Shown one piece after another: positions 1 through 64,000 of a stretch of 64,000 nucleotides of DNA. The position numbers and the translations under genes were made by a program. The DNA lies in NCBI GenBank assembly GCA_022843925.1, contig JALHMS010000002.1, forward strand, positions 143,906 through 207,905, in the 5' to 3' direction. Below the pieces are notes generated by a model. The model did not search any database. It was not told where the DNA came from and saw only the letters and a program-made list of their open reading frames with translations. Source of the DNA: Burkholderiales bacterium (lineage in GTDB: Bacteria; Pseudomonadota; Gammaproteobacteria; Burkholderiales; Ga0077523). The first letter of the stretch is position 1. Every line of letters starts with the position of its first letter.

Positions 1-3000
1 AAGTCCGGCGCGGCGATCGACACCGGGGAGGAGGTCGCCGTCCGCCTCGTGACGTACAACCGCACCATCGACTTCAACTCGCGCGTGATCATGCTGGGTG
101 CGCCGAACCCGGAACTGGAGATCGATGCCGCCGGTAACGTGGTGCGCCAGCAGAACATCGACTTCACGCGCGTCGGCAACGAGATCCGCGTCGCCGACAT
201 CCTGAACACCGGTGCGCTCAACGGCACCATCGTGATCCGTGTTGCGCCCACGACGCTCACCGGCGCGGCCGGTGCGACCACGCGGTCAGAGATCAAGGGC
301 AATCCGATCTTCGAGTTCCGCACGGGCTTCGAGCGCGTGTCGATCACGAATGCATCCACCGCCGATGTGCGCCTCGGCGCGATCGACGTCATCAACCGCT
401 CCGGCCAGTTCGGCGCCTCCATCACGATCTCCGCGGTGACCACCTCCCTCTTCGTGCCGAGGCAGGAGACGAGCCCGGGGGCGACGCTCATCGAGGTCCG
501 CAACCTGTCCGCCTCGGACGTGCTCCTCTCGGCGCTGATCACGAACCCGTTCGGCCGCACGCTCCTCTCGAACACCGGCGGCGACATCCTCGCCGTGAGC
601 CCGGTGGCCCGCATCGACACGTCGTCCATCGAACTGTTCGCGCCGGCGGGCACCGTCGGTACGGCGGCGGCTCCGATCCGCATCGCGTCGTCGCTCCTCA
701 CCGCCCGCGGTGGATCCGGGGTGTACGTGGAGGAACTGGTCGGCGCCATGAACGTGGCCGAGGCCACGGCGAGCCTCACGGCGGGCGTGGTCAGCCTGCG
801 CGCGGCGGGTTCGATCCTCGATGCGAACCCCATCCAGGGACCCGACATCGCGGCGCGCGACGTCTTCCTCGTATCCGCCACGGGCAGCATCGGCACCTTC
901 GCCGACGCCCTCGAAGTGGATGTCGCGGGCGAGAGCCTGCACGCGAGCGCCGCCGGCGACATCGTGGTGACCGACGTGGCGGGTGCCATGGGCATCGGCA
1001 CCGTGCAATCCACCGGCGGCAACGTCAGGCTCGCAACGGTGGACACTGCCGCCGCCGGCGAAAACATCGCCCTGGCCGGGACGTCGTCGATCCGCGCATT
1101 GCTGGGTGCCATCACGCTCTTCTCCGCCGACGACATCCTCGCCGCGGTCGGCAGCGCGATCGTCGCGCGGAATGCGGTGACGTTCCGCGCCGACGACGAG
1201 GACGCCTACGACGGCGTGGCCGGGAACGACCTCGATCGCGACGCGGGTCTCGGTGCAGGTGTCGCGCTTGCGGGGACGATCGAAGGGAGCAGCGTCCTGA
1301 TCACGACGGGCGCCGATCCGGACACCGTCGCGATCACCAACACGCGGGTGGCCACCACCATCGACACCCGCGCGAACGCGGACCGCATCCACGTCGGCAG
1401 CCTCGCCACGCTCGCGGTGAACACCGGCGGCGTGCTCGACCGCATCGCCGGCTCGTTGACGATCCGCGGCGGTGAAGGCACCACCGATGCGCTGGTGCTC
1501 GACGATTCCGGCGACACCCGCGACAACACCGGCACGCTGACCGCGTCCACGGTCTCCGGCTTCGGGATGACCGCGACGATCACCCATGCGGACGTCGAGG
1601 AACTTCTCGTCACCCTGGGCGATGGTGCCGACACTGCAACGGTCACCAGCACCGCCGCCGGCGTGAGCACGGCGATCCGCGCGGGTGCCGGGACCGACCA
1701 GATCCGGGTGGGCGATGCGGCGACGGGCCTGAACAGCGTGTCCGGCGTGCTGAGTCTGGATGGCCAGGCGGGCGACGACGTCCTCTTCGCGTCCGACGTG
1801 GCGGCAGGCCCTGCGGGGACAGTGGCCAACGCCGGCCGGCTCGACGGCGGGCAACTGCTGGGCCTCGGCATGGGCTCGTCCGATCAGACGACGATCAATC
1901 CCGACCGCGGTATCCGCTTCGACGATTTCCAGAGCATCGACATAACGCTGGGCGATGGCGTCGACGCGTTCACCGTGACGGGCACCACGGCGCCGGTCCG
2001 CATCGACGCGCGTGCCGGCCGCGACGCGATCGTGCTCGGGGACCTCTCCCCGACCGGCGGACTCGCGGCGATCGGGGCACCTTTGGTGCTCGTGGCGGGC
2101 GCCGACGGCGGCGATCTTCTGGTCAGAAGCGGCGCGCGAGCCGATCTGACGCTGGGCAGCATCGACGCCGTGCGTGGGCGTCTGACGGAAGCGGGCGCCA
2201 GCGGACAGGTCGAGTTCGAGGCGTTCTCGCAGGTAACGGTCGAACTGGGCGATGCCGCCGACAAGCTGACGATTGTCGACACCGTGGCGGCGGTCGATGT
2301 GAACACGGGCGGCGGCGCAGACGAGGTCACCATCGGTGACGTGTCGCATGCCACGACCGTCCGCCTCGGCGATGGCGCCGACACCGTCGACGTCCGCGAT
2401 GCCGGCGCCGCGCTGTCGATCTTCGGGGAGGGTGGCGACGGGGAGCGCGATGCGCTGACGCTCGACCTCTCGACCCGCACCGCGCCCCTGGCGGGCGCCG
2501 TGGGCGGCTCGGGTGTCGCGGGTACCGTCACCGGTTTCACGGCCGGCGCCGTCGCGTTCGACGGCATGGAGGCCATCGATCTGATCCTCGGGTCGGGCAA
2601 CGACACCGTGACGATCGGACACGATCTCGCGACGGCTGACGTCTCGATCCTGGGTGGCGGCGGCGACGACGCGTTCACGGTGACGGACATCGGCGGCGGA
2701 CTCACGACGCTGACCGGACAGGGCGCCTTCGACACGGTGACCGTGGAGATCCCGGGCCTGCCCGAAGCCGGCTCGTTCCAGAATCTCCGCCTCGATGCCG
2801 AGCGGCTCGTGGTGGACAACCGCGGCAACCTCACGACGTCCGTCGCGTGGACCGTCACCGACGGCGCACAGATCGATGCCGACGTGGGGGCCGGGCAGAT
2901 CCCCGTGATCTTCGCCGAGGGGGTGGACGAGATCCGCATCCTCGGCGGCGACGCCACCGACGTGCTGAACGTGGTGAGCACGATCACCACCGACGTGAAC

Positions 3001-6000
3001 GGCCTGGTGGATCAGAACCGGGTGGAACTGTCGGCCGGCCCCGTGGTGCTCGATCCCGTGGATTCCGCGCAGTACCGCGATGCCGGCCCGAGCGTGGGCT
3101 TCGACCGTCTGGCTGCAGGCGTGGTCAGCTACACGGAGGACGGCCTCACCGTCTCGGCACTTTCCGGTGCGCTCGGTCGGAACGATGCGTCGGGATCGGC
3201 TGCAGCTTTCGCCTCGGGTGCCACCGGACGGCTCACGAGCGCGGCGGGGGCGTTCTCGTTGACGTCGATGCGGCTCGCCTCCACGGCGGCCAGCGGGACC
3301 GCAGTCAGCTTCACAGGCACGACGTTCAACGGCCAGTCGGTCGCCCTGAACACCACGGTGGGTGGTGTCGACCCGGCCACCGGATTGCCGGTCTTCCAGC
3401 GGCTCGATTTCACCAATCCGCTCTTCGGTGCACTGACCGCGCTGACGTGGACGGTGACGGGCGCCGGTGAACTGCTCGTGGACGACATCGTCGCGCGGGG
3501 ATACGGCGGCGGCGCTGCCGCGGTCACGCCGGGCGCGGTGCCGGCGACCACGATGTCGGGGCCGATCGCGCTGCTCTTCGATTCGACCAATCTCCGCATC
3601 GCCGTCGACGCCAACCGCAACGGAAGCATCGACGGCGGCGAGACCACGTTCTCCTCGGGCGCCACGTTCTTCGGGGTGCCGTTCACCGCGTCCACCGTGA
3701 CCGCTGCCGGCGTCGTGAGGGCCGATGGGCAGGTGGTGGCGGGTGACCCGGTCGCGCAATTCCGATTCGCCGGCGACCTCGTGCTGCCGAACGGCACCTC
3801 GGCGCTCAACACGATCGTCCGCGGCGTCGGCAGCCGGGGCGTGAGCATCGTCGTGGCGAACGATCTGGTGATCGGCCAGTACGTGGACTTCAATTTCTCG
3901 GCGACGGGCACGACGGCCGGCGCGGGCGGCGGGTCGCTCGGTGGGGGCGCCATTTCCGTTGGTGGCGGCACCGGCGGATCGGGTGGCTCCAGCGGCTCCA
4001 ACGCCGGCACGTTGAGCGACGGCGGACCGGGGGGGCCGGGGATAGACGGATTCACCGCACATCCGGGAACCGCCGGCAACGCCGGGGGAAGCGGCGGCAC
4101 AGGCGTGACGGGGGCGGTGGGGAATACAGGTTCCGCGGGCAACAGTGGCGGACTCGGGATCAACAACACGACCGGCGCGGGCGCCGCAGGGCTTGGTGGC
4201 GCAGGCGGAGTCGCGGTGTCGGGCGGTGCGCTCGGATTGCGCGGCACCGGCGGCGCGCGCGGCGAGTTCGGAGACTTCACCACGGGCGGCGCCGGCGGTA
4301 ACGGTAATCCGGGCGATCCGGGATCCGCGGGGACCGCAGGCACGGGCGGGAACGCCGGGACACCGGGCTATGCAGGCCTGAACACCGGGTCCGGACTCGG
4401 CATCTCGGGCGGTTCCGGGGGTGGTGGAGGCGGTGCCGGCGGCGGCGGCAGCGGCGGTGGCGGTGGAGGTGGTGGTGGTGCCGGCGGTGGTGGTGGCGGC
4501 GGCGGGGCGGGATCGTTCGCGGTTCCCTTCTGGGCGATCCAGCTCAACGGCGGCGGCGGTGGCGAGGGAGGCCGTGGTGGCCAGGGCGGCAGGGGCGGGG
4601 ATGGCGGTGCGGGCGGGGCCGGCGGCGCGGGGGGCGCCGGCGGCGGAGCCATCGAGGTGGTGGCACTCGGTCGCATCCGCACCACCGACACCAGCACCGC
4701 CACCCGGCCCGAGTTCCTGGCCACCGGCGGCAACGGTGTGGCCGGTGGCGCGCCGGGGGCCGTGGACCCCTCGTCCCTTCGGAACACCGGGCTGGACACT
4801 TCCCTCAACAGCGGCCGCACCAACGGCAGTGCGGGCGAGGATGGTGGCCTGATCGACGGTGGGCGCGGCGGCAATGGCGGCACTGGTGGATCCGGTGGCG
4901 CCGGGGGCACCGGCGGGGCTGGCGGCGCGGGTGGCGTCGGGGCGGGTGGGGCCGGCGGCACCGTGAAGATCGTCGGCTCGGTCATGAATCTCGGCACTGC
5001 CTCGGTGAACGTCGACGGCGGTCTCGCCGGTGGCGATCCCGATGTCAGGATCGCGGGCGCCGGGTTGACGGCGCGCATCTTCAACTTCACGACGCCGCTC
5101 ACGAACTTCCCGACTTACACGGGGACACCGAGCGCGACGCGCACCGACCGTGTGATCCAGCAGGGCAACGGGCCCCGGAACTTCTCCGGAGGCACGACCA
5201 ACGCCGACAATTTCGCGGTGCAGTGGACGGGCGATATCGAGGTGCGCGGCGGTACGCAGAACGTGACTTTCTATCTGTCCAGCGACGACGGCGCGCGGCT
5301 CTTCGTGAACAACGTGGCCATCATCACGCCCCCGTCACCGACGCAGGGTTACACCACGCGGCAGGGTACCGTCGCGCTGCCGGCCGGCCAGCACAGCATC
5401 CGCGTCGAATACATCGAGGCGACCGGCTATGCCGGCATCGCCCTCGAGTACGCGACGGCGACGGACTCCCGACGCCTGCTCTCGGTGGCGGAAGACGGCG
5501 GCGACGGTCGCGTGATCCTCGGCGGCAATACGGGCCGGAGCGTCACGACCGTGGGTGGTCAGCCGGGAACCACGGTGGGCGCGCAGTTGCCCGTGACGCT
5601 GACCAACGGTCCGCGCGCCGACAACCTCTACGTGGTCGACCGTGTGGGGGATGCCGCCCTGGACGACACGCCCTACATCGCAGGCATGGGCGGCGGGGCG
5701 GAGATCTTCGGGCTGCTCTCCGGGATCGGGCTGGGCGGCATCGACTTCACGCCCGCCACCCCGGGTGTCAGCGGTCTCGCCGCGTCGGACGGCAATGCCC
5801 CCTTTGCGGTGATCCGGATGGATGTCGGCCCGGGGGCCTACGGCGACAACTACCAGACGTTCGATCCGGCCACCGGGCGGGTCCAGGGCTACGACATGCT
5901 CCTGTTCGTGAACCTCACGAACACGCTGTCGCTGGATTTCCCGAGGCTCGGCGTGTCGCTCGGCGGCAATACCGATTTCTCGCAGTCCCTGGCGATCGAC

Positions 6001-9000
6001 GGCCTCGGGACGTTCCGCGCGCTCGACGCCATCGGCGCCGGACAGGTGTGGGCGACGCTCGTGCCCGATGTCGATGGTCTGACGGTGAATGCCTCCGTGC
6101 AACTGGGTGGCACCACGGTCTCCCTCGCGAATGTGCCGCTCGCCAAGAACACCGTGCAGTACGCCCGCCTCGTGGCGGCAGCCGCGCAGGAGCAGCCCCT
6201 CCAGGGCTTCGCGGACCTGGCGCTCAGCCCGGATGGCAGGCACCTCTACGCGGTCGACCCGACGCGCGATGCGCTCGTCGTCGTCGATCCGAGCGGGCTC
6301 GGCCAGCGGCAGCTTCTGAAGGACGGCGTCGACGGCGTGCTCGGCCTCGACGGTGCCACCGATGTGATCGTGAGCCCCGACGGCCGCAACGTGTACGTCG
6401 CGAGCGCCGAGGATCGCCAGATCGCCGTCTTCTCCCGAGACGCGGCCACCGGCAACCTCACGTTCGTCGCGACGCTGGAAGCGACGCAGGCCGGCGGCGG
6501 CATCGAGTCGCTCGTCTTCGACCCGGCCGGTGTGCGGCTGTATGCCGCCGGACCCGACGGCGTGACGGTGTATTCGCGGGCGATCGGGGTGCCTGCCGTC
6601 GTCGCCGAGTCGGAATCCAACAGCGCCGGGGTGGGTGACACCAACACGGCGACCACGGCCGACTTCGCGCGCGCCGACGACCTCACCGGGAGCTTCGCGC
6701 CGACGGGGTCGCCCGGGGTCTTCACTGCCACGGTCACCGGCACGATCGCGGTCGGCAACGATCGCGACGTCTACCGCATCGAGGCGGCGCCGGGCGACGT
6801 GCTGTCGCTGAACCTTGGGGGCGCGGGTGCGGTTGCGGGAACCCTCGGTGACGGCTTCCTACGTCTCTTCGATCGCAACGGCGCCCAGATACTCCAGGAC
6901 GACGATTCCGGGCCGGGCAACGATGCCGCGCTCGCGTTCGGCGCGTTCACCTACACCGGCAGCTACTACGTGGTGGCCGATTCGTTCGGCAACGGCGTCG
7001 GCAGCTACACCCTGACGGCGACGATCTCGCGCGCCGCGGGCGCCCGCGGCGTCACGGTGGAATCGGGTGTCAACAACGCGACCACCGGCAGCGTGCCCAC
7101 GGCGTCCGCGGCGGATCGCGCACTGGCGACCGATCTCTCGACGAGCTTCGTTCCGCAGGGCGCCGGCAACCTCGGCGTGGCGACGATCACGGGCAGCATC
7201 GCCCCCGGCGGCGACCGCGACTTCTATCGCATCGTCGCGGCGCCGGGCGACACGTTGTCCGTGGCGCTGCGGGGCTTCGGCGGCGGTGGCGGGACACTTG
7301 CCGACGGGTTCCTGAGGCTCTTCGATGCAGCGGGCAACCAGATCGCGTTCGACGACGACGGCGGGCCGGGATCCGATGCGCTGATCAGCTACGCGGGTTT
7401 CGACCGTGCAGGCGAGTTCTACATCGCCGCGGAATCCTTCCTCGGCGCCGGCAACGGCACGTACACCCTGGTGGTCAGCCACACCCGCGCGGCGGCCCTG
7501 GGCTTCACCCAGGCGATCTCCGGCGGGGCGACGGCGCTCGCGACGAGTCGGGACGGCGCGCTCCTCTACGCCGTCACCGAGGGGACGGACGCTTTGCGGG
7601 TCCTGGACGCTGCCAACCTGGCGGTGCTTCAGACCCTCACCGGTCCCGGTACGCCGGGTCTCGACGGGGCCAGCGCCATGGCCGTGAGCGCCGACGACAC
7701 GTTCGTCTACGTGACCGGCAGGGCCGGCAACTCGGTGTCGGTGTTCCAGCGGACCGGCACCACCCTCACGCACGTGCAGACCCTCGTCAACGGCGAGGAC
7801 GGCGTGCGCGGCATCGTCGGTGCCTCGGATGTGCTGCTCTCCCCGGACGGCCGCTTCGTCATGGTCACAGGCCAGGCGAGCAACGCGATCGCCGTGTTCT
7901 CGCGGGATGCCGCCAGCGGGCAGATGGAGTTCCTGCAGGTGGTACGGAACGGCGTCGGCGGTGCCGACGGGCTCGTGGCGCCGACCGCGCTCGTCGGGAC
8001 CGCAGACGGGACACTGGTGTTCGCGTCGACCTTCGGGGCGACCGGCCTGCCCGGCGGGATCGCCTCCCTCGAGAACGTCGTGCTCGGGTTGCCGGCGCCC
8101 GAACCGGTGATCCGCGTGACGACCTTCGAAACGGTCGAGAGCCTGCGGGTCGCGACGGCCGGCGGTGACGATTCGATCGTCCTGCGGCGGTCGCCGTCGC
8201 TGCCGGTCGTGACGCTCGAAACGGGCGGCGGGAACGACGTGGTCGTCGCCCAGGAGCTCGCGCTGCAGACGGTGATCGACGTCGGCGCCGACAACGACGA
8301 AGTGCAGCTGCGCTCCGAACGGGCGGGGACTTCCGTGATCGTGCGCGGTCAGGGCGGCAACGACCTCATCGGGGTCGACCGCGCGGGTGCAGCGAGCACC
8401 ACCGAGGTGATCGGCGGCACCGGCCGCGACACCGTGCGGGTGGCGGGCTCGCGCATTCCCTTGGGCGCCACGACGACGCTGCGGGGTTCGTTCACGGATT
8501 CCGCACCGTTCGACCTCCTCGTGTTCGATCCGGGCAGTACCGTGCCCGGTTCGTACAACCCGCTCGCGTTCAGCCAGGTCGCAGGAACGCTCCAGGCCGG
8601 CGTCCGCTTCTTGGGCTCCTTCTTCCCGACCGGCGGGCTGGTGACGTACGACACGTTCGAAGGCGTGGAGGTCATCACCGCACCGCTGATCACGCTGCCG
8701 ACGCCTGCCGCCATCACCGAGGGCGAATCGGCGCGACTGACGGCGTCCGTCAGCCCGAATGTCGCCGGCACCACGCTCTCGTGGGACATCGACGGCGACG
8801 GCCGCTACGGCGACGCTCTCGGCACCGACGTGACGCTCACGTGGGCGCAACTGGTCGACCTCGGCATCGACGACGACGGCAGCTACCAGATCGCCGTGCG
8901 CGCTGTCGAGGCCGACGGCGATTCGAGCGAGGCCTTCACGACGCTCGTCGTCCGGAATGCGCTTCCCGTGGTCACGGTCGCCGGCCCTGCAGCCGCGACG

Positions 9001-12000
9001 GCCGGGCAGCCGGTCACGATCGCCTACCGGGCCACGGATCCCGGCGACGACCGCATCATCGAATGGCGCATCGACTGGGGCGACGGCAGTCCGCTCCAGG
9101 TCTTCGGCGCCGACGTGCTCGAGGCGCAGCACGTGTACCTCACGCCCGGGAACTACCAGGTCCGCGTGGGGGGCGTCGACGAGGACACCACGCCGTCGGC
9201 CGTGTTCTCCGCGCCGCTCGCGATCGCGGTGACGGGCGATGCGGCACTCGTGTCCGCCGGTGGCCCGTACCTGATCCGCGAGGGCGAGGGCGTCACGCTC
9301 ACCGCGAGCGCGCCGGGGGCCGTGGCAGGGTTCTCGTGGGATCTCAACGGTGACGGCTTCACCGATGCCACGGGCGCGACGGTCACGCTCACCTGGGCGC
9401 AACTGGAGGCGATCCGTAGTCCGTTCTTCGGCGTGATCCCCGGCGTACCGCGTCTCGGCGTGGACGACAGCGGCTTGTACGGCATCAGCGTCACCGCGAC
9501 CTATGCCACCGGCGCCGCGGTGACGTCGAACCCGACGCCGCTCACCATCCTGAACGTCGCGCCGACGGCGATCTTCGCCACCAGCGGTGCGGTGTCCGAG
9601 GGCGGCGCGGCCACGGTGCAGTTCTCCAGCGCGTTCGATCCTGCCGGACCCGATCGGACGGCAGGCTTCCTCTTGAGCGTCGACTTCAACAACGACGGGG
9701 ACTACGACGACGCGGGCGACATCCGCGACCAGTCGGCCGCGACGTTCGCCGTGCCCGATGCCCTGCTCGCCGACGGCGGTCGGTTCACCATCCGCGGCCG
9801 CATCGCCGACAAGGACGGTGGCGCGACCGAACTGTTCACCGAACTGGTCGTGAACGAGGTGGCGCCGACCCTGCGCCTCGTGGGCGCGGACCGTGTCAAC
9901 GAAGGTGCTGCGTACCGGCTGGATCTGTCCGCCGTCGACAGCGGTGCCGACACGATCGCCCGCTGGATCGTCGACTGGAGCGACGGCACGATCGAGAGCT
10001 TCGACGGGCCGGTGCAGTCCCTCACGCACCGCTTCGCCGACAACGGCGTGCGCACGATCTCCGTGACCGCCATCGACGAGGACGGCGAGTACACGGCCAC
10101 GAAGACCGTCGTGGTCGACAACGTCGCGCCCGTGCTGCAGGCCACCATGCAGAGCCCCGTGGACGAGGGCGGCGTGGCACGCCTCTCCGGCACCATCGCC
10201 GATCCCGGGTTGCTCGATTCCTTCACGCTCGAAGTGACCTGGGGCGATGGCGTCGTGGAGATCATCGATCTCGGCGCGGGCGCCACCGTGTTCGAAGTCA
10301 CGCATCGCTACGCCGACGACCGGCCGAGCGGCACGGCGGCCGATCCGTACGCGATCTCGATGACGCTGCGGGACGACGACGGCGGCGAGGCTGCCGCCAC
10401 CGCCTCGGTGATCGTCAACAACGTGGCGCCGACGATCACGGGCCTCGCAACCACGGCGACCAACGTCGCGGAGAGCGGGCTCGTGACCCTCACGGGCCGC
10501 ATCGACGACCCGGGCACCGAGGATACGCACACTGTCGACATCGACTGGGGCGACGGCAACGTCGGCACCGCCATCGTCGATGCCGCGACGCGGACGTTCA
10601 GCGCCACGCATCGTTACGTGGACGACAACCCCAGCGGCACGGGCTTCGACACCTACACCATCACTACCTCGGTCGCCGACGACGATCTCGGCATCGGCAG
10701 CGCGAGCACGAGCGTCGTCGTCGAGAACGTCGCCCCCGTGATCGTGGCGATGCGCGTCGACGAACTGCGCGACGCCACGACCTCGTCCGCGACGCTGACC
10801 GGTCGCGTGGCCGACGTGGGCACGGCCGACACGCACACCGTCTCGATCCAGTGGGGCGATGGCACGTCGGGCACGGCGGCGGTGGATCCGCTCACGCGGG
10901 TCTTCACGGCCAGCCACGACTTCCGCATCGACGTGGTGCCGGGCTACCGGATCGTCGTCACCGCTATCGACGACGACACCGGCCGGACCGACACCTTCGT
11001 GGACACCATCGGGTATCTCGTCAATCGGGCGCCCGTGGCACGGGACGACGGCGGCACGATCGAGGAGGGTGGCTTCCTGGATCTCGATCTGCTGGCGAAC
11101 GACAGCGATGCCGACGGTGACCGGCTCACGACCTTGGTGCTGTCCGCGCCGGCGGACGGCGTGCTGCAGCCGCTGGGCGACGGTCGTTACCGCTACACGC
11201 CGGACGCCGATTTCTCGGGCTCGGACTCGTTCACCTACCGGGTGAGCGACGGTCAGCGCGGTTCGAACACGGCCACGGTCACGATCCGTGTGCTTCCGAC
11301 CAACGACGCGCCGGTGGCCGTCGACGACGTGATCGATGCCGTCGAGGACACCGCGATCACCTTCGACGTGCGGGGGAACGACACCGATGGCGATCGCGAT
11401 CCGCTCTCGATCGCCTCGGCAGTCTCGCCGACCAACGGGTCGCTCCTGCTGAATGCGAACGGCAGCTTCACGTACACGCCCGACGCGGACTTCTTCGGCA
11501 CCGACACGTTCACGTACGTGGTGAGCGATGGCCGGGAGGACTCCAACGCCGCCACCGTCACGATCCGGGTGGCGCCGCGCAACGACGCCCCGGTGGCCGT
11601 GTCCGACATGCGATCGACGGCGGAAGACACGGCGATCACGTTCGATCCGCGCGGGAACGATCGCGACGTCGACGGCGATTTGCTGTCGATCGTCGGCCTC
11701 ACGGCACCCGCGAACGGCATCGCGGGGTTGAACGTCGACGGCACGATCACGTACACGCCCAACGCGAACTTCTTCGGGTCGGACAGCTTCACTTACGCGG
11801 TGAACGATGGCCAGGCGACGTCGAACGTGGCGACGATCACGATCACCGTGGAATCTCGCAACGACGCGCCGATCGCGGAAGACGATGCAGCCTCGGTGCG
11901 GGAAGGCCGCGTATTGTCGATTCCGACGACGTTCCTGCTCTCCAACGACCGCGATCCCGAACGCGACCCGATCAGCATCACCGGGTTCTCGGGGGCGACG

Positions 12001-15000
12001 AACGGGTCGGTGAGCTTCGACGGGACCACGTTCACCTACACGCCGAACACCGGCTTCGCGGGTGAGGATTTCTTCAGTTACATCCTCGAAGACGGCCTCG
12101 ACAGCGACACGGCGGTGGTGCGGATCACGGTGGTGGACAACCAGGCCCCGATCGCGGAAGACGATGCAGCCTCGGTGCGGGAAGGCCGGGTGCTGGCGAT
12201 CCCGACGTCGCTGCTGCTCGCGAACGACCGCGATCCCGAGGGCGATCCGATCAGCATCACCGGGTTCTCGGGGGCGACGAACGGGTCGGTGAGCTTCGAC
12301 GGGACCACGTTCACCTACACGCCGAACACCGGCTTCGCGGGTGAGGATTTCTTCAGTTACATCCTCGAAGACGGCCTCGACAGCGACACGGCGGTGGTGC
12401 GGATCACGGTGGTGGACAACCAGGCCCCGATCGCGGAAGACGATGCAGCCTCGGTGCGGGAAGGCCGGGTGCTGGCGATCCCGACGTCGCTGCTGCTCGC
12501 GAACGACCGCGATCCCGAGGGCGATCCGATCAGCATCACCGGGTTCTCGGGGGCGACGAACGGGTCGGTGAGCTTCGACGGGACCACGTTCACCTACACG
12601 CCGAACACCGGCTTCGCGGGTGAGGATTTCTTCAGTTACATCCTCGAAGACGGCCTCGACAGCGACACGGCGGTGGTGCGGATCACGGTGGTGGACAACC
12701 AGGCCCCGATCGCGGAAGACGATGCAGCCTCGGTGCGGGAAGGCCGGGTGCTGGCGATCCCGACGTCGCTGCTGCTCGCGAACGACCGCGATCCCGAGGG
12801 CGATCCGATCAGCATCACCGGGTTCTCGGGGGCGACGAACGGGTCGGTGAGCTTCGACGGGACCACGTTCACCTACACGCCGAACACCGGCTTCGCGGGT
12901 GAGGATTTCTTCAGTTACATCCTCGAAGACGGCCTCGACAGCGACACGGCGGTGGTGCGGATCACGGTGGTGGACAACCGGGCGCCCATCGCGGAAGACG
13001 ACCTGGCGAGCACCGGAACCGGTGTGCCGCTCGTGCTGCCCACCGCCACGCTGCTCGCGAACGACAGCGATCCCGAAGGCGACGCGATCAGCGTCACGGC
13101 ATTCTCGGGCGCCTCGAACGGATCGGTGAGCTTCGACGGCACCGCGTTCACGTACACGCCCAACACGGGCTTCGCGGGCCGGGACGCCTTCACGTACACC
13201 ATCGGTGACGGCATCGACAGCGACACGGCGACCGTGCGGATCGACGTGATCGACGGGAACCGCGCGCCGGTGGCGCGGAACGACGCCTTCGCGCTCGACG
13301 AGGACACTGCGTTGTCGATCGACATCGCGGACCTCCTGTCGAACGACAGCGACCCCGACGGCGATCCGCTCACGTTCGGCCTGATGACCGGCACCAGCCG
13401 CGGCACGCTGGTCGATCTCGGCAACGGCTTCCTCCGCTACACGCCCGACGCCGATTTCCACGGCGAGGACCGCTTCACGTATCGCGTGAACGACGGTCGG
13501 GTCGATTCGGGGATCGCCACGGTCACGCTCGACGTGCGGTCGGTCAACGATGCGCCCGTGATCGTGTTCACGGGGCCGTCGGTGCCGGTGGTCGACGAAG
13601 GTCAGGCGGTCGTGATCGGATTCACCGTGACCGACGTCGATGGCGACGTGCCGACCCTGCGTCTTGCGGGCGCGCCGGTGGGCGCTGAGATCGTGCGCAC
13701 GGGTGCCACCACGGCGGAGTTCCGCTGGACAGCGGACGACGGCGATGCACTGCTGCCGTTCGAGATCGTGGCGTCCGATGGCGAATCGGAGGTGCGTGCC
13801 GCGGCGGCGGTGGGTGTGCGCAACGTCGCCCCGGATCTCACGACGGACGGGGCGCCGGTCGCGCTTTCGGGTCAGCCGTACACCCTGCGACTCGGCGTGA
13901 GCGATCCCGGCCGGGACACGCTCGTCCAGTGGGTCGTCGACTGGGGTGATGGCAGTGCGCTCGAGACGTTCGCGGGCAACGTCCGCGAGGTGCAGCATGT
14001 CTTCGCGGTCCCCGAGCGTTCGCACACCATCCAGGTGGGGGCGTTCGACGAGGACGGGGCCTGGTCGGCGGCGCCGCGCGTCGTCGAGGTCGTCAACGAT
14101 CTCCTGTGGGTGCGGACGTTCACGCCCGACGACAGCGGATTCCGGGTGCGATTCAACCGCGCTTTCGATCCCGCCCTGCTCAACCTGTACGAAAGCGCCA
14201 TCCTGCCGCGCGGCGGTCCGGACCTCGAGGTGAAGGACGCCTCGGGCAACGTGATCCGCGGCTCGATGGTCCTCGATGCGGATCGCCAGGGCTTCGCGTT
14301 CGTCGCCACCGCGGGTCTTACAGCGGGGAGCAGCTACGACGTCACGCTCTCCGCGCGGGGTGACGCCTTCGTCGATGCACTCGGGCGTCCGCTGGACGGC
14401 AACCGGGACAACGTCGGCGGGGACGCCTACCGGACGGTGTTCACGATCATGCCGACCACCGCGCCCACGGTGGGCGTCGCCCATACGGTGGCGGGCCCGA
14501 AGCAGGCGACGGATGTGCCTGCCACCGCGCGGGGCATCCCTGTCAGTCTGACGACGACGCTGCCGGCGACGGAGATCCGGTTCTCGCTCCGGTACGACCC
14601 GGCGAACCTTTCGGTCGTCGGTCTCGAAGCGGGGGCCGATCTGCCCACCGGCAGCACGTTCACCATCACCGGCACGCCCGGCAATCTGGCCGTGCGGATC
14701 GTCGCATCGAGCCCGGTGGCGGCGGGTGTGCGGGAACTGGTACGCCTCGTCGGTTCGGTGCCGGCGTCCGCGATCTACGGGAGTGCGCACGTGCTCGATG
14801 TGGTCGACGCGTTCGTCGACGGGCGCGATGCCCGCGAAGCCGACGGCGTGCACGTCGCCGCATATTTCGGCGACGCCAACGGCGACGGACGCTACACCTC
14901 GCTGGATGCACAGCGGATCAGCCGCGTCATTGCCGGGATCGACGCCGGCTTCACCGCCTATGAGCGTATCGATCCGGTGCTGATCGGCGACGTGAACCGG

Positions 15001-15516
15001 AACGGGCGCCTCGACAGCGGCGACGCGTCGAGCGTCGTGAGCGAAGTGCAGTTCCTGCTGGGAGGGCAGACGAACCCTGCGTTGAATCAGCTGCAGATCC
15101 CGCCGATTCCCGCGGCCCAGGTGACGCCCGTGCTGTCGGCAGCCGGACAGTCCGTGCAGGCGCCTCTGCCGCCGTCGGCTGCGGTGTCCCGGTCGGCTGC
15201 GGGTGGCCGGTCCCTGCTGCTCGCAAGTGCATCGCCGCAGTTGAACAGGTTCGATCTCGCGGCGTCGATGGAGCGGCTGAATGCCCTGCGCCTCGACACC
15301 CCCGCGGACGAATTGGCGGAGCGCTTCGCGAAGGGCGGGGCGACGTGGGCCGACGGTCTCGCGACATCGACGGCCGACCAGAGCTGGAAGGTGACGTTGC
15401 CGACGCTCACGCAGGGCGTGCGTCTGAGTGCCGACACCGCTGCAGGGGCCTCGGGTGAAGGGATGCTGCAGGCGCTGAAGTATCTGGTGGCGCGGAAGCT
15501 GGGGCGTCGGGTGTAG
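1..15516 (+). CDS. Giant multidomain exported adhesin-like protein, 5'-truncated by window edge
   Basis: The frame is open from base 1; a GTG at 49 is in frame but codons before it are open too, so the true start lies outside the window. At least 5155 residues are present. By nucleotide position: beta-rich repeats with Gly-Asp-Gly-Ala-Asp motifs (about 1300-3000 and 8100-8450); a Gly-rich low-complexity block (3900-4990); a PA14-like domain (about 5060-5470); propeller-like YVTN/lactonase-type repeats (6170-6600 and 7500-8090); two PPC-like domains (6600-7020, 7060-7490); PKD-like domains (8690-11000); cadherin/VCBS-like repeats ending in VTIRV-type strands (11020-13550), including a 279-bp array; then a cohesin-like (14460-14870) and dockerin-like (14868-15060) end. 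Such proteins are usually cell-surface or secreted adhesins. No C-terminal sorting motif is obvious. Its function and export route are inference. Confidence 0.85.
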   Translation, partial: KSGAAIDTGEEVAVRLVTYNRTIDFNSRVIMLGAPNPELEIDAAGNVVRQQNIDFTRVGNEIRVADILNTGALNGTIVIRVAPTTLTGAAGATTRSEIKGNPIFEFRTGFERVSITNASTADVRLGAIDVINRSGQFGASITISAVTTSLFVPRQETSPGATLIEVRNLSASDVLLSALITNPFGRTLLSNTGGDILAVSPVARIDTSSIELFAPAGTVGTAAAPIRIASSLLTARGGSGVYVEELVGAMNVAEATASLTAGVVSLRAAGSILDANPIQGPDIAARDVFLVSATGSIGTFADALEVDVAGESLHASAAGDIVVTDVAGAMGIGTVQSTGGNVRLATVDTAAAGENIALAGTSSIRALLGAITLFSADDILAAVGSAIVARNAVTFRADDEDAYDGVAGNDLDRDAGLGAGVALAGTIEGSSVLITTGADPDTVAITNTRVATTIDTRANADRIHVGSLATLAVNTGGVLDRIAGSLTIRGGEGTTDALVLDDSGDTRDNTGTLTASTVSGFGMTATITHADVEELLVTLGDGADTATVTSTAAGVSTAIRAGAGTDQIRVGDAATGLNSVSGVLSLDGQAGDDVLFASDVAAGPAGTVANAGRLDGGQLLGLGMGSSDQTTINPDRGIRFDDFQSIDITLGDGVDAFTVTGTTAPVRIDARAGRDAIVLGDLSPTGGLAAIGAPLVLVAGADGGDLLVRSGARADLTLGSIDAVRGRLTEAGASGQVEFEAFSQVTVELGDAADKLTIVDTVAAVDVNTGGGADEVTIGDVSHATTVRLGDGADTVDVRDAGAALSIFGEGGDGERDALTLDLSTRTAPLAGAVGGSGVAGTVTGFTAGAVAFDGMEAIDLILGSGNDTVTIGHDLATADVSILGGGGDDAFTVTDIGGGLTTLTGQGAFDTVTVEIPGLPEAGSFQNLRLDAERLVVDNRGNLTTSVAWTVTDGAQIDADVGAGQIPVIFAEGVDEIRILGGDATDVLNVVSTITTDVNGLVDQNRVELSAGPVVLDPVDSAQYRDAGPSVGFDRLAAGVVSYTEDGLTVSALSGALGRNDASGSAAAFASGATGRLTSAAGAFSLTSMRLASTAASGTAVSFTGTTFNGQSVALNTTVGGVDPATGLPVFQRLDFTNPLFGALTALTWTVTGAGELLVDDIVARGYGGGAAAVTPGAVPATTMSGPIALLFDSTNLRIAVDANRNGSIDGGETTFSSGATFFGVPFTASTVTAAGVVRADGQVVAGDPVAQFRFAGDLVLPNGTSALNTIVRGVGSRGVSIVVANDLVIGQYVDFNFSATGTTAGAGGGSLGGGAISVGGGTGGSGGSSGSNAGTLSDGGPGGPGIDGFTAHPGTAGNAGGSGGTGVTGAVGNTGSAGNSGGLGINNTTGAGAAGLGGAGGVAVSGGALGLRGTGGARGEFGDFTTGGAGGNGNPGDPGSAGTAGTGGNAGTPGYAGLNTGSGLGISGGSGGGGGGAGGGGSGGGGGGGGGAGGGGGGGGAGSFAVPFWAIQLNGGGGGEGGRGGQGGRGGDGGAGGAGGAGGAGGGAIEVVALGRIRTTDTSTATRPEFLATGGNGVAGGAPGAVDPSSLRNTGLDTSLNSGRTNGSAGEDGGLIDGGRGGNGGTGGSGGAGGTGGAGGAGGVGAGGAGGTVKIVGSVMNLGTASVNVDGGLAGGDPDVRIAGAGLTARIFNFTTPLTNFPTYTGTPSATRTDRVIQQGNGPRNFSGGTTNADNFAVQWTGDIEVRGGTQNVTFYLSSDDGARLFVNNVAIITPPSPTQGYTTRQGTVALPAGQHSIRVEYIEATGYAGIALEYATATDSRRLLSVAEDGGDGRVILGGNTGRSVTTVGGQPGTTVGAQLPVTLTNGPRADNLYVVDRVGDAALDDTPYIAGMGGGAEIFGLLSGIGLGGIDFTPATPGVSGLAASDGNAPFAVIRMDVGPGAYGDNYQTFDPATGRVQGYDMLLFVNLTNTLSLDFPRLGVSLGGNTDFSQSLAIDGLGTFRALDAIGAGQVWATLVPDVDGLTVNASVQLGGTTVSLANVPLAKNTVQYARLVAAAAQEQPLQGFADLALSPDGRHLYAVDPTRDALVVVDPSGLGQRQLLKDGVDGVLGLDGATDVIVSPDGRNVYVASAEDRQIAVFSRDAATGNLTFVATLEATQAGGGIESLVFDPAGVRLYAAGPDGVTVYSRAIGVPAVVAESESNSAGVGDTNTATTADFARADDLTGSFAPTGSPGVFTATVTGTIAVGNDRDVYRIEAAPGDVLSLNLGGAGAVAGTLGDGFLRLFDRNGAQILQDDDSGPGNDAALAFGAFTYTGSYYVVADSFGNGVGSYTLTATISRAAGARGVTVESGVNNATTGSVPTASAADRALATDLSTSFVPQGAGNLGVATITGSIAPGGDRDFYRIVAAPGDTLSVALRGFGGGGGTLADGFLRLFDAAGNQIAFDDDGGPGSDALISYAGFDRAGEFYIAAESFLGAGNGTYTLVVSHTRAAALGFTQAISGGATALATSRDGALLYAVTEGTDALRVLDAANLAVLQTLTGPGTPGLDGASAMAVSADDTFVYVTGRAGNSVSVFQRTGTTLTHVQTLVNGEDGVRGIVGASDVLLSPDGRFVMVTGQASNAIAVFSRDAASGQMEFLQVVRNGVGGADGLVAPTALVGTADGTLVFASTFGATGLPGGIASLENVVLGLPAPEPVIRVTTFETVESLRVATAGGDDSIVLRRSPSLPVVTLETGGGNDVVVAQELALQTVIDVGADNDEVQLRSERAGTSVIVRGQGGNDLIGVDRAGAASTTEVIGGTGRDTVRVAGSRIPLGATTTLRGSFTDSAPFDLLVFDPGSTVPGSYNPLAFSQVAGTLQAGVRFLGSFFPTGGLVTYDTFEGVEVITAPLITLPTPAAITEGESARLTASVSPNVAGTTLSWDIDGDGRYGDALGTDVTLTWAQLVDLGIDDDGSYQIAVRAVEADGDSSEAFTTLVVRNALPVVTVAGPAAATAGQPVTIAYRATDPGDDRIIEWRIDWGDGSPLQVFGADVLEAQHVYLTPGNYQVRVGGVDEDTTPSAVFSAPLAIAVTGDAALVSAGGPYLIREGEGVTLTASAPGAVAGFSWDLNGDGFTDATGATVTLTWAQLEAIRSPFFGVIPGVPRLGVDDSGLYGISVTATYATGAAVTSNPTPLTILNVAPTAIFATSGAVSEGGAATVQFSSAFDPAGPDRTAGFLLSVDFNNDGDYDDAGDIRDQSAATFAVPDALLADGGRFTIRGRIADKDGGATELFTELVVNEVAPTLRLVGADRVNEGAAYRLDLSAVDSGADTIARWIVDWSDGTIESFDGPVQSLTHRFADNGVRTISVTAIDEDGEYTATKTVVVDNVAPVLQATMQSPVDEGGVARLSGTIADPGLLDSFTLEVTWGDGVVEIIDLGAGATVFEVTHRYADDRPSGTAADPYAISMTLRDDDGGEAAATASVIVNNVAPTITGLATTATNVAESGLVTLTGRIDDPGTEDTHTVDIDWGDGNVGTAIVDAATRTFSATHRYVDDNPSGTGFDTYTITTSVADDDLGIGSASTSVVVENVAPVIVAMRVDELRDATTSSATLTGRVADVGTADTHTVSIQWGDGTSGTAAVDPLTRVFTASHDFRIDVVPGYRIVVTAIDDDTGRTDTFVDTIGYLVNRAPVARDDGGTIEEGGFLDLDLLANDSDADGDRLTTLVLSAPADGVLQPLGDGRYRYTPDADFSGSDSFTYRVSDGQRGSNTATVTIRVLPTNDAPVAVDDVIDAVEDTAITFDVRGNDTDGDRDPLSIASAVSPTNGSLLLNANGSFTYTPDADFFGTDTFTYVVSDGREDSNAATVTIRVAPRNDAPVAVSDMRSTAEDTAITFDPRGNDRDVDGDLLSIVGLTAPANGIAGLNVDGTITYTPNANFFGSDSFTYAVNDGQATSNVATITITVESRNDAPIAEDDAASVREGRVLSIPTTFLLSNDRDPERDPISITGFSGATNGSVSFDGTTFTYTPNTGFAGEDFFSYILEDGLDSDTAVVRITVVDNQAPIAEDDAASVREGRVLAIPTSLLLANDRDPEGDPISITGFSGATNGSVSFDGTTFTYTPNTGFAGEDFFSYILEDGLDSDTAVVRITVVDNQAPIAEDDAASVREGRVLAIPTSLLLANDRDPEGDPISITGFSGATNGSVSFDGTTFTYTPNTGFAGEDFFSYILEDGLDSDTAVVRITVVDNQAPIAEDDAASVREGRVLAIPTSLLLANDRDPEGDPISITGFSGATNGSVSFDGTTFTYTPNTGFAGEDFFSYILEDGLDSDTAVVRITVVDNRAPIAEDDLASTGTGVPLVLPTATLLANDSDPEGDAISVTAFSGASNGSVSFDGTAFTYTPNTGFAGRDAFTYTIGDGIDSDTATVRIDVIDGNRAPVARNDAFALDEDTALSIDIADLLSNDSDPDGDPLTFGLMTGTSRGTLVDLGNGFLRYTPDADFHGEDRFTYRVNDGRVDSGIATVTLDVRSVNDAPVIVFTGPSVPVVDEGQAVVIGFTVTDVDGDVPTLRLAGAPVGAEIVRTGATTAEFRWTADDGDALLPFEIVASDGESEVRAAAAVGVRNVAPDLTTDGAPVALSGQPYTLRLGVSDPGRDTLVQWVVDWGDGSALETFAGNVREVQHVFAVPERSHTIQVGAFDEDGAWSAAPRVVEVVNDLLWVRTFTPDDSGFRVRFNRAFDPALLNLYESAILPRGGPDLEVKDASGNVIRGSMVLDADRQGFAFVATAGLTAGSSYDVTLSARGDAFVDALGRPLDGNRDNVGGDAYRTVFTIMPTTAPTVGVAHTVAGPKQATDVPATARGIPVSLTTTLPATEIRFSLRYDPANLSVVGLEAGADLPTGSTFTITGTPGNLAVRIVASSPVAAGVRELVRLVGSVPASAIYGSAHVLDVVDAFVDGRDAREADGVHVAAYFGDANGDGRYTSLDAQRISRVIAGIDAGFTAYERIDPVLIGDVNRNGRLDSGDASSVVSEVQFLLGGQTNPALNQLQIPPIPAAQVTPVLSAAGQSVQAPLPPSAAVSRSAAGGRSLLLASASPQLNRFDLAASMERLNALRLDTPADELAERFAKGGATWADGLATSTADQSWKVTLPTLTQGVRLSADTAAGASGEGMLQALKYLVARKLGRRV
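11871..12986 (+). repeat. Four tandem 279-bp in-frame repeats inside the giant gene
   Basis: Units begin at 11871, 12150, 12429 and 12708, each 279 bp (93 codons, one cadherin/VCBS-like domain starting near PIAEDDAASVREG). Units 2, 3 and 4 appear identical base for base until the last few codons of unit 4. Unit 1 differs in its first third and then matches the others. A fifth, diverged unit follows at 12987-13265. Near-identity at DNA level implies recent duplication or gene conversion, and copy number may vary between strains or be mis-assembled. Confidence 0.95.
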
Positions 15517-15755
15517 CGGGCGATCGGCGCGGGCGCCCGCGACCCGCTGCGTCGGCAGCCGTGCCGTGAGGCGGGTTCCGTCCGCGGGCGCTTCGGCGCG
15601 CGGACGCGGCCGGATTCAGGCGACGGGATGTCGGGAAGACGGGCTGCGCCGAGCCCTGCTTGCGGCGGTAGGGAATCGCCCCACGGATCCGTCATCGTGG
15701 GCCGCGGATCGCTTCGTGGCGAGCAGGTCTCCCGGAGCCAACGGGCCTGTGCGAC

Positions 15756-18700
15756 TCAGTCCGGCGCTGCCGATGTCCCGGCATCCGCACTCCGCCCTTC
15801 GAACCACCGATAGACCACCGGCAGGACGAGGAGCGTGAGCGCCGTCGAGCTGATGAGGCCGCCGATAACGACGACGGCCAGCGGGCGCGTCACCTCGGAC
15901 CCCGGACCCGTGGAGAAGAGCATCGGGATGAGGGCGAGCAGCGCCACGGTCGCGGTCATCATCACGGGTCGGAATCGCGCAAGGCAGCCCTCGCGGATCG
16001 CATCGATCGATGCGAGGCCCTGGACCCGCAGTTCGCGGATCCGGCTCACCAACACGACGCCGTTCAGCACGGCGATACCCCACAGGTTGATGAATCCCAC
16101 GGCCGCCGGCACCGACAGGTATTCGCCGGAGACGAGCAGCCCGAACACGCCGCCGATCGCCGCCAGCGGGAGGACCAGGATGATGAGGGCGGCGTACCGG
16201 ACCGATCCGAACAGCACGAAGAGCAGGAAGAAGATCGCGGCGATGGTGAGCGGCACGATGACGGCGAGCCGCTTCATCGCGCGCTCCATGTTCTCGAACT
16301 GGCCGCCCCATTCCAGGAAGTAGCCGGCGGGCATCGGAAGCTCGGCCGCGATGCGGGCCTGGGCCTCGGCGACGAAGCCGCCCAGGTCGCGTCCTTCGAC
16401 GTTCACGCCGATCACGAGGCGCCGCCGGCCGTCCTCGCGCGAGATCTGCGGCGGGCCGTCGAGCACCTGGATGTCGGCGACGTCCCGCAGGCGGATGACC
16501 GCACCGCGGCCTGACTTCAGCACCAGCTCGCCGACGTCGCGGGCGCTGGCCCGGTAGGCGAGCGGGAAGCGGACCGCGAGGTCGTACCGGCGCTCGCCCT
16601 CGAAGATGGTGGTGATGCTGCTGCCGCGGATGGCCGACTCGATGACGTCGTGCACGTCCTCCACGTTGAGGCCGTAGCGCGCGATCTCCTCGCGCCGGAT
16701 CTTCGCGGTGAGGAAGTTCTGGCCGGACACGCGCTCGCGCCGGAGGTCCACGGCGCCGTCGAGCGATCGGAGGATGCGCGAGATGGACTCCCCGAGCGTC
16801 CCGAGCATCTCGATGTCGTCGCCGAATACCTTGACGGCCACCTGGGAGCGCACGCCGGACACCATCTCGTCGACGCGTGCGGCGATGGGCTGGCTCACCG
16901 AGAACTCGATGCCCGGCAGTTCGCGAAGCCGGTCGCGGATGGCGTCGGCGAAGGTGTCCTGCGTCCAGCCTGCGGGCCACTGGTCGCGCGGGGCGAGGGT
17001 CACGATGGGATCGGACTCGTGTGGCTGGCCGGCATCGGCAGGCGATTCGCCGCGCCCGAGTCGCGAGACCACTCCGGTGATGCCGGGGATCTCCATCATG
17101 CTCTTCAGCGCCTGCATCTCGAGCCGGATGGACTCGTCGATGGCGATGCTCGGGACGCGGGCGATGACGGGGGTGAGCTGACCTTCCTTCATGACCGGGA
17201 TGAACGACGTGCCGAGCAGCGGGATGCAGGCCACTGCGGCGCCCATGCCGACCACGGCCCCCAGTGTCACCTTCTTCGCGTTGCGCAACGCGTAGTCGAG
17301 CGCGCGCACGTACGGCCGCTTGAAGAGGCGCAGCAGGAAGGTGTCGTGCTCCGCGCCGCCCTTCAGGAAATAGGAGCACAGGGCCGGTGTGAGCGTGAGC
17401 GAGAGCACCAGGGAGATGGTGAGCGCGATGGCGATGGTGAGCGCGAGCGGCGCGAAGAGCTTGCCTTCCATCCCTTCGAGCGAAAGCAGCGGCAGGAACA
17501 CGAGGATGATGATGCCCACGCCGAAGACGACCGGCGTGCCGACCTCGTTGGTGGCCAGGCGGACGAGGTTGCCGCGGTCCTCCGGGCGGGCACCCGGGCT
17601 GCCCAGACGGGCGAACGCGTTCTCGACCACCACGACGGAGCCGTCGACCATGAGCCCGATGGCGATGGCGAGACCGCCCAGCGACATCAGGTTCGCGGAG
17701 AGATCGATGCGGCCCATCACGAGGAAGGTGACGAGGGGCGTGAGGACGAGCGTGCTCACGACGATGAGCGAGGACCGCACGTCGCCGAGGAAGAGGAAGA
17801 GCACGACGACCACGAGGATCACGCCCTCGACGAGCACCTTGACCACGTTCGAGAGCGCCGCATCGACGAGCACCGTGCGGTCGTAGAACGGGACGATCTG
17901 CAACCCGCCGAGCAGTTGCGGATTGGCGTTCATCTCCTCGACCTTGGCCTTGATGCGCGTGACGACCTCGCGGGCGTTGCCGCCGCGGACCATCTGGATG
18001 ATGCCGGCCACCGATTCGGTGTAGCCGTTCCGGACCGCGGCGCCCGCGCGCACTTCCTCGCCCACGACCACGTCCGCGACGTCGTCGAGCCGGACCGGGA
18101 CGCCGTTCACTTCCTTCAGCACGATGCGGCGGATGTCGTCGAGAGACTCGATGAGGCCGGTGCCGCGCACGAGGAACTGCTCGCCGCCGGCGAAGAGGGC
18201 GCCGCCGGAGGAGTTGGCGTTGTTCACGACGACCGCGCTGGTAAGGTCCCGGAGCGTGAAGCCGTGGTGCCGCATGCTGTCGGGGTCGGGGATCACCTGG
18301 TACTGCTTCACGAAACCGCCCTGGGTGTTGATCTCAGCGACGCCCGGGACGGAGCGCAGCATCGGCCGCACGACCCAGTCCTGCACGTCGCGGCGGTGAC
18401 GCAGTTCCTCGACACTGAGTGGCGTCTTGGGGTCGTCGGGCCGTTCGAGCGTGTACTGGTAGACCTCGCCCAGACCCGTGGTGATGGGGCCCAGCACGGG
18501 CACGATCCCGGCCGGCATGCGGCCGGTGACCTCGATCAGGCGCTCCAGCACGAGCTGCCGCGCGAAGAAGAGATCCGTGTTGTCGGTGAAGACGAGCGTG
18601 ACGAGCGACACGCCGTTGCGGTTCAGCGACCGCATCTCGGTGAGTCCGGGGAGGCCCCGCATCGCGATCTCGATGGGGACGGTCACGAAGCGCTCGACCT

Positions 18701-18878
18701 CCTGCGGCGGGCGGCCCGGGACTTCCGTCGCGATCTGGACCTGCACGTTCGTGACGTCGGGGAAGGCGTCGACCCCGAGACCCTGGAGGCTGAAGAGCCC
18801 CGCGAACAGGAGCACGACCCCCAACACCGAAACGATCATGCGTTGCCGGATGGCCGATCGGATGAGCTGCTCGAGCAT
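15756..18878 (-). CDS. Heavy-metal efflux RND transporter, CusA/CzcA (HME) family
   Basis: 1040 aa, the normal length for an inner-membrane RND pump. Start ATG at 18878 gives MLEQLIRSAIRQR, preceded by GAGGA at a suitable distance; the frame is open upstream to 19100 but that extension has no RND character. The first membrane helix is at about 13-32. The proton-relay helix reads GLAIAIGLMVDGSVVVVEN (402-420), with D412 and E419 corresponding to CzcA D408 and E415. The CzcA D402 position is Ala (A406), as I recall for CusA-type pumps. It would export metal cations from periplasm or cytoplasm with an adaptor and outer-membrane channel, but neither partner is in the window. Divergent from queA. 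Metal specificity cannot be read safely. Confidence 0.9.
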   Translation of the reverse strand: MLEQLIRSAIRQRMIVSVLGVVLLFAGLFSLQGLGVDAFPDVTNVQVQIATEVPGRPPQEVERFVTVPIEIAMRGLPGLTEMRSLNRNGVSLVTLVFTDNTDLFFARQLVLERLIEVTGRMPAGIVPVLGPITTGLGEVYQYTLERPDDPKTPLSVEELRHRRDVQDWVVRPMLRSVPGVAEINTQGGFVKQYQVIPDPDSMRHHGFTLRDLTSAVVVNNANSSGGALFAGGEQFLVRGTGLIESLDDIRRIVLKEVNGVPVRLDDVADVVVGEEVRAGAAVRNGYTESVAGIIQMVRGGNAREVVTRIKAKVEEMNANPQLLGGLQIVPFYDRTVLVDAALSNVVKVLVEGVILVVVVLFLFLGDVRSSLIVVSTLVLTPLVTFLVMGRIDLSANLMSLGGLAIAIGLMVDGSVVVVENAFARLGSPGARPEDRGNLVRLATNEVGTPVVFGVGIIILVFLPLLSLEGMEGKLFAPLALTIAIALTISLVLSLTLTPALCSYFLKGGAEHDTFLLRLFKRPYVRALDYALRNAKKVTLGAVVGMGAAVACIPLLGTSFIPVMKEGQLTPVIARVPSIAIDESIRLEMQALKSMMEIPGITGVVSRLGRGESPADAGQPHESDPIVTLAPRDQWPAGWTQDTFADAIRDRLRELPGIEFSVSQPIAARVDEMVSGVRSQVAVKVFGDDIEMLGTLGESISRILRSLDGAVDLRRERVSGQNFLTAKIRREEIARYGLNVEDVHDVIESAIRGSSITTIFEGERRYDLAVRFPLAYRASARDVGELVLKSGRGAVIRLRDVADIQVLDGPPQISREDGRRRLVIGVNVEGRDLGGFVAEAQARIAAELPMPAGYFLEWGGQFENMERAMKRLAVIVPLTIAAIFFLLFVLFGSVRYAALIILVLPLAAIGGVFGLLVSGEYLSVPAAVGFINLWGIAVLNGVVLVSRIRELRVQGLASIDAIREGCLARFRPVMMTATVALLALIPMLFSTGPGSEVTRPLAVVVIGGLISSTALTLLVLPVVYRWFEGRSADAGTSAAPD

Positions 18879-19008
18879 GGGTGCGGTGTCCTCGTGGATG
18901 CAAGCGACGGAGACTAGCGGCGACAGGGGGGCCAGGTAAACCACGCCAGGCCCAGGGTCCTCGCCCGCGAGGCCCGGCGGTCGGAGGCATCGTGGCCATG
19001 GGGCACAG

Positions 19009-19014
19009 TAGAAT
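19009..19014 (+). promoter_or_regulatory. Possible -10 element upstream of queA
   Basis: TAGAAT followed by GCGCGG, 85 bases upstream of the queA ATG. No convincing -35 hexamer 16-18 bases upstream. The same TAGAATGCGCG string occurs upstream of yajC, which is the only reason to list it. Confidence 0.3.
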
Positions 19015-19098
19015 GCGCGGCCTCGCTGCCGCTGGCGTCGCCCGAGGCGCCTGGGTGCTACGCACGGCAGCACCTCGATCCCTCGCATCGCACTGCCC

Positions 19099-21251
<2,153 letters not shown>

Positions 21252-21291
21252 AAGGCCCTGCGGAGCGGGGTGTCCGCGAGGGGGTGCGTGC

Positions 21292-21297
21292 TAGAAT
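21292..21297 (+). promoter_or_regulatory. Possible -10 element upstream of yajC
   Basis: TAGAATGCGCG in the 138-base gap between tgt and yajC, about 93 bases before the yajC start. The same 11-mer lies upstream of queA. No good -35 box is seen, so confidence is low; it suggests yajC-secD-secF may also be transcribed independently of queA-tgt. Confidence 0.3.
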
Positions 21298-21389
21298 GCG
21301 CGCCTTTTTCCGGGCTGGCCGAAGCACTGCGGAGGCATCGCGAAAGCATGCCGCCCCGGTAGGCCCCGGATCCCATCGAGGAGTACATC

Positions 21390-21719
21390 GTGTTGATTTC
21401 CCAAGCGTGGGCGCAGGCCGCCGGCGGCGCATCGGGCGGTATGGATCTTCTCGGCATGCTGCCGATCGCCCTCATGTTCGTGGTGCTCTACTTCTTCATG
21501 ATCCGCCCTCAGGCGAAGCGCGCGAAGGAGCACAAGGCCCTCCTCGCCGGGCTCGCGAAGGGCGACGAGGTGGTGGCCGGCGGCGGGATGCTCGGCAAGG
21601 TCACGAAGGTGACCGAGAACTACGTGACCATCGAGATCGCGTCGAACGTCGAAGTGCAGGTGCAGAAGCCGTCCATCCAGCTCGTGCTGCCCAAGGGCAC
21701 GCTCCGCAACGCCACCTGA
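21390..21719 (+). CDS. yajC: Sec translocon accessory subunit YajC
   Basis: 109 aa with one transmembrane segment (about residues 21-39, LLGMLPIALMFVVLYFFMI) followed by the family signature RPQAKRAKEHKALL and a small cytoplasmic domain with GDEVV and GGMLGKV. GTG start at 21390 with GAGGAG upstream; a TTG immediately follows and could also serve. Part of the SecDF-YajC complex, directly upstream of secD. Confidence 0.95.
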   Translation: MLISQAWAQAAGGASGGMDLLGMLPIALMFVVLYFFMIRPQAKRAKEHKALLAGLAKGDEVVAGGGMLGKVTKVTENYVTIEIASNVEVQVQKPSIQLVLPKGTLRNAT

Positions 21720-21765
21720 GAGCGGCGCGCACCGGCAGCCGGTGCGGCCCGCAGGATCTCCCGCC

Positions 21766-23622
21766 ATGAATCGATATCCCCTCTGGAAGTACCTGGTCAT
21801 CGCGATCGTGCTGGCCGTCGGATTCCTGTACGCCTCGCCCAACATCTTCGGGGAGGTGCCCGCGGTGCAGGTCTCTCCGTTGCAGCCGGGCGTCAAGGTC
21901 GACCCTGAGCTGATGTCCAAAGTGGAGGCGGCGCTTGCCCAGGACGGCGTGACCTCCACCGGCGGGCTGCTCGATCCGACCGGCCTCAAGATGAAGTTCG
22001 CCGACACCGACACGCAGCTGAAGGCGAAGGACATCATCCAGAAGGCCCTCGGCGAAGACTACGTGGTCGCCCTCAACCTGCTATCGAACGCACCGGAGTG
22101 GATGCGCTCCCTCAACATCCTCCCGATGTACCTCGGCCTCGATCTCCGCGGCGGCGTGCACTTCCTGCTGCAGGTCGACATGAACGGCGCCCTGTCGAAG
22201 GCGGCCGAGCGATACGTGGGTGACGTGCGTCAGCTGATGCGGGAGAAGGAGATCCGCTATGCGGGCGTGACCCGCGACGGCAGTGCGGTCCAGGTTCGCT
22301 ACCGCGACGAAGCCAACCGCGAGAAGGGCAAGGCGGCAATCGAGGCGAACATTCCCGGCGTCACCGTGAAGTCCCGCGAGGAGGGCAGCGACTTCTTCCT
22401 CGTGCTGACCCTCCGCCCCGAGACCCAGAAGAGCATCCAGGACTTCGCCGTCCAGCAGAACGTCACCACGCTCCGCAACCGCGTGAACGAGCTGGGCGTC
22501 GCCGAACCGATCGTCCAGCAGGCCGGCGTCGACCGCATCGTGGTCCAGCTGCCGGGCGTGCAGGACACGACGCGCGCCAAGGACATCCTGGGTCGCACGG
22601 CCACGCTGGAGATCCGGATGGTCGACGAGGAAGCCATGCAGTCGGGCATCCCGGCGGCGGGCAGCGAGGAGTTCACCGAGCGCCGTCGCGACGGCACGTC
22701 GAGCAAGGTGTTCGTGAAGCGCCAGGTGGTCGTGACCGGCGAGCGGATCACCGACGCCGCACCGACGTTCGACCAGAACCAGCGCCCGGCCGTGTCGGTG
22801 TCGCTCGACAGCGCGGGCGGCCGGATCATGCGGGACCTCACCCGCGAGAACGTCGGCAAGCTGATGGCGATCATCCTCTTCGAGCGGAAGAACGGGCGCG
22901 ACGTCGGCGAACCCATCTCGGTTGCGCGGATCCAGGGCGAGTTCTCCAACCGCTTCCAGATCACGGGGATGTTCTCCGCCGAGGAGACCACCAAGCTTGC
23001 GCTGCTGCTGCGCGCCGGCTCGCTCGCGGCGCCGATGGACTTCGTCGAGGAGCGCACCGTTGGGCCGAGCCTCGGCGCCGAGAACATCGAGAAGGGATGG
23101 AAGTCGACCCTGATCGGATTCGCTGCGATCGCCATCTTCATGATCATCTACTACATGCTGTTCGGCATCGTGTCGGTGACGGCGCTCGCCGTGAACCTCG
23201 TGCTCCTGGTGTCGCTGCTGTCGATGCTGCAGGCGACGCTCACCCTGCCGGGCATCGCGGCCATCGCGCTGACGCTCGGCATGGCGATCGACGCGAACGT
23301 GCTCATCAACGAGCGGATCCGCGAGGAGCTGCGCAGCGGGACGACGCCGCAGGCGGCCATCGCCGCCGGCTACGAACGGGCGTGGGCCACGATTCTCGAC
23401 TCGAACATCACGACCCTCATCGCGGGTGTCGCGCTGTTCATGTTCGGCAGCGGGCCCGTGCGCGGTTTCGCGGTGGTCCACTGTCTCGGCATCCTGACCT
23501 CGATGTTCAGCGCGGTCCTGGTGTCGCGCGCGATCGTCAATCTGGTCTACGGCGGCCGGCGCAAGCTGGACAAGGTCTCGATCGGCAACACCGACTGGCA
23601 CAAGCGGGCGTCGGCGGCCTGA
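21766..23622 (+). CDS. secD: Protein translocase subunit SecD
   Basis: 618 aa from ATG 21766 (MNRYPLWKYLVI...); 24 further upstream bases are open but add no homology. Large periplasmic region after the first helix, with LGLDLRGGVHFLLQVD around residue 124, then a five-helix RND-like membrane half containing GMAIDANVLINERIREEL. Uses the proton motive force to assist SecYEG-mediated export. Lies 46 bases after yajC and 30 bases before secF. Confidence 0.97.
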   Translation: MNRYPLWKYLVIAIVLAVGFLYASPNIFGEVPAVQVSPLQPGVKVDPELMSKVEAALAQDGVTSTGGLLDPTGLKMKFADTDTQLKAKDIIQKALGEDYVVALNLLSNAPEWMRSLNILPMYLGLDLRGGVHFLLQVDMNGALSKAAERYVGDVRQLMREKEIRYAGVTRDGSAVQVRYRDEANREKGKAAIEANIPGVTVKSREEGSDFFLVLTLRPETQKSIQDFAVQQNVTTLRNRVNELGVAEPIVQQAGVDRIVVQLPGVQDTTRAKDILGRTATLEIRMVDEEAMQSGIPAAGSEEFTERRRDGTSSKVFVKRQVVVTGERITDAAPTFDQNQRPAVSVSLDSAGGRIMRDLTRENVGKLMAIILFERKNGRDVGEPISVARIQGEFSNRFQITGMFSAEETTKLALLLRAGSLAAPMDFVEERTVGPSLGAENIEKGWKSTLIGFAAIAIFMIIYYMLFGIVSVTALAVNLVLLVSLLSMLQATLTLPGIAAIALTLGMAIDANVLINERIREELRSGTTPQAAIAAGYERAWATILDSNITTLIAGVALFMFGSGPVRGFAVVHCLGILTSMFSAVLVSRAIVNLVYGGRRKLDKVSIGNTDWHKRASAA

Positions 23623-23652
23623 CGGCCCCCTGGCCCCAACGAGGAAACTGCC

Positions 23653-24582
23653 ATGGAATTCTTCCGGATCCGGAAAGACATACCGTTCATGCGGTATGCG
23701 CCCCTGTTCAACATCATCTCGTTGATCACCTTCGTGCTCGCCGTCTTCTTCCTCCTGACACGAGGGCTGCACCTCGGCGTCGAGTTCACCGGCGGCACGG
23801 TGATGGAGGTCGGCTACAGCCAGGCCGTCGACATCGAACGGCTGCGTGGCGTGGTCGAGAAGGCCGGTTATCCCGAGGCCACGGTGCAGACGTTCGGCAG
23901 TTCGCAGACGGCGCTCATCCGTCTGCCCAGCAAACCCAAGGTGTCCGGGGCCGACATCTCCACGGCCGTGCTCGCTGCCCTGGCAGCCGACGATGCGGGC
24001 GTCGATCTGCGACGGGTGGACTTCGTGGGTTCGCAGGTGGGTCGCGAGCTGGTGGAGAACGGGCTCATCGCGCTTGCGCTGGTGGCGCTGGGCATCGTGC
24101 TCTACCTCTGGCTGCGCTTCGAATGGAAATTCGGTGTGGCGGCGATCATCGCGAACCTGCATGACGTGGTGATCATTCTCGGGTTCTTCGCGCTGTTCCA
24201 GTGGGAGTTCTCCCTGCCCGTGCTGGCAGCGGTGCTCGCCGTGCTCGGCTACTCCGTGAACGAATCGGTCGTCGTCTTCGACCGGGTCCGCGAGAACTTC
24301 CGCAAGATGCGCAAGGCGAGCGTGCCCGAGGTCATCAACAGCGCCATAACGAGCACGATCTCGCGGACCATCATCACCCATGGTTCCACGCAGCTGATGG
24401 TCACGTCGATCCTGTTCTTCGGCGGCGACACGCTCTTCTACTTTGCCCTCGCGCTCACGATCGGGATCCTGTTCGGCATCTACTCGTCGGTGCTCGTCGC
24501 GAGCCCGCTCGTCATGTACATGGGCATCAAGCGCGAGGATCTCGTGAAGCCCGAGCGCAAACGCGAGGAAGCGGTCGTCTGA
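23653..24582 (+). CDS. secF: Protein translocase subunit SecF
   Basis: 309 aa, typical for a separate SecF. Starts MEFFRIRKDIPFMRYA with the first membrane helix directly after, then the GVEFTGGTVMEVGYS motif and a C-terminal membrane half containing GYSVNESVVVFDRVRENFR. Partner of SecD in the membrane; follows secD with an AGGAAAC ribosome-binding stretch. Confidence 0.97.
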   Translation: MEFFRIRKDIPFMRYAPLFNIISLITFVLAVFFLLTRGLHLGVEFTGGTVMEVGYSQAVDIERLRGVVEKAGYPEATVQTFGSSQTALIRLPSKPKVSGADISTAVLAALAADDAGVDLRRVDFVGSQVGRELVENGLIALALVALGIVLYLWLRFEWKFGVAAIIANLHDVVIILGFFALFQWEFSLPVLAAVLAVLGYSVNESVVVFDRVRENFRKMRKASVPEVINSAITSTISRTIITHGSTQLMVTSILFFGGDTLFYFALALTIGILFGIYSSVLVASPLVMYMGIKREDLVKPERKREEAVV

Positions 24583-24601
24583 CCGCCGGAGACCACCCGA
24601 C

Positions 24602-25240
<639 letters not shown>

Positions 25241-25295
25241 TGTCCGGCGCCGTCGATTCGTTCGCGCCTGCTGATCGCCGTCCGCGCGCCTGTTG

Positions 25296-26696
<1,401 letters not shown>

Positions 26697-26734
26697 CTAG
26701 CGGATAGGGGTTCGCGCCCGACCCCTACAATCCG

Positions 26735-27331
26735 ATGATGTCGCTCGAAGAGACTCTGCAGGAGGCCCGTGGATGCCGCGTGTGTGCGCGCCACTTTCTC
26801 CACGCGCCGCGGCCCGTGGTCCGGGCGACGCGGAGTGCCAGGCTGCTCATCGTCGGACAGGCACCGGGGCGCCGGGTCCACGAGAGCGGGATCCCTTGGA
26901 ACGACCCGTCGGGCGATCGTCTTCGCACATGGCTCGCGCTCCCGCGCGAGGAGTTCTACGACGAGTCGCGCGTGGCCATCGTGCCGATGGGGCTCTGCTA
27001 TCCGGGGACGGTGGACGGCGCCGACCTGCCGCCGCGGCCGGAGTGCGCGCCGCTCTGGCAAGCGCGGATCCGGTCGCAGCTTCCGGCGATCGGACTCACG
27101 CTGCTCGTCGGTGCCTATGCGCAGGCCTTCCACCTTGGCAGGCGCAGACGGCAGGGCATGACCGAAACCGTCCGGAGTTTCGGCGACTACCTGCCCGAGT
27201 TCATGCCGCTGCCCCATCCGAGCTGGCGGAACACAGCGTGGCTGCGGCGAAACGGCTGGTTCGAGGACGAGCTGCTGCCGGTGCTTCGCGCGAGAGTGCG
27301 GGTGCTGATGGATCGGTCAGGCGGCGGCTGA
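26735..27331 (+). CDS. Uracil-DNA-glycosylase-like 4Fe-4S protein
   Basis: 198 aa. Four cysteines spaced C14-x2-C17-x70-C88-x15-C104, the arrangement known for 4Fe-4S family-4 UDGs. Motif A is GQAPG (41-45), with Gln where classical family-4 enzymes have the catalytic Glu (GEAPG); motif B is HPSWRN (161-166). Probably a base-excision enzyme, but activity on uracil is not assured given the Gln. A TACAAT hexamer at 26726-26731 sits only 3 bases before the first ATG, so the message could be leaderless; the second ATG at 26738 is an alternative start. Its 3' end overlaps mnmA by 15 bases, tail to tail. Confidence 0.8.
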
Positions 27332-28423
27332 CAGCGTGTCTTGCGGGAGTGCGCGCTCGATCACGCCACCGCCCAGGCAGACGTCCCCCCGGTAGAGCAC
27401 CACCGACTGGCCCGGGGTGATGGCCCACTGCGGCTCGTCGAACGCGACCGTGAGATGCCCGCCCGACGGGTCGAGGGCAAATCGACAGGTGGCGTCGCCC
27501 TGGCGGTAGCGGGTCTTCGCACCGTAGTCCCGCGACGGATCGGGCGCCGCGCCCGCGATCCATGAGAGGTCGAGCGCTTCCAGCGCCGGTGCGGCGAGGC
27601 GGGGGTGATCGTGCCCCTGGACGACGACGAGGCGATTCGCCGGGAGGTCCTTGTCGGCGACGTACCAGGGCAACCCTTCGCCCCCGATGCCGAGGCCCTG
27701 ACGCTGGCCGATCGTGTAGTACATGAGGCCCATGTGCCGGCCGACGATACGCCCCTCGGGGGTGACCATGTCGCCGGGCTCGCGGGGCAGGTAACGGTTG
27801 AGGAAGTCCCGGAACGGCCTCTCGCCGATGAAGCAGATGCCCGTGGAGTCTTTCTTCGCGTGGTTCGGCAGGCCGATGCGCTCGGCGAGGGCGCGGACGT
27901 CGCGCTTCTGCCAACCGGCCAGCGGGAAGAGGGTGCGACCGAGTTGCCGCTGATCCAGGCGGTGGAGGAAGTAGCTCTGGTCCTTCGTGCGGTCCGCGGC
28001 ACGCAGCAGTTCGAACGTCCCGTCGGCAGCCTGCCGGACGCCGGCGTAGTGCCCGGTGGCGATATGGCCGGCGCCCAGGGCGATGGCGTGATCGAGGAAT
28101 GCCTCGAACTTGATCTCGCTGTTGCAAAGGACGTCCGGATTCGGCGTGCGGCCGGCGCGGTACTCGGCGAGGAAGCGGCTGAACACACGCTCGCGATACT
28201 CGGCGGCGAAATTCACGGCATCCACTTCGATCCCGATGACGTCCGCCACCGAGACGGCGTCGACGAGATCCGCGCGCGAAGTGCAGTACTCGTCGGTGTC
28301 GTCGTCCTCCCAGTTCTTCATGAAGAGGCCGATGACGTCGTAACCGGCTTCCTTGAGCAGCCAGGCGGCGACAGCGGAATCCACGCCGCCGGAGAGGCCG
28401 ACGACGACGCGTTCGCGGGTCAT
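27317..28423 (-). CDS. mnmA: tRNA-specific 2-thiouridylase MnmA
   Basis: 368 aa. Thiolates uridine-34 of Lys, Glu and Gln tRNAs. PP-loop SGGVDS at 11-16; catalytic cysteines C100 ([11 protein letters not shown]) and C197 (STGICFIGE); GHYAG and DQSYFLHRL are also present. Its ATG overlaps the nudix stop in an ATGA (28420-28423), so it is the last gene of the marC-nudix-mnmA operon. Confidence 0.96.
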
Positions 28424-28866
28424 GGGTAGTGCACCAGAAGGTCGAGGGGGTGGTGGCGGCCCGCCAGGTGATCGTCGATGCAGCGGAGGACGAGCCCGTT
28501 CCGATGGCGTGGCGTCTCGGCGACGAGTTCGTCGCGGGTCATCCAGAGTGTGCGCAGGATGCCGTGGTCCAGGGGGCGGTCCGCCTCGTGACTTATGAGG
28601 CGTCCGGAGAACGCGAAGCGCAGATAGACGACGTCGGTGCCAGGGCGCGGCCAGCGGTAGATGCCGATCAGATGCTCGAGGGCGACGTGGCAGGCGGTCT
28701 CCTCCAGCGTCTCGCGGACCGCGGCCTCGACGAGGGATTCGTCGGACTCGAAATGCCCCGCGGGCTGATTGATGCGGATGCCTTCGTCGGTCTCCTCCTC
28801 GACCATCAGGAAGCGCCCTTCGCGTTCGACGACCACGGCGACCGTGGCATGCGGTGTCCAGATCAT
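28420..28866 (-). CDS. Nudix hydrolase, NudJ-like
   Basis: 148 aa from ATG 28866. Complete Nudix box from G37 ([20 protein letters not shown]) with the REtxEE catalytic helix. NudJ, often found next to mnmA, hydrolyses nucleoside di/triphosphates and HMP-pyrophosphate; the substrate here is inferred from that context. ATGA overlaps tie it to marC upstream (28863-28866) and mnmA downstream (28420-28423). Confidence 0.9.
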
Positions 28867-29504
28867 GTCTTGGCTCCCAGCCCGGGAAACAGTTCCAGCA
28901 GGCCTTGTGCGATGAATTCGACGGCGAGGGCGGCCAGGACCAGGCCCATGATCCGGGTGACGATGTTCATGCCTGTCGTGCCGAGGCGACGGGACACGCG
29001 GGTGGCGACCAGCAAGGTCATCCAGACGGTCACGGCGATGAGCGCTGCGGGCAGGAGCAACTCGAAGCGGAAACCGACACCGGGCACGCCATGGGTGGCG
29101 ATGATCATCGTACTGATGGATCCTGGTCCGGCCAGGAGCGGGATGCCCAAAGGGACGACGGCGACCGCGTGACGATCGACGGTCTCGCGCTCCTCCGCGG
29201 GGGTCTGCCGGATCCCGCTCTCGCGGGCCTCCATCATCGAAATCGCGAGCAGCATGAGGAGGATTCCTCCGCCGACCTGGAAAGAGGGGATCCCGATCCC
29301 GAAGAAGTCCAGGAGGCTGGTTCCGACGAGCGCCGACGTTCCGAGGACCGTGAACACGGTGATGGCCACGGTCCGCGCCGTCCGTCGCTGCTCGGCAGGC
29401 GTCCATCCGGCGGTGGTTCCGACGTACATCGGAACGCCACCCACCGGATTGACGATGGCGAGGAGCGCGATGGTGATCTTGAAGAGTTCGGTCCAGTGAA
29501 GCAT
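28863..29504 (-). CDS. MarC-family inner-membrane protein
   Basis: 213 aa from ATG 29504 ([20 protein letters not shown]). About six hydrophobic helices; the family stretches [12 protein letters not shown] and [14 protein letters not shown] are present. MarC proteins are UPF0056 membrane proteins of uncertain function; the old antibiotic-resistance role is not well supported. The frame is open to 29684 but the extra N-terminus lacks MarC sequence. No clear Shine-Dalgarno precedes 29504. First gene of a three-gene operon with nudix and mnmA. Confidence 0.87.
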
Positions 29505-30016
29505 GCGTGGGGGCAAGGCCGAGGCACGACCTGCCGGGAGGTCGGCGCGGTGTGGCGCCATGACCCTCCGAGCAGGCGATCCTGCGAACCCGCTGTACCT
29601 TCCTCGATTCGGTGGAATGGGGTGGCGTGGGAGCGCGTGCAGCAAAGGCGCGATCGCCGCGGGGGCGGGGCAGGGTGCTGGCATCCACTCCGGCAGTCCG
29701 GCGATCGTCCTCGCCTGGGTGTCTTGCTTCCTTTCCTACGGGCAACGGGTACCCGGTCGACCGAGAATAAGTGGAACCCATCGGAGCCGTCAAAGCGCAG
29801 CGTCACTGCGGCGAGGGACCTGGTGCCATAACGGTGCACAGCAGCCCGCAGACGTGCCCTGCGCCGGTGGTCCGGGTGTGTCGACTTCCCTTACGTTGAT
29901 CGGCCAATCGCGCGGCTTTCGAACTCCAAATACCTGATAGCGGTGAGTTTTCGATTGCCGGTCCGAATAATGCTCACAAAGCGGCATCTTCGAATGCTCG
30001 CATTGGATTTCGCCCC
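29505..30016. other. Intergenic region between marC and PEP-CTERM gene
   Basis: About 510 bases between divergent genes. I see no tRNA, conserved small ORF or terminator. Base composition falls toward A/T in the last 130 bases, in front of the PEP-CTERM gene. No sigma-54 -24/-12 pair and no CTAAC-N5-GTTAG palindrome like that before the second PEP-CTERM gene was found. Confidence 0.5.
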
Positions 30017-30787
30017 ATGAAGACTCTGAACAGATCTCTTGCTGCCGCCTTCATCCTGACAGGCGCCGTACTGTGCGCACCTGCCCAGGCGATGCCGACC
30101 TGCGCTACCGCAATCGGGATGACGATCACCCCGCCGGCCGGCACCGCGCAGTCCCCGGATACCGGTGCGTGTCTCGACATCACTGGTGGTTACAACTGGG
30201 CCTACTCGGGGTACTCCGATGCCGAGAAGCTGGCCTTCAGGCAACTGCTTGCCGCCGCCTGGGGCGGTAGTGCGGACGACTGGGTCTACCTCAACGAGAT
30301 CGATGGTCGCTCCGATAGCATCAGCGACGGATTGTTTCCTCCCGATCGCTTCGATTCCTTCGACGTCTGGACGAACGGTCAGGTCGGATCCGGCGCGGGG
30401 GCTGGCGGCACCTTCAGTGTCAGCATCATCGCGGAACCCACTCTGCAGACGCCGTTCGAGGCGAAGCGCATGGACATCGTCGGCGTGATGAAGCCCAACG
30501 AGGCGGCGAACCCGGGCAACAACAGCCAGCGCGGTACCTTTGTCGACTCGGTACTCGCCTACCTCTTCTCAGGGGTGGAAATCACCCAGCGCGGCGAAAT
30601 GACGGGGACGTTCGATTTCCGTTCGAGCACGACGGCGCCGGCTGACTACCTCTATTCCGGTCTGGGTTTCTTCGGTCGAGTGGCTGCCACCGTGAATCCG
30701 ACCCCTGTCCCCGAACCCGGCGTCCTTGCGTTGCTCGGGGTCGCAGCCCTTGGCGCCTCGGTTGCACTCCGTAAGCGTGGTGCCTGA
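30017..30787 (+). CDS. PEP-CTERM sorting-domain protein, function unknown
   Basis: 256 aa. Signal peptide about 1-25 (MKTLNRSLAAAFILTGAVLC, cleavage near APAQA). The C-terminus has the full exosortase signal: VPEP motif in TPVPEPGVLALLG, a hydrophobic helix, and the basic tail ALRKRGA. Such proteins are cleaved by EpsH/exosortase and displayed outside the cell, often in exopolysaccharide-producing Gram-negatives. The central 190 residues match nothing I recognise. ATG 30017 lacks a strong Shine-Dalgarno. Followed by an intrinsic terminator. Confidence 0.85.
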   Translation: MKTLNRSLAAAFILTGAVLCAPAQAMPTCATAIGMTITPPAGTAQSPDTGACLDITGGYNWAYSGYSDAEKLAFRQLLAAAWGGSADDWVYLNEIDGRSDSISDGLFPPDRFDSFDVWTNGQVGSGAGAGGTFSVSIIAEPTLQTPFEAKRMDIVGVMKPNEAANPGNNSQRGTFVDSVLAYLFSGVEITQRGEMTGTFDFRSSTTAPADYLYSGLGFFGRVAATVNPTPVPEPGVLALLGVAALGASVALRKRGA

Positions 30788-30806
30788 GCGCTTCCACTGA
30801 CCCGAT

Positions 30807-31415
30807 CTACGGCCTGGTCCCGCGACGAAAAACCCGCCCTGTGGCGGGTTTCTCTTTTGGGGGCGCGTCGGGCAGAGGAAGCGCCTCCCGCCATCCGCCC
30901 GGCGCCAATCCGTCCAGATCGTATGGGCCGATGCGTGTCCTGATCAGCCGAAGCGTCGGGACGCCGACGGCGGCGGTCATCCGCCGAACCTGTCGATTGC
31001 GCCCTTCGCGCAGCACCAGTTCGATCCAACTCGTCGGGATGTGTCTTCGGTAGCGGACAGGGGGATCGCGAGGCCATAGCCACCCGGGTTCCGCGACGCG
31101 GCGGGCGTCTGCGGGACGTGTCTTGAAGTCACCGAGCTCCACGCCATGGCGAAGTCGTACAAGTGCCTCGTCGGTGGGCTCGCCTTCGACCTGAGCCAGG
31201 TAGGTCTTCGGGAGCTTGTGCCTGGGGTCCGCAATGCGTGCCTGCAGGGCGCCGTCGTCGGTCAGCAACAGCAGGCCTTCGCTATCGGCATCCAGTCGAC
31301 CCGCCGGGTAGACACCGGGGACATCGACGTAGTCCTTCAAGGTACGGGTGCCCCCCGACCCGGTGAACAGGCTCTGCACCCCGTGGGGCTTGTTGAGCAG
31401 GATCACCCGGGTCAT
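30807..31415 (-). CDS. RsuA/RluE-family rRNA pseudouridine synthase
   Basis: 202 aa from ATG 31415 ([13 protein letters not shown]); a TTG at 31454 would overlap aceB and is less likely. The catalytic motif [17 protein letters not shown] has D42 as nucleophile; [24 protein letters not shown] is the family C-terminal stretch. No S4 domain, which fits RluE (23S U2457) rather than RsuA. Starts 19 bases after the aceB stop, so probably cotranscribed with aceB. Oddly, the last codons cover an intrinsic terminator hairpin. Confidence 0.88.
30828..30860. terminator. Bidirectional intrinsic terminator
   Basis: Perfect stem AACCCGCC/GGCGGGTT (30831-30838 with 30843-30850) around a 4-base loop, with a T-rich run on the plus side (30849-30858) and an A-run (30828-30832) that gives U5 on the minus strand. 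It ends the PEP-CTERM transcript. On the minus strand it lies upstream of the stop codon of the pseudouridine synthase at 30807. Confidence 0.85.
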
Positions 31416-31434
31416 CGAGGGGCTGCGGACGATG

Positions 31435-33051
31435 TCAGCGATGCTCGGACGCAATCACCCGGTCGTACGCGGGCAAAGTCAGGAACTCGGCGAAGTCCTC
31501 AGCCAACGTCAGTTCCTCGAACAGCTTGGCGCCCTCATCGTACTTTCCCGCTGCAAAACCCTTCTCGCCAAGGATCTGGCGAACCTTCGCGAGTTCCTCG
31601 GGAACGAGTAACTGAAACATCTCGCGCGTCACCTTCCTGCCGTCGTCCAGTACCCCCTTCGGGCTGCGGATCCAGTGCCAGATCTGGGCACGCGAGATTT
31701 CGGCGGTCGCGGCGTCCTCCATAAGGTTGAAGATCGGGACGCAGCCGGTGCCGGCGAGCCAGGCCCCGACGTACTGGATCCCGATATTGATGTTCATCCG
31801 AAGGCCGTTCTCGGTGATCGGGGCTTCCGGTTGGAAGTTCAGGAGGTCGGCAGCGGTGACCTTCACGTCGTCGCGCTGCTTGGCGATCTGGTTGGGCGTC
31901 TTCATCACGCGGTCGAAGGCCTCCTTCGCGATCGGCACCAAGGCCGGATGCGCCACCCAGGTGCCGTCGTGGCCGTCGGTGGCTTCGCGTTCCTTGTCCG
32001 CGCGCACCTTCGCCAGCGCGGCTTCGTTCGCCTCGGGATCGTTCTTGATCGGGATCTGGGCCGCCATGCCGCCCATCGCGAAGGCACCGCGGCGGTGGCA
32101 GGTCTTGATAAGCAGCTGCGAGTAGGCGCGCATGAACGGGCTGGTCATGGTCACGAGCCCGCGGTCGGCGAGGATGAAGCCGGGCTGCTTCTTGAACTTC
32201 TTGATGCACGAGAAGATGTAATCCCAGCGACCGCAGTTCAGGCCGGCCGAGTGATCGCGCAGTTCGTAGAGGATCTCGTCCATCTCGAACGTCGCCATGA
32301 TCGTCTCGATCAGGACGGTGGCCTTGACCGTGCCCACCGGGAACCCCAACTCCGTCTGCGCCAGCACGAAGGCGTCGTTCCAGAGTCGCGCCTCGAGATG
32401 GCTCTCCATCTTGGGCAGGTAAAGATAGATCCCGGACCCCTTGGCAACGCGGGTCGCCGCGTTGTGGAAGAAGTAGAGACCGAAATCGAACAAGCCACCC
32501 GAGACCGGCTTGCCGTCCACGCGCATGTGCTTCTCGTCGAGGTGCCAGCCGCGCGGACGCACCAACAGCGTGGCCACCTTATCCGCGAGCCGGTAGCTCT
32601 TACCTTCCGGACTGGTGAACGAGATCGTGCCCGCGATCGCATCGCGCATGTTGATCTGGCCTTGGATCTGGTTCGACCAGGTCGGCGTGGACGAGTCCTC
32701 GAAATCGGCCATGAACATGTTCGCCCCGGAGTTCAGGGCGTTGATGACCATCTTGCGGTCGGTGGGGCCGGTGATCTCGACACGGCGATCCTGCAGATCG
32801 GCCGGCACGGGTGCCACGCTCCATTGCGCTTCACGGATCTGGCGCGTCTCGGGGAGGAAGTCGGGCAGCTTTCCCGCGTCGAGTTCTGCTTGCCGTACCT
32901 TGCGACGCGCCAGCAGCTCATGTCGGCGGGTGTCGAGAGCGCGATGCAACATGGCGACGAAAGCGATCGCCTCGGGGGTGATGATCTGCGCGAACTCGGG
33001 CGTCACAGGCGCCAGGATTTCAATGCCCGGGCCAAAGGTCGGTGAGGTCAT
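31435..33051 (-). CDS. aceB: Malate synthase A
   Basis: 538 aa, the length of MSA-type enzymes (not the 720-aa GlcB type). Condenses glyoxylate with acetyl-CoA in the glyoxylate bypass. Recognisable stretches: [50 protein letters not shown] and [16 protein letters not shown]. Start ATG 33051 has GGAG nine bases upstream. It lies 128 bases downstream of aceA, separated from it by a terminator. Confidence 0.96.
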
Positions 33052-33129
33052 GGGTGTACTCCGTGAGGGTCGTAGGGGAACGAATTTTCCCGCATTATGG
33101 CATCAGATTTTGCCGGCTGGCACAGGTCG

Positions 33130-33157
33130 AAAAAAAACCGGACACCAGGGTGTCCGG
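33130..33157 (-). terminator. Intrinsic terminator after aceA
   Basis: Read on the minus strand: GC-rich stem CCGGACAC/GTGTCCGG (plus 33138-33145 with 33150-33157) followed by eight T. It sits between the aceA stop (33180) and aceB, so bypass genes are at least partly expressed separately. Confidence 0.88.
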
Positions 33158-33179
33158 GTTCCGGGTGATGCGTCGATCG

Positions 33180-34451
<1,272 letters not shown>

Positions 34452-34700
34452 TGGAATCTCCAGTCCGAGTTGAAAGTTGCGCTGGCTGAGGCGGATTAGC
34501 GATGGCCCTGTTGGACCATCGACGCCGAGGCTTCCTGCTGCGCTGCCAGAAGGCCCGCAGCGCAAGTTGCATGCGCGCTGCACCCAGTTGCACGAGGCGG
34601 CCAGAGATCAGGTCTGGCGGGCCAGGGAGATGATCGGGTCGTCGACCATTTCCGGAATGCCGACATTTCACCTTTGTCGAACACGGCACCGTGTGGAAGG

Positions 34701-34728
34701 AGTATACGATCGGTCTTGCGCGGTGCAA
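34701..34728 (-). promoter_or_regulatory. Possible sigma-70 promoter for aceA
   Basis: On the minus strand: TTGCAC (plus 34723-34728), 16-base spacer, TATACT (plus 34701-34706). Transcription would begin near 34694, leaving about 240 bases of leader before the TTG start. Position and hexamers are reasonable; not tested. Confidence 0.45.
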
Positions 34729-35398
34729 CAACAATGTCAGGATGTCGATTTCTATCAAAACATCAGGTGTTTGGGCGACCACCAACCCTCTATATTCCGC
34801 AATATGAAACGCGGTTTTGCTGTCTTGCGGCGTTTTCGAAGCGAGGGCCGATTGCGGTGCATTTCGGGGGATGGGTGCATGTTTTGAGGTGGGCGCATGG
34901 GACGACGGGGACCATGCCGGATCGGCGGTTTGCCGCAGCCCGGCCAGGGTTGCCGCAACAGGAGCGGTGTCGGGTCGGGTGTCTTGGGCGGTCTGTTGCC
35001 TTCGGGGTTTCTTTGAACGCGGGGCGAAAGCGAGACCCGGTGATCCCCGCGGCGCGAGGGAAGATTCTCGAGCCGGGTGATCAGAAACGAGCGCGATGTG
35101 CACGACGGGCTTTCCGAAGTGCATCGACTGCCGCCATCGGGTGCTGAGGGGGCGCTGACGGATGGATGGGCGACTCGCAGGTCGCCAACATTGGGCGCGT
35201 GGACTAAACTCCGACGCAACGAAACTACGGCGGGCAAACAACGGCGGGCAAGCAGATATCAGGCGCCTGTGATCGGGTGGGTGCGGCTCGGTCACAAGCG
35301 TCGGTCGGGCATCCGATGATCGAGATTGCCGCCCAGCAGTTCATCATCAGCGGCGTTGTACAGGTGGGCTCCACCCGCGGCCCCTCATGCAGCGGCGC

Positions 35399-35445
35399 GT
35401 ATCCGCCCGTATCCGCCCGTATCCGCCCGTATTCGCCCGTATCCG
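35399..35445 (+). repeat. 10-bp tandem repeat upstream of icd
   Basis: GTATCCGCCC-type units repeated about 4.7 times (one unit has TATTCG), ending about 33 bases before the icd start. The period is close to one helical turn. It could be a slipped-strand variable spacer, a protein-binding array, or part of the icd leader. Confidence 0.85.
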
Positions 35446-35478
35446 TTACCAAGCAGTCCAACTCGTGAAAGGTGATCG

Positions 35479-36726
35479 ATGTACAAGCATATCAAGGTGC
35501 CGAGCAGCGGCGAAAAGATCAAGGTGAACAGCGACTTCACCCTGGACGTCCCCGATAGTCCCATCATCCCGTTCATCGAAGGAGATGGTACCGGGGTCGA
35601 TATCTCGCCTGTGATGTGCAAGGTTGTCGATGCCGCGGTGGACGTTGCCTATGGCGGCAAGCGCAAGATCTCGTGGATGGAGATCTATGCAGGCGAGAAG
35701 TCCACGCGGGTCTACGGCGAGAACGTCTGGCTTCCGGACGAAACTCTCGAGGTCGCCAAGGAGTTCGTGGTTTCGATCAAGGGTCCGCTGACCACTCCCG
35801 TCGGCGGCGGCATCCGCTCCATCAACGTCGCGCTGCGCCAGGAACTCGATCTTTACGTGTGCTTGCGGCCTGTCCGCTATTTCACCGGTGTGCCGAGCCC
35901 TCTGAAGAACCCCGAGAAGACCGAGATGGTCATCTTCCGAGAGAACTCGGAGGACATCTACGCGGGGATCGAGTGGCAGGCTGAATCCGATGCGTGCAAG
36001 AAGGTCATCCACTTCCTGACTCAGGAGATGGGGGTCAAGAAGATCCGCTTCCCCGACACGTCGGGGATAGGCATCAAGCCAGTGTCCCGCGAGGGGACGG
36101 AGCGACTTGTCCGCAAGGCGATCCAGTATGCCATTGCGAACAAGCGTTCATCGGTGACCCTGGTTCACAAGGGCAACATCATGAAGTTCACCGAGGGCGG
36201 TTTCCGTGACTGGGGTTATGCGCTGGCCAAACGAGAGTTCGGTGCCCAGTTGATCGACGGTGGCCCTTGGATGAAGTTGCCCTCGGGCATCGTGGTCAAG
36301 GACGTGATCGCCGATGCGTTCCTGCAGCAGATCCTGTTGCGTCCCGAGGAGTACGACGTGATCGCCACCCTGAACCTGAACGGCGACTACATCTCCGACG
36401 CCCTGGCTGCGCAGGTGGGCGGGATAGGCATTGCGCCAGGTGCGAATCTATCGGACTCCGTGGCCATGTTCGAAGCGACGCACGGTACTGCTCCCAAGTA
36501 CGCCGGCAAGGACTATGTGAACCCAGGATCACTGATCTTGTCTGCGGAAATGATGTTGAGACACATGGGGTGGATCGAGGCTGCGGACCTGATCATCCGT
36601 GCCACGGAATCGGCGATCAGTGCGCGCACCGTCACCTATGATTTTGCTCGGCTGATGACTGGTGCGACCCAGGTGTCGTGCTCCGGGTTCGGTGACGCGA
36701 TGATTGCCCAGATGCGCGCACGATGA
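35479..36726 (+). CDS. icd: NADP-dependent isocitrate dehydrogenase
   Basis: 415 aa, homodimeric E. coli-type IDH. Converts isocitrate to 2-oxoglutarate, competing with AceA. The regulatory serine lies in [18 protein letters not shown] (S114), the site phosphorylated by AceK in enteric bacteria, and is conserved. FREN(S)EDIYAG and [19 protein letters not shown] are also present. AAAGGTG precedes ATG 35479. Confidence 0.97.
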
Positions 36727-36867
36727 GCAAGCGAGGGGCGCACTGCACCGCGATATCTGCAGCGGAATTCGTGTCGCTGGAATGGCTGCCTCGGCGTTGC
36801 GTCTCGCCTCTTCGCGAGGCGTATTCGGGGTGTGGCTCGGCCTTGGAAACCAGCAACGGTGCGCCCC

Positions 36868-36896
36868 TTGTAAATTTCGAATTTGCGCGCACAATA
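36868..36896 (+). promoter_or_regulatory. Possible promoter for clpS-clpA
   Basis: TTGTAA (36868-36873), 17-base spacer, ACAATA (36891-36896) in the 219-base gap after icd, about 50 bases before clpS. Moderate match only. Confidence 0.4.
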
Positions 36897-36945
36897 GATT
36901 CGTCGAGTGTGCTGATTCACTCAGCAGTCAGGTAGCGGCAGGGCC

Positions 36946-37254
36946 ATGGCGACAAGTCCACGAGAAGGTGGAGTGCTGGAGGTGGAGAAGCAGAAGGTCA
37001 AGCCTCCTCCAATGTACAAGGTACTGCTGCTGAACGACGACTACACACCGATGGACTTCGTGGTCGGGGTACTCCAAAGTTTCTTTGGAATGACCCGCGA
37101 GCAGGCCACTCAAGTAATGCTGAAGGTGCACCGCGATGGAATGGGCGTGTGCGGAGTATTTCCGAAGGATGTCGCCGCGACCAAGGTGGAACAGGTCATC
37201 TCGTATTCGCGTCAGCATCAGCACCCGTTGCAGTGTGTGATGGAGGAAACGTAG
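36946..37254 (+). CDS. clpS: ATP-dependent Clp protease adaptor ClpS
   Basis: 102 aa. Core [21 protein letters not shown] with the substrate-binding NDD-x-TPMDFVV segment, and the [20 protein letters not shown] region. Delivers N-degron substrates to ClpAP and modulates ClpA. The stop codon directly abuts the clpA ATG. Confidence 0.97.
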
Positions 37255-39546
37255 ATGATTGCCCAGGAACTCGAAGTCAGTCTGCACATGGCTTTCATGG
37301 AGGCCAGGCAGAAGCGCCACGAGTTCATCACGGTGGAGCATCTGCTCCTCGCCATGTTGGACAACCCCTCGGCCTCGGAAGTGTTGCGCGCTTGCGCGGC
37401 GAACATCGAAGAGCTGCGGAAGCAACTCACCGACTTCATCAACGAACACACGCCCGTCGTGTCCGGCGACGAGGTCGACACCCAGCCGACTCTTGGTTTC
37501 CAGCGCGTCATCCAGCGCGCGATCCTTCATGTCCAGTCCTCCGGCAAGAAGGAGGTCACGGGTGCCAATGTGCTCGTGGCGATCTTCGGCGAAAAGGACT
37601 CCCACGCCGTCTATTTCCTGCATCAGAAGGGCGTGACCCGCCTCGATGTCGTCAATTTCATCTCCCACGGCATCAGCAAGGTACCCCAGAACACCGCCCA
37701 GCCCCCGAAGCAGGAGGCCGAGGCCGAGGGTGATCAGGAGCAGGGCGCAGGCGGCGCATTGGAGACCTACACCCAGAATCTGAACGCTCAGGCGATCAGC
37801 GGAAAGATCGATCCGCTCATCGGTCGAGAGAAAGAGGTGGAGCGCGTCATCCAGACACTCTGCCGTCGCAGGAAAAACAATCCTCTGCTCGTCGGCGAGG
37901 CAGGCGTAGGCAAGACGGCGATTGCTGAAGGCTTGGCGCGGCGGATCATCGAGGGGCAGGTACCCGAGATTCTCAGTCACTGCGTCGTGTACGCGCTCGA
38001 CATGGGCGCTTTGCTTGCCGGCACGAAGTACCGTGGTGATTTCGAGCAGCGACTGAAGGCTGTGCTCAAGCAACTCACCGACAACCCCAACGCGATTCTC
38101 TTCATCGACGAGATCCATACGCTCATCGGTGCGGGCGCCGCCTCAGGCGGTACGCTGGATGCATCCAATCTCTTGAAGCCTGCACTGTCCTCCGGGCAGA
38201 TGAAGTGCATCGGGGCGACGACCTACAACGAATTCCGCGGGATCTTCGAGAAGGATCATGCGCTGTCCCGCCGATTCCAGAAGATCGACGTGGTCGAACC
38301 CACGATCGACGAGACCGTTGCGATTCTGCGCGGCCTCAAGACCCGGTTCGAAGCGCATCATGGCGTCCGATACACGGAGGCGGCGCTGAGTTCGGCCGCC
38401 GAGCTCTCGGCGCGCTACATCAACGACCGGCATCTGCCCGACAAAGCCATCGATGTGATCGATGAGGCGGGGGCCGCGCAACGCATTCTTCCCAAGTCGA
38501 AGCAGCGGAAGGTGATCGGCAAGCACGACATCGAGGAGACGGTGGCGAAGATCGCGCGGATCCCTCCGCAGAACGTGTCGTCCAGCGATCGCAATTCCCT
38601 CAAGACGCTCGATCGTGATCTGAAGGCGGTCGTCTTCGGTCAGGATAGAGCGATCGACGCGCTCGCCGCAGCCATCAAGATGTCCCGGAGCGGTCTCGGG
38701 AACCCGCTGAAGCCGATCGGTTCCTTCCTGTTCTCGGGGCCCACCGGAGTCGGCAAGACCGAGGTCGCGCGGCAGCTTGCTTACATTCTCGGCGTCGAGT
38801 TGATTCGTTTCGATATGTCCGAGTACATGGAGCGCCATGCTGTTTCGCGGCTCATCGGTGCACCGCCCGGATACGTCGGATTCGACCAGGGCGGACTGCT
38901 GACGGAGGCCATTGCGAAGCATCCCTATGCCGTGCTTCTCCTCGATGAAATCGAGAAGGCTCATCCGGATATCTTCAACATCCTGCTCCAGGTGATGGAT
39001 CACGGCACGCTCACCGACAACAACGGCCGCAAGGCGGATTTCCGGAATGTCGCGATCATCATGACGACGAATGCCGGTGCCGAGACGCTTGCGAAGACCT
39101 CCATTGGATTCACGCTCGGCAAGCAGGCCGGCGATGAGATGGCGGAGATCAAGCGGATGTTCACGCCGGAGTTCCGGAACCGACTGGATGCGACGATCTC
39201 GTTCGCCGCGCTCGACTACGAAGTCATCATGCGTGTCGTCGACAAGTTCCTCATGCAGTTGGAGGAGCAACTGCACGAGAAGAAGGTAGAAGCAACGTTC
39301 ACGACCTCGCTGAAAGATCATCTCGCGAAGAACGGATTCGATCCGCTGATGGGAGCCAGGCCGATGGCGAGACTCATCCAGGACACGATCCGCCGAGCTC
39401 TGGCCGATGAGCTTCTGTTCGGGCGTCTCATGTCGGGCGGCAAGGTGACAGTCGACATCGATGCGGATGACAAAGTGCAGCTGGTCTTTGACGTACCTCC
39501 GCCTGCCGAGAAGAAGCGGGAAGAGGAGATCAGCAGCCTGGCTTGA
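37255..39546 (+). CDS. clpA: ATP-dependent Clp protease ATP-binding subunit ClpA
   Basis: 763 aa. N-domain (1-140, starts [14 protein letters not shown]), first AAA+ module with Walker [10 protein letters not shown], second with GPTGVGKTE, and the ClpA-type C-terminus. Unfolds proteins for ClpP. Immediately follows clpS, the usual arrangement. Ends at an intrinsic terminator. Confidence 0.97.
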
Positions 39547-39571
39547 TTCCCCATGAGTTTCGAAGTACGAA

Positions 39572-39603
39572 CGCCCTCCATTTGCGTGGAGGGCGTTTTC
39601 GTT
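39572..39603 (+). terminator. Intrinsic terminator after clpA
   Basis: Perfect 9-bp stem CGCCCTCCA/TGGAGGGCG (39572-39580 with 39587-39595), 6-base loop, then TTTTCGTTT. Twenty-five bases after the clpA stop. Confidence 0.93.
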
Positions 39604-39718
39604 TGTGGTCCTGGGCGGCTGCGGTGGTGCTCGAAGATGCGTCGGCGGGACGCTTCCAAGCCGAACCGCCAATCGGTTATTCGTCGACCGCGCGCGTCAC
39701 TCCTCGATTGAACGACAT

Positions 39719-40858
39719 TCACACATCATTCTCGTCCTCCAGATCCGTCTCCCGCGGAATCCAGATCGACGCGATGTCCAGATCGCTTGGCAGGCGCGTG
39801 AGCGGGTGGACCTGCGTGATCTGGAAACTCGGCTGTGACGTGCGCCGCTTCGGCATCATCGGCAGTCGAATCCCCGAGGCGTTCAGGATGGTCCGGACGA
39901 TCGGATTCCCGGACTTCAGCGTACGCTTCATCGCGACGCCGATCTCGCCGTTGGCCAATTGCACCACCGTTCCAGGCGGGTAGAGACCGATCTCCTTGAC
40001 CAACAGCGCCGCGATGCCGACATCCACGCTTTTACCCTGCGCGAGAAAGATCTGGCGCAGCGCAACACTTGGAAACGCCCCCGACCGATAGGCGCGTTCC
40101 GACACCATGGCGCAGTAGCGATCGGCTGCGCTGACCATGCGGGCGCCAGCATCTATGGTTTCGCCGGACAATCGTGCCGGATAGCCGGAGCCGTCTATGG
40201 CCTCATGATGCTGTCCCACCACCGACAGCCACGTGGAGTCTGTGACTCCTGTCGCCTTCAGCTGTTCGACCGCGCGCGAAGGGTGCGCGCGGATCTCCGC
40301 TCGTTGCGGCTCGGTCAGATCCGCCTGCTGATGATAGAGGGTCTCCTGCAGCGCCAGCATGGCGATGTTCATGGTCAGCGCTGCGGCGATCACGGGCAAA
40401 CGCGCAGCCGGATCCGGTTCGCGCTGAGACAACAGGATCTCGGTGACGATCGCCACGTTCACCATCTGGCGGACGCCATACGGCGGCGCACGTTGCAGGA
40501 GAATGGTGGCCAATGACGCGTCCGGATCCAGCCGGCACAGTTCCATGATCTCGGCGGCGTGGGCGCAGACCACATCAGGCGGGATGCGTGGCGCTGACAG
40601 CACAGGGACCAGAGCCTCGCGGAGCGCGCGTATCCGGTCAAAGACCGATACGCGTGTCGAGTGGCCTTCGTCGGCGGCGAACTCGAGGTTCCAGTCCGGA
40701 TCGCCAAAGACCCCGATCTCGAGAATGCGTGCGACCTGGGACTCGCTCATGATCGTCTGGCCGAGTCGCAGCAACAGCCTTCCCGAATGGTCGAAGAGGT
40801 CGCACGGCAACGGGACGCCGTGCTGGATGTCTCCCGGCACGAGGCGGCGGTTGCTCAT
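39719..40858 (-). CDS. HD-GYP-related protein with degenerate HD site
   Basis: 379 aa from ATG 40858 (MSNRRLVPGDIQHG). The N-terminal ~60 residues resemble the small beta-domain often preceding HD-GYP modules. The C-terminal half has a good GYP half: HH at 217-218, DGSGYP (222-227), AADRYCAM. But where c-di-GMP phosphodiesterases have HD-x-G-K, this protein reads T-M-N-I-A-M (M163-N164). Loss of the metal-binding His-Asp suggests a non-catalytic c-di-GMP sensor or interaction protein, which is inference. Single gene, convergent with clpA. Confidence 0.78.
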   Translation of the reverse strand: MSNRRLVPGDIQHGVPLPCDLFDHSGRLLLRLGQTIMSESQVARILEIGVFGDPDWNLEFAADEGHSTRVSVFDRIRALREALVPVLSAPRIPPDVVCAHAAEIMELCRLDPDASLATILLQRAPPYGVRQMVNVAIVTEILLSQREPDPAARLPVIAAALTMNIAMLALQETLYHQQADLTEPQRAEIRAHPSRAVEQLKATGVTDSTWLSVVGQHHEAIDGSGYPARLSGETIDAGARMVSAADRYCAMVSERAYRSGAFPSVALRQIFLAQGKSVDVGIAALLVKEIGLYPPGTVVQLANGEIGVAMKRTLKSGNPIVRTILNASGIRLPMMPKRRTSQPSFQITQVHPLTRLPSDLDIASIWIPRETDLEDENDV

Positions 40859-40950
40859 GCTCGACGTTCCCGTATCCTTCGGAGCTTCATGCGGGGATCG
40901 TCTGCGCTCCCCACACATCGGTCCGACAAAAGCATTGGAGGGTATTCAAC

Positions 40951-41340
40951 ATGGGGTGTGCGAAGAGCATCTGGGGCAAGGCTGCCGCCGGACTTGTAAT
41001 CCTCTGGCTTTCTTTCGGCGTCCATGCGCATGATCTTTCGGGCGTCTGGAAAGGGCCATGGTATCTCGGGATGTCCAGCGGTGTCGCGATCCTGCGCCTG
41101 GACGGGGGCCAAGGAACTCTGCACATGACGAACAACGAGAACTTCGGTGCCGATCCTGTGCCGCTGAGAGACGTCTCGTTCGAGTCCGGAATGCTTCGGT
41201 TCCGTGCGAAGGGGAGTGACGGCAGCGCCATGACAGCCGTCCTTCCGGTTCGCGAGGATGGCGCTATCCGTGGGCCCGTCACCTACGGGGGATACAAGCT
41301 TCGTCTCGAACTCTCGCTCCTGAAGTCCGAACCTCGATGA
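40951..41340 (+). CDS. Small exported protein of unknown function
   Basis: 129 aa. Signal peptide about 1-26 (hydrophobic AAAGLVILWLSFGVHA). The mature part is beta-rich (HDLSGVWKGPWYLGM opening, then alternating strands), like small lipocalin-type or YceI-like barrels, but I recognise no family. GGAGGG precedes ATG 40951. Divergent from the HD-GYP gene with 92 bases between. Confidence 0.65.
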   Translation: MGCAKSIWGKAAAGLVILWLSFGVHAHDLSGVWKGPWYLGMSSGVAILRLDGGQGTLHMTNNENFGADPVPLRDVSFESGMLRFRAKGSDGSAMTAVLPVREDGAIRGPVTYGGYKLRLELSLLKSEPR

Positions 41341-41362
41341 CCGAGACGAAGCACCCGTAGCA

Positions 41363-41383
41363 CACCTCGTGGTTCACGAGGTG
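41363..41383. terminator. Hairpin between convergent genes, terminator-like
   Basis: Perfect 9-bp inverted repeat CACCTCGTG/CACGAGGTG with a 3-base loop, between the ends of the 129-aa gene and the cytochrome gene. No T-run on either strand, so it is not a classical intrinsic terminator. Confidence 0.4.
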
Positions 41384-41402
41384 CTTGCGACGCTTCCCAC
41401 CG

Positions 41403-41789
41403 TCAGTTGGCGGGATCCTTCAGCCCCTTGATGTACTTGGCGAGGGCCTCGATCTGTTCTTTGGAGAGCGTCTTCCGGAATCCGGGCATAGGTGACTTGC
41501 CCCGTGAAATCTGTTCGATGACCTGCTCCTCGGTCAGCGATGTGCCGGCCAGTTTCGGGCCGTCCGCCGCTTTCATTCCGTAGTCCTGGTGGCACCAGCT
41601 GCAGTTCGTGGCGAAGAGCTTCCGAATATCGATCTTCGGTTTCTCGGGGGCAGCTGCGGGCTCCGCCGGCACTGCCGTTTCGCTCGCCGGGTTGTTCGCA
41701 TCGGCGGCGTGCACGCCACCAGCCGATCCCACGGTAAGCGACGCGAGCATGAGCAGGCAGCCGCGCATCGTCATCGTGGCAACTTTCAT
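41403..41789 (-). CDS. Periplasmic class I c-type cytochrome, likely PQQ-dehydrogenase electron acceptor
   Basis: 128 aa. Signal peptide about 1-29, then a Pro/Ala-rich linker (34-52). Heme site C63-S-W-C66-H67 and likely axial M101 in KSPMPGF. Length and single heme fit a cytochrome that takes electrons from a quinoprotein. It lies 149 bases downstream of the PQQ-dehydrogenase gene on the same strand, with a strong terminator between; the pairing is inferred from position. Confidence 0.88.
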   Translation of the reverse strand: MKVATMTMRGCLLMLASLTVGSAGGVHAADANNPASETAVPAEPAAAPEKPKIDIRKLFATNCSWCHQDYGMKAADGPKLAGTSLTEEQVIEQISRGKSPMPGFRKTLSKEQIEALAKYIKGLKDPAN

Positions 41790-41838
41790 GGTTTCTCCTT
41801 CCCGAATTCGAGTTCGGACAGACGTGTGAAAACACTAA

Positions 41839-41870
41839 TGAAAAGGGCGAGGGATCTCTCCCTCGCCCTT
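41839..41870 (-). terminator. Intrinsic terminator after the PQQ dehydrogenase gene
   Basis: Perfect 12-bp stem AAGGGCGAGGGA/TCCCTCGCCCTT (41843-41854 with 41859-41870), 4-base loop, T-run when read on the minus strand. It separates the dehydrogenase from the downstream cytochrome gene. Confidence 0.92.
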
Positions 41871-41938
41871 CGAAACGCCTCAGACTTCAGTGCGTCTACC
41901 CGACCTGCAGCAGCGCGCCCCGAGTCTCGAGTTTGCTA

Positions 41939-43681
41939 TCAGGGCAGTGCGAACACCAGGAGCTGACCAGCGTCGGTCGGCATGCTGCAGAAGGGCTCGC
42001 CGAACAGCGGGCAGTAGTTGCCGGCCACGTGGCTTCCCCAACCCGTCACCACCGCGACGTACTGCTTGCCCTTGGCGGTGTAGGTGATCACGCCGCCGTG
42101 GTGGCCGATACCGTTGTTGTGGGACCAGAGCGTCGCACCGGAGCGGGCATCCAGGGCCTCGAACACGCCATTGGCGCCGGGCACGAACACCACGTTGCCC
42201 TTCGTCGACAGCAGGCTGGCGAGCGGCGGGTACTTGTACTCCTTCTCCCACTTGATCGTGCCGGTGATCGGGTCACGGGCCGTCACGTAACCGAATGCCT
42301 TGCGGCCTTCAGGATGCGTGGACGTCCAGCTGGCGCCGAAGTAGGCCTGACCGGAGAACGCGGGCGGCGGATCCGACTTCACCACCTCGATGTCGAAGCA
42401 CCATTCCTGGCCGACCTTGTACATCAGGCCCGTGTTCGGGTTGTAGGAACCCGTGTTCCAGGAAGTCGCGCCGTCGATGGCCGGGCAAACGTTCGTGTGC
42501 TTGCCTTCCGGCAGTTCGCGGCGGCCGATCAGCTGGCCGGTCTTCGCATCCACGCCCTTGATGTAGTTGAACGTCTTGCCGGTCATGTACGCGTTCTCTA
42601 CCTTCAGAGGCGCGTGCGAGGGGTCGGCGTTGTACACGAACATGATGCCGCCCTTGTTCGGGTGGACCATGTAGCGCTTGCCACCACGCTCGATGGACAT
42701 GAACTCGCCGACGGCGCTGTCGAAGTCCCAGGCGTCGTGCGGCATTTCCTGGAACCACGACTTCAGTTCACCCGTGTCGGCATTCAGCACGACGACGGAG
42801 GAGCTGTAGAGGTTGTCGCCAGGGCGCGCACCGCCGGTCTTCCAGTCTTCGCCGGCCCAGTCGTAGTCGGGCGCCGGGTTGGCAGTGCCCCACCAGATGG
42901 AGTTCGTCACGGCGTCGTAGGTGCCGGTCATCCAGCCACCGCCACCGCCCGTCTTCCAGGAGTCGTTGCCCCAGCTCGCGCGGGACCGCTCGTCACCGCC
43001 GATGGTGTCGAATTGCCAGCGCACTTCACCCGTCTTCGCGTCGACGGCGAAGATGGGGCCGCAGCAACCGGACAGCTCACCACCGTTGGAGCCGATGACG
43101 ATCATGTCCTTGACCAGGACCGGAGCCCCAGTGAAGCCCTTGTTGCCACCCTCGACCGTGAGGATCATCTTGTCCCACACGACCTTGCCGGTGTTCATGT
43201 CGAGTGCGATCACCCGGCCGTCGGTCGTGCCCATGTACACGTTGCCGTAGCCGATCGCGATACCGCGGTTGTAGGGGTTGTAGAACGTGCCTTCGGAACG
43301 CTCCTGGTCGAGCTTGGCGCTGTACTTCCACTTCACTTCACCGGTCGCGCCGTCGAGTGCCCACACCTGGCCGGAGGCGCTGGTGTAGTACAGGACGCCG
43401 TCGACGGCGAGCGGGAAGGACTGCACGCCGCGCTTGCTGGCGCTGGGGGTGTGCACCCAGCTCACCTTCAGGTTCTTGACGTTGGCTGCGTTGATCTGAC
43501 CCAGGTCGCTGTAGTGCCACGACTTGTAGGAGCCGTGGTACGTCAGCCAGTTGTTCGGGTCCTTGTCGGCGTTCAAAAGCGTGTTGCCGTCGACCGCCAT
43601 GGCGGCGCTGCTCGTGCCGATCAGGGCTGCGACCGACAGGGCCTTGACGGACGCCGTCAGTTGAGTGCTCCAATGCTTCAT
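41939..43681 (-). CDS. PQQ-dependent alcohol dehydrogenase, lanthanide-type
   Basis: 580 aa from ATG 43681, with GGGAGAGA upstream; the open frame beyond is not coding-like. Signal peptide about 1-29, so periplasmic. Eight-bladed quinoprotein propeller with repeated tryptophan-docking motifs (LDGATGEVKW, LDMNTGKVVW, VDAKTGEVRW). Catalytic D319 with an extra Asp at +2 (HDAWDFDSA, D319/D321), the DxD signature of lanthanide-dependent XoxF/PedH-like enzymes; calcium MxaF-type enzymes have Ala there. E202 (GGELSG) and N268 (TANPAP) are the other expected metal ligands. The usual vicinal Cys pair before VNRG is replaced by F133-Y134; a different pair occurs at C206-C207. Substrate unknown. No PQQ biosynthesis genes in the window. 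Confidence 0.88.
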   Translation of the reverse strand: MKHWSTQLTASVKALSVAALIGTSSAAMAVDGNTLLNADKDPNNWLTYHGSYKSWHYSDLGQINAANVKNLKVSWVHTPSASKRGVQSFPLAVDGVLYYTSASGQVWALDGATGEVKWKYSAKLDQERSEGTFYNPYNRGIAIGYGNVYMGTTDGRVIALDMNTGKVVWDKMILTVEGGNKGFTGAPVLVKDMIVIGSNGGELSGCCGPIFAVDAKTGEVRWQFDTIGGDERSRASWGNDSWKTGGGGGWMTGTYDAVTNSIWWGTANPAPDYDWAGEDWKTGGARPGDNLYSSSVVVLNADTGELKSWFQEMPHDAWDFDSAVGEFMSIERGGKRYMVHPNKGGIMFVYNADPSHAPLKVENAYMTGKTFNYIKGVDAKTGQLIGRRELPEGKHTNVCPAIDGATSWNTGSYNPNTGLMYKVGQEWCFDIEVVKSDPPPAFSGQAYFGASWTSTHPEGRKAFGYVTARDPITGTIKWEKEYKYPPLASLLSTKGNVVFVPGANGVFEALDARSGATLWSHNNGIGHHGGVITYTAKGKQYVAVVTGWGSHVAGNYCPLFGEPFCSMPTDAGQLLVFALP

Positions 43682-44057
43682 GACTCTCTCCCAGATTATT
43701 TGAACAGGATGTTGCCAAACTTCACTGCGTGGACCAGCACTGCCTAAATGCTCAACTCGTGTCGTTCCGATCCAACCTGCCGTCCGACACTGCTGCGTTG
43801 CGCTTGCGTTTCGCCCCACCGTTGCCACGCGATCGATACTCACCAACAGCCGAAAACATCGGTGCGCGAGAAACGGCGCTGTCGGCGCCAAGGAATTACT
43901 CTTGGCCGGCATCAGGAAACCGGATGAAATGTAGACCCAGTGGAACTCATTTGCAACACGAAGAAAGCCTGGAAATCACCATGATTCCTAATGCTGCAGT
44001 GCCTCATCCTTTCGCGCTTGGACAAGCGGTTTCGTCCACCTCCCGCGAGACATTCCC
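43682..44057. other. Intergenic region between PQQ dehydrogenase and arfB
   Basis: 376 bases between divergent genes; contains the proposed dehydrogenase promoter and otherwise nothing I can name. No conserved small ORF or RNA structure recognised. Confidence 0.5.
43928..43956 (-). promoter_or_regulatory. Possible promoter for the PQQ dehydrogenase gene
   Basis: On the minus strand: TTGCAA (plus 43951-43956), 17-base spacer, TACATT (plus 43928-43933). A start near 43921 would give a leader of about 240 bases. Confidence 0.38.
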
Positions 44058-44468
44058 ATGAGCTACGAGCCGGCCGCGGCGGCACTCGAGTTTCGATTCG
44101 TCCGTGCTTCCGGGCCCGGCGGGCAGAACGTCAACAAGGTGTCCACCGCGGTGGAGTTGCGGTTCCGACCGGCCCTGGATCCGGCCCTGTCGGACGAGGT
44201 GCGCGCGCGTGTGCTCCGACTCGCCGGGAGCCGAGCGACGCTCGATGGCGAAGTCATCATCCAGGCGCAGCGGTTCCGGTCCCAGGGGCTCAATCGCGAC
44301 GATGCGGTCGCGCGCCTCGTGGCCCTTGTGGTGAGGGCGCTCCACAGGCCCGTCGTAAGGATACCGACGGCGCCCGGTGCATCGGCGCGCAGACGGCGGG
44401 TGGCCGAGAAGCGCGCCCGGTCCGACGTGAAGCGGGACCGTGGACGGGTCCGGTCCGACGGCGATTGA
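44058..44468 (+). CDS. arfB: Alternative ribosome-rescue factor / peptidyl-tRNA hydrolase ArfB
   Basis: 136 aa. GGQ motif at 21-23 in RASGPGGQNVNKVST, the class-I release-factor catalytic loop, and a strongly basic C-terminal tail (RRRRVAEKRARSDVKRDRGR) that in ArfB/YaeJ enters the mRNA channel of stalled ribosomes. Lacks stop-codon-reading domains. Convergent with corA. Confidence 0.92.
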   Translation: MSYEPAAAALEFRFVRASGPGGQNVNKVSTAVELRFRPALDPALSDEVRARVLRLAGSRATLDGEVIIQAQRFRSQGLNRDDAVARLVALVVRALHRPVVRIPTAPGASARRRRVAEKRARSDVKRDRGRVRSDGD

Positions 44469-44532
44469 CGCCCGTTGCATCCAGGGAGACTCTGAGTCGC
44501 TGGCGCGGCCGTGCGAATGAACCAGAGTCTCG

Positions 44533-45597
44533 CTAGAGCCAGCGACGACGGAGGAAGAAGGCCACCATCAGGCCGCCGATGGCGACCATGGCGGCCAGCG
44601 TCACCGGGAATCCCCACTCCAGTTCCAGCACGGGCATGTGCTTGAAGTTCATTCCGAAGATCCCGGTCACGAAGGTGAGCGGCATGAACACCGCCGAGAA
44701 GACCGCCAGCACCCGCATCACCGTGTTGGTCCGGTTGCTGAGCGTCGACAGGTACGCGGCGAGCATGTCGGACAGAAGGTTCTGATACGTTTCGACGCCC
44801 TCGAGCACCTGTTCGATGTGGTCCTGGAGGTCGCGCAGGTACGGGGATGTCGCCCGCGATATGAGGCGGCTGTCGAGGTGCCTCAGGGAGGCGATGACCT
44901 CCTTCACGGGCCACACCGACTTGCGCACGAAGAGCATCTCGCGCTTCAGATCGTGGATCTCCCGGAGCAATTCCTGTCGCGGATGCGTCATCACCCTGTC
45001 CTCGACGCGCTCGATGCGCTCTCCCAGCTTCTCCAGCACCAGGAAATAGTGGTCCACCACGAGGTCTAGGATCGAGTACGCGAGGTAGTCCGCTCGCTGC
45101 CTTCGCGCGGGGCCCAGCCCCTCGCGGATGCGTCGTCGCAGCGGATCGAAGAAGTCGCCGGCGCGTTCCTGGAACGTGATGACGTAGTTCCGGCCGAGGA
45201 CCAGAGAGAGCTGTTCGTTCTCCATGCAGTCGGCCTTTTCGTCCCACGAGAGCATCTTCAGCACCACGTAGACGTACTCGCCGTGATCCTCGAGCTTTGC
45301 CCTTTGGTCGGTCGCGAGGATGTCTTCCTGCATGAGCGGGTGGAACGCCAGGACCTTGCCGAACATGGCAACCGTGCCGGGTTCCCGCGTCTCGTCGACA
45401 TCGATCCAGCTGACGCTGGCGGATTCCTTGAAGGCGACGCAGTCCTCGATGCGCTCGATCTCGCGCTCGTCCACATGCTGCTCATCGAAGTCGATCACGC
45501 TCACCCGTGTGCGCTGGGTGCGTTCCTCGCCGACGTAGACGAGCGAGCCGGGTGGCAGCCCAGCCTTGGCGGAGCGCTTCTTCATCGTGCCACTCAA
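44533..45597 (-). CDS. corA: CorA-family magnesium/cobalt channel
   Basis: 354 aa using TTG 45597, which has GGAGG ten bases upstream and overlaps the MarR stop (TTGA); an ATG at 45585 (350 aa) is the alternative. Long cytoplasmic helical domain, then two C-terminal membrane helices with the selectivity motif GMNF (315-318) between them and a basic end RRRWL. Cotranscribed with the upstream marR-like gene, an unusual pairing. Confidence 0.93.
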   Translation of the reverse strand: MSGTMKKRSAKAGLPPGSLVYVGEERTQRTRVSVIDFDEQHVDEREIERIEDCVAFKESASVSWIDVDETREPGTVAMFGKVLAFHPLMQEDILATDQRAKLEDHGEYVYVVLKMLSWDEKADCMENEQLSLVLGRNYVITFQERAGDFFDPLRRRIREGLGPARRQRADYLAYSILDLVVDHYFLVLEKLGERIERVEDRVMTHPRQELLREIHDLKREMLFVRKSVWPVKEVIASLRHLDSRLISRATSPYLRDLQDHIEQVLEGVETYQNLLSDMLAAYLSTLSNRTNTVMRVLAVFSAVFMPLTFVTGIFGMNFKHMPVLELEWGFPVTLAAMVAIGGLMVAFFLRRRWL

Positions 45598-46115
45598 GAT
45601 TGACGAACCTCCGGCGCAAGACGATCGAGGTAGCGCACGAGCAGTGCGCGCTCATCGGCGCTCAGCGCCCCGGCGATGCGGTGCTCGTGGTCCTGCACGA
45701 TCTCCTTGGCGCGCTGCAGCAATCCGGCCCCTCGCCGCGTGAGGACAAGTCCGTTGGATCGGCGGTCATCCGGTGCCGCGCGGCGCTCCACGAGTTCGCG
45801 TGCTTCGAGTTTGTCGAGGGCGGGCACGAGTGTCGAGCGGTCGACTCTTGCGGCGGCCGCGAGCTGGATCTGCCGCAACCCCGGGTTTGCCTCGATGATG
45901 ACGAGAAGACCGAACAGGCCCGGCGACAGGTCGAGTATCCCGAGCGACCGCTCGAAGTCCGCGAACACGGCCATCTGAGCGAGCCTCACGTGATAGCCGA
46001 TCAGTTCAGGGAGCATGCCGAGACCGATTTCGCCGACCGGTGGTGCGACCGCAGCTCGAGCGGCCGGACGGCTTCGAGGGGCGCCTTTTTCGGTGGTGGT
46101 CACATTGTTTGACAT
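45594..46115 (-). CDS. MarR-family transcriptional regulator
   Basis: 173 aa from ATG 46115; ATG 46157 is an alternative and the open frame runs to 46481. Winged-helix core: LSPGLFGLLVIIEANPGLRQIQLAAAARVDRSTLVPALDKLEARELVERR, then the beta-wing DRRSNGLVLTRRG. Divergent from the aromatic-degradation cluster at 46420, so it is a good candidate for its ligand-responsive repressor, and upstream of corA. A TTTGACATCAAA palindrome overlaps its start codon. Confidence 0.87.
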   Translation of the reverse strand: MSNNVTTTEKGAPRSRPAARAAVAPPVGEIGLGMLPELIGYHVRLAQMAVFADFERSLGILDLSPGLFGLLVIIEANPGLRQIQLAAAARVDRSTLVPALDKLEARELVERRAAPDDRRSNGLVLTRRGAGLLQRAKEIVQDHEHRIAGALSADERALLVRYLDRLAPEVRQS

Positions 46116-46119
46116 CAAA
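46108..46119. promoter_or_regulatory. Palindrome TTTGACATCAAA, possible MarR operator
   Basis: Perfect 5-bp arms (TTTGA/TCAAA) with a 2-base centre, spanning the start codon of the MarR gene. MarR proteins bind short palindromes of this size and often repress their own gene. No second copy found nearer to 46420. Confidence 0.4.
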
Positions 46120-46419
46120 TGATCGTGTGGAGATACTAAATCGGTCTCGGCGCGCATGCCAGCGCAAGTCGGATGGTCTCCCGAGAGTGCGGCCGCAGGC
46201 GTCGCGGCTGCCCAGGCCGGCTCCTCTGCGGATGAGCAGCTTTCCAGGGGGGATCGAGCGGGGCGGCACGCGCGCCGTCGCCCCGATGGGACTCTGCTTC
46301 GTTCGCTCGACCGTGCGCATGTTCGGGGTCGTCCCAGGCGCACGGCATCCGCGATCACCGTCTTCCGGCCCTCGATGGCGCCCCCTCCACCCACCTCGAT
46401 ACCAACCTGAACGAAGCCC
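46116..46419. other. Divergent promoter region between marR-like gene and aromatic cluster
   Basis: 304 bases. Apart from the TTTGACATCAAA palindrome at its left edge and a TAGTAT (minus strand) that may be a -10 for the MarR gene, I see no clear promoter hexamers for the cluster. Confidence 0.45.
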
Positions 46420-47469
46420 ATGTCCCACAGCATCAGCATCGACGGCACGCCCGTCACGGTGGAGGCGGAGCCGGGAGACACGATCCTCGACGCGCTGCTG
46501 ATGGCAGGGGTCGGGTTCTCGTACAGCTGTCAGGCCGGGAACTGCGGTACGTGTCGCTGCGAACTGGTGTCTGGTGACATCCTCGAACTGGAGTACTCCG
46601 AGCATGCCCTCGAAGCCTCGGATCGTGCACGCGGCGTGGTGCTCGCCTGTCGCACGCAGGTCTGGGGTGACACGGTCATCCGGAAGCTCGACGACGAGGA
46701 GTTCATCGTCCATCCGTCCCGCATCCTGCGTTGTTCGGTGGCATCCCTCGATCGACTCACGCACGACATCCACCGGTTGCGTCTCGACATCCGGTCGGGC
46801 GGCCCCTTCAGCTTCAGCGCAGGTCAGTACGCATCGATCGAGTTTCCGTTCGCACCCGGCCGGGCGCGCGACTACTCCATGGCCACTCGGCCCGACGAAG
46901 CCACCCTCGAGTTCCACATCCGCGAGATGCCGGGCGGATCCGTGAGCGCCGGCCTTGCGGCAGGGCTCCGAACGGGCGACGCCGTGCGTGTCTCCGGACC
47001 CTTCGGGACGTCGTATCTGCGGGCCAACCACACCGGTCCCGTGATCGCGATCGCCGGCGGCAGCGGCTTCGCACCCGTGCGGTCGATCATCGCCACGATG
47101 CGCGCTCAGGGGCTTGCGAATCCCGTTCACACCTACTTCGGTGCGCGCGCGGAGCGCGATGTCTATGGCGAGGCGGAGATGCGCACCTGGGTGGAGGGAC
47201 GCACCGGGTCGTCGGCGCATGTCGTCCTTTCCGATCCCGATCCCGATGCCGACACCGGCACGCACGCCGGTCCGCGCCGATTCGGCCTCGTCACCGACGC
47301 TGTCGCGGAGGACTTCGCGCGGCTCGACGGTTTCAAGGCCTACGTGGCCGGGCCGCCCGCGATGGTCGACGCCGCCACGGCCCTGCTGGCATCGCGCGGC
47401 GTGGCGTCTCGCGACATCCACGCAGACGCATTTCACCCCGCCAACATCGACAAGGAGGGCACGACATGA
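46420..47469 (+). CDS. Ferredoxin-NAD(P)H-type oxygenase reductase (2Fe-2S/FAD)
   Basis: 349 aa. N-terminal plant-type 2Fe-2S domain with C37, C42, C45 and C77 (SCQAGNCGTCRCEL); FAD domain with RDYSMATRP; NAD(P) domain with AGGSGFAPVRSI and YVAGPPAMVD. Same architecture as ring-hydroxylating-dioxygenase and phenol-hydroxylase reductases (NagAa, DmpP types); PaaE has the domains in the opposite order. It should pass electrons from NAD(P)H to the di-iron oxygenase two genes downstream. Overlaps the SDR gene by ATGA. Confidence 0.9.
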   Translation: MSHSISIDGTPVTVEAEPGDTILDALLMAGVGFSYSCQAGNCGTCRCELVSGDILELEYSEHALEASDRARGVVLACRTQVWGDTVIRKLDDEEFIVHPSRILRCSVASLDRLTHDIHRLRLDIRSGGPFSFSAGQYASIEFPFAPGRARDYSMATRPDEATLEFHIREMPGGSVSAGLAAGLRTGDAVRVSGPFGTSYLRANHTGPVIAIAGGSGFAPVRSIIATMRAQGLANPVHTYFGARAERDVYGEAEMRTWVEGRTGSSAHVVLSDPDPDADTGTHAGPRRFGLVTDAVAEDFARLDGFKAYVAGPPAMVDAATALLASRGVASRDIHADAFHPANIDKEGTT

Positions 47470-48395
47470 CTGCACCGCTGCTCGAAGGGCGCGTCGCGCT
47501 CGTGACAGGCGGGGCGCGCGGGATCGGCCACGCCGTGAGCAGGGCACTGCATGCCCTGGGTGCATCGGTCCTGGTCGCGGATGCGGGCGTCGGCATCGGG
47601 GGGGACGCCCCCGACCCGTCCGTCGCGAATGCCGTCGCGGCCTCGCTAGGACACCGTGCCGCGGCCTTCACCGCCGATCTCGCTTCGCCGGGCCAGGCCG
47701 AGGCGGCGGTCGCTGCAGCCCGCGAGCGCTTCGGCGCCATCGACGTCGTGGTCAACAACGCGGCGATCCTTCGGGACGGCTTCATCTTCAAGACGCAGCG
47801 CGACGACTGGCAGCGCGTGCTCGAGGTGAACCTGCACACTCCGTTCGCGATTCTCGCGGCGGCGACGCCGGCCATGCGGGAACAGGTGAAGTCCGGCCGG
47901 GCGCCCGGCCGCATCGTTAACGTCATCTCCAGTGCCGGACTCGTGGGCAACTTCGCCCAGAGCGCGTATGCCTCGGCGAAGGCCGGTCTCGCCGGTCTCA
48001 CGCGCACGGTCGCGATGGACCTCCACCGCTCCGGGATCCTGTGCAACGCCGTGGCGCCGTTCGCCGCCACGCGCGTCACGGAATCGATCCAGGCGGCCAA
48101 CGATGCGCAGGCCGAGTACAAGGCCCGCGGGTTGCGGGTTCCCGCGGAGCACGTCGCGCGGGTCATCGCGTTCCTCGTGAGCCCGGCGAACGGATTCACC
48201 GGGCAGATCCTCGGCGTGCGGGGGCGCGAGATCTTTCTCTTCTCGCAGGCCCGGCCCGTGGCACGCGTGGTGAGCGAGCCGCTCGACCGGCAGGACGCGC
48301 TGGCACTCGGCGGGGTGCTGGAGGCCGAGTTCGCCGACCGCCTCACCGATCTCGCGACGGACCTCGAACTGTTCAACACAGAACCACTTCTATAG
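47466..48395 (+). CDS. Short-chain dehydrogenase/reductase with C-terminal extension
   Basis: 309 aa from ATG 47466. TGGARGIG (14-21), NNAA (97-100), catalytic S155/S156, Y168 and K172 (SAYASAKAGL). Asp39 in VADA suggests NAD(H) preference. The last ~60 residues (GVRGREIFLFSQARPV onward) resemble the tail of hydroxyacyl-CoA-dehydrogenase SDRs, so a CoA-thioester or cyclic diol substrate is possible. Position suggests it oxidises the oxygenase product; inference. Confidence 0.87.
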   Translation: MTAPLLEGRVALVTGGARGIGHAVSRALHALGASVLVADAGVGIGGDAPDPSVANAVAASLGHRAAAFTADLASPGQAEAAVAAARERFGAIDVVVNNAAILRDGFIFKTQRDDWQRVLEVNLHTPFAILAAATPAMREQVKSGRAPGRIVNVISSAGLVGNFAQSAYASAKAGLAGLTRTVAMDLHRSGILCNAVAPFAATRVTESIQAANDAQAEYKARGLRVPAEHVARVIAFLVSPANGFTGQILGVRGREIFLFSQARPVARVVSEPLDRQDALALGGVLEAEFADRLTDLATDLELFNTEPLL

Positions 48396-48416
48396 ATGTC
48401 AATGGGAGCAACGACC

Positions 48417-49118
48417 ATGAGCGCAGTCGCCATACCGGATGTGAAGACGGTCGCAGACCTCGCCACGCAGCCCGAGGAGTACCGGGTGGCGGTCGAGAAG
48501 ATCGTGATCAGCCACGCGGTGAACGAGTTGTACGGAGCACAGGTATTCGACGAGCCCGCGATCGCCCTGGCACCTACGCCCTACGCGAAGTGGCTCACCT
48601 GTCGCGTCGCGATGGAGGAGTATCACCACCACGTGCGCTTCCGCACGCTCGCCGAAGAAATGGGTGTGGCGCCCGAGCGCATGGATCCCGACGCCAAGCG
48701 ACCGCTGTCGATCTTCGAGTTCCAGCTGCGCACGTGGCCGGAGTTCTGTGTCATCAAGGCCGTTGCCGACTACGCCGAAATCCTGCAGGTCGAGGACCTC
48801 CTCCACTGCTCGTTCCACCCGCTGCGCAATCTCGCCCGCATCACGATGCCCGAGGAGAAGTTCCACGCGAAGTTCGGCAAGGACTTCTGCCTCGAACTCA
48901 TCCAGGCGGGCCGCGCCGCCGAGGTGCAGGATGCGCTCGACCGCTATTTCCCGATCACGCCGGCGTTCTTCGGATCGAGCAACTCGAAGAACAACGAGAT
49001 GTACCGGCGTCTCGGCCTGAAGCAGCGGAGCAACGACGAGATGCGCGCGGACTTCCTCGGGCGCGTGACCGAACTCGTCGAGAAGGATTTCGGATTGCGC
49101 CTGCCGGTGCTCCAGTGA
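48417..49118 (+). CDS. PaaA-like di-iron oxygenase catalytic subunit, stand-alone
   Basis: 233 aa from ATG 48417, with GGGAG eight bases upstream (an ATG at 48396 has none). Ferritin-like fold expected: E37 (NELYG), E68-x-x-H71 (EEYHHH), D118/E121 (ADYAEILQ) and E147-x-x-H150 (EEKFHAKFG). These align in order with the PaaA segments SEIVG, DEAGHG, VDGAAIVNQ and EESFHQ, and the following FFGSSNSKNNEMYRRLGLK region also matches PaaA. PaaA works with PaaC, PaaB, PaaD and PaaE; no PaaC, PaaB or PaaD homologue is present here. Likely hydroxylates or epoxidises an aromatic ring upstream of gentisate. Confidence 0.82.
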   Translation: MSAVAIPDVKTVADLATQPEEYRVAVEKIVISHAVNELYGAQVFDEPAIALAPTPYAKWLTCRVAMEEYHHHVRFRTLAEEMGVAPERMDPDAKRPLSIFEFQLRTWPEFCVIKAVADYAEILQVEDLLHCSFHPLRNLARITMPEEKFHAKFGKDFCLELIQAGRAAEVQDALDRYFPITPAFFGSSNSKNNEMYRRLGLKQRSNDEMRADFLGRVTELVEKDFGLRLPVLQ

Positions 49119-49173
49119 TCGCGATGGCGCCGCTCGCGTGCGACCACCGCATCGGCTCGAGGGAGGAGACCCC

Positions 49174-50217
49174 GTGAACCAGCCCGTCGACAACCGCGCA
49201 GCGCGCGACGACTATTACCGGCGCATCGGCACCCAGGGCATGACGCCGCTCTGGGAGGCCATGTCGGCACTCGTGCCGGAGACCCCGCGGACACCCTGCG
49301 TGCCCCACCTCTGGCACTACGACGCAGTTCGTCCTGCACTCATGGAGTCCGGCACGCTCATCACGGCCCGCGAGGCGGTGCGGCGGGTCCTGATCCTCGA
49401 GAACCCGGGGATGCCGGGCTCCTCGTCCATCACCCAATCCCTCTACGCCGGTCTGCAGCTGATCCTGCCCGGTGAAGTCGCGCCCAGCCATCGCCATACG
49501 CAGACCGCGCTGCGTCTCATCGTGGAAGGCGAGGGCGCCTACACCGCCGTCGACGGCGAGCGCGCGACGATGCATGCCGGGGACTTCATCATCACGCCGT
49601 CGTGGACGTGGCACGACCACGGGAACCCCGCCGAAGTCCCGGTCGTCTGGCTCGACGGGCTCGACATCCCGCTCGTGCGTTTCTTCGACTGCGGATTCGC
49701 GGAGAACCATCCGGCGGAATCCCAGCCCGTGACCCGACCGGAGGGCGACGCCCAGGCGCGCTATGGCGCCAATCTGCTGCCGGTGGATTTCCGGTCGACG
49801 CGCGGTGCGTCCCCCGTGTTCGCGTATCCGTATGCGCGGAGTCGCGAAGCCCTGCATCGCTTGTCGAAGGGGCAGGAGGTGGATGCTGCGCACGGCCATC
49901 GGATGCAGTTCATCAACCCCACCACGGGTGGCCCGGCGATGCCGACCATGGGGGCGTTCGTGCAGTGGATCCCGGCAGGGTTCTCCGGCAACGCCTACCG
50001 CAGTACCGATGGCACGGTGTTCCAGGTGATCGAGGGGCGCGGTGCCGTAGAGATCGCCGGCAGACGCTTCGACTTCGGGCCGCGCGACACCTTCGTCGTG
50101 CCGTCCTGGATGCCTTACCGCTTCGTCACCCAGGGCGACGAGACGGTGCTGTTCAGCTTCTCCGACCGACCCGTCCAGCAGGCGCTGCATCTTTGGCGCG
50201 AGGAGCGCATCGCGTGA
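49174..50217 (+). CDS. nagI: Gentisate 1,2-dioxygenase
   Basis: 347 aa from GTG 49174, preceded by GGGAGGAG. Bicupin with iron ligands H106, H108 and H147 (SHRHTQTALRLIVEG ... TWTWHDHG-like) and a second cupin in the C-terminal half. Opens gentisate to maleylpyruvate. Neighbouring hydrolase and isomerase complete the route to fumarate and pyruvate. Its stop overlaps the next gene (GTGA). Confidence 0.93.
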   Translation: MNQPVDNRAARDDYYRRIGTQGMTPLWEAMSALVPETPRTPCVPHLWHYDAVRPALMESGTLITAREAVRRVLILENPGMPGSSSITQSLYAGLQLILPGEVAPSHRHTQTALRLIVEGEGAYTAVDGERATMHAGDFIITPSWTWHDHGNPAEVPVVWLDGLDIPLVRFFDCGFAENHPAESQPVTRPEGDAQARYGANLLPVDFRSTRGASPVFAYPYARSREALHRLSKGQEVDAAHGHRMQFINPTTGGPAMPTMGAFVQWIPAGFSGNAYRSTDGTVFQVIEGRGAVEIAGRRFDFGPRDTFVVPSWMPYRFVTQGDETVLFSFSDRPVQQALHLWREERIA

Positions 50218-50744
50218 ATCCCCAGCTCTACGGGCTGTCGTCCGCCGCCTGGTTCTCGGCGTGTGGGCTGCCCTTCGAACCGTCCGACATCGCCGATGCG
50301 CGCGCCTATCTGGACGCGCTCGGCCTGCCGGCGCGCATGCCGGTCGAGCCCGTGGCGTCCTGGGAGCACGCCGAGCGGATCATCCGCAATCCCGCCTGGG
50401 ACGTCAGCTGGTGGGAACGCGAGGAGGCCGAGCGGCGCGCCCTGATGCGCCGCTGTGTCGAGAAGCTCGGTGAGGCGGCGGCGCTGGAAAGCCTGAGCCT
50501 TGCCGCCGGCGCGGAACACGAGGCCATCCACGGAGCGGCGGCCGTGGCCGCGGCGCGCGCCGGCGTGGCCGACGAGGCGCTCGTCCGCGCCGCGGCCGGC
50601 GCGGCGAGCATGGCGGCCAACGGGTTGTCGCTTACCCGCCTCGCGGAGACCGGGCCCGAGCATCTCTTCGTGCGAAAATACGCCCTTTTCGAAGGGGGTC
50701 GCTGGCCACTCGGCATCATCGCCGGCGTCCTTCACCTGTTCTGA
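50214..50744 (+). CDS. Unrecognised 176-aa helical protein in gentisate cluster
   Basis: GTG start at 50214 overlaps the gentisate dioxygenase stop, with GAGGAG eight bases upstream, so translation is coupled. No signal peptide or membrane segment. Trp-rich middle (HAERIIRNPAWDVSWWEREE), then Ala-rich helices with E103-x-x-H106 (AEHEAIHG) and a C-terminal GVLHLF. I do not recognise a family. Its position and one ExxH make it a candidate accessory subunit for the PaaA-like oxygenase, but this is a guess. Confidence 0.75.
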   Translation: MNPQLYGLSSAAWFSACGLPFEPSDIADARAYLDALGLPARMPVEPVASWEHAERIIRNPAWDVSWWEREEAERRALMRRCVEKLGEAAALESLSLAAGAEHEAIHGAAAVAAARAGVADEALVRAAAGAASMAANGLSLTRLAETGPEHLFVRKYALFEGGRWPLGIIAGVLHLF

Positions 50745-50762
50745 CCTTTCCGGGAATTCGTC

Positions 50763-51458
50763 ATGACCACCCTGTTCGAGCCGCAGGCCCCCACGCTCGT
50801 GCCCATCGTCGGGCACAAGGAAATGTTTCCCGTGCGTCGCGTCTACTGCGTCGGTCGCAACTACGCTGCGCACGCCCGGGAGATGGGCAAGGATCCGGAC
50901 AAGGAGCCGCCGTTCTTTTTCCTGAAGCCCGCCGATTCCGTGGTCCCCGGTGGTGGCGATATCCACTATCCCCCCGGCACGAAGAACTACCAGCACGAGA
51001 TCGAACTCGTCGTGGCGATCGCCAAGGGCGGGCGGCGCATTCCCGTCGCCGACGCGTTGTCGCACGTCTTCGGTTACGGGGTGGGGCTCGACATGACCCG
51101 GCGCGATGTGCAGTTCGCCGCGCGCGATCTCGGTCGGCCGTGGGACTTCGGCAAATCGTTCGACGAGGCCGCGCCGCTCGGTCCGCTGTATCCCGCGGCC
51201 AGCCATGGACATCCGTCCAAGGGTGCGATCTCGCTCCTCGTGAATGGCGAGACGAAGCAGCACGGCGATCTCGCCGACCTCATCTGGTCGGTGCCCGAGA
51301 CCATCAGCTTCCTTTCGGACTACTACATGCTCCAGCCCGGTGATCTGATCTACACCGGGACACCCGCTGGCGTCGGCCCCGTGGTGGCAGGCGATCGCCT
51401 CACCGGCCGGATAGAAGGCTTCGCCGACCTGGACGTCACCATCGTCCCAGCGCTGTGA
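50763..51458 (+). CDS. nagK: Fumarylpyruvate hydrolase (FAH family)
   Basis: 231 aa. FAH-fold motifs: VYCVGRNYAAHAREMG, YQHEIELVV (E79, E81 metal ligands), MTRRDVQFAARDLGRPWDFGKSFD-type central segment and IYTGTPAGVGPV. Closest in character to NagK, which splits fumarylpyruvate to fumarate and pyruvate, the last gentisate step. 18 bases after the preceding gene. Confidence 0.93.
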   Translation: MTTLFEPQAPTLVPIVGHKEMFPVRRVYCVGRNYAAHAREMGKDPDKEPPFFFLKPADSVVPGGGDIHYPPGTKNYQHEIELVVAIAKGGRRIPVADALSHVFGYGVGLDMTRRDVQFAARDLGRPWDFGKSFDEAAPLGPLYPAASHGHPSKGAISLLVNGETKQHGDLADLIWSVPETISFLSDYYMLQPGDLIYTGTPAGVGPVVAGDRLTGRIEGFADLDVTIVPAL

Positions 51459-51468
51459 GATCGGTGAG

Positions 51469-52371
51469 ATGAGCGACGACGAACAGCAGGACGGCGGACG
51501 GAAGGTATGGCTGGAAGTGGCCCTGAACGGGCCGTGGGGTCGTGCGCGCCAGCCGCGCATCCCGATCACCATCCGGGACATCGTCGCGGAAGGTGTGGCG
51601 TGCGTGGAGGCCGGTGCCTCGATCGTCCATGTGCACGCCTACGACGAGGTCACCGGGCGCCAACGTGACGACTGGCAGACGTACGCCGAGATCATCACGG
51701 GCATCCGCGACAGGGTCGACGCGATCGTGTATCCCACGATCCCGTTCGTGGGCGACGACGGCGTGCCGCAGTCCGACGCGAAGCAGCGGTTCGCCCATAC
51801 CGAGGAGCTTGCGAAGCGGGGGCTCGTGGAGTGGGCGGTCGTGGACCCGGGCTCCACGAACATCACGCACTGGGATCAACTGCAGCGGGACGAGCCCGGC
51901 TTCGTGTACGCGAATCCGGAAGAGCAGATCCGCCACGCACTCGGGCTCGCGCGCCAGTTCGCGTTCCATCCGGCGTACGCGATCTACGAACCGGGCTTCA
52001 TCCGCCTGGGGGCGGGTCTGCACTGGCGGTGCGGCTGTCCCGCGCCCGTCTATCGCCTGATGTTCACCTCGGACTACAGCTTCGGGTTTCCGCCCGAGGA
52101 CTACGCCGTCACCGCCTACCTCAACCTGCTCGATCAGTTCGCGCCCGGCGCGCAGTGGATGGTGGGCGGGCTGGGGGTGGACGTGCTTCCGTTGATTCCG
52201 CGGGCGGTCATCGAGGGAGGGCACGTGCGCACGGGGCTGGAAGATGTGCCCTTCGGTACCGATCGGAGCAACGTCCAGCTCGTCGAGGCCGCCGTGGAGC
52301 GCATCGAGAACATGGGGGCCTCTCCGGCGGCGGTCAGCGACGTCCGCTCGGCCCTCGCCGTCGAGATCTGA
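51469..52371 (+). CDS. BKACE-family beta-keto acid cleavage enzyme (DUF849)
   Basis: 300 aa TIM-barrel enzyme. Zn site H54-x-H56 (IVHVHAYDE), YEPGFIRLG and the C-terminal GGHVRTGLED. BKACE enzymes transfer an acetyl unit from acetyl-CoA to a beta-keto acid, releasing acetoacetate and a new CoA ester. Substrate within the family varies widely and cannot be read here. First gene of a four-gene acid-processing block inside the gentisate genes. Confidence 0.87.
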   Translation: MSDDEQQDGGRKVWLEVALNGPWGRARQPRIPITIRDIVAEGVACVEAGASIVHVHAYDEVTGRQRDDWQTYAEIITGIRDRVDAIVYPTIPFVGDDGVPQSDAKQRFAHTEELAKRGLVEWAVVDPGSTNITHWDQLQRDEPGFVYANPEEQIRHALGLARQFAFHPAYAIYEPGFIRLGAGLHWRCGCPAPVYRLMFTSDYSFGFPPEDYAVTAYLNLLDQFAPGAQWMVGGLGVDVLPLIPRAVIEGGHVRTGLEDVPFGTDRSNVQLVEAAVERIENMGASPAAVSDVRSALAVEI

Positions 52372-52429
52372 CGGGCGGGGCGGGCGGCGGACCGATGCGG
52401 AAATCCGAGCCCGGGACAACCTTCGGCCA

Positions 52430-52435
52430 TATAAT
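52430..52435 (+). promoter_or_regulatory. Possible -10 box upstream of the PdxA2-like gene
   Basis: Perfect TATAAT 36 bases before the ATG of the PdxA2-like gene, in the only gap (99 bases) within this part of the cluster. No acceptable -35 at 16-18 bases, so an internal promoter is only a possibility. Confidence 0.33.
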
Positions 52436-52470
52436 CGCGGGCTTTTCCCAGGCCATTCCAGAGGCAACGA

Positions 52471-53460
52471 ATGACGGCTCCTGCCAGGCTCGGCATCACC
52501 ATGGGCGATCCCTCCGGCATCGGCCCGGAGATCATCGTGAAGGCGCTTGCCGACATGTCCCCCGAAGAGCGGGTCACGGCGGCGGTGGTCGGCAACATCG
52601 ATCTGCTGAAGCGCGCCGACGCCGTGGTGGGATCGAAACTCCGGTTCAACACCGACTACCTGAACCCGGCCTCCGGTGAGGTCCCTGTCATTCACGTGGA
52701 CTCCAAGGGGATCGACACGCTGAAGGTCGGGGTCATCTCCGAGGCCGGCGGCGAGGCCGCCTATCGGTACATCGAGCGCGCAGTCACGCTCGCACTGGCC
52801 GGCGAGATCGGCGTCATCGTGACGGCACCGCTCAACAAGGGCGCGTTGCATTCGGCGGGTCACCACTTCGATGGCCACACCGAACTGCTCGCGACGCTGA
52901 CCGACACCAAACAGTCCTGGATGCTGCTGGCGTCCGAGAAGCTCTCGGCGCTCCACGTGTCCACCCACTGCAGTCTGCGCGTCGCGACCGAGCGAGCCAC
53001 CACGCAGCGCGTCCTCGACACCATTCGCACCGGATACCGGCACTACGTGTCGATCGGCATTCCCGATCCGCGCATCGCCGTGGCCGGGATCAACCCGCAT
53101 TGCGGCGAAGGCGGCATCTTCGGCCGCGAGGAGATCGATCAGATCAACGGGGCCGTGACCGCCGCCCAGGCGGAGGGCATCGATGCGAGGGGGCCGATCT
53201 CCGGAGACACCGTGTTCTACCGTGCGCTGCGCGGCGAGTTCGATCTCGTGATCGCCCAGTACCACGATCAGGGACACATCCCCACCAAGCTGATCGCATT
53301 CGACACCACGGTGAACGTCACCCTCGGTCTGCCGATCCGCCGAACCTCCGTGGACCACGGCACGGCGTTCGATATCGCGGGTACCGGCCGCGCCGATCAC
53401 ACGAACATGCAGTCCGCCATCGCCTACGCGCGCCGCATGACCAGCCGTCCTCCGGCCTGA
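52471..53460 (+). CDS. PdxA/PdxA2-family 4-phospho-hydroxy-acid dehydrogenase
   Basis: 329 aa. MGDPSGIGPEI near the N-terminus, metal-binding histidines in GHHFDGHTELL and YHDQGHIPTKL, and VDHGTAFDIAG. PdxA makes the pyridoxal precursor; PdxA2 oxidises and decarboxylates 4-phosphothreonate/erythronate-type acids. The DUF1537 kinase next door favours PdxA2. A TphB-like dihydrodiol dehydrogenase role is another option in an aromatic cluster. Confidence 0.88.
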   Translation: MTAPARLGITMGDPSGIGPEIIVKALADMSPEERVTAAVVGNIDLLKRADAVVGSKLRFNTDYLNPASGEVPVIHVDSKGIDTLKVGVISEAGGEAAYRYIERAVTLALAGEIGVIVTAPLNKGALHSAGHHFDGHTELLATLTDTKQSWMLLASEKLSALHVSTHCSLRVATERATTQRVLDTIRTGYRHYVSIGIPDPRIAVAGINPHCGEGGIFGREEIDQINGAVTAAQAEGIDARGPISGDTVFYRALRGEFDLVIAQYHDQGHIPTKLIAFDTTVNVTLGLPIRRTSVDHGTAFDIAGTGRADHTNMQSAIAYARRMTSRPPA

Positions 53461-53514
53461 TCGACCGCCCGGATCCGCCGTCCCCTCACCGACCCCATCC
53501 CGAGCCTCGCTGGA

Positions 53515-54714
53515 ATGACCGATCGACCACGCGTCCTCATCATTGCGGACGACCTGACCGGCGCCATGGATGCGGCCGGCCCCTTTGCGTCCTGCGGGCT
53601 TCCCACCTGGGTCGCCGCGGTTCCGGAGGATTGCGACCCCTCGCGCTTCGCGCGTGCCACGGTGGTGTCCGTCAACACCGAGTCGCGTCATCTCCCGCCG
53701 GAGGCGGCCGGGCAGCGCGTGGAGCACGCCTGGCGGCAGGTCGGTGGCGAGACCTTCGACATCGTCGTGAAGAAGATCGACTCCACGCTTCGCGGCAATC
53801 CGGTGGTCGAGGCCCGCGTTCTGCAGCGCCTCGCGGGTCGCGACAGTCTCGTCGTGGCGCCAGCGTTTCCCGCGCAGGGGCGCGTCGTCCGCGGAGGGGG
53901 GGTGTTCGTGCACGGTGTCCCGCTCGCCGACACCGCGTTCGCGAGCGACGCGCTTTCGCCTGCGCTGACGGTGCCCCTGGCGGAGGCGTTCGCCCCCGTC
54001 GATGACGCCGGCGCCGCGCGGTCGTACTCGGCGCGGGCCTTCGCCGTCGCCGACCCGGAGGCCTTCTCCGTGGCCATCGTGGACGCCGCCACCGACGACG
54101 ATCTCGCCGGCGTCGCCGCCGCAGCCCTCCGGCATTGCGCGCGTTGGCTGCTCGTGGGGTCGGCCGGACTCACCTCGGCCCTCGCCCACGCGTTGGGCAT
54201 TCCCGGCTCGCTGCCCGAGCCGCCGGCGGTCTTCGGGCGCATCGTCTTCGTGGTCGGTTCCAGGGCGCCCGCCTCCCGGGAGCAGGCGTTGAACCTCACG
54301 GCCGACGGGGCTCGTCTCGTCGAGGCGGTCAACGGTCGGCTGCACAAGGAACCCGTGCTCTCCCCGGGGGCCGATGTCCTCTTGATGTCCGTGCCCGACA
54401 AGCAGGGCCAGGAGGGCGACGCGGCCGAGGTCGCGAACATGCTGGCGCGGCACGCGATGCGTTTGCTCGGTTCGGGCAACGCCCAGGCGATCGTCGCCAC
54501 CGGCGGCGACACCGCGGTGGCCTGCCTCAGAGCGAGCGGCAACCCGGCATTGGCCGTCGGCGGCGAACTGATGCCCGGGATCGCCTACGCCAGGCTGATG
54601 ATCGGCACGCGTCCGGTGTGGCTGGTGACCAAGGCCGGCGGCTTCGGAGATGCCACTGCGCTGGCCGAGATCGGCCGGCGTCTGCGGATCCGCGCCCCGG
54701 CGGCCACCTCCTGA
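53515..54714 (+). CDS. DUF1537 four-carbon acid sugar kinase
   Basis: 399 aa. N-terminal domain with IADDLTGAMDAAGPFA and KKIDSTLRGN; C-terminal nucleotide domain with ATGGDTAVACL and GIAYARLMIG, ending KAGGFGD. The family phosphorylates C4 acids such as threonate and erythronate, whose phosphates are substrates for PdxA2-type enzymes, exactly the neighbour upstream. 54 bases separate the two genes. Confidence 0.9.
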   Translation: MTDRPRVLIIADDLTGAMDAAGPFASCGLPTWVAAVPEDCDPSRFARATVVSVNTESRHLPPEAAGQRVEHAWRQVGGETFDIVVKKIDSTLRGNPVVEARVLQRLAGRDSLVVAPAFPAQGRVVRGGGVFVHGVPLADTAFASDALSPALTVPLAEAFAPVDDAGAARSYSARAFAVADPEAFSVAIVDAATDDDLAGVAAAALRHCARWLLVGSAGLTSALAHALGIPGSLPEPPAVFGRIVFVVGSRAPASREQALNLTADGARLVEAVNGRLHKEPVLSPGADVLLMSVPDKQGQEGDAAEVANMLARHAMRLLGSGNAQAIVATGGDTAVACLRASGNPALAVGGELMPGIAYARLMIGTRPVWLVTKAGGFGDATALAEIGRRLRIRAPAATS

Positions 54715-54724
54715 GCGCGCCACC

Positions 54725-56152
54725 GTGGCCATCGATTCCCGCCGCATGGATGCCTTCTTCCGACCTGCCAGCATTGCCGTGGTGGGGGCGGGCGAGCGTC
54801 CCACCAGTTCGGGTGGCGCCGTGCTGCGGAACCTGCGGGTCTGCGGCTGGGGCGGACGTGTGATTCCCGTCAATCCCAAGGGCGGCGTGATCCAGGGCCT
54901 TCCGGCGGTGACCTCGCTGCGCGAGATCTCGCCTCCGGCGGATCTCGTGGCCGTGCTCGTGCGACCAGAGGCGATCCTCGACGTCGCCCGGGAGGCCGCG
55001 GCCACCGGCCATCGCAATCTGCTGATCCTGCCGGGCGGGTTCTCGGAGGCTGGTGAAGTGGGCCGTGCGCGCGACGCCGAACTGCGGACCCTCGCGGCCG
55101 CCGAGGATCTCCTCATCGGCGGGCCGAACTGCGGCGGGCTCGTGAACGTGCTCGATGCCGATGCGCGGTTTGCGGCGACGTTCTTCCGGGACGTCCCTGC
55201 CGGCGGCCCCGTGGCGCTCATCTCCCAGTCGGGTGCCATCGCCGAGGAGATGATCGCTGCGAGCCACCGCGACGGGATTCCGCTCGGCGCCATCGTGTCG
55301 GTGGGCAATGCGATGCACCTCGATCTCGCCGACTATGTCGACTACCTTGGTGCGGATCCGCAGTGCGGTGCGATCCTCCTGTACGTGGAGTCCTTCGGGG
55401 ACTCGGATCGTTTCCAGGCGGTCGCCGCCCGGGTATCGCGTCGCAAGCCGATCATCGCTCTAGTGGGAGGTCGGACTTCTGCCGGGCGGGAGGCCGCCTT
55501 CCGTCATACCGGTTCCCTTGCCATGACCTCCGGGGCTACGGATGCCTTCTGCGCAGCCGCAGGCGTGCTGCGCGTGGCGACCCTCCGCGAGCTTCGCCTG
55601 GCGGGGAAAGTCTTCGGGACTCTCCCGGCAGGTATCGGCCAGCGGGTTCTCGTGCTCTCGAACTCCGGCGGTCCCGGCGTGCTGGCCGCGGACGCCGTGG
55701 TGCAGGCCGGCCTGCAACTGATCGATCTGCCGTTGGACCTCGCGGCGACCCTGCGCGGCATGCTTCCCCCCGAGGCGGCGGTGGCGAATCCGATGGATCT
55801 TCTGGCCGATGCCCGCGAGGACCGGTTCGGACCCGTGCTCGCCGCGATGCTCGATCGGCTGCGGGGTCAGGTCGACGCCGTGCTGATGATCCACGTCGTG
55901 CCGTTCATGGTCGACGCGGCGCCGGTCGTGACGGCGCTGGCCGCGGTGACCGGGTCTGCCGACGTGCCGATGCTGCATACGATGATGGGTACGCTCGAAG
56001 GACGTGCCGACTGGTTCGCGGTGCTCGAGTCCGCGGGGGTGCCGACCTTTGGCGACGCCGAGGAGATGTGCGTCGCAGCGGGGCTGCTGGCCCGCCGTCG
56101 ACGATGGCTGATCGATCCGTCGCCCGGCACCGCGGTTGCCGCGACGCCCTGA
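54725..56152 (+). CDS. ADP-forming acyl-CoA synthetase alpha subunit-like, no ATP-grasp
   Basis: 475 aa from GTG 54725; ATG 54746 (MDAFFRPASIAVVGAG, 468 aa) is equally plausible. CoA-binding Rossmann domain (PASIAVVGAGERP), then succinyl-CoA-synthetase-type domains with SQSGAIAEEM and the phospho-histidine site FRHTGSLA (H261). The ATP-grasp beta domain that normally phosphorylates this system is absent both here and in the rest of the window. It may pair with a distant beta subunit or act as a CoA-transferring protein. Confidence 0.85.
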   Translation: MAIDSRRMDAFFRPASIAVVGAGERPTSSGGAVLRNLRVCGWGGRVIPVNPKGGVIQGLPAVTSLREISPPADLVAVLVRPEAILDVAREAAATGHRNLLILPGGFSEAGEVGRARDAELRTLAAAEDLLIGGPNCGGLVNVLDADARFAATFFRDVPAGGPVALISQSGAIAEEMIAASHRDGIPLGAIVSVGNAMHLDLADYVDYLGADPQCGAILLYVESFGDSDRFQAVAARVSRRKPIIALVGGRTSAGREAAFRHTGSLAMTSGATDAFCAAAGVLRVATLRELRLAGKVFGTLPAGIGQRVLVLSNSGGPGVLAADAVVQAGLQLIDLPLDLAATLRGMLPPEAAVANPMDLLADAREDRFGPVLAAMLDRLRGQVDAVLMIHVVPFMVDAAPVVTALAAVTGSADVPMLHTMMGTLEGRADWFAVLESAGVPTFGDAEEMCVAAGLLARRRRWLIDPSPGTAVAATP

Positions 56153-56165
56153 GGAGACGCATAGG

Positions 56166-56807
56166 ATGAAGCTGCACGGATACTTCCGCAGTTCCGCGGC
56201 CTACCGGGTGCGGATTGCGCTCGGCTTGAAGGGCCTGCCCTACGAGTATGTGCCGGTGCACATCGCCAAGGGACGGCAGTTCGATGCCCCGTTCACGGTG
56301 ATGAACCCCCAGTCGCTCGTCCCCGTGCTGGAGGAGGACGGCGGTCGGCTCCTCGCGCAGTCCATCGCCATCATCGAGTATCTCGAGGAGACGCGGCCCG
56401 GCCCGGCGCTGCTCCCTGCGACCCCCGAGGCGCGCCAGCGGGTGCGGTCCCTCGCTCTGCTGGTGGCGTGCGAGATCCATCCCCTGAACAACCTTCGCGT
56501 GCTCAAGTACCTCACCGACGTGCTCCAGGTGACCGAGGCGCAGAAGCTCGCCTGGTACACCCACTGGGTCGCCACCGGCCTCGAGGCACTGGAGCGGCGT
56601 CTGGCCGCCGAGCCGGAGACCGGGCGTTTCTGTCACGGTGACTTGCCGGGGCTGGCGGACATCTGCCTCGTGCCGCAACTGGCCAATGCGCGACGTTTCT
56701 CCGTGGACCTCGCGCCGTATCCCACGCTGCGCAGGATCGACGAAGCCTGTGCGGTGCTGCCGGCCTTTGCAGCGGCACTCCCGGCCAATCAGCCGGACGC
56801 CGAGTAG
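56166..56807 (+). CDS. nagL: Maleylpyruvate isomerase, zeta-class GST
   Basis: 213 aa from ATG 56166, with GAGGAG upstream. N-terminal thioredoxin fold with the zeta signature SSAAYRVRIAL (9-19) and NPQSLVPVLEEDGG, then the helical domain with EIHPLNNLRVLKYL and GDLPGLADICLVPQ. Isomerises maleylpyruvate to fumarylpyruvate (NagL) or maleylacetoacetate (MaiA); the gentisate genes in the same cluster favour NagL. Last gene of the cluster. Confidence 0.9.
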   Translation: MKLHGYFRSSAAYRVRIALGLKGLPYEYVPVHIAKGRQFDAPFTVMNPQSLVPVLEEDGGRLLAQSIAIIEYLEETRPGPALLPATPEARQRVRSLALLVACEIHPLNNLRVLKYLTDVLQVTEAQKLAWYTHWVATGLEALERRLAAEPETGRFCHGDLPGLADICLVPQLANARRFSVDLAPYPTLRRIDEACAVLPAFAAALPANQPDAE

Positions 56808-56856
56808 CGGCTCGACCAAGGCGCATCGCCCTTGCGGGAACCCGTGGGGCCCGATC

Positions 56857-56862
56857 TATACT
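56857..56862 (+). promoter_or_regulatory. Possible -10 box for small secreted Cys protein
   Basis: TATACT about 80 bases before the 95-aa gene; TTGCGG lies 19 bases upstream, a longer than ideal spacer. The leader carries a CCGCC/GGCGG hairpin. Confidence 0.38.
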
Positions 56863-56944
56863 CGATACGGTCGGACCCGCGCTCCGGGTCCAGGGCAAAC
56901 CGCCGGTGCGGCGGGCGGCCGAAACATTTCAATCAAGGAATTCC

Positions 56945-57232
56945 ATGAAGCACATCCTCGGAGTAGCAGCGCTGGTGGTCCTGGCCGGCGCCGTATCCCT
57001 TTCCGCAGTCGCCGCGGAATCCCCCGCGGCCGGCGTTCCCCCGGCGACGAACACGCTGGAGCGCATGCACGTCAAGAACGCCAACTGCGTCTGGACCCAG
57101 GAGATCGGTGACCACATCTACCAGTGCCTGAAGGAGAATTTCGGCATGAACGCCCACTGGTGCCACAACGAGGCGATGGAGCTTCTGTGCCCTAAGCAGG
57201 AGGCGGTGAAGGCCGACGCACAGGCCAAGTAG
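56945..57232 (+). CDS. Small exported four-cysteine protein, unknown
   Basis: 95 aa from ATG 56945, with AAGGA upstream. Signal peptide about 1-24 (VVLAGAVSLSAVAA). Mature part has C48, C61, C73 and C82 (NCVW, YQCLKE, WCHNE, LLCPK), which could form two disulfides or hold a metal. Short relative to any family I know. Has its own likely promoter and a terminator. Confidence 0.7.
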   Translation: MKHILGVAALVVLAGAVSLSAVAAESPAAGVPPATNTLERMHVKNANCVWTQEIGDHIYQCLKENFGMNAHWCHNEAMELLCPKQEAVKADAQAK

Positions 57233-57299
57233 TCATCCCGAAGTCGGGCGTGGGGCGGGCGGCAGGCTGGATCGGCCGCACCCCGCCCGGGACGAATCA

Positions 57300-57322
57300 A
57301 GCCGGCACCGCCGGCTTTTTTG
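57300..57322 (+). terminator. Intrinsic terminator after small Cys protein
   Basis: Perfect 7-bp stem AGCCGGC/GCCGGCT, 3-base loop, then a run of seven T, 68 bases after the stop codon. Confidence 0.92.
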
Positions 57323-57384
57323 TTGTCCGGAGGGGAGGAGTCCCGGGGTGCCGTCGTACGACGACGGTCACCTGGGGCATAAAA

Positions 57385-57399
57385 CTAACGAAATGTTAG
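57385..57399. promoter_or_regulatory. Distal palindrome CTAAC-N5-GTTAG before PEP-CTERM gene
   Basis: Perfect inverted repeat with a 5-base centre, embedded in A/T-rich sequence. An identical palindrome with the same spacing lies 79 bases downstream. Likely binding site of a dimeric regulator; an enhancer-binding protein such as PrsR is a candidate because the promoter looks sigma-54-like. Confidence 0.62.
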
Positions 57400-57463
57400 A
57401 AATTAGAATTCAGGTGTCGAGTCTCTTGACGATGCTGCGATACCGATGTTTCGGCGTCCAAAA

Positions 57464-57478
57464 CTAACAAAGAGTTAG
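57464..57478. promoter_or_regulatory. Proximal palindrome CTAAC-N5-GTTAG
   Basis: Second copy, flanked like the first by AAA on the left and A on the right, ending five bases before the -24 element. Confidence 0.62.
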
Positions 57479-57483
57479 ATTAT

Positions 57484-57498
57484 TGGCACGCATGCTGC
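57484..57498 (+). promoter_or_regulatory. Sigma-54-type -24/-12 promoter for PEP-CTERM gene
   Basis: TGGCACG-CATG-CTGC compares with the consensus TGGCACG-N4-TTGC, one mismatch in the -12 element. Initiation near 57510 would give a leader of about 23 bases to ATG 57533. Sigma-54 control of PEP-CTERM genes through PrsK/PrsR is known in some exosortase bacteria. Confidence 0.65.
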
Positions 57499-57532
57499 GA
57501 AGAGGTCGGCATTGCCACCTTGGAATGTCAGC

Positions 57533-58375
57533 ATGCCCTCCAGAATCTCGAAGTCCAGCCTCCGTTTCGCCTCTGCGCTCGCACTCTCTGCCTGCGCTCT
57601 TCCGGCGGCCGCCTACACCGTGGACGGCAACTTCGCCGACTGGGGGCTGCGACGGACCGGTCAGGCGTCGGACTGGACCCCTTCCGCCTCGGTGAGGGAA
57701 TTCATCGTCGAGGACCAGACGGGACCTTCGAACGTGTTCCTCTCGCCCGGCTACGGCGGCCAGCGCTACGACGCCGAAGCCATCTACCTCGACTGGGACG
57801 CCCAGTGGCTCTACGTCCTGATCGTGACCGGTCTGCCGCCGGACAACCCCCACAACCCCGCAGCGAACTCCTATGGTGCCGGCGACATCGCCATCGACTT
57901 CGGTCGCGATCGGACGTGGGAGTACGGGATGGCGGTGAAGAACTACGCCGGGCTCACCCCGGGAACCGTCTACGCCGCCACCGCCTGGAACTACGGTATC
58001 TGGAGCGCCCCGGGTCAACTGGCGACCCCGTCGCGGCCGTCGACCGATGTGGTGGCGCTGCGGTCCGGCACCGCGGTCGGCACCGGCCAGCTCGTCTATT
58101 CCTCGGTGGGGATCAACAACGTCGGGCAGTACGCTTCCGACCTGCACTACGTGATCGAGGCCGCACTGCCGCTGTCGGCGTTCGGCGCCAACTGGGGTGC
58201 CGGCGGACCGCGCGTGGCCTTCGATGTGCAGTGGACCATGTACTGCGCCAACGACATCATCACCGTCGATCCGCTGCCGGCCGGGCAGGTCCCCGAACCG
58301 GCAGCGCCGCTGCTCCTCGCGGCGGCCGCCGCCGCGTTCAGCCTGCGTCGAGCGCGCGCCCGACGAGCCGGTTGA
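57533..58375 (+). CDS. PEP-CTERM protein with CBM9-like domain
   Basis: 280 aa from ATG 57533 (MPSRISKSSLRFASALALS); a TTG at 57512 would overlap the transcription start. Signal peptide about 1-28. The mature part opens YTVDGNFADWG and continues EAIYLDWDAQWLYVLIVTG, the pattern of CBM9/DOMON-like beta sandwiches that bind carbohydrate. C-terminus: VPEPAAPLLLA, hydrophobic helix, and basic SLRRARARRAG, the exosortase sorting signal. Its last 38 bases overlap the 3' end of the opposing phosphotransferase gene. Confidence 0.85.
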   Translation: MPSRISKSSLRFASALALSACALPAAAYTVDGNFADWGLRRTGQASDWTPSASVREFIVEDQTGPSNVFLSPGYGGQRYDAEAIYLDWDAQWLYVLIVTGLPPDNPHNPAANSYGAGDIAIDFGRDRTWEYGMAVKNYAGLTPGTVYAATAWNYGIWSAPGQLATPSRPSTDVVALRSGTAVGTGQLVYSSVGINNVGQYASDLHYVIEAALPLSAFGANWGAGGPRVAFDVQWTMYCANDIITVDPLPAGQVPEPAAPLLLAAAAAAFSLRRARARRAG

Positions 58376-59822
58376 GTCGTTCGAGCACATCGATGCGGCC
58401 GTGGAGCTTGTCCTCGGCCGCGATCACCTCCCACCGCGCGATGTCGGTCGACGTCCGCGCCACCATGTCCGACACGGCCCGCTCGTAGGCGGGCCACTTC
58501 TCGCGGTTGCGCCAGTCGTCCGGGGTGATCTTGAACTGCTTGTGCGGCGTCTCCTCCCGTTCACGGAAGCGCCGCAGCTGTTCCTCCGGGGTGATCGCCA
58601 GCCAGAACTTGGCGACGATCACGCCGGCCTCGGCGAGCTGCTCCTCGAAGTCGTTGATCTCCGGGTAGCCGCGCATCCAGTCCGCCTCGCTGCAGAAGCC
58701 TTCCACCCGTTCCACGAGCACCCGGCCGTACCACGACCGATCGAAGATCACCGCATGCCCGCGGCGCGGCAGATGGCGCCAGAATCGCCACAGGTAGGGC
58801 TGCGCCCGTTCCTCGTCGGTGGGGGCCGCCACCGGGATCACCCGATAGAAGCGGGCGTCGAGGGCCTGGGTGATCCTGCGGATCGTGCTGCCCTTGCCTG
58901 CGGCGTCCATGCCTTCGAACACGATCGCCAGCGAGCGGTTGCGCATCCGGGGGTCGCGAGTGAGCTGGTTGAGGCGCGCCTGCTCGCGTTCGAGCCGCTT
59001 CTCGTAGCGCACGCGGGGCAGCCGGAGGCTGTAGTCGAGCGTGTTCAGCACGTCGCGACCATCGATCGGCGGCGTGGGTGGCGGAGGCGGCGGGGAGACC
59101 GCGGGGGGCGGTCCGTTCAGACGTCGCGTGAGGGCATCGAGAATCAGCCGTCCGACGAACAGCGAGCGGTAGCGGGGCTCGCTGCCATCCACCACGTGCC
59201 AGGGCGCCTCGCCCGTGCTCGTCTCCCGCAGGGCCCCCTCGCAGACGCTGACGAACTCTTCGTAGTGCCGGTACCGCTTCCAGTCCTCGGGCGTGACGCG
59301 CCATCGGGTATGGGGGTCCTTCTCCAGACTTTCGAGACGCTTCTTCTGGGCGGGATGCGAGAGGTGGAACCAGAGCTTGATGACCAGCGTCCCCTCCGCG
59401 ACGAGCATCCGCTCGAAGTGCCGGATGCGCTCCAGTTCGTGCTGGAACGCGGCGCGCTTCGCACGACCGAGCACCCGCGACAGGATCGGCTCGGTGTACC
59501 ACGAACCGAACAGAATGCCGATCCGGCCCTTCGGGGGCAGTGCCCGCCAGAATCGCCACAGCGTCGGCCGCTCCGTTTCCTCGGGCGAGGCCGGTCCGAA
59601 GCCCTCTGTCCGGATATGCCGTGGATCCATCCACTCGTTCAGCAGGTTCACGGTCTCGCCCTTGCCGGCGCCGTCCACGCCGTTCACGAGGATGACGACC
59701 GGAAAGTGCGCCTGCTCCAGCAGTCGGTACTGTGCCTCGAGCAGGGCCTGGCGGAGCGCCGGCTCCTGTTCGCGATAGGTCTTCTTCGAGACCTCGTGAC
59801 CGATCTCCGCCGATTCGAACAT
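58338..59822 (-). CDS. pap: Polyphosphate:AMP phosphotransferase (two-domain PPK2)
   Basis: 494 aa from ATG 59822. Two fused PPK2 kinase domains with Walker A NGVDGAGKGET (47-57) and EGMDAAGKGST (303-313), and Pro-rich linker at 238-253. Lid motifs FGSWYTEP and FDRSWYGRVLVERVEGF. Class II two-domain PPK2 enzymes phosphorylate AMP to ADP using polyphosphate. Monocistronic. Confidence 0.93.
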   Translation of the reverse strand: MFESAEIGHEVSKKTYREQEPALRQALLEAQYRLLEQAHFPVVILVNGVDGAGKGETVNLLNEWMDPRHIRTEGFGPASPEETERPTLWRFWRALPPKGRIGILFGSWYTEPILSRVLGRAKRAAFQHELERIRHFERMLVAEGTLVIKLWFHLSHPAQKKRLESLEKDPHTRWRVTPEDWKRYRHYEEFVSVCEGALRETSTGEAPWHVVDGSEPRYRSLFVGRLILDALTRRLNGPPPAVSPPPPPPTPPIDGRDVLNTLDYSLRLPRVRYEKRLEREQARLNQLTRDPRMRNRSLAIVFEGMDAAGKGSTIRRITQALDARFYRVIPVAAPTDEERAQPYLWRFWRHLPRRGHAVIFDRSWYGRVLVERVEGFCSEADWMRGYPEINDFEEQLAEAGVIVAKFWLAITPEEQLRRFREREETPHKQFKITPDDWRNREKWPAYERAVSDMVARTSTDIARWEVIAAEDKLHGRIDVLERLNRLVGRALDAG

Positions 59823-59917
59823 GCCGCGCTCCTTGATCTCGATGGTGTTCTCGCCGGAGCCAATCTGGGCGTCCGATCCGCCACCGTCAAGCACCTCGGT
59901 CGGCAGTCGCGATCGGT

Positions 59918-61027
59918 ATGATCCGGTCCGTCGCCCTCAACGGACCTGCCGTGTCCCAGAAGCTGCGTGCCCGCCTGCGCGGAGTCCTGCTGGTCTTCGC
60001 GACCCTCTTCGCCAATTGCGCCTGGCCGCACGCCACGCAGCTCTCGAGCGCCCGCCTGGTATTGCAGGGCCGGGTCGTGGAAGCCTTCATCGAGATGGAC
60101 GCACGCGATCTCGACGCGGCGCTGCACACGCGGCTGGCGGACAGCGCCGGAGGCGTCTCCCCGGACGCGCTCCGCACGAACGCCGCCGCCATCGCCGCCC
60201 TGACGGTCGCCGGGACGTCGCTGTCGTTCGAAGGGGGCGCACCGTGCCACCCCGCGCCCGGGACGGTGGACGCGAAGGCGGGGCATGTGGTGCTCGCGAT
60301 GCGCTGGACCTGCCCGCCGGGTGGCGGGGTGCTCGCCTACTCGGTCTCGCTGTTCCACGATATCGATCCTGCCGCGAAGCACATCGTCGCCCTCTCGGGT
60401 GACGCGAAGCGGTTCGCGCTGCTGTCGGTGGCGACGCCACGGGTGGTGCTCGCGACCGTCGCCGGCAACGTCGCGGACGTCGGATGGCACTACTTCGTCA
60501 CCGGCATCGAGCACATCGCCCTGGGCTGGGATCACATGGCCTTCGTCGTGGCCGTGATCCTCTGGGGGCGGCGGCCATGGCCCCTGCTGCGGGTCATCAC
60601 GGCGTTCACGCTGGCGCATTCGATCACTCTGGCCCTCGCCGTGCTCGATGTCGTTAGCGTGCCTGCCGGACCCGTGGAGGTGCTGATCGCGCTGTCCATC
60701 GTCTACGTCGCCGCGGAGAACTTCTTCGTGCGGGATATCGAGCGGCGCTGGCGGCTCACCTTCCTGTTCGGATTGATCCACGGCTTCGGCTTCGCGGGCG
60801 CGCTTCGCGAGTTCGGTCTGCCACCCGACGCCGTCGGACTCGCGCTCGCAGCCTTCAATGTCGGCGTGGAGGTGGGGCAGATCGGCGTCGTGATCGCGGG
60901 CCTCGGGTTGCTGATGGCGGCCGATGCGCTTCACGGAGGCGGGCGCGATCCCCGTCTCGTCAAAGGGCTCTCGGCGGCCTTGATGATCTGCGGCATCCTC
61001 TGGACAGTGCAGCGCGCGATCGGCTGA
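59918..61027 (+). CDS. HupE/UreJ-2-family membrane protein
   Basis: 369 aa from ATG 59918; GTG 59951 (MSQKLRARLRGVLLVF) would start directly at the signal sequence. Exported N-terminal beta domain (about 40-190), then six hydrophobic helices with the family motifs GIEHIALGWDHMAFVVAV and GLIHGFGFAGAL, rich in His. Family members are associated with nickel or cobalt uptake, but this long form is uncharacterised. Divergent from the phosphotransferase. Confidence 0.83.
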   Translation: MIRSVALNGPAVSQKLRARLRGVLLVFATLFANCAWPHATQLSSARLVLQGRVVEAFIEMDARDLDAALHTRLADSAGGVSPDALRTNAAAIAALTVAGTSLSFEGGAPCHPAPGTVDAKAGHVVLAMRWTCPPGGGVLAYSVSLFHDIDPAAKHIVALSGDAKRFALLSVATPRVVLATVAGNVADVGWHYFVTGIEHIALGWDHMAFVVAVILWGRRPWPLLRVITAFTLAHSITLALAVLDVVSVPAGPVEVLIALSIVYVAAENFFVRDIERRWRLTFLFGLIHGFGFAGALREFGLPPDAVGLALAAFNVGVEVGQIGVVIAGLGLLMAADALHGGGRDPRLVKGLSAALMICGILWTVQRAIG

Positions 61028-61045
61028 TCGATCGTGGTGCGTGCA

Positions 61046-61074
61046 TTGACACGGCAGAGGTCAGTCACTAACAT
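61046..61074 (+). promoter_or_regulatory. Sigma-70 promoter for acetamidase-family operon
   Basis: Perfect -35 TTGACA (61046-61051), 17-base spacer, TAACAT (61069-61074). The best sigma-70 match I found in the window. Initiation near 61081, about 100 bases before the proposed start. Confidence 0.68.
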
Positions 61075-61187
61075 TGGCGGGCTTTCATCGAATGCCGCGT
61101 CCGCCGGGCATCTGGTCTGAGAACTAAGAAACCAGAAAGTGTATGAACCAATCACATAGTCGTCTTAATCCCTGGGAGATGATGCTC

Positions 61188-62450
61188 GTGAAACTGCGCC
61201 TCGCCACCATTGCCGCCGCCCTCGCCGCGGCCTCCGTTGCACTGCCCGCCATCGCCGACACCACCGACGTCAAGACGCAGTCGATCGTGCGGATCAACAA
61301 GAAGGGGGCGCACTGCAACGACGATCCCAACTGCATGAATCGTTACCATCCGGCCATCCCGCCGGTGGGTCGGGCCAAGCCGGGCCAGCTGATCATCTAC
61401 GAGACGCGCGACGCGCTCGATGCCGATCTGACGGTGAAGTCCGAGCCGAAAGACATCGGCGCCATCGACCTCAACCTCGTGCATCCGATCACCGGCCCGG
61501 TGTACATCGAAGGCGCGAAACGGGGCGATGTGCTGGCCGTGACGCTCGTCGACATCGAACCCGACGAGTACGGCTACACCACCGTCGTCCCCGGCTTCGG
61601 CTTCCTCCGCGACATCTTCGACAAGCCCTTCATCGCCAACTGGCGTCTGAACCGCCTCGAGGCCGTGGCCACCGAGATCCCGGGCGTCGCGATCCCGTTC
61701 AACGGTTTCATGGGGACGGTCGGCGTGCTGCCCGGCTACCCAGAGATCGAGACGATCCTCGAGCGTGAAAGTGCGCTCAATACTGCCGGCGGTATCGCCC
61801 TGCCGCCGCAGCCCACGAGCGCCATGCCCAAGGCGGTGTGCGGCCCGAACGGGTCCCACAAGGACAAGTGCGTGCGCACCATCCCCCCGCGCGAGAACGG
61901 CGGAAACATGGACATCAAGCAGATGCAGGTCGGCACCACGCTGCTCCTGCCGTGCTTCATCGACGGCTGCGGTCTCTTCATCGGCGACGTGCACTACGCG
62001 CAGGGGGATGGCGAAGTGGCGGGCACCGCGATCGAGATGGGCGCGAAGGTCACCGTCCGCACCGAGATCCGCAAGGGCATGGCGTCGATGATCAAGAGCG
62101 GGCCGCACTTCGAAGGTGGTTCCCAGCTGAAGAAGCTCGAGCCCGACGCGTTCTACGCGACCGTGGGCTACCCGCTGAAGCCCGCCGGTTCGATCCCGCC
62201 GTACTCGAGCTACATCGACGGCAAGATCATGGGGCCGCTCACGAACCTGTCCGAGGACCTGTCGCTCGCGGCGCGCGCCTCGCTGATCGAGATGATCGAC
62301 TGGCTCGTGAAGAGCAAGGGCTACACGCCCGAGCAGGCCTACGTGATCACGAGCGTGGCGTGCGATCTGCGCATCGGCAACGTCGTCGACGTTCCCAACT
62401 ACGCCGTGTCGACGATCTGCCCGCTCGAAATCTTCAAGGGCAACAAGTGA
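61188..62450 (+). CDS. Exported acetamidase/formamidase-family protein
   Basis: 420 aa from GTG 61188, which gives a textbook signal peptide (KLRLATIAAALAAASVALPA) with GGGAG nine bases upstream; ATGs at 61143, 61179 and 61182 are in frame alternatives. FmdA/AmdA-family motifs: VHPITGPVYIEGAKRGD, FNGFMGTVGVLPG and the signature DVHYAQGDGEVAGTAIE. Members hydrolyse short amides; most are cytoplasmic, so the signal peptide is noteworthy. First gene of a three-gene operon; stop overlaps the next ATG by one base. Confidence 0.86.
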   Translation: MKLRLATIAAALAAASVALPAIADTTDVKTQSIVRINKKGAHCNDDPNCMNRYHPAIPPVGRAKPGQLIIYETRDALDADLTVKSEPKDIGAIDLNLVHPITGPVYIEGAKRGDVLAVTLVDIEPDEYGYTTVVPGFGFLRDIFDKPFIANWRLNRLEAVATEIPGVAIPFNGFMGTVGVLPGYPEIETILERESALNTAGGIALPPQPTSAMPKAVCGPNGSHKDKCVRTIPPRENGGNMDIKQMQVGTTLLLPCFIDGCGLFIGDVHYAQGDGEVAGTAIEMGAKVTVRTEIRKGMASMIKSGPHFEGGSQLKKLEPDAFYATVGYPLKPAGSIPPYSSYIDGKIMGPLTNLSEDLSLAARASLIEMIDWLVKSKGYTPEQAYVITSVACDLRIGNVVDVPNYAVSTICPLEIFKGNK

Positions 62451-63019
62451 TGGTGCCGCGCCGACGCGCCCTGGCTGCGCTCGGCGCGGTGGCGGCGAGC
62501 ACCCTGCTCGCCGCCCACACGCCCTACAACCAGTGGAAGATCTTCCGGAAGCGGTTCCTGCTCGTGCACACCAGCCGGGAGGACAGCCTCTCCGACGAAC
62601 TCGGGGAGCGCATCACGGCGGCGCTGAAGCAGAGCCTTCCTTCCAGTCGGGCGCAGGTGGTGCGTGCACCGACCGATGCGCGCATCGCGAGCCTGATGTC
62701 CACCGCACAGGCCGACGTGGCGGTCGTCTCCCGAGCCCATGCGCTGGCCCTGTCGAAGGCGGCGCCCCCTTTCGAGGATTACTTCGCGACGCCGCTTCGG
62801 GTCATCGTGGAGAACGCGACCCATCAACTGGTCGCTCGCGAGGATTTTCCGTTTCATCACGCCTGGCTGATCGCGCAGTCGATCGTCGAGGCAGGCGGCG
62901 CCGACGGGCTGGTCGTGCCGACCCGTGACGTCGTCACCGCGCGGGCGCAGAACACCATCCCGACGCACGAGGGTGCAGCCGCCTTCGCCAGGGGAGAGCC
63001 GTTGCCGGCCGAGAGTTGA
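62450..63019 (+). CDS. Small exported protein, perhaps solute-binding-like
   Basis: 189 aa. Starts MVPRRRALAALGAVAASTLL, an arginine-rich Tat- or Sec-type signal without a strict RRxFLK. The mature part (KRFLLVHTSREDSLSDELGERITAALKQ) weakly recalls TAXI-type periplasmic binding proteins with FATPLRVIVENATHQLVAR, but is much shorter; I would not assign it. Coupled to the amidase-family gene (1-base overlap) and to the next gene (TTGA). Confidence 0.65.
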   Translation: MVPRRRALAALGAVAASTLLAAHTPYNQWKIFRKRFLLVHTSREDSLSDELGERITAALKQSLPSSRAQVVRAPTDARIASLMSTAQADVAVVSRAHALALSKAAPPFEDYFATPLRVIVENATHQLVAREDFPFHHAWLIAQSIVEAGGADGLVVPTRDVVTARAQNTIPTHEGAAAFARGEPLPAES

Positions 63020-63765
63020 ACCGGGTGCTGCATCCTCGTAGGACGGCGGCGTGTGTCCTCCTCGCCCTGTGCGCGCTGCCATTGGCGCTGTGGACGCCCG
63101 CTGCCCGGGCGCACGATCTCATCACGGCCGAGGCGGTGGAGAGATACCTGTCGCGCGCAGACAACGACCTCGCGACAGTGCGGGGCAAGGCCCCGCCGCG
63201 GGTGCGGGCCGAGGCGCACTACGATCTCGGACGCATGCTGGACGAGATCCGGGAACTCCTGAACCGTGATGTCGCCATGCATGGTCGAGTGCAGGGGCTG
63301 GCGACGCATCTTCTGCTCAGGGAGCTGAAGGGGCGCGGTCTCGAGCCCGTGGCCAGCGCAGGATCCGGACGATTCCCCGTGCCCGCCTCGCATTACGTCG
63401 ATGCCTTGAAGCTCGACGCGGATGCGCGGGCCGGCGACGCGGCGTTCCGGCTGCTGACCGGACGCTTCTACGACAGCTTCGATGCCGATCCGACGCGCTC
63501 GCGTCTGCCTTGGGCGGAACTGGAGGAGCAGATCCGGCTGGCCGACCGCCTCGCATCGCGCAAGCCCCCGCATCCCGAGCAGGAGGAGATCGAGTTCGTG
63601 GCGGCCTTGCAGCACGTGCAGGCTGCGGGACTCGCCTCCGATCGGGCACGCGCCGCAGACCACCTGAAGCGCGCGCAGACCGCGGCAGCGGCGTTCGCGC
63701 GCCGCTATCCCGACAGCCTCCGCAATGCCGCGCTCGAGACCCTCACCGCCGCTGTGAAGCCCTGA
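63016..63765 (+). CDS. Exported alpha-helical protein of unknown function
   Basis: 249 aa if TTG 63016 is used, which overlaps the previous stop; GTG 63025 is an alternative. Signal peptide about 1-32 (VLLALCALPLALWTPAARA). The mature part is helical, with Tyr/Glu/Arg-rich repeats such as ITAEAVERYLSRADNDLATV and AEAHYDLGRMLDEIRELL, TPR-like in feel. No family recognised. Third gene of the amidase-family operon. Confidence 0.65.
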   Translation: MNRVLHPRRTAACVLLALCALPLALWTPAARAHDLITAEAVERYLSRADNDLATVRGKAPPRVRAEAHYDLGRMLDEIRELLNRDVAMHGRVQGLATHLLLRELKGRGLEPVASAGSGRFPVPASHYVDALKLDADARAGDAAFRLLTGRFYDSFDADPTRSRLPWAELEEQIRLADRLASRKPPHPEQEEIEFVAALQHVQAAGLASDRARAADHLKRAQTAAAAFARRYPDSLRNAALETLTAAVKP

Positions 63766-63892
63766 TGTCGTGCCGACTCCGCAGGGCGGTTGCGGCCGGG
63801 TCGCGTGCTATCCTGCCCCGACGCTTTGCTCGTGCCTTCCGGGCACCAGGGCATCGCCGCACGAAGACGACAACAGCTGGAGGAGAAGTCGC

Positions 63893-64000
63893 GTGAAGCA
63901 TCTCGCATGGGCAGTGACATTCGCGGTTGCCGCTCTTGTTGCCGGGCCGGCCGTTGCGGTCGACGAAGCCTCGGTCGGCATCAAGGTGCACCGACAGAGC
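63893..64000 (+). CDS. Exported protein, 3'-truncated by window edge
   Basis: GTG 63893 with GGAGGAG eight bases upstream. The 36 visible codons encode a signal peptide (VKHLAWAVTFAVAALVAGPA, cleavage near AVA) and the start of a mature chain beginning VDEASVGIKVHRQS. Too little for a family call. Confidence 0.6.
   Translation, partial: MKHLAWAVTFAVAALVAGPAVAVDEASVGIKVHRQS

Follow-up and report, generated by a model that had tools for sequence, protein, structure and literature searches.

Gentisate is a widely used step in aromatic ring breakdown. Among the systems whose oxygenase feeds gentisate or catechol, salicylate 5-hydroxylase (NagGH) and benzoate dioxygenase (BenABCD) employ Rieske oxygenases, together with a BenC-type reductase and the dehydrogenase BenD. 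Closer to the protein described here are PaaA of the 1,2-phenylacetyl-CoA epoxidase PaaABCE, BoxB, the benzoyl-CoA 2,3-epoxidase that acts with BoxA, and SSO1313 of Sulfolobus, a single short PF05138-like protein (4mud). According to a review (PMC4498308), PaaA and BoxB act on coenzyme A (CoA) esters; PaaA alone is insoluble, with PaaC thought to be its structural partner, and BoxB needs no structural subunit. With BoxB, a single-subunit relative is already known; what is new here is a further variant, PaaAL, with a partner family (U176) and a gene cluster of its own.

We analyzed a 64,000-nucleotide stretch (the window) of a Burkholderiales bacterium (GCA_022843925.1, contig JALHMS010000002.1, positions 143,906 to 207,905). 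A sequence-only reading had proposed that one of its genes encodes a minimal, one-catalytic-subunit member of the CoA-ester oxygenase group, which would produce gentisate without PaaC, PaaB or PaaD. The family match, the predicted fold and the linkage to a gentisate 1,2-dioxygenase (GDO) support a one-catalytic-subunit member tied to gentisate. PaaAL stands as a genuine single-subunit variant of PaaA/BoxB type, conserved and connected to gentisate degradation, and its mechanism is likely in outline. A search of titles and opening lines of abstracts in the open-access literature, outside of which most subscription journals lie, returned no description of the PaaAL system, which is weak evidence of novelty.

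Family, fold and iron site of PaaAL

PaaAL (48417..49118, forward strand, 233 aa) lies in a frame that is open from 48396 to 49118 (240 codons). The ATG at 48417 is its likely start, because the alignment of orthologues begins there; GGGAG stands upstream at 48404–48408. The proposed relationship to PaaA held up in the profile search, PaaAL matching Pfam PF05138 at 3.1e-21 and 76.2 bits (gathering score 28.5). Against the PaaA equivalog model TIGR02156 (NCBIfam) it scored 78.8 bits, below the cut-off of 280, whereas the window genome's own PaaA, on contig C11, reached 538.5 bits; PaaAL is therefore a relative of PaaA and not PaaA itself. Identity to PaaA is ~30%, and the nearest PDB sequences were the PaaA entries 4iit, 3pvr and 4ii4 (E 6.6e-14 to 2.8e-13; residues 25–229 of 240). 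The similarity had been described as collinear over all of PaaA; it runs through these aligned residues, but PaaAL stops short of the C-terminal tail of PaaA and has no counterpart to it. BoxB is longer (~475 aa), pairs with a reductase of another type (BoxA) and is weakly similar in sequence: PaaAL scored 15.7 bits against TIGR03225 (cut-off 499.1), which rules out that it is a BoxB. Comparisons with five close relatives gave dN/dS values of 0.07–0.12, indicating purifying selection.

The structure model of PaaAL, built from 18 orthologues (mean pLDDT 94.2), matched PaaA chains with TM-scores of 0.84–0.86 by query length (3pw8_C, 0.86, 1.7 Å). After the PaaA chains, the next PDB fold matches were SSO1313 (4mud), PaaC and BoxB. 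SSO1313 is similar in fold (TM 0.85/0.89, 20% identity), yet archaeal and far in sequence. The review gives Glu42, Glu72, His75, Asp126, Glu155 and His158 as the expected iron ligands of PaaA (PMC4498308). With these six align E37, E68, H71, D118, E147 and H150 of PaaAL, all invariant in 81/81 proteins (the window and 80 further loci). They include the two ExxH motifs already pointed out from the letters alone (E68-x-x-H71 and E147-x-x-H150, numbered from 48417), and BoxB shares both fold and ligand set. A structure model lacking a di-iron site had been named as grounds for abandoning the proposal; the model instead has a PaaA-like fold with all six ligand residues present. By fold and full predicted ligand set, PaaAL is thus modelled as a PaaA-type di-iron oxygenase catalytic subunit.

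A further feature of PaaA is absent. Its lysine bridge joins Lys68 with Glu49, Glu72 and Asp126. At the Lys68 position PaaAL has valine (72/81) or isoleucine (9/81), leaving it without the bridge, and the Glu49 position is aspartate in 81/81. A tree was built from 49 rows: the window, 34 of the 80 loci and 14 PF05138 proteins of other kinds. In it, very long branches part PaaAL from these 14, for which reason support for the single split was just 53/81. Judged from these sequences, PaaAL is a distinct group of PF05138. The GDO label changed 5 times on this tree, a count to which we give no evidential weight. A further PF05138 protein (L028; genome G175, contig C51, 1501–2142), ~30% identical to PaaA and 28% to PaaAL, formed its own branch.

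Distribution, partner subunits and gene cluster

PaaAL was found in 20 of the 399 genomes searched in the window's order, at 65–100% identity, after which the next match drops to 32%; nine of the ten next loci below PaaAL are 70–77% identical to the window genome's PaaA. A scan of named genomes yielded 148 PaaAL relatives, and the best 80 of 148 were kept as loci. These derive from Beta- and Alphaproteobacteria, one Acidiferrobacteraceae metagenome-assembled genome (MAG) and Polyangiaceae; the carriers include Reyranella, Enhydrobacter, Iodidimonas, Vineibacter, Desertibaculum and many MAGs, some of whose titles (e.g. Bordetella parapertussis) look like closest-match labels. The 80 loci and the 20 genomes of the order overlap, several loci lying in the same genomes, and so are not independent sets; the locus counts given here come from profile searches on fetched stretches, with score thresholds and distances chosen by us and with many loci ending early. 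A plasmid collection gave 197 matching records, all below 60% identity to PaaAL, the 30 listed being at 29–31%. PaaA on haloarchaeal plasmids was looked at on account of the gentisate pathways of Haloferax; both regions examined carried ordinary paa sets.

Queried with the window genome's own proteins, the 81 loci contained no PaaA, PaaB, PaaC or BoxB besides PaaAL, and no PaaD is among the annotated genes of the window operon. To this extent the claimed lack of PaaC, PaaB and PaaD partners is borne out. Such genes had been suggested as worth seeking elsewhere in the genome, where a PaaC/PaaB set co-regulated with PaaAL would have counted against the proposal. Some were found: paaA and paaB lie on contig C11, where another PF05138 gene occupies the paaC position, and boxBA on contig C35. 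These are ordinary phenylacetyl-CoA and benzoyl-CoA epoxidase genes on contigs other than the window's, and the separate paa set rules out PaaAL as a member of it. We extended the PF05138 search to 24 PaaAL genomes (the 20 of the window's order and four reached via loci L108, L114, L123 and L124). PaaA/PaaC was present elsewhere in 11/24, whereas in 13/24 neither PaaA nor PaaC exceeded the cut-off, PaaAL aside; six of these 13 are 96–99% complete, three 91–92%, and four have no listed figure. PaaAL would therefore not depend on PaaC in these 13 genomes, which rules out the idea that it borrows PaaC from elsewhere, and it appears to need no PaaC.

GDO lies directly downstream of PaaAL and a reductase and an SDR dehydrogenase upstream, as first read from the sequence. 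The reductase (Red, 46420..47469, forward strand) has an N-terminal [2Fe-2S] domain followed by FAD and NAD domains (Pfam Fer2, FAD_binding_6 and NAD_binding_1). Its best NCBIfam matches were BenC (172.9 bits, cut-off 430) and then MmoC, both far under their cut-offs. A PaaE-type reductase, the known companion of PaaA, does not agree with this domain order, in which Fer2 is N-terminal as in BenC and MmoC. The SDR (47466..48395, forward strand; Pfam adh_short 8e-44) starts four bases before the reductase ends. The combination of reductase, dehydrogenase and oxygenase resembles the NagGH and BenABCD sets, from which PaaAL differs in being a di-iron PF05138 oxygenase rather than a Rieske protein.

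Red, SDR and PaaAL run in one direction in 74/80 loci (best 80 of 148); among the six exceptions, four have the PaaAL start <1 kb from the locus edge, and the others are L099 and L131. Other recurrent genes in the same best 80 of 148 are U176 (67 loci), GDO (53), the acyl-CoA synthetase alpha subunit (43), FAH (37), the TRAP transporter genes DctM (22) and DctP (20), MAI (21), two groups of hotdog thioesterases (19 and 10) and CoA-transferase III (6). A MarR-family regulator, divergent from the cluster in the window (45594..46052, reverse strand; Pfam MarR 8.8e-14), matched anywhere in the fetched stretch in 58/80 and was divergent within 4 kb upstream in 42/80 (best 80 of 148). By these conservation counts, the core of the cluster consists of the reductase, the SDR, PaaAL and usually U176. 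In the cultured carrier Iodidimonas muriae (L120), Red, SDR, PaaAL, GDO, U176, FAH, the synthetase alpha subunit and MAI form a single run. The one-catalytic-subunit part of the original proposal therefore stands, but "minimal" may be too strong, as the nearly invariable SDR and the usual U176 may belong to the machine. In Reyranella-group loci (L123, L121, L133 and others), an alpha/beta hydrolase and an MlrC (M81) gene follow the PaaAL cluster, replacing GDO, and a hotdog thioesterase lies near the regulator.

Downstream of U176 in the window lies an FAH-family hydrolase (50763..51458, forward strand; Pfam FAA_hydrolase 3.2e-56), from its place likely a fumarylpyruvate hydrolase. It is followed, all on the forward strand, by a beta-keto acid cleavage enzyme (BKACE, 51469..52371; Pfam BKACE 8.7e-55), a PdxA-family dehydrogenase (52471..53460; Pfam PdxA 9.2e-98) and a four-carbon acid sugar kinase family protein (53515..54714; Pfam SBD_N/NBD_C) resembling D-threonate kinase, its best NCBIfam match, under the cut-off. 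These three genes (51469–54714) are part of the gentisate run in close relatives alone, occurring in 13, 12 and 12 of the best 80 of 148 loci, respectively, and are a local addition of those relatives. Further on is the alpha subunit of an NDP-forming acyl-CoA synthetase without an ATP-grasp domain (54746..56152, forward strand, start inferred, the frame opening at 54650; Pfam CoA_binding_2, Succ_CoA_lig and Ligase_CoA_2 on 54650–56152), with 2csu as closest structure (query 54704–56152). The window genome has four ATP-grasp_5 matches over the cut-off, all on other contigs, in frames of 942, 715, 415 and 404 aa. By length and score we take the first two as fused enzymes and the weak latter two as succinate-CoA-ligase-like, and no obvious stand-alone partner for the alpha subunit appeared among them. 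The run closes with a GST-fold protein (56166..56807, forward strand, start inferred; Pfam GST_N on 56136–56807), from its place likely a maleylpyruvate isomerase (MAI).

Two observations concern other parts of the window. A PQQ-dependent alcohol-dehydrogenase-like protein (41403–43834, reverse strand) and a small neighbouring protein are kept beside the cluster in close relatives. At 49–15516 (forward strand), a 5155-aa frame with PA14, PKD, cadherin-like and bacterial Ig repeats looks like a giant surface or adhesin-like protein.

U176 (50214..50744, forward strand, 176 aa) belongs to no known family. It had no match in Pfam or NCBIfam, where searches with 12 members returned just single-member matches at E 0.045 or weaker; the PDB held no credible sequence match, and its model (pLDDT 83.9) gave no Foldseek match with E <0.001. 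That U176 is a shrunken PaaC is ruled out by the lack of any PF05138 or fold match. In every one of the 67/80 loci that carry it (best 80 of 148), U176 is on the same strand and within 2.5 kb after PaaAL, and five of the 13 loci without it end within 2.5 kb. Across the window's order, where up to eight first-look candidates were scored per genome, U176 was detected in 16/20 PaaAL genomes, always at the PaaAL locus, and in 0/379 others. Two of those 16 (G157 and G153) hold remnants matching 26 and 97 model positions, and this search gave no U176 match in G023, G070, G114 and G368, the contig of G114 ending ~260 bases past GDO. Its dN/dS of 0.02–0.25 indicates purifying selection. In the order searched, U176 thus looks specific to the PaaAL system, yet not strictly required, because it is missing or a remnant in 6/20 genomes, in one of which the contig stops early.

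Linkage to gentisate degradation

The GDO beside PaaAL (49174..50217, forward strand, GTG start at 49174) scored 554.4 bits against TIGR02272 (cut-off 442.1; scored on 49177–50217) and so is, as judged by this model, a true gentisate 1,2-dioxygenase. Linkage to GDO sets PaaAL apart from PaaA. Among the best 80 of 148 loci, GDO was present in 53: directly after PaaAL on the same strand in 50, farther away in two and on the other strand in one. The direct arrangement occurs, by record titles, in Beta- and Alphaproteobacteria and in Polyangiaceae. In the remaining 27/80 loci GDO was absent from the fetched stretch, some of which are ended by contig ends; 22 of 25 checked loci of this kind (L102 and L129 left out) belong to genomes with a GDO over the cut-off elsewhere.

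Co-occurrence across whole genomes points in the same direction in the window's order, where GDO over the cut-off was found in 20/20 PaaAL genomes vs 39/379 others (Fisher p 1e-18, or 3e-8 with just the eight PaaAL genomes outside the window's genus, relatedness not corrected). Part of this association may reflect aromatic-degrading genomes in general, since BoxB, which is unlinked, is also enriched there (18/20 PaaAL genomes vs 56/379 others). In the order of Reyranella massiliensis, GDO was as common with PaaAL (44/47 genomes) as without it (28/29), and co-occurrence is therefore uninformative there. Given both controls, we place the weight on physical linkage in 53/80 loci. In two Reyranella-type genomes where GDO lies apart from PaaAL (GDO loci L137 and L138), the queries used found no further gentisate gene at the GDO locus; three neighbours in L137 were classed as a quinone reductase type, a dephospho-CoA kinase and a glutamine-amidotransferase-like hydrolase.

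Candidate reaction and rival explanations

Besides the CoA esters used by PaaA and BoxB, the genes linked to PaaAL in relatives bear on its substrate. AMP-forming ligases occur in three loci. L053 (genome G180) and L130 have theirs directly after PaaAL; in L075, which is from the same genome as L051, it lies beside GDO, ~9 kb from PaaAL. All three matched the 3-hydroxybenzoate-CoA ligase HbdA best (367.5 bits in L053, 395.4 in L130 and 225.5 for a partial frame in L075; cut-off 1000) and the benzoate-CoA ligase family second; among PDB entries, anthranilate- and benzoate-CoA ligases come closest to the ligase of L053. Weaker ligase matches were seen in L120 (29%) and L073 (a 123-residue piece). 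One of the linked thioesterases had MenI as its third-listed match, a weak one at 33 bits (cut-off 225). MenI cleaves the thioester 1,4-dihydroxy-2-naphthoyl-CoA, which is analogous to gentisyl-CoA but carries a fused benzo ring. The window operon itself holds neither an AMP-forming ligase nor a thioesterase. For other substrates the window genome has its own enzymes: BoxBA (benzoyl-CoA), PaaAB (phenylacetyl-CoA) and, on contig C39 (L142, G000, 2471–7048), a reductase, a second GDO, an FAH and a Rieske alpha/beta oxygenase, an ordinary-looking cluster that we take to follow the salicylate 5-hydroxylase pattern.

We propose that PaaAL is a stand-alone di-iron monooxygenase, free of PaaC and PaaB, which would convert an aromatic acyl-CoA, most likely 3-hydroxybenzoyl-CoA, to gentisyl-CoA; we lean slightly towards this proposal being right. 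3-Hydroxybenzoyl-CoA would be the first choice because HbdA-like ligases are linked to PaaAL in three relatives. Red would take electrons from NAD(P)H and hand them, via FAD and [2Fe-2S], to the di-iron centre of PaaAL, which would oxygenate the CoA thioester. A thioesterase, such as those in some relatives' loci, would free gentisate, and GDO, the likely maleylpyruvate isomerase and the likely fumarylpyruvate hydrolase of the same gene run would take it to fumarate and pyruvate. U176 would probably assist the oxygenase, and the SDR would probably carry out an NAD-dependent dehydrogenation directly before or after oxygenation. N122, S155, Y168, K172 and D39 of the SDR are conserved in ≥95% of 79 rows. 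An aspartate after the second strand in SDRs usually means NAD. Because D39 is kept at that position, the SDR probably uses NAD and hence has an oxidising role. The enzyme does not point clearly to a CoA ester: by single domain, the PDB entry closest to it is a FabG-type 3-oxoacyl-ACP reductase (4dml, 139.5 bits); the (3R)-hydroxyacyl-CoA dehydrogenase 2et6 heads the list only because its score adds up two matching domains (116.5 and 90.7 bits, sum 208.6). The SDR is also the weakest point of the proposal, as plain hydroxylation of 3-hydroxybenzoyl-CoA leaves it without work: either a hydroxybenzoate is two electrons more oxidised than the true substrate, or the substrate is first prepared by the SDR, or the product is a dihydrodiol.

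The last of these options can be spelled out. PaaAL would epoxidise benzoyl-CoA at C2–C3, water would add at C5 by allylic opening, perhaps aided by U176, and the SDR, whose superfamily branch handles 3-hydroxy/3-oxoacyl thioesters, would oxidise the beta-hydroxyl of the resulting 2,5-dihydro-2,5-dihydroxybenzoyl-CoA and rearomatise it to gentisyl-CoA. We regard this route as very improbable; it would account for the near-constant presence of the SDR, and, if true, the conversion to gentisyl-CoA would give benzoyl-CoA another outlet in addition to the box route. A different question is whether a thioester is involved at all, since PaaAL could act on a free aromatic acid (3-hydroxybenzoate, its ether or ester) with the acyl-CoA genes of the cluster downstream or unrelated. 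The lack of an AMP-forming ligase in the window operon and a synthetase alpha subunit with no obvious ATP-grasp partner would fit, as would the missing C-terminal tail, which by position should bear the door residue Leu286 named for PaaA (PMC4498308). Against this stand the CoA-ester substrates of PaaA and BoxB, the closest characterised relatives (PMC4498308), and the recurrence of ligases, thioesterases and CoA-transferases in PaaAL loci, and we consider a free-acid substrate unlikely.

The adjoining GDO would also fit other ring isomers. Routes to gentisate by 5-hydroxylation or by migration of the carboxyl-CoA group are known for other enzymes, and PaaAL might use them on salicylyl-CoA or another isomer, or on 4-hydroxybenzoyl-CoA, respectively. 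Salicylyl-CoA is less likely here than 3-hydroxybenzoyl-CoA, judging by the Rieske oxygenase beside the second GDO on C39; none of the linked genes seen points to 4-hydroxybenzoate, and the three linked ligases are nearest HbdA, so that substrates of this kind strike us as quite improbable. The product might, finally, not be gentisate, with PaaAL oxygenating a non-aromatic or different acyl thioester, the SDR working on a hydroxy- or ketoacyl group and GDO linked for other reasons. Such a reading could draw on the 27/80 loci without GDO, on the Reyranella-type loci with the alpha/beta hydrolase and MlrC in its place, on the order in which GDO is unlinked and as common without PaaAL, and on the resemblance of the SDR to 3-oxoacyl-ACP reductases and hydroxyacyl-CoA dehydrogenases. 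It is hard to reconcile with a GDO directly after PaaAL on the same strand in 50/80 loci (best 80 of 148) from three lineages, with FAH and MAI in many of them, and with the window's order, where each of the 20 PaaAL genomes has a GDO, and we consider it decidedly doubtful.

A PaaA-type catalytic subunit without PaaC in at least 13 genomes offers a natural minimal system for the roles of PaaC and of the lysine bridge. If the preferred conversion of 3-hydroxybenzoyl-CoA to gentisyl-CoA is true, PaaAL would belong to a conserved and widespread gentisate-forming oxygenase system with an as yet unnamed partner family of its own, so far covered just by a family model named for phenylacetic acid catabolism, and an aerobic, CoA-linked route to gentisate would become testable.
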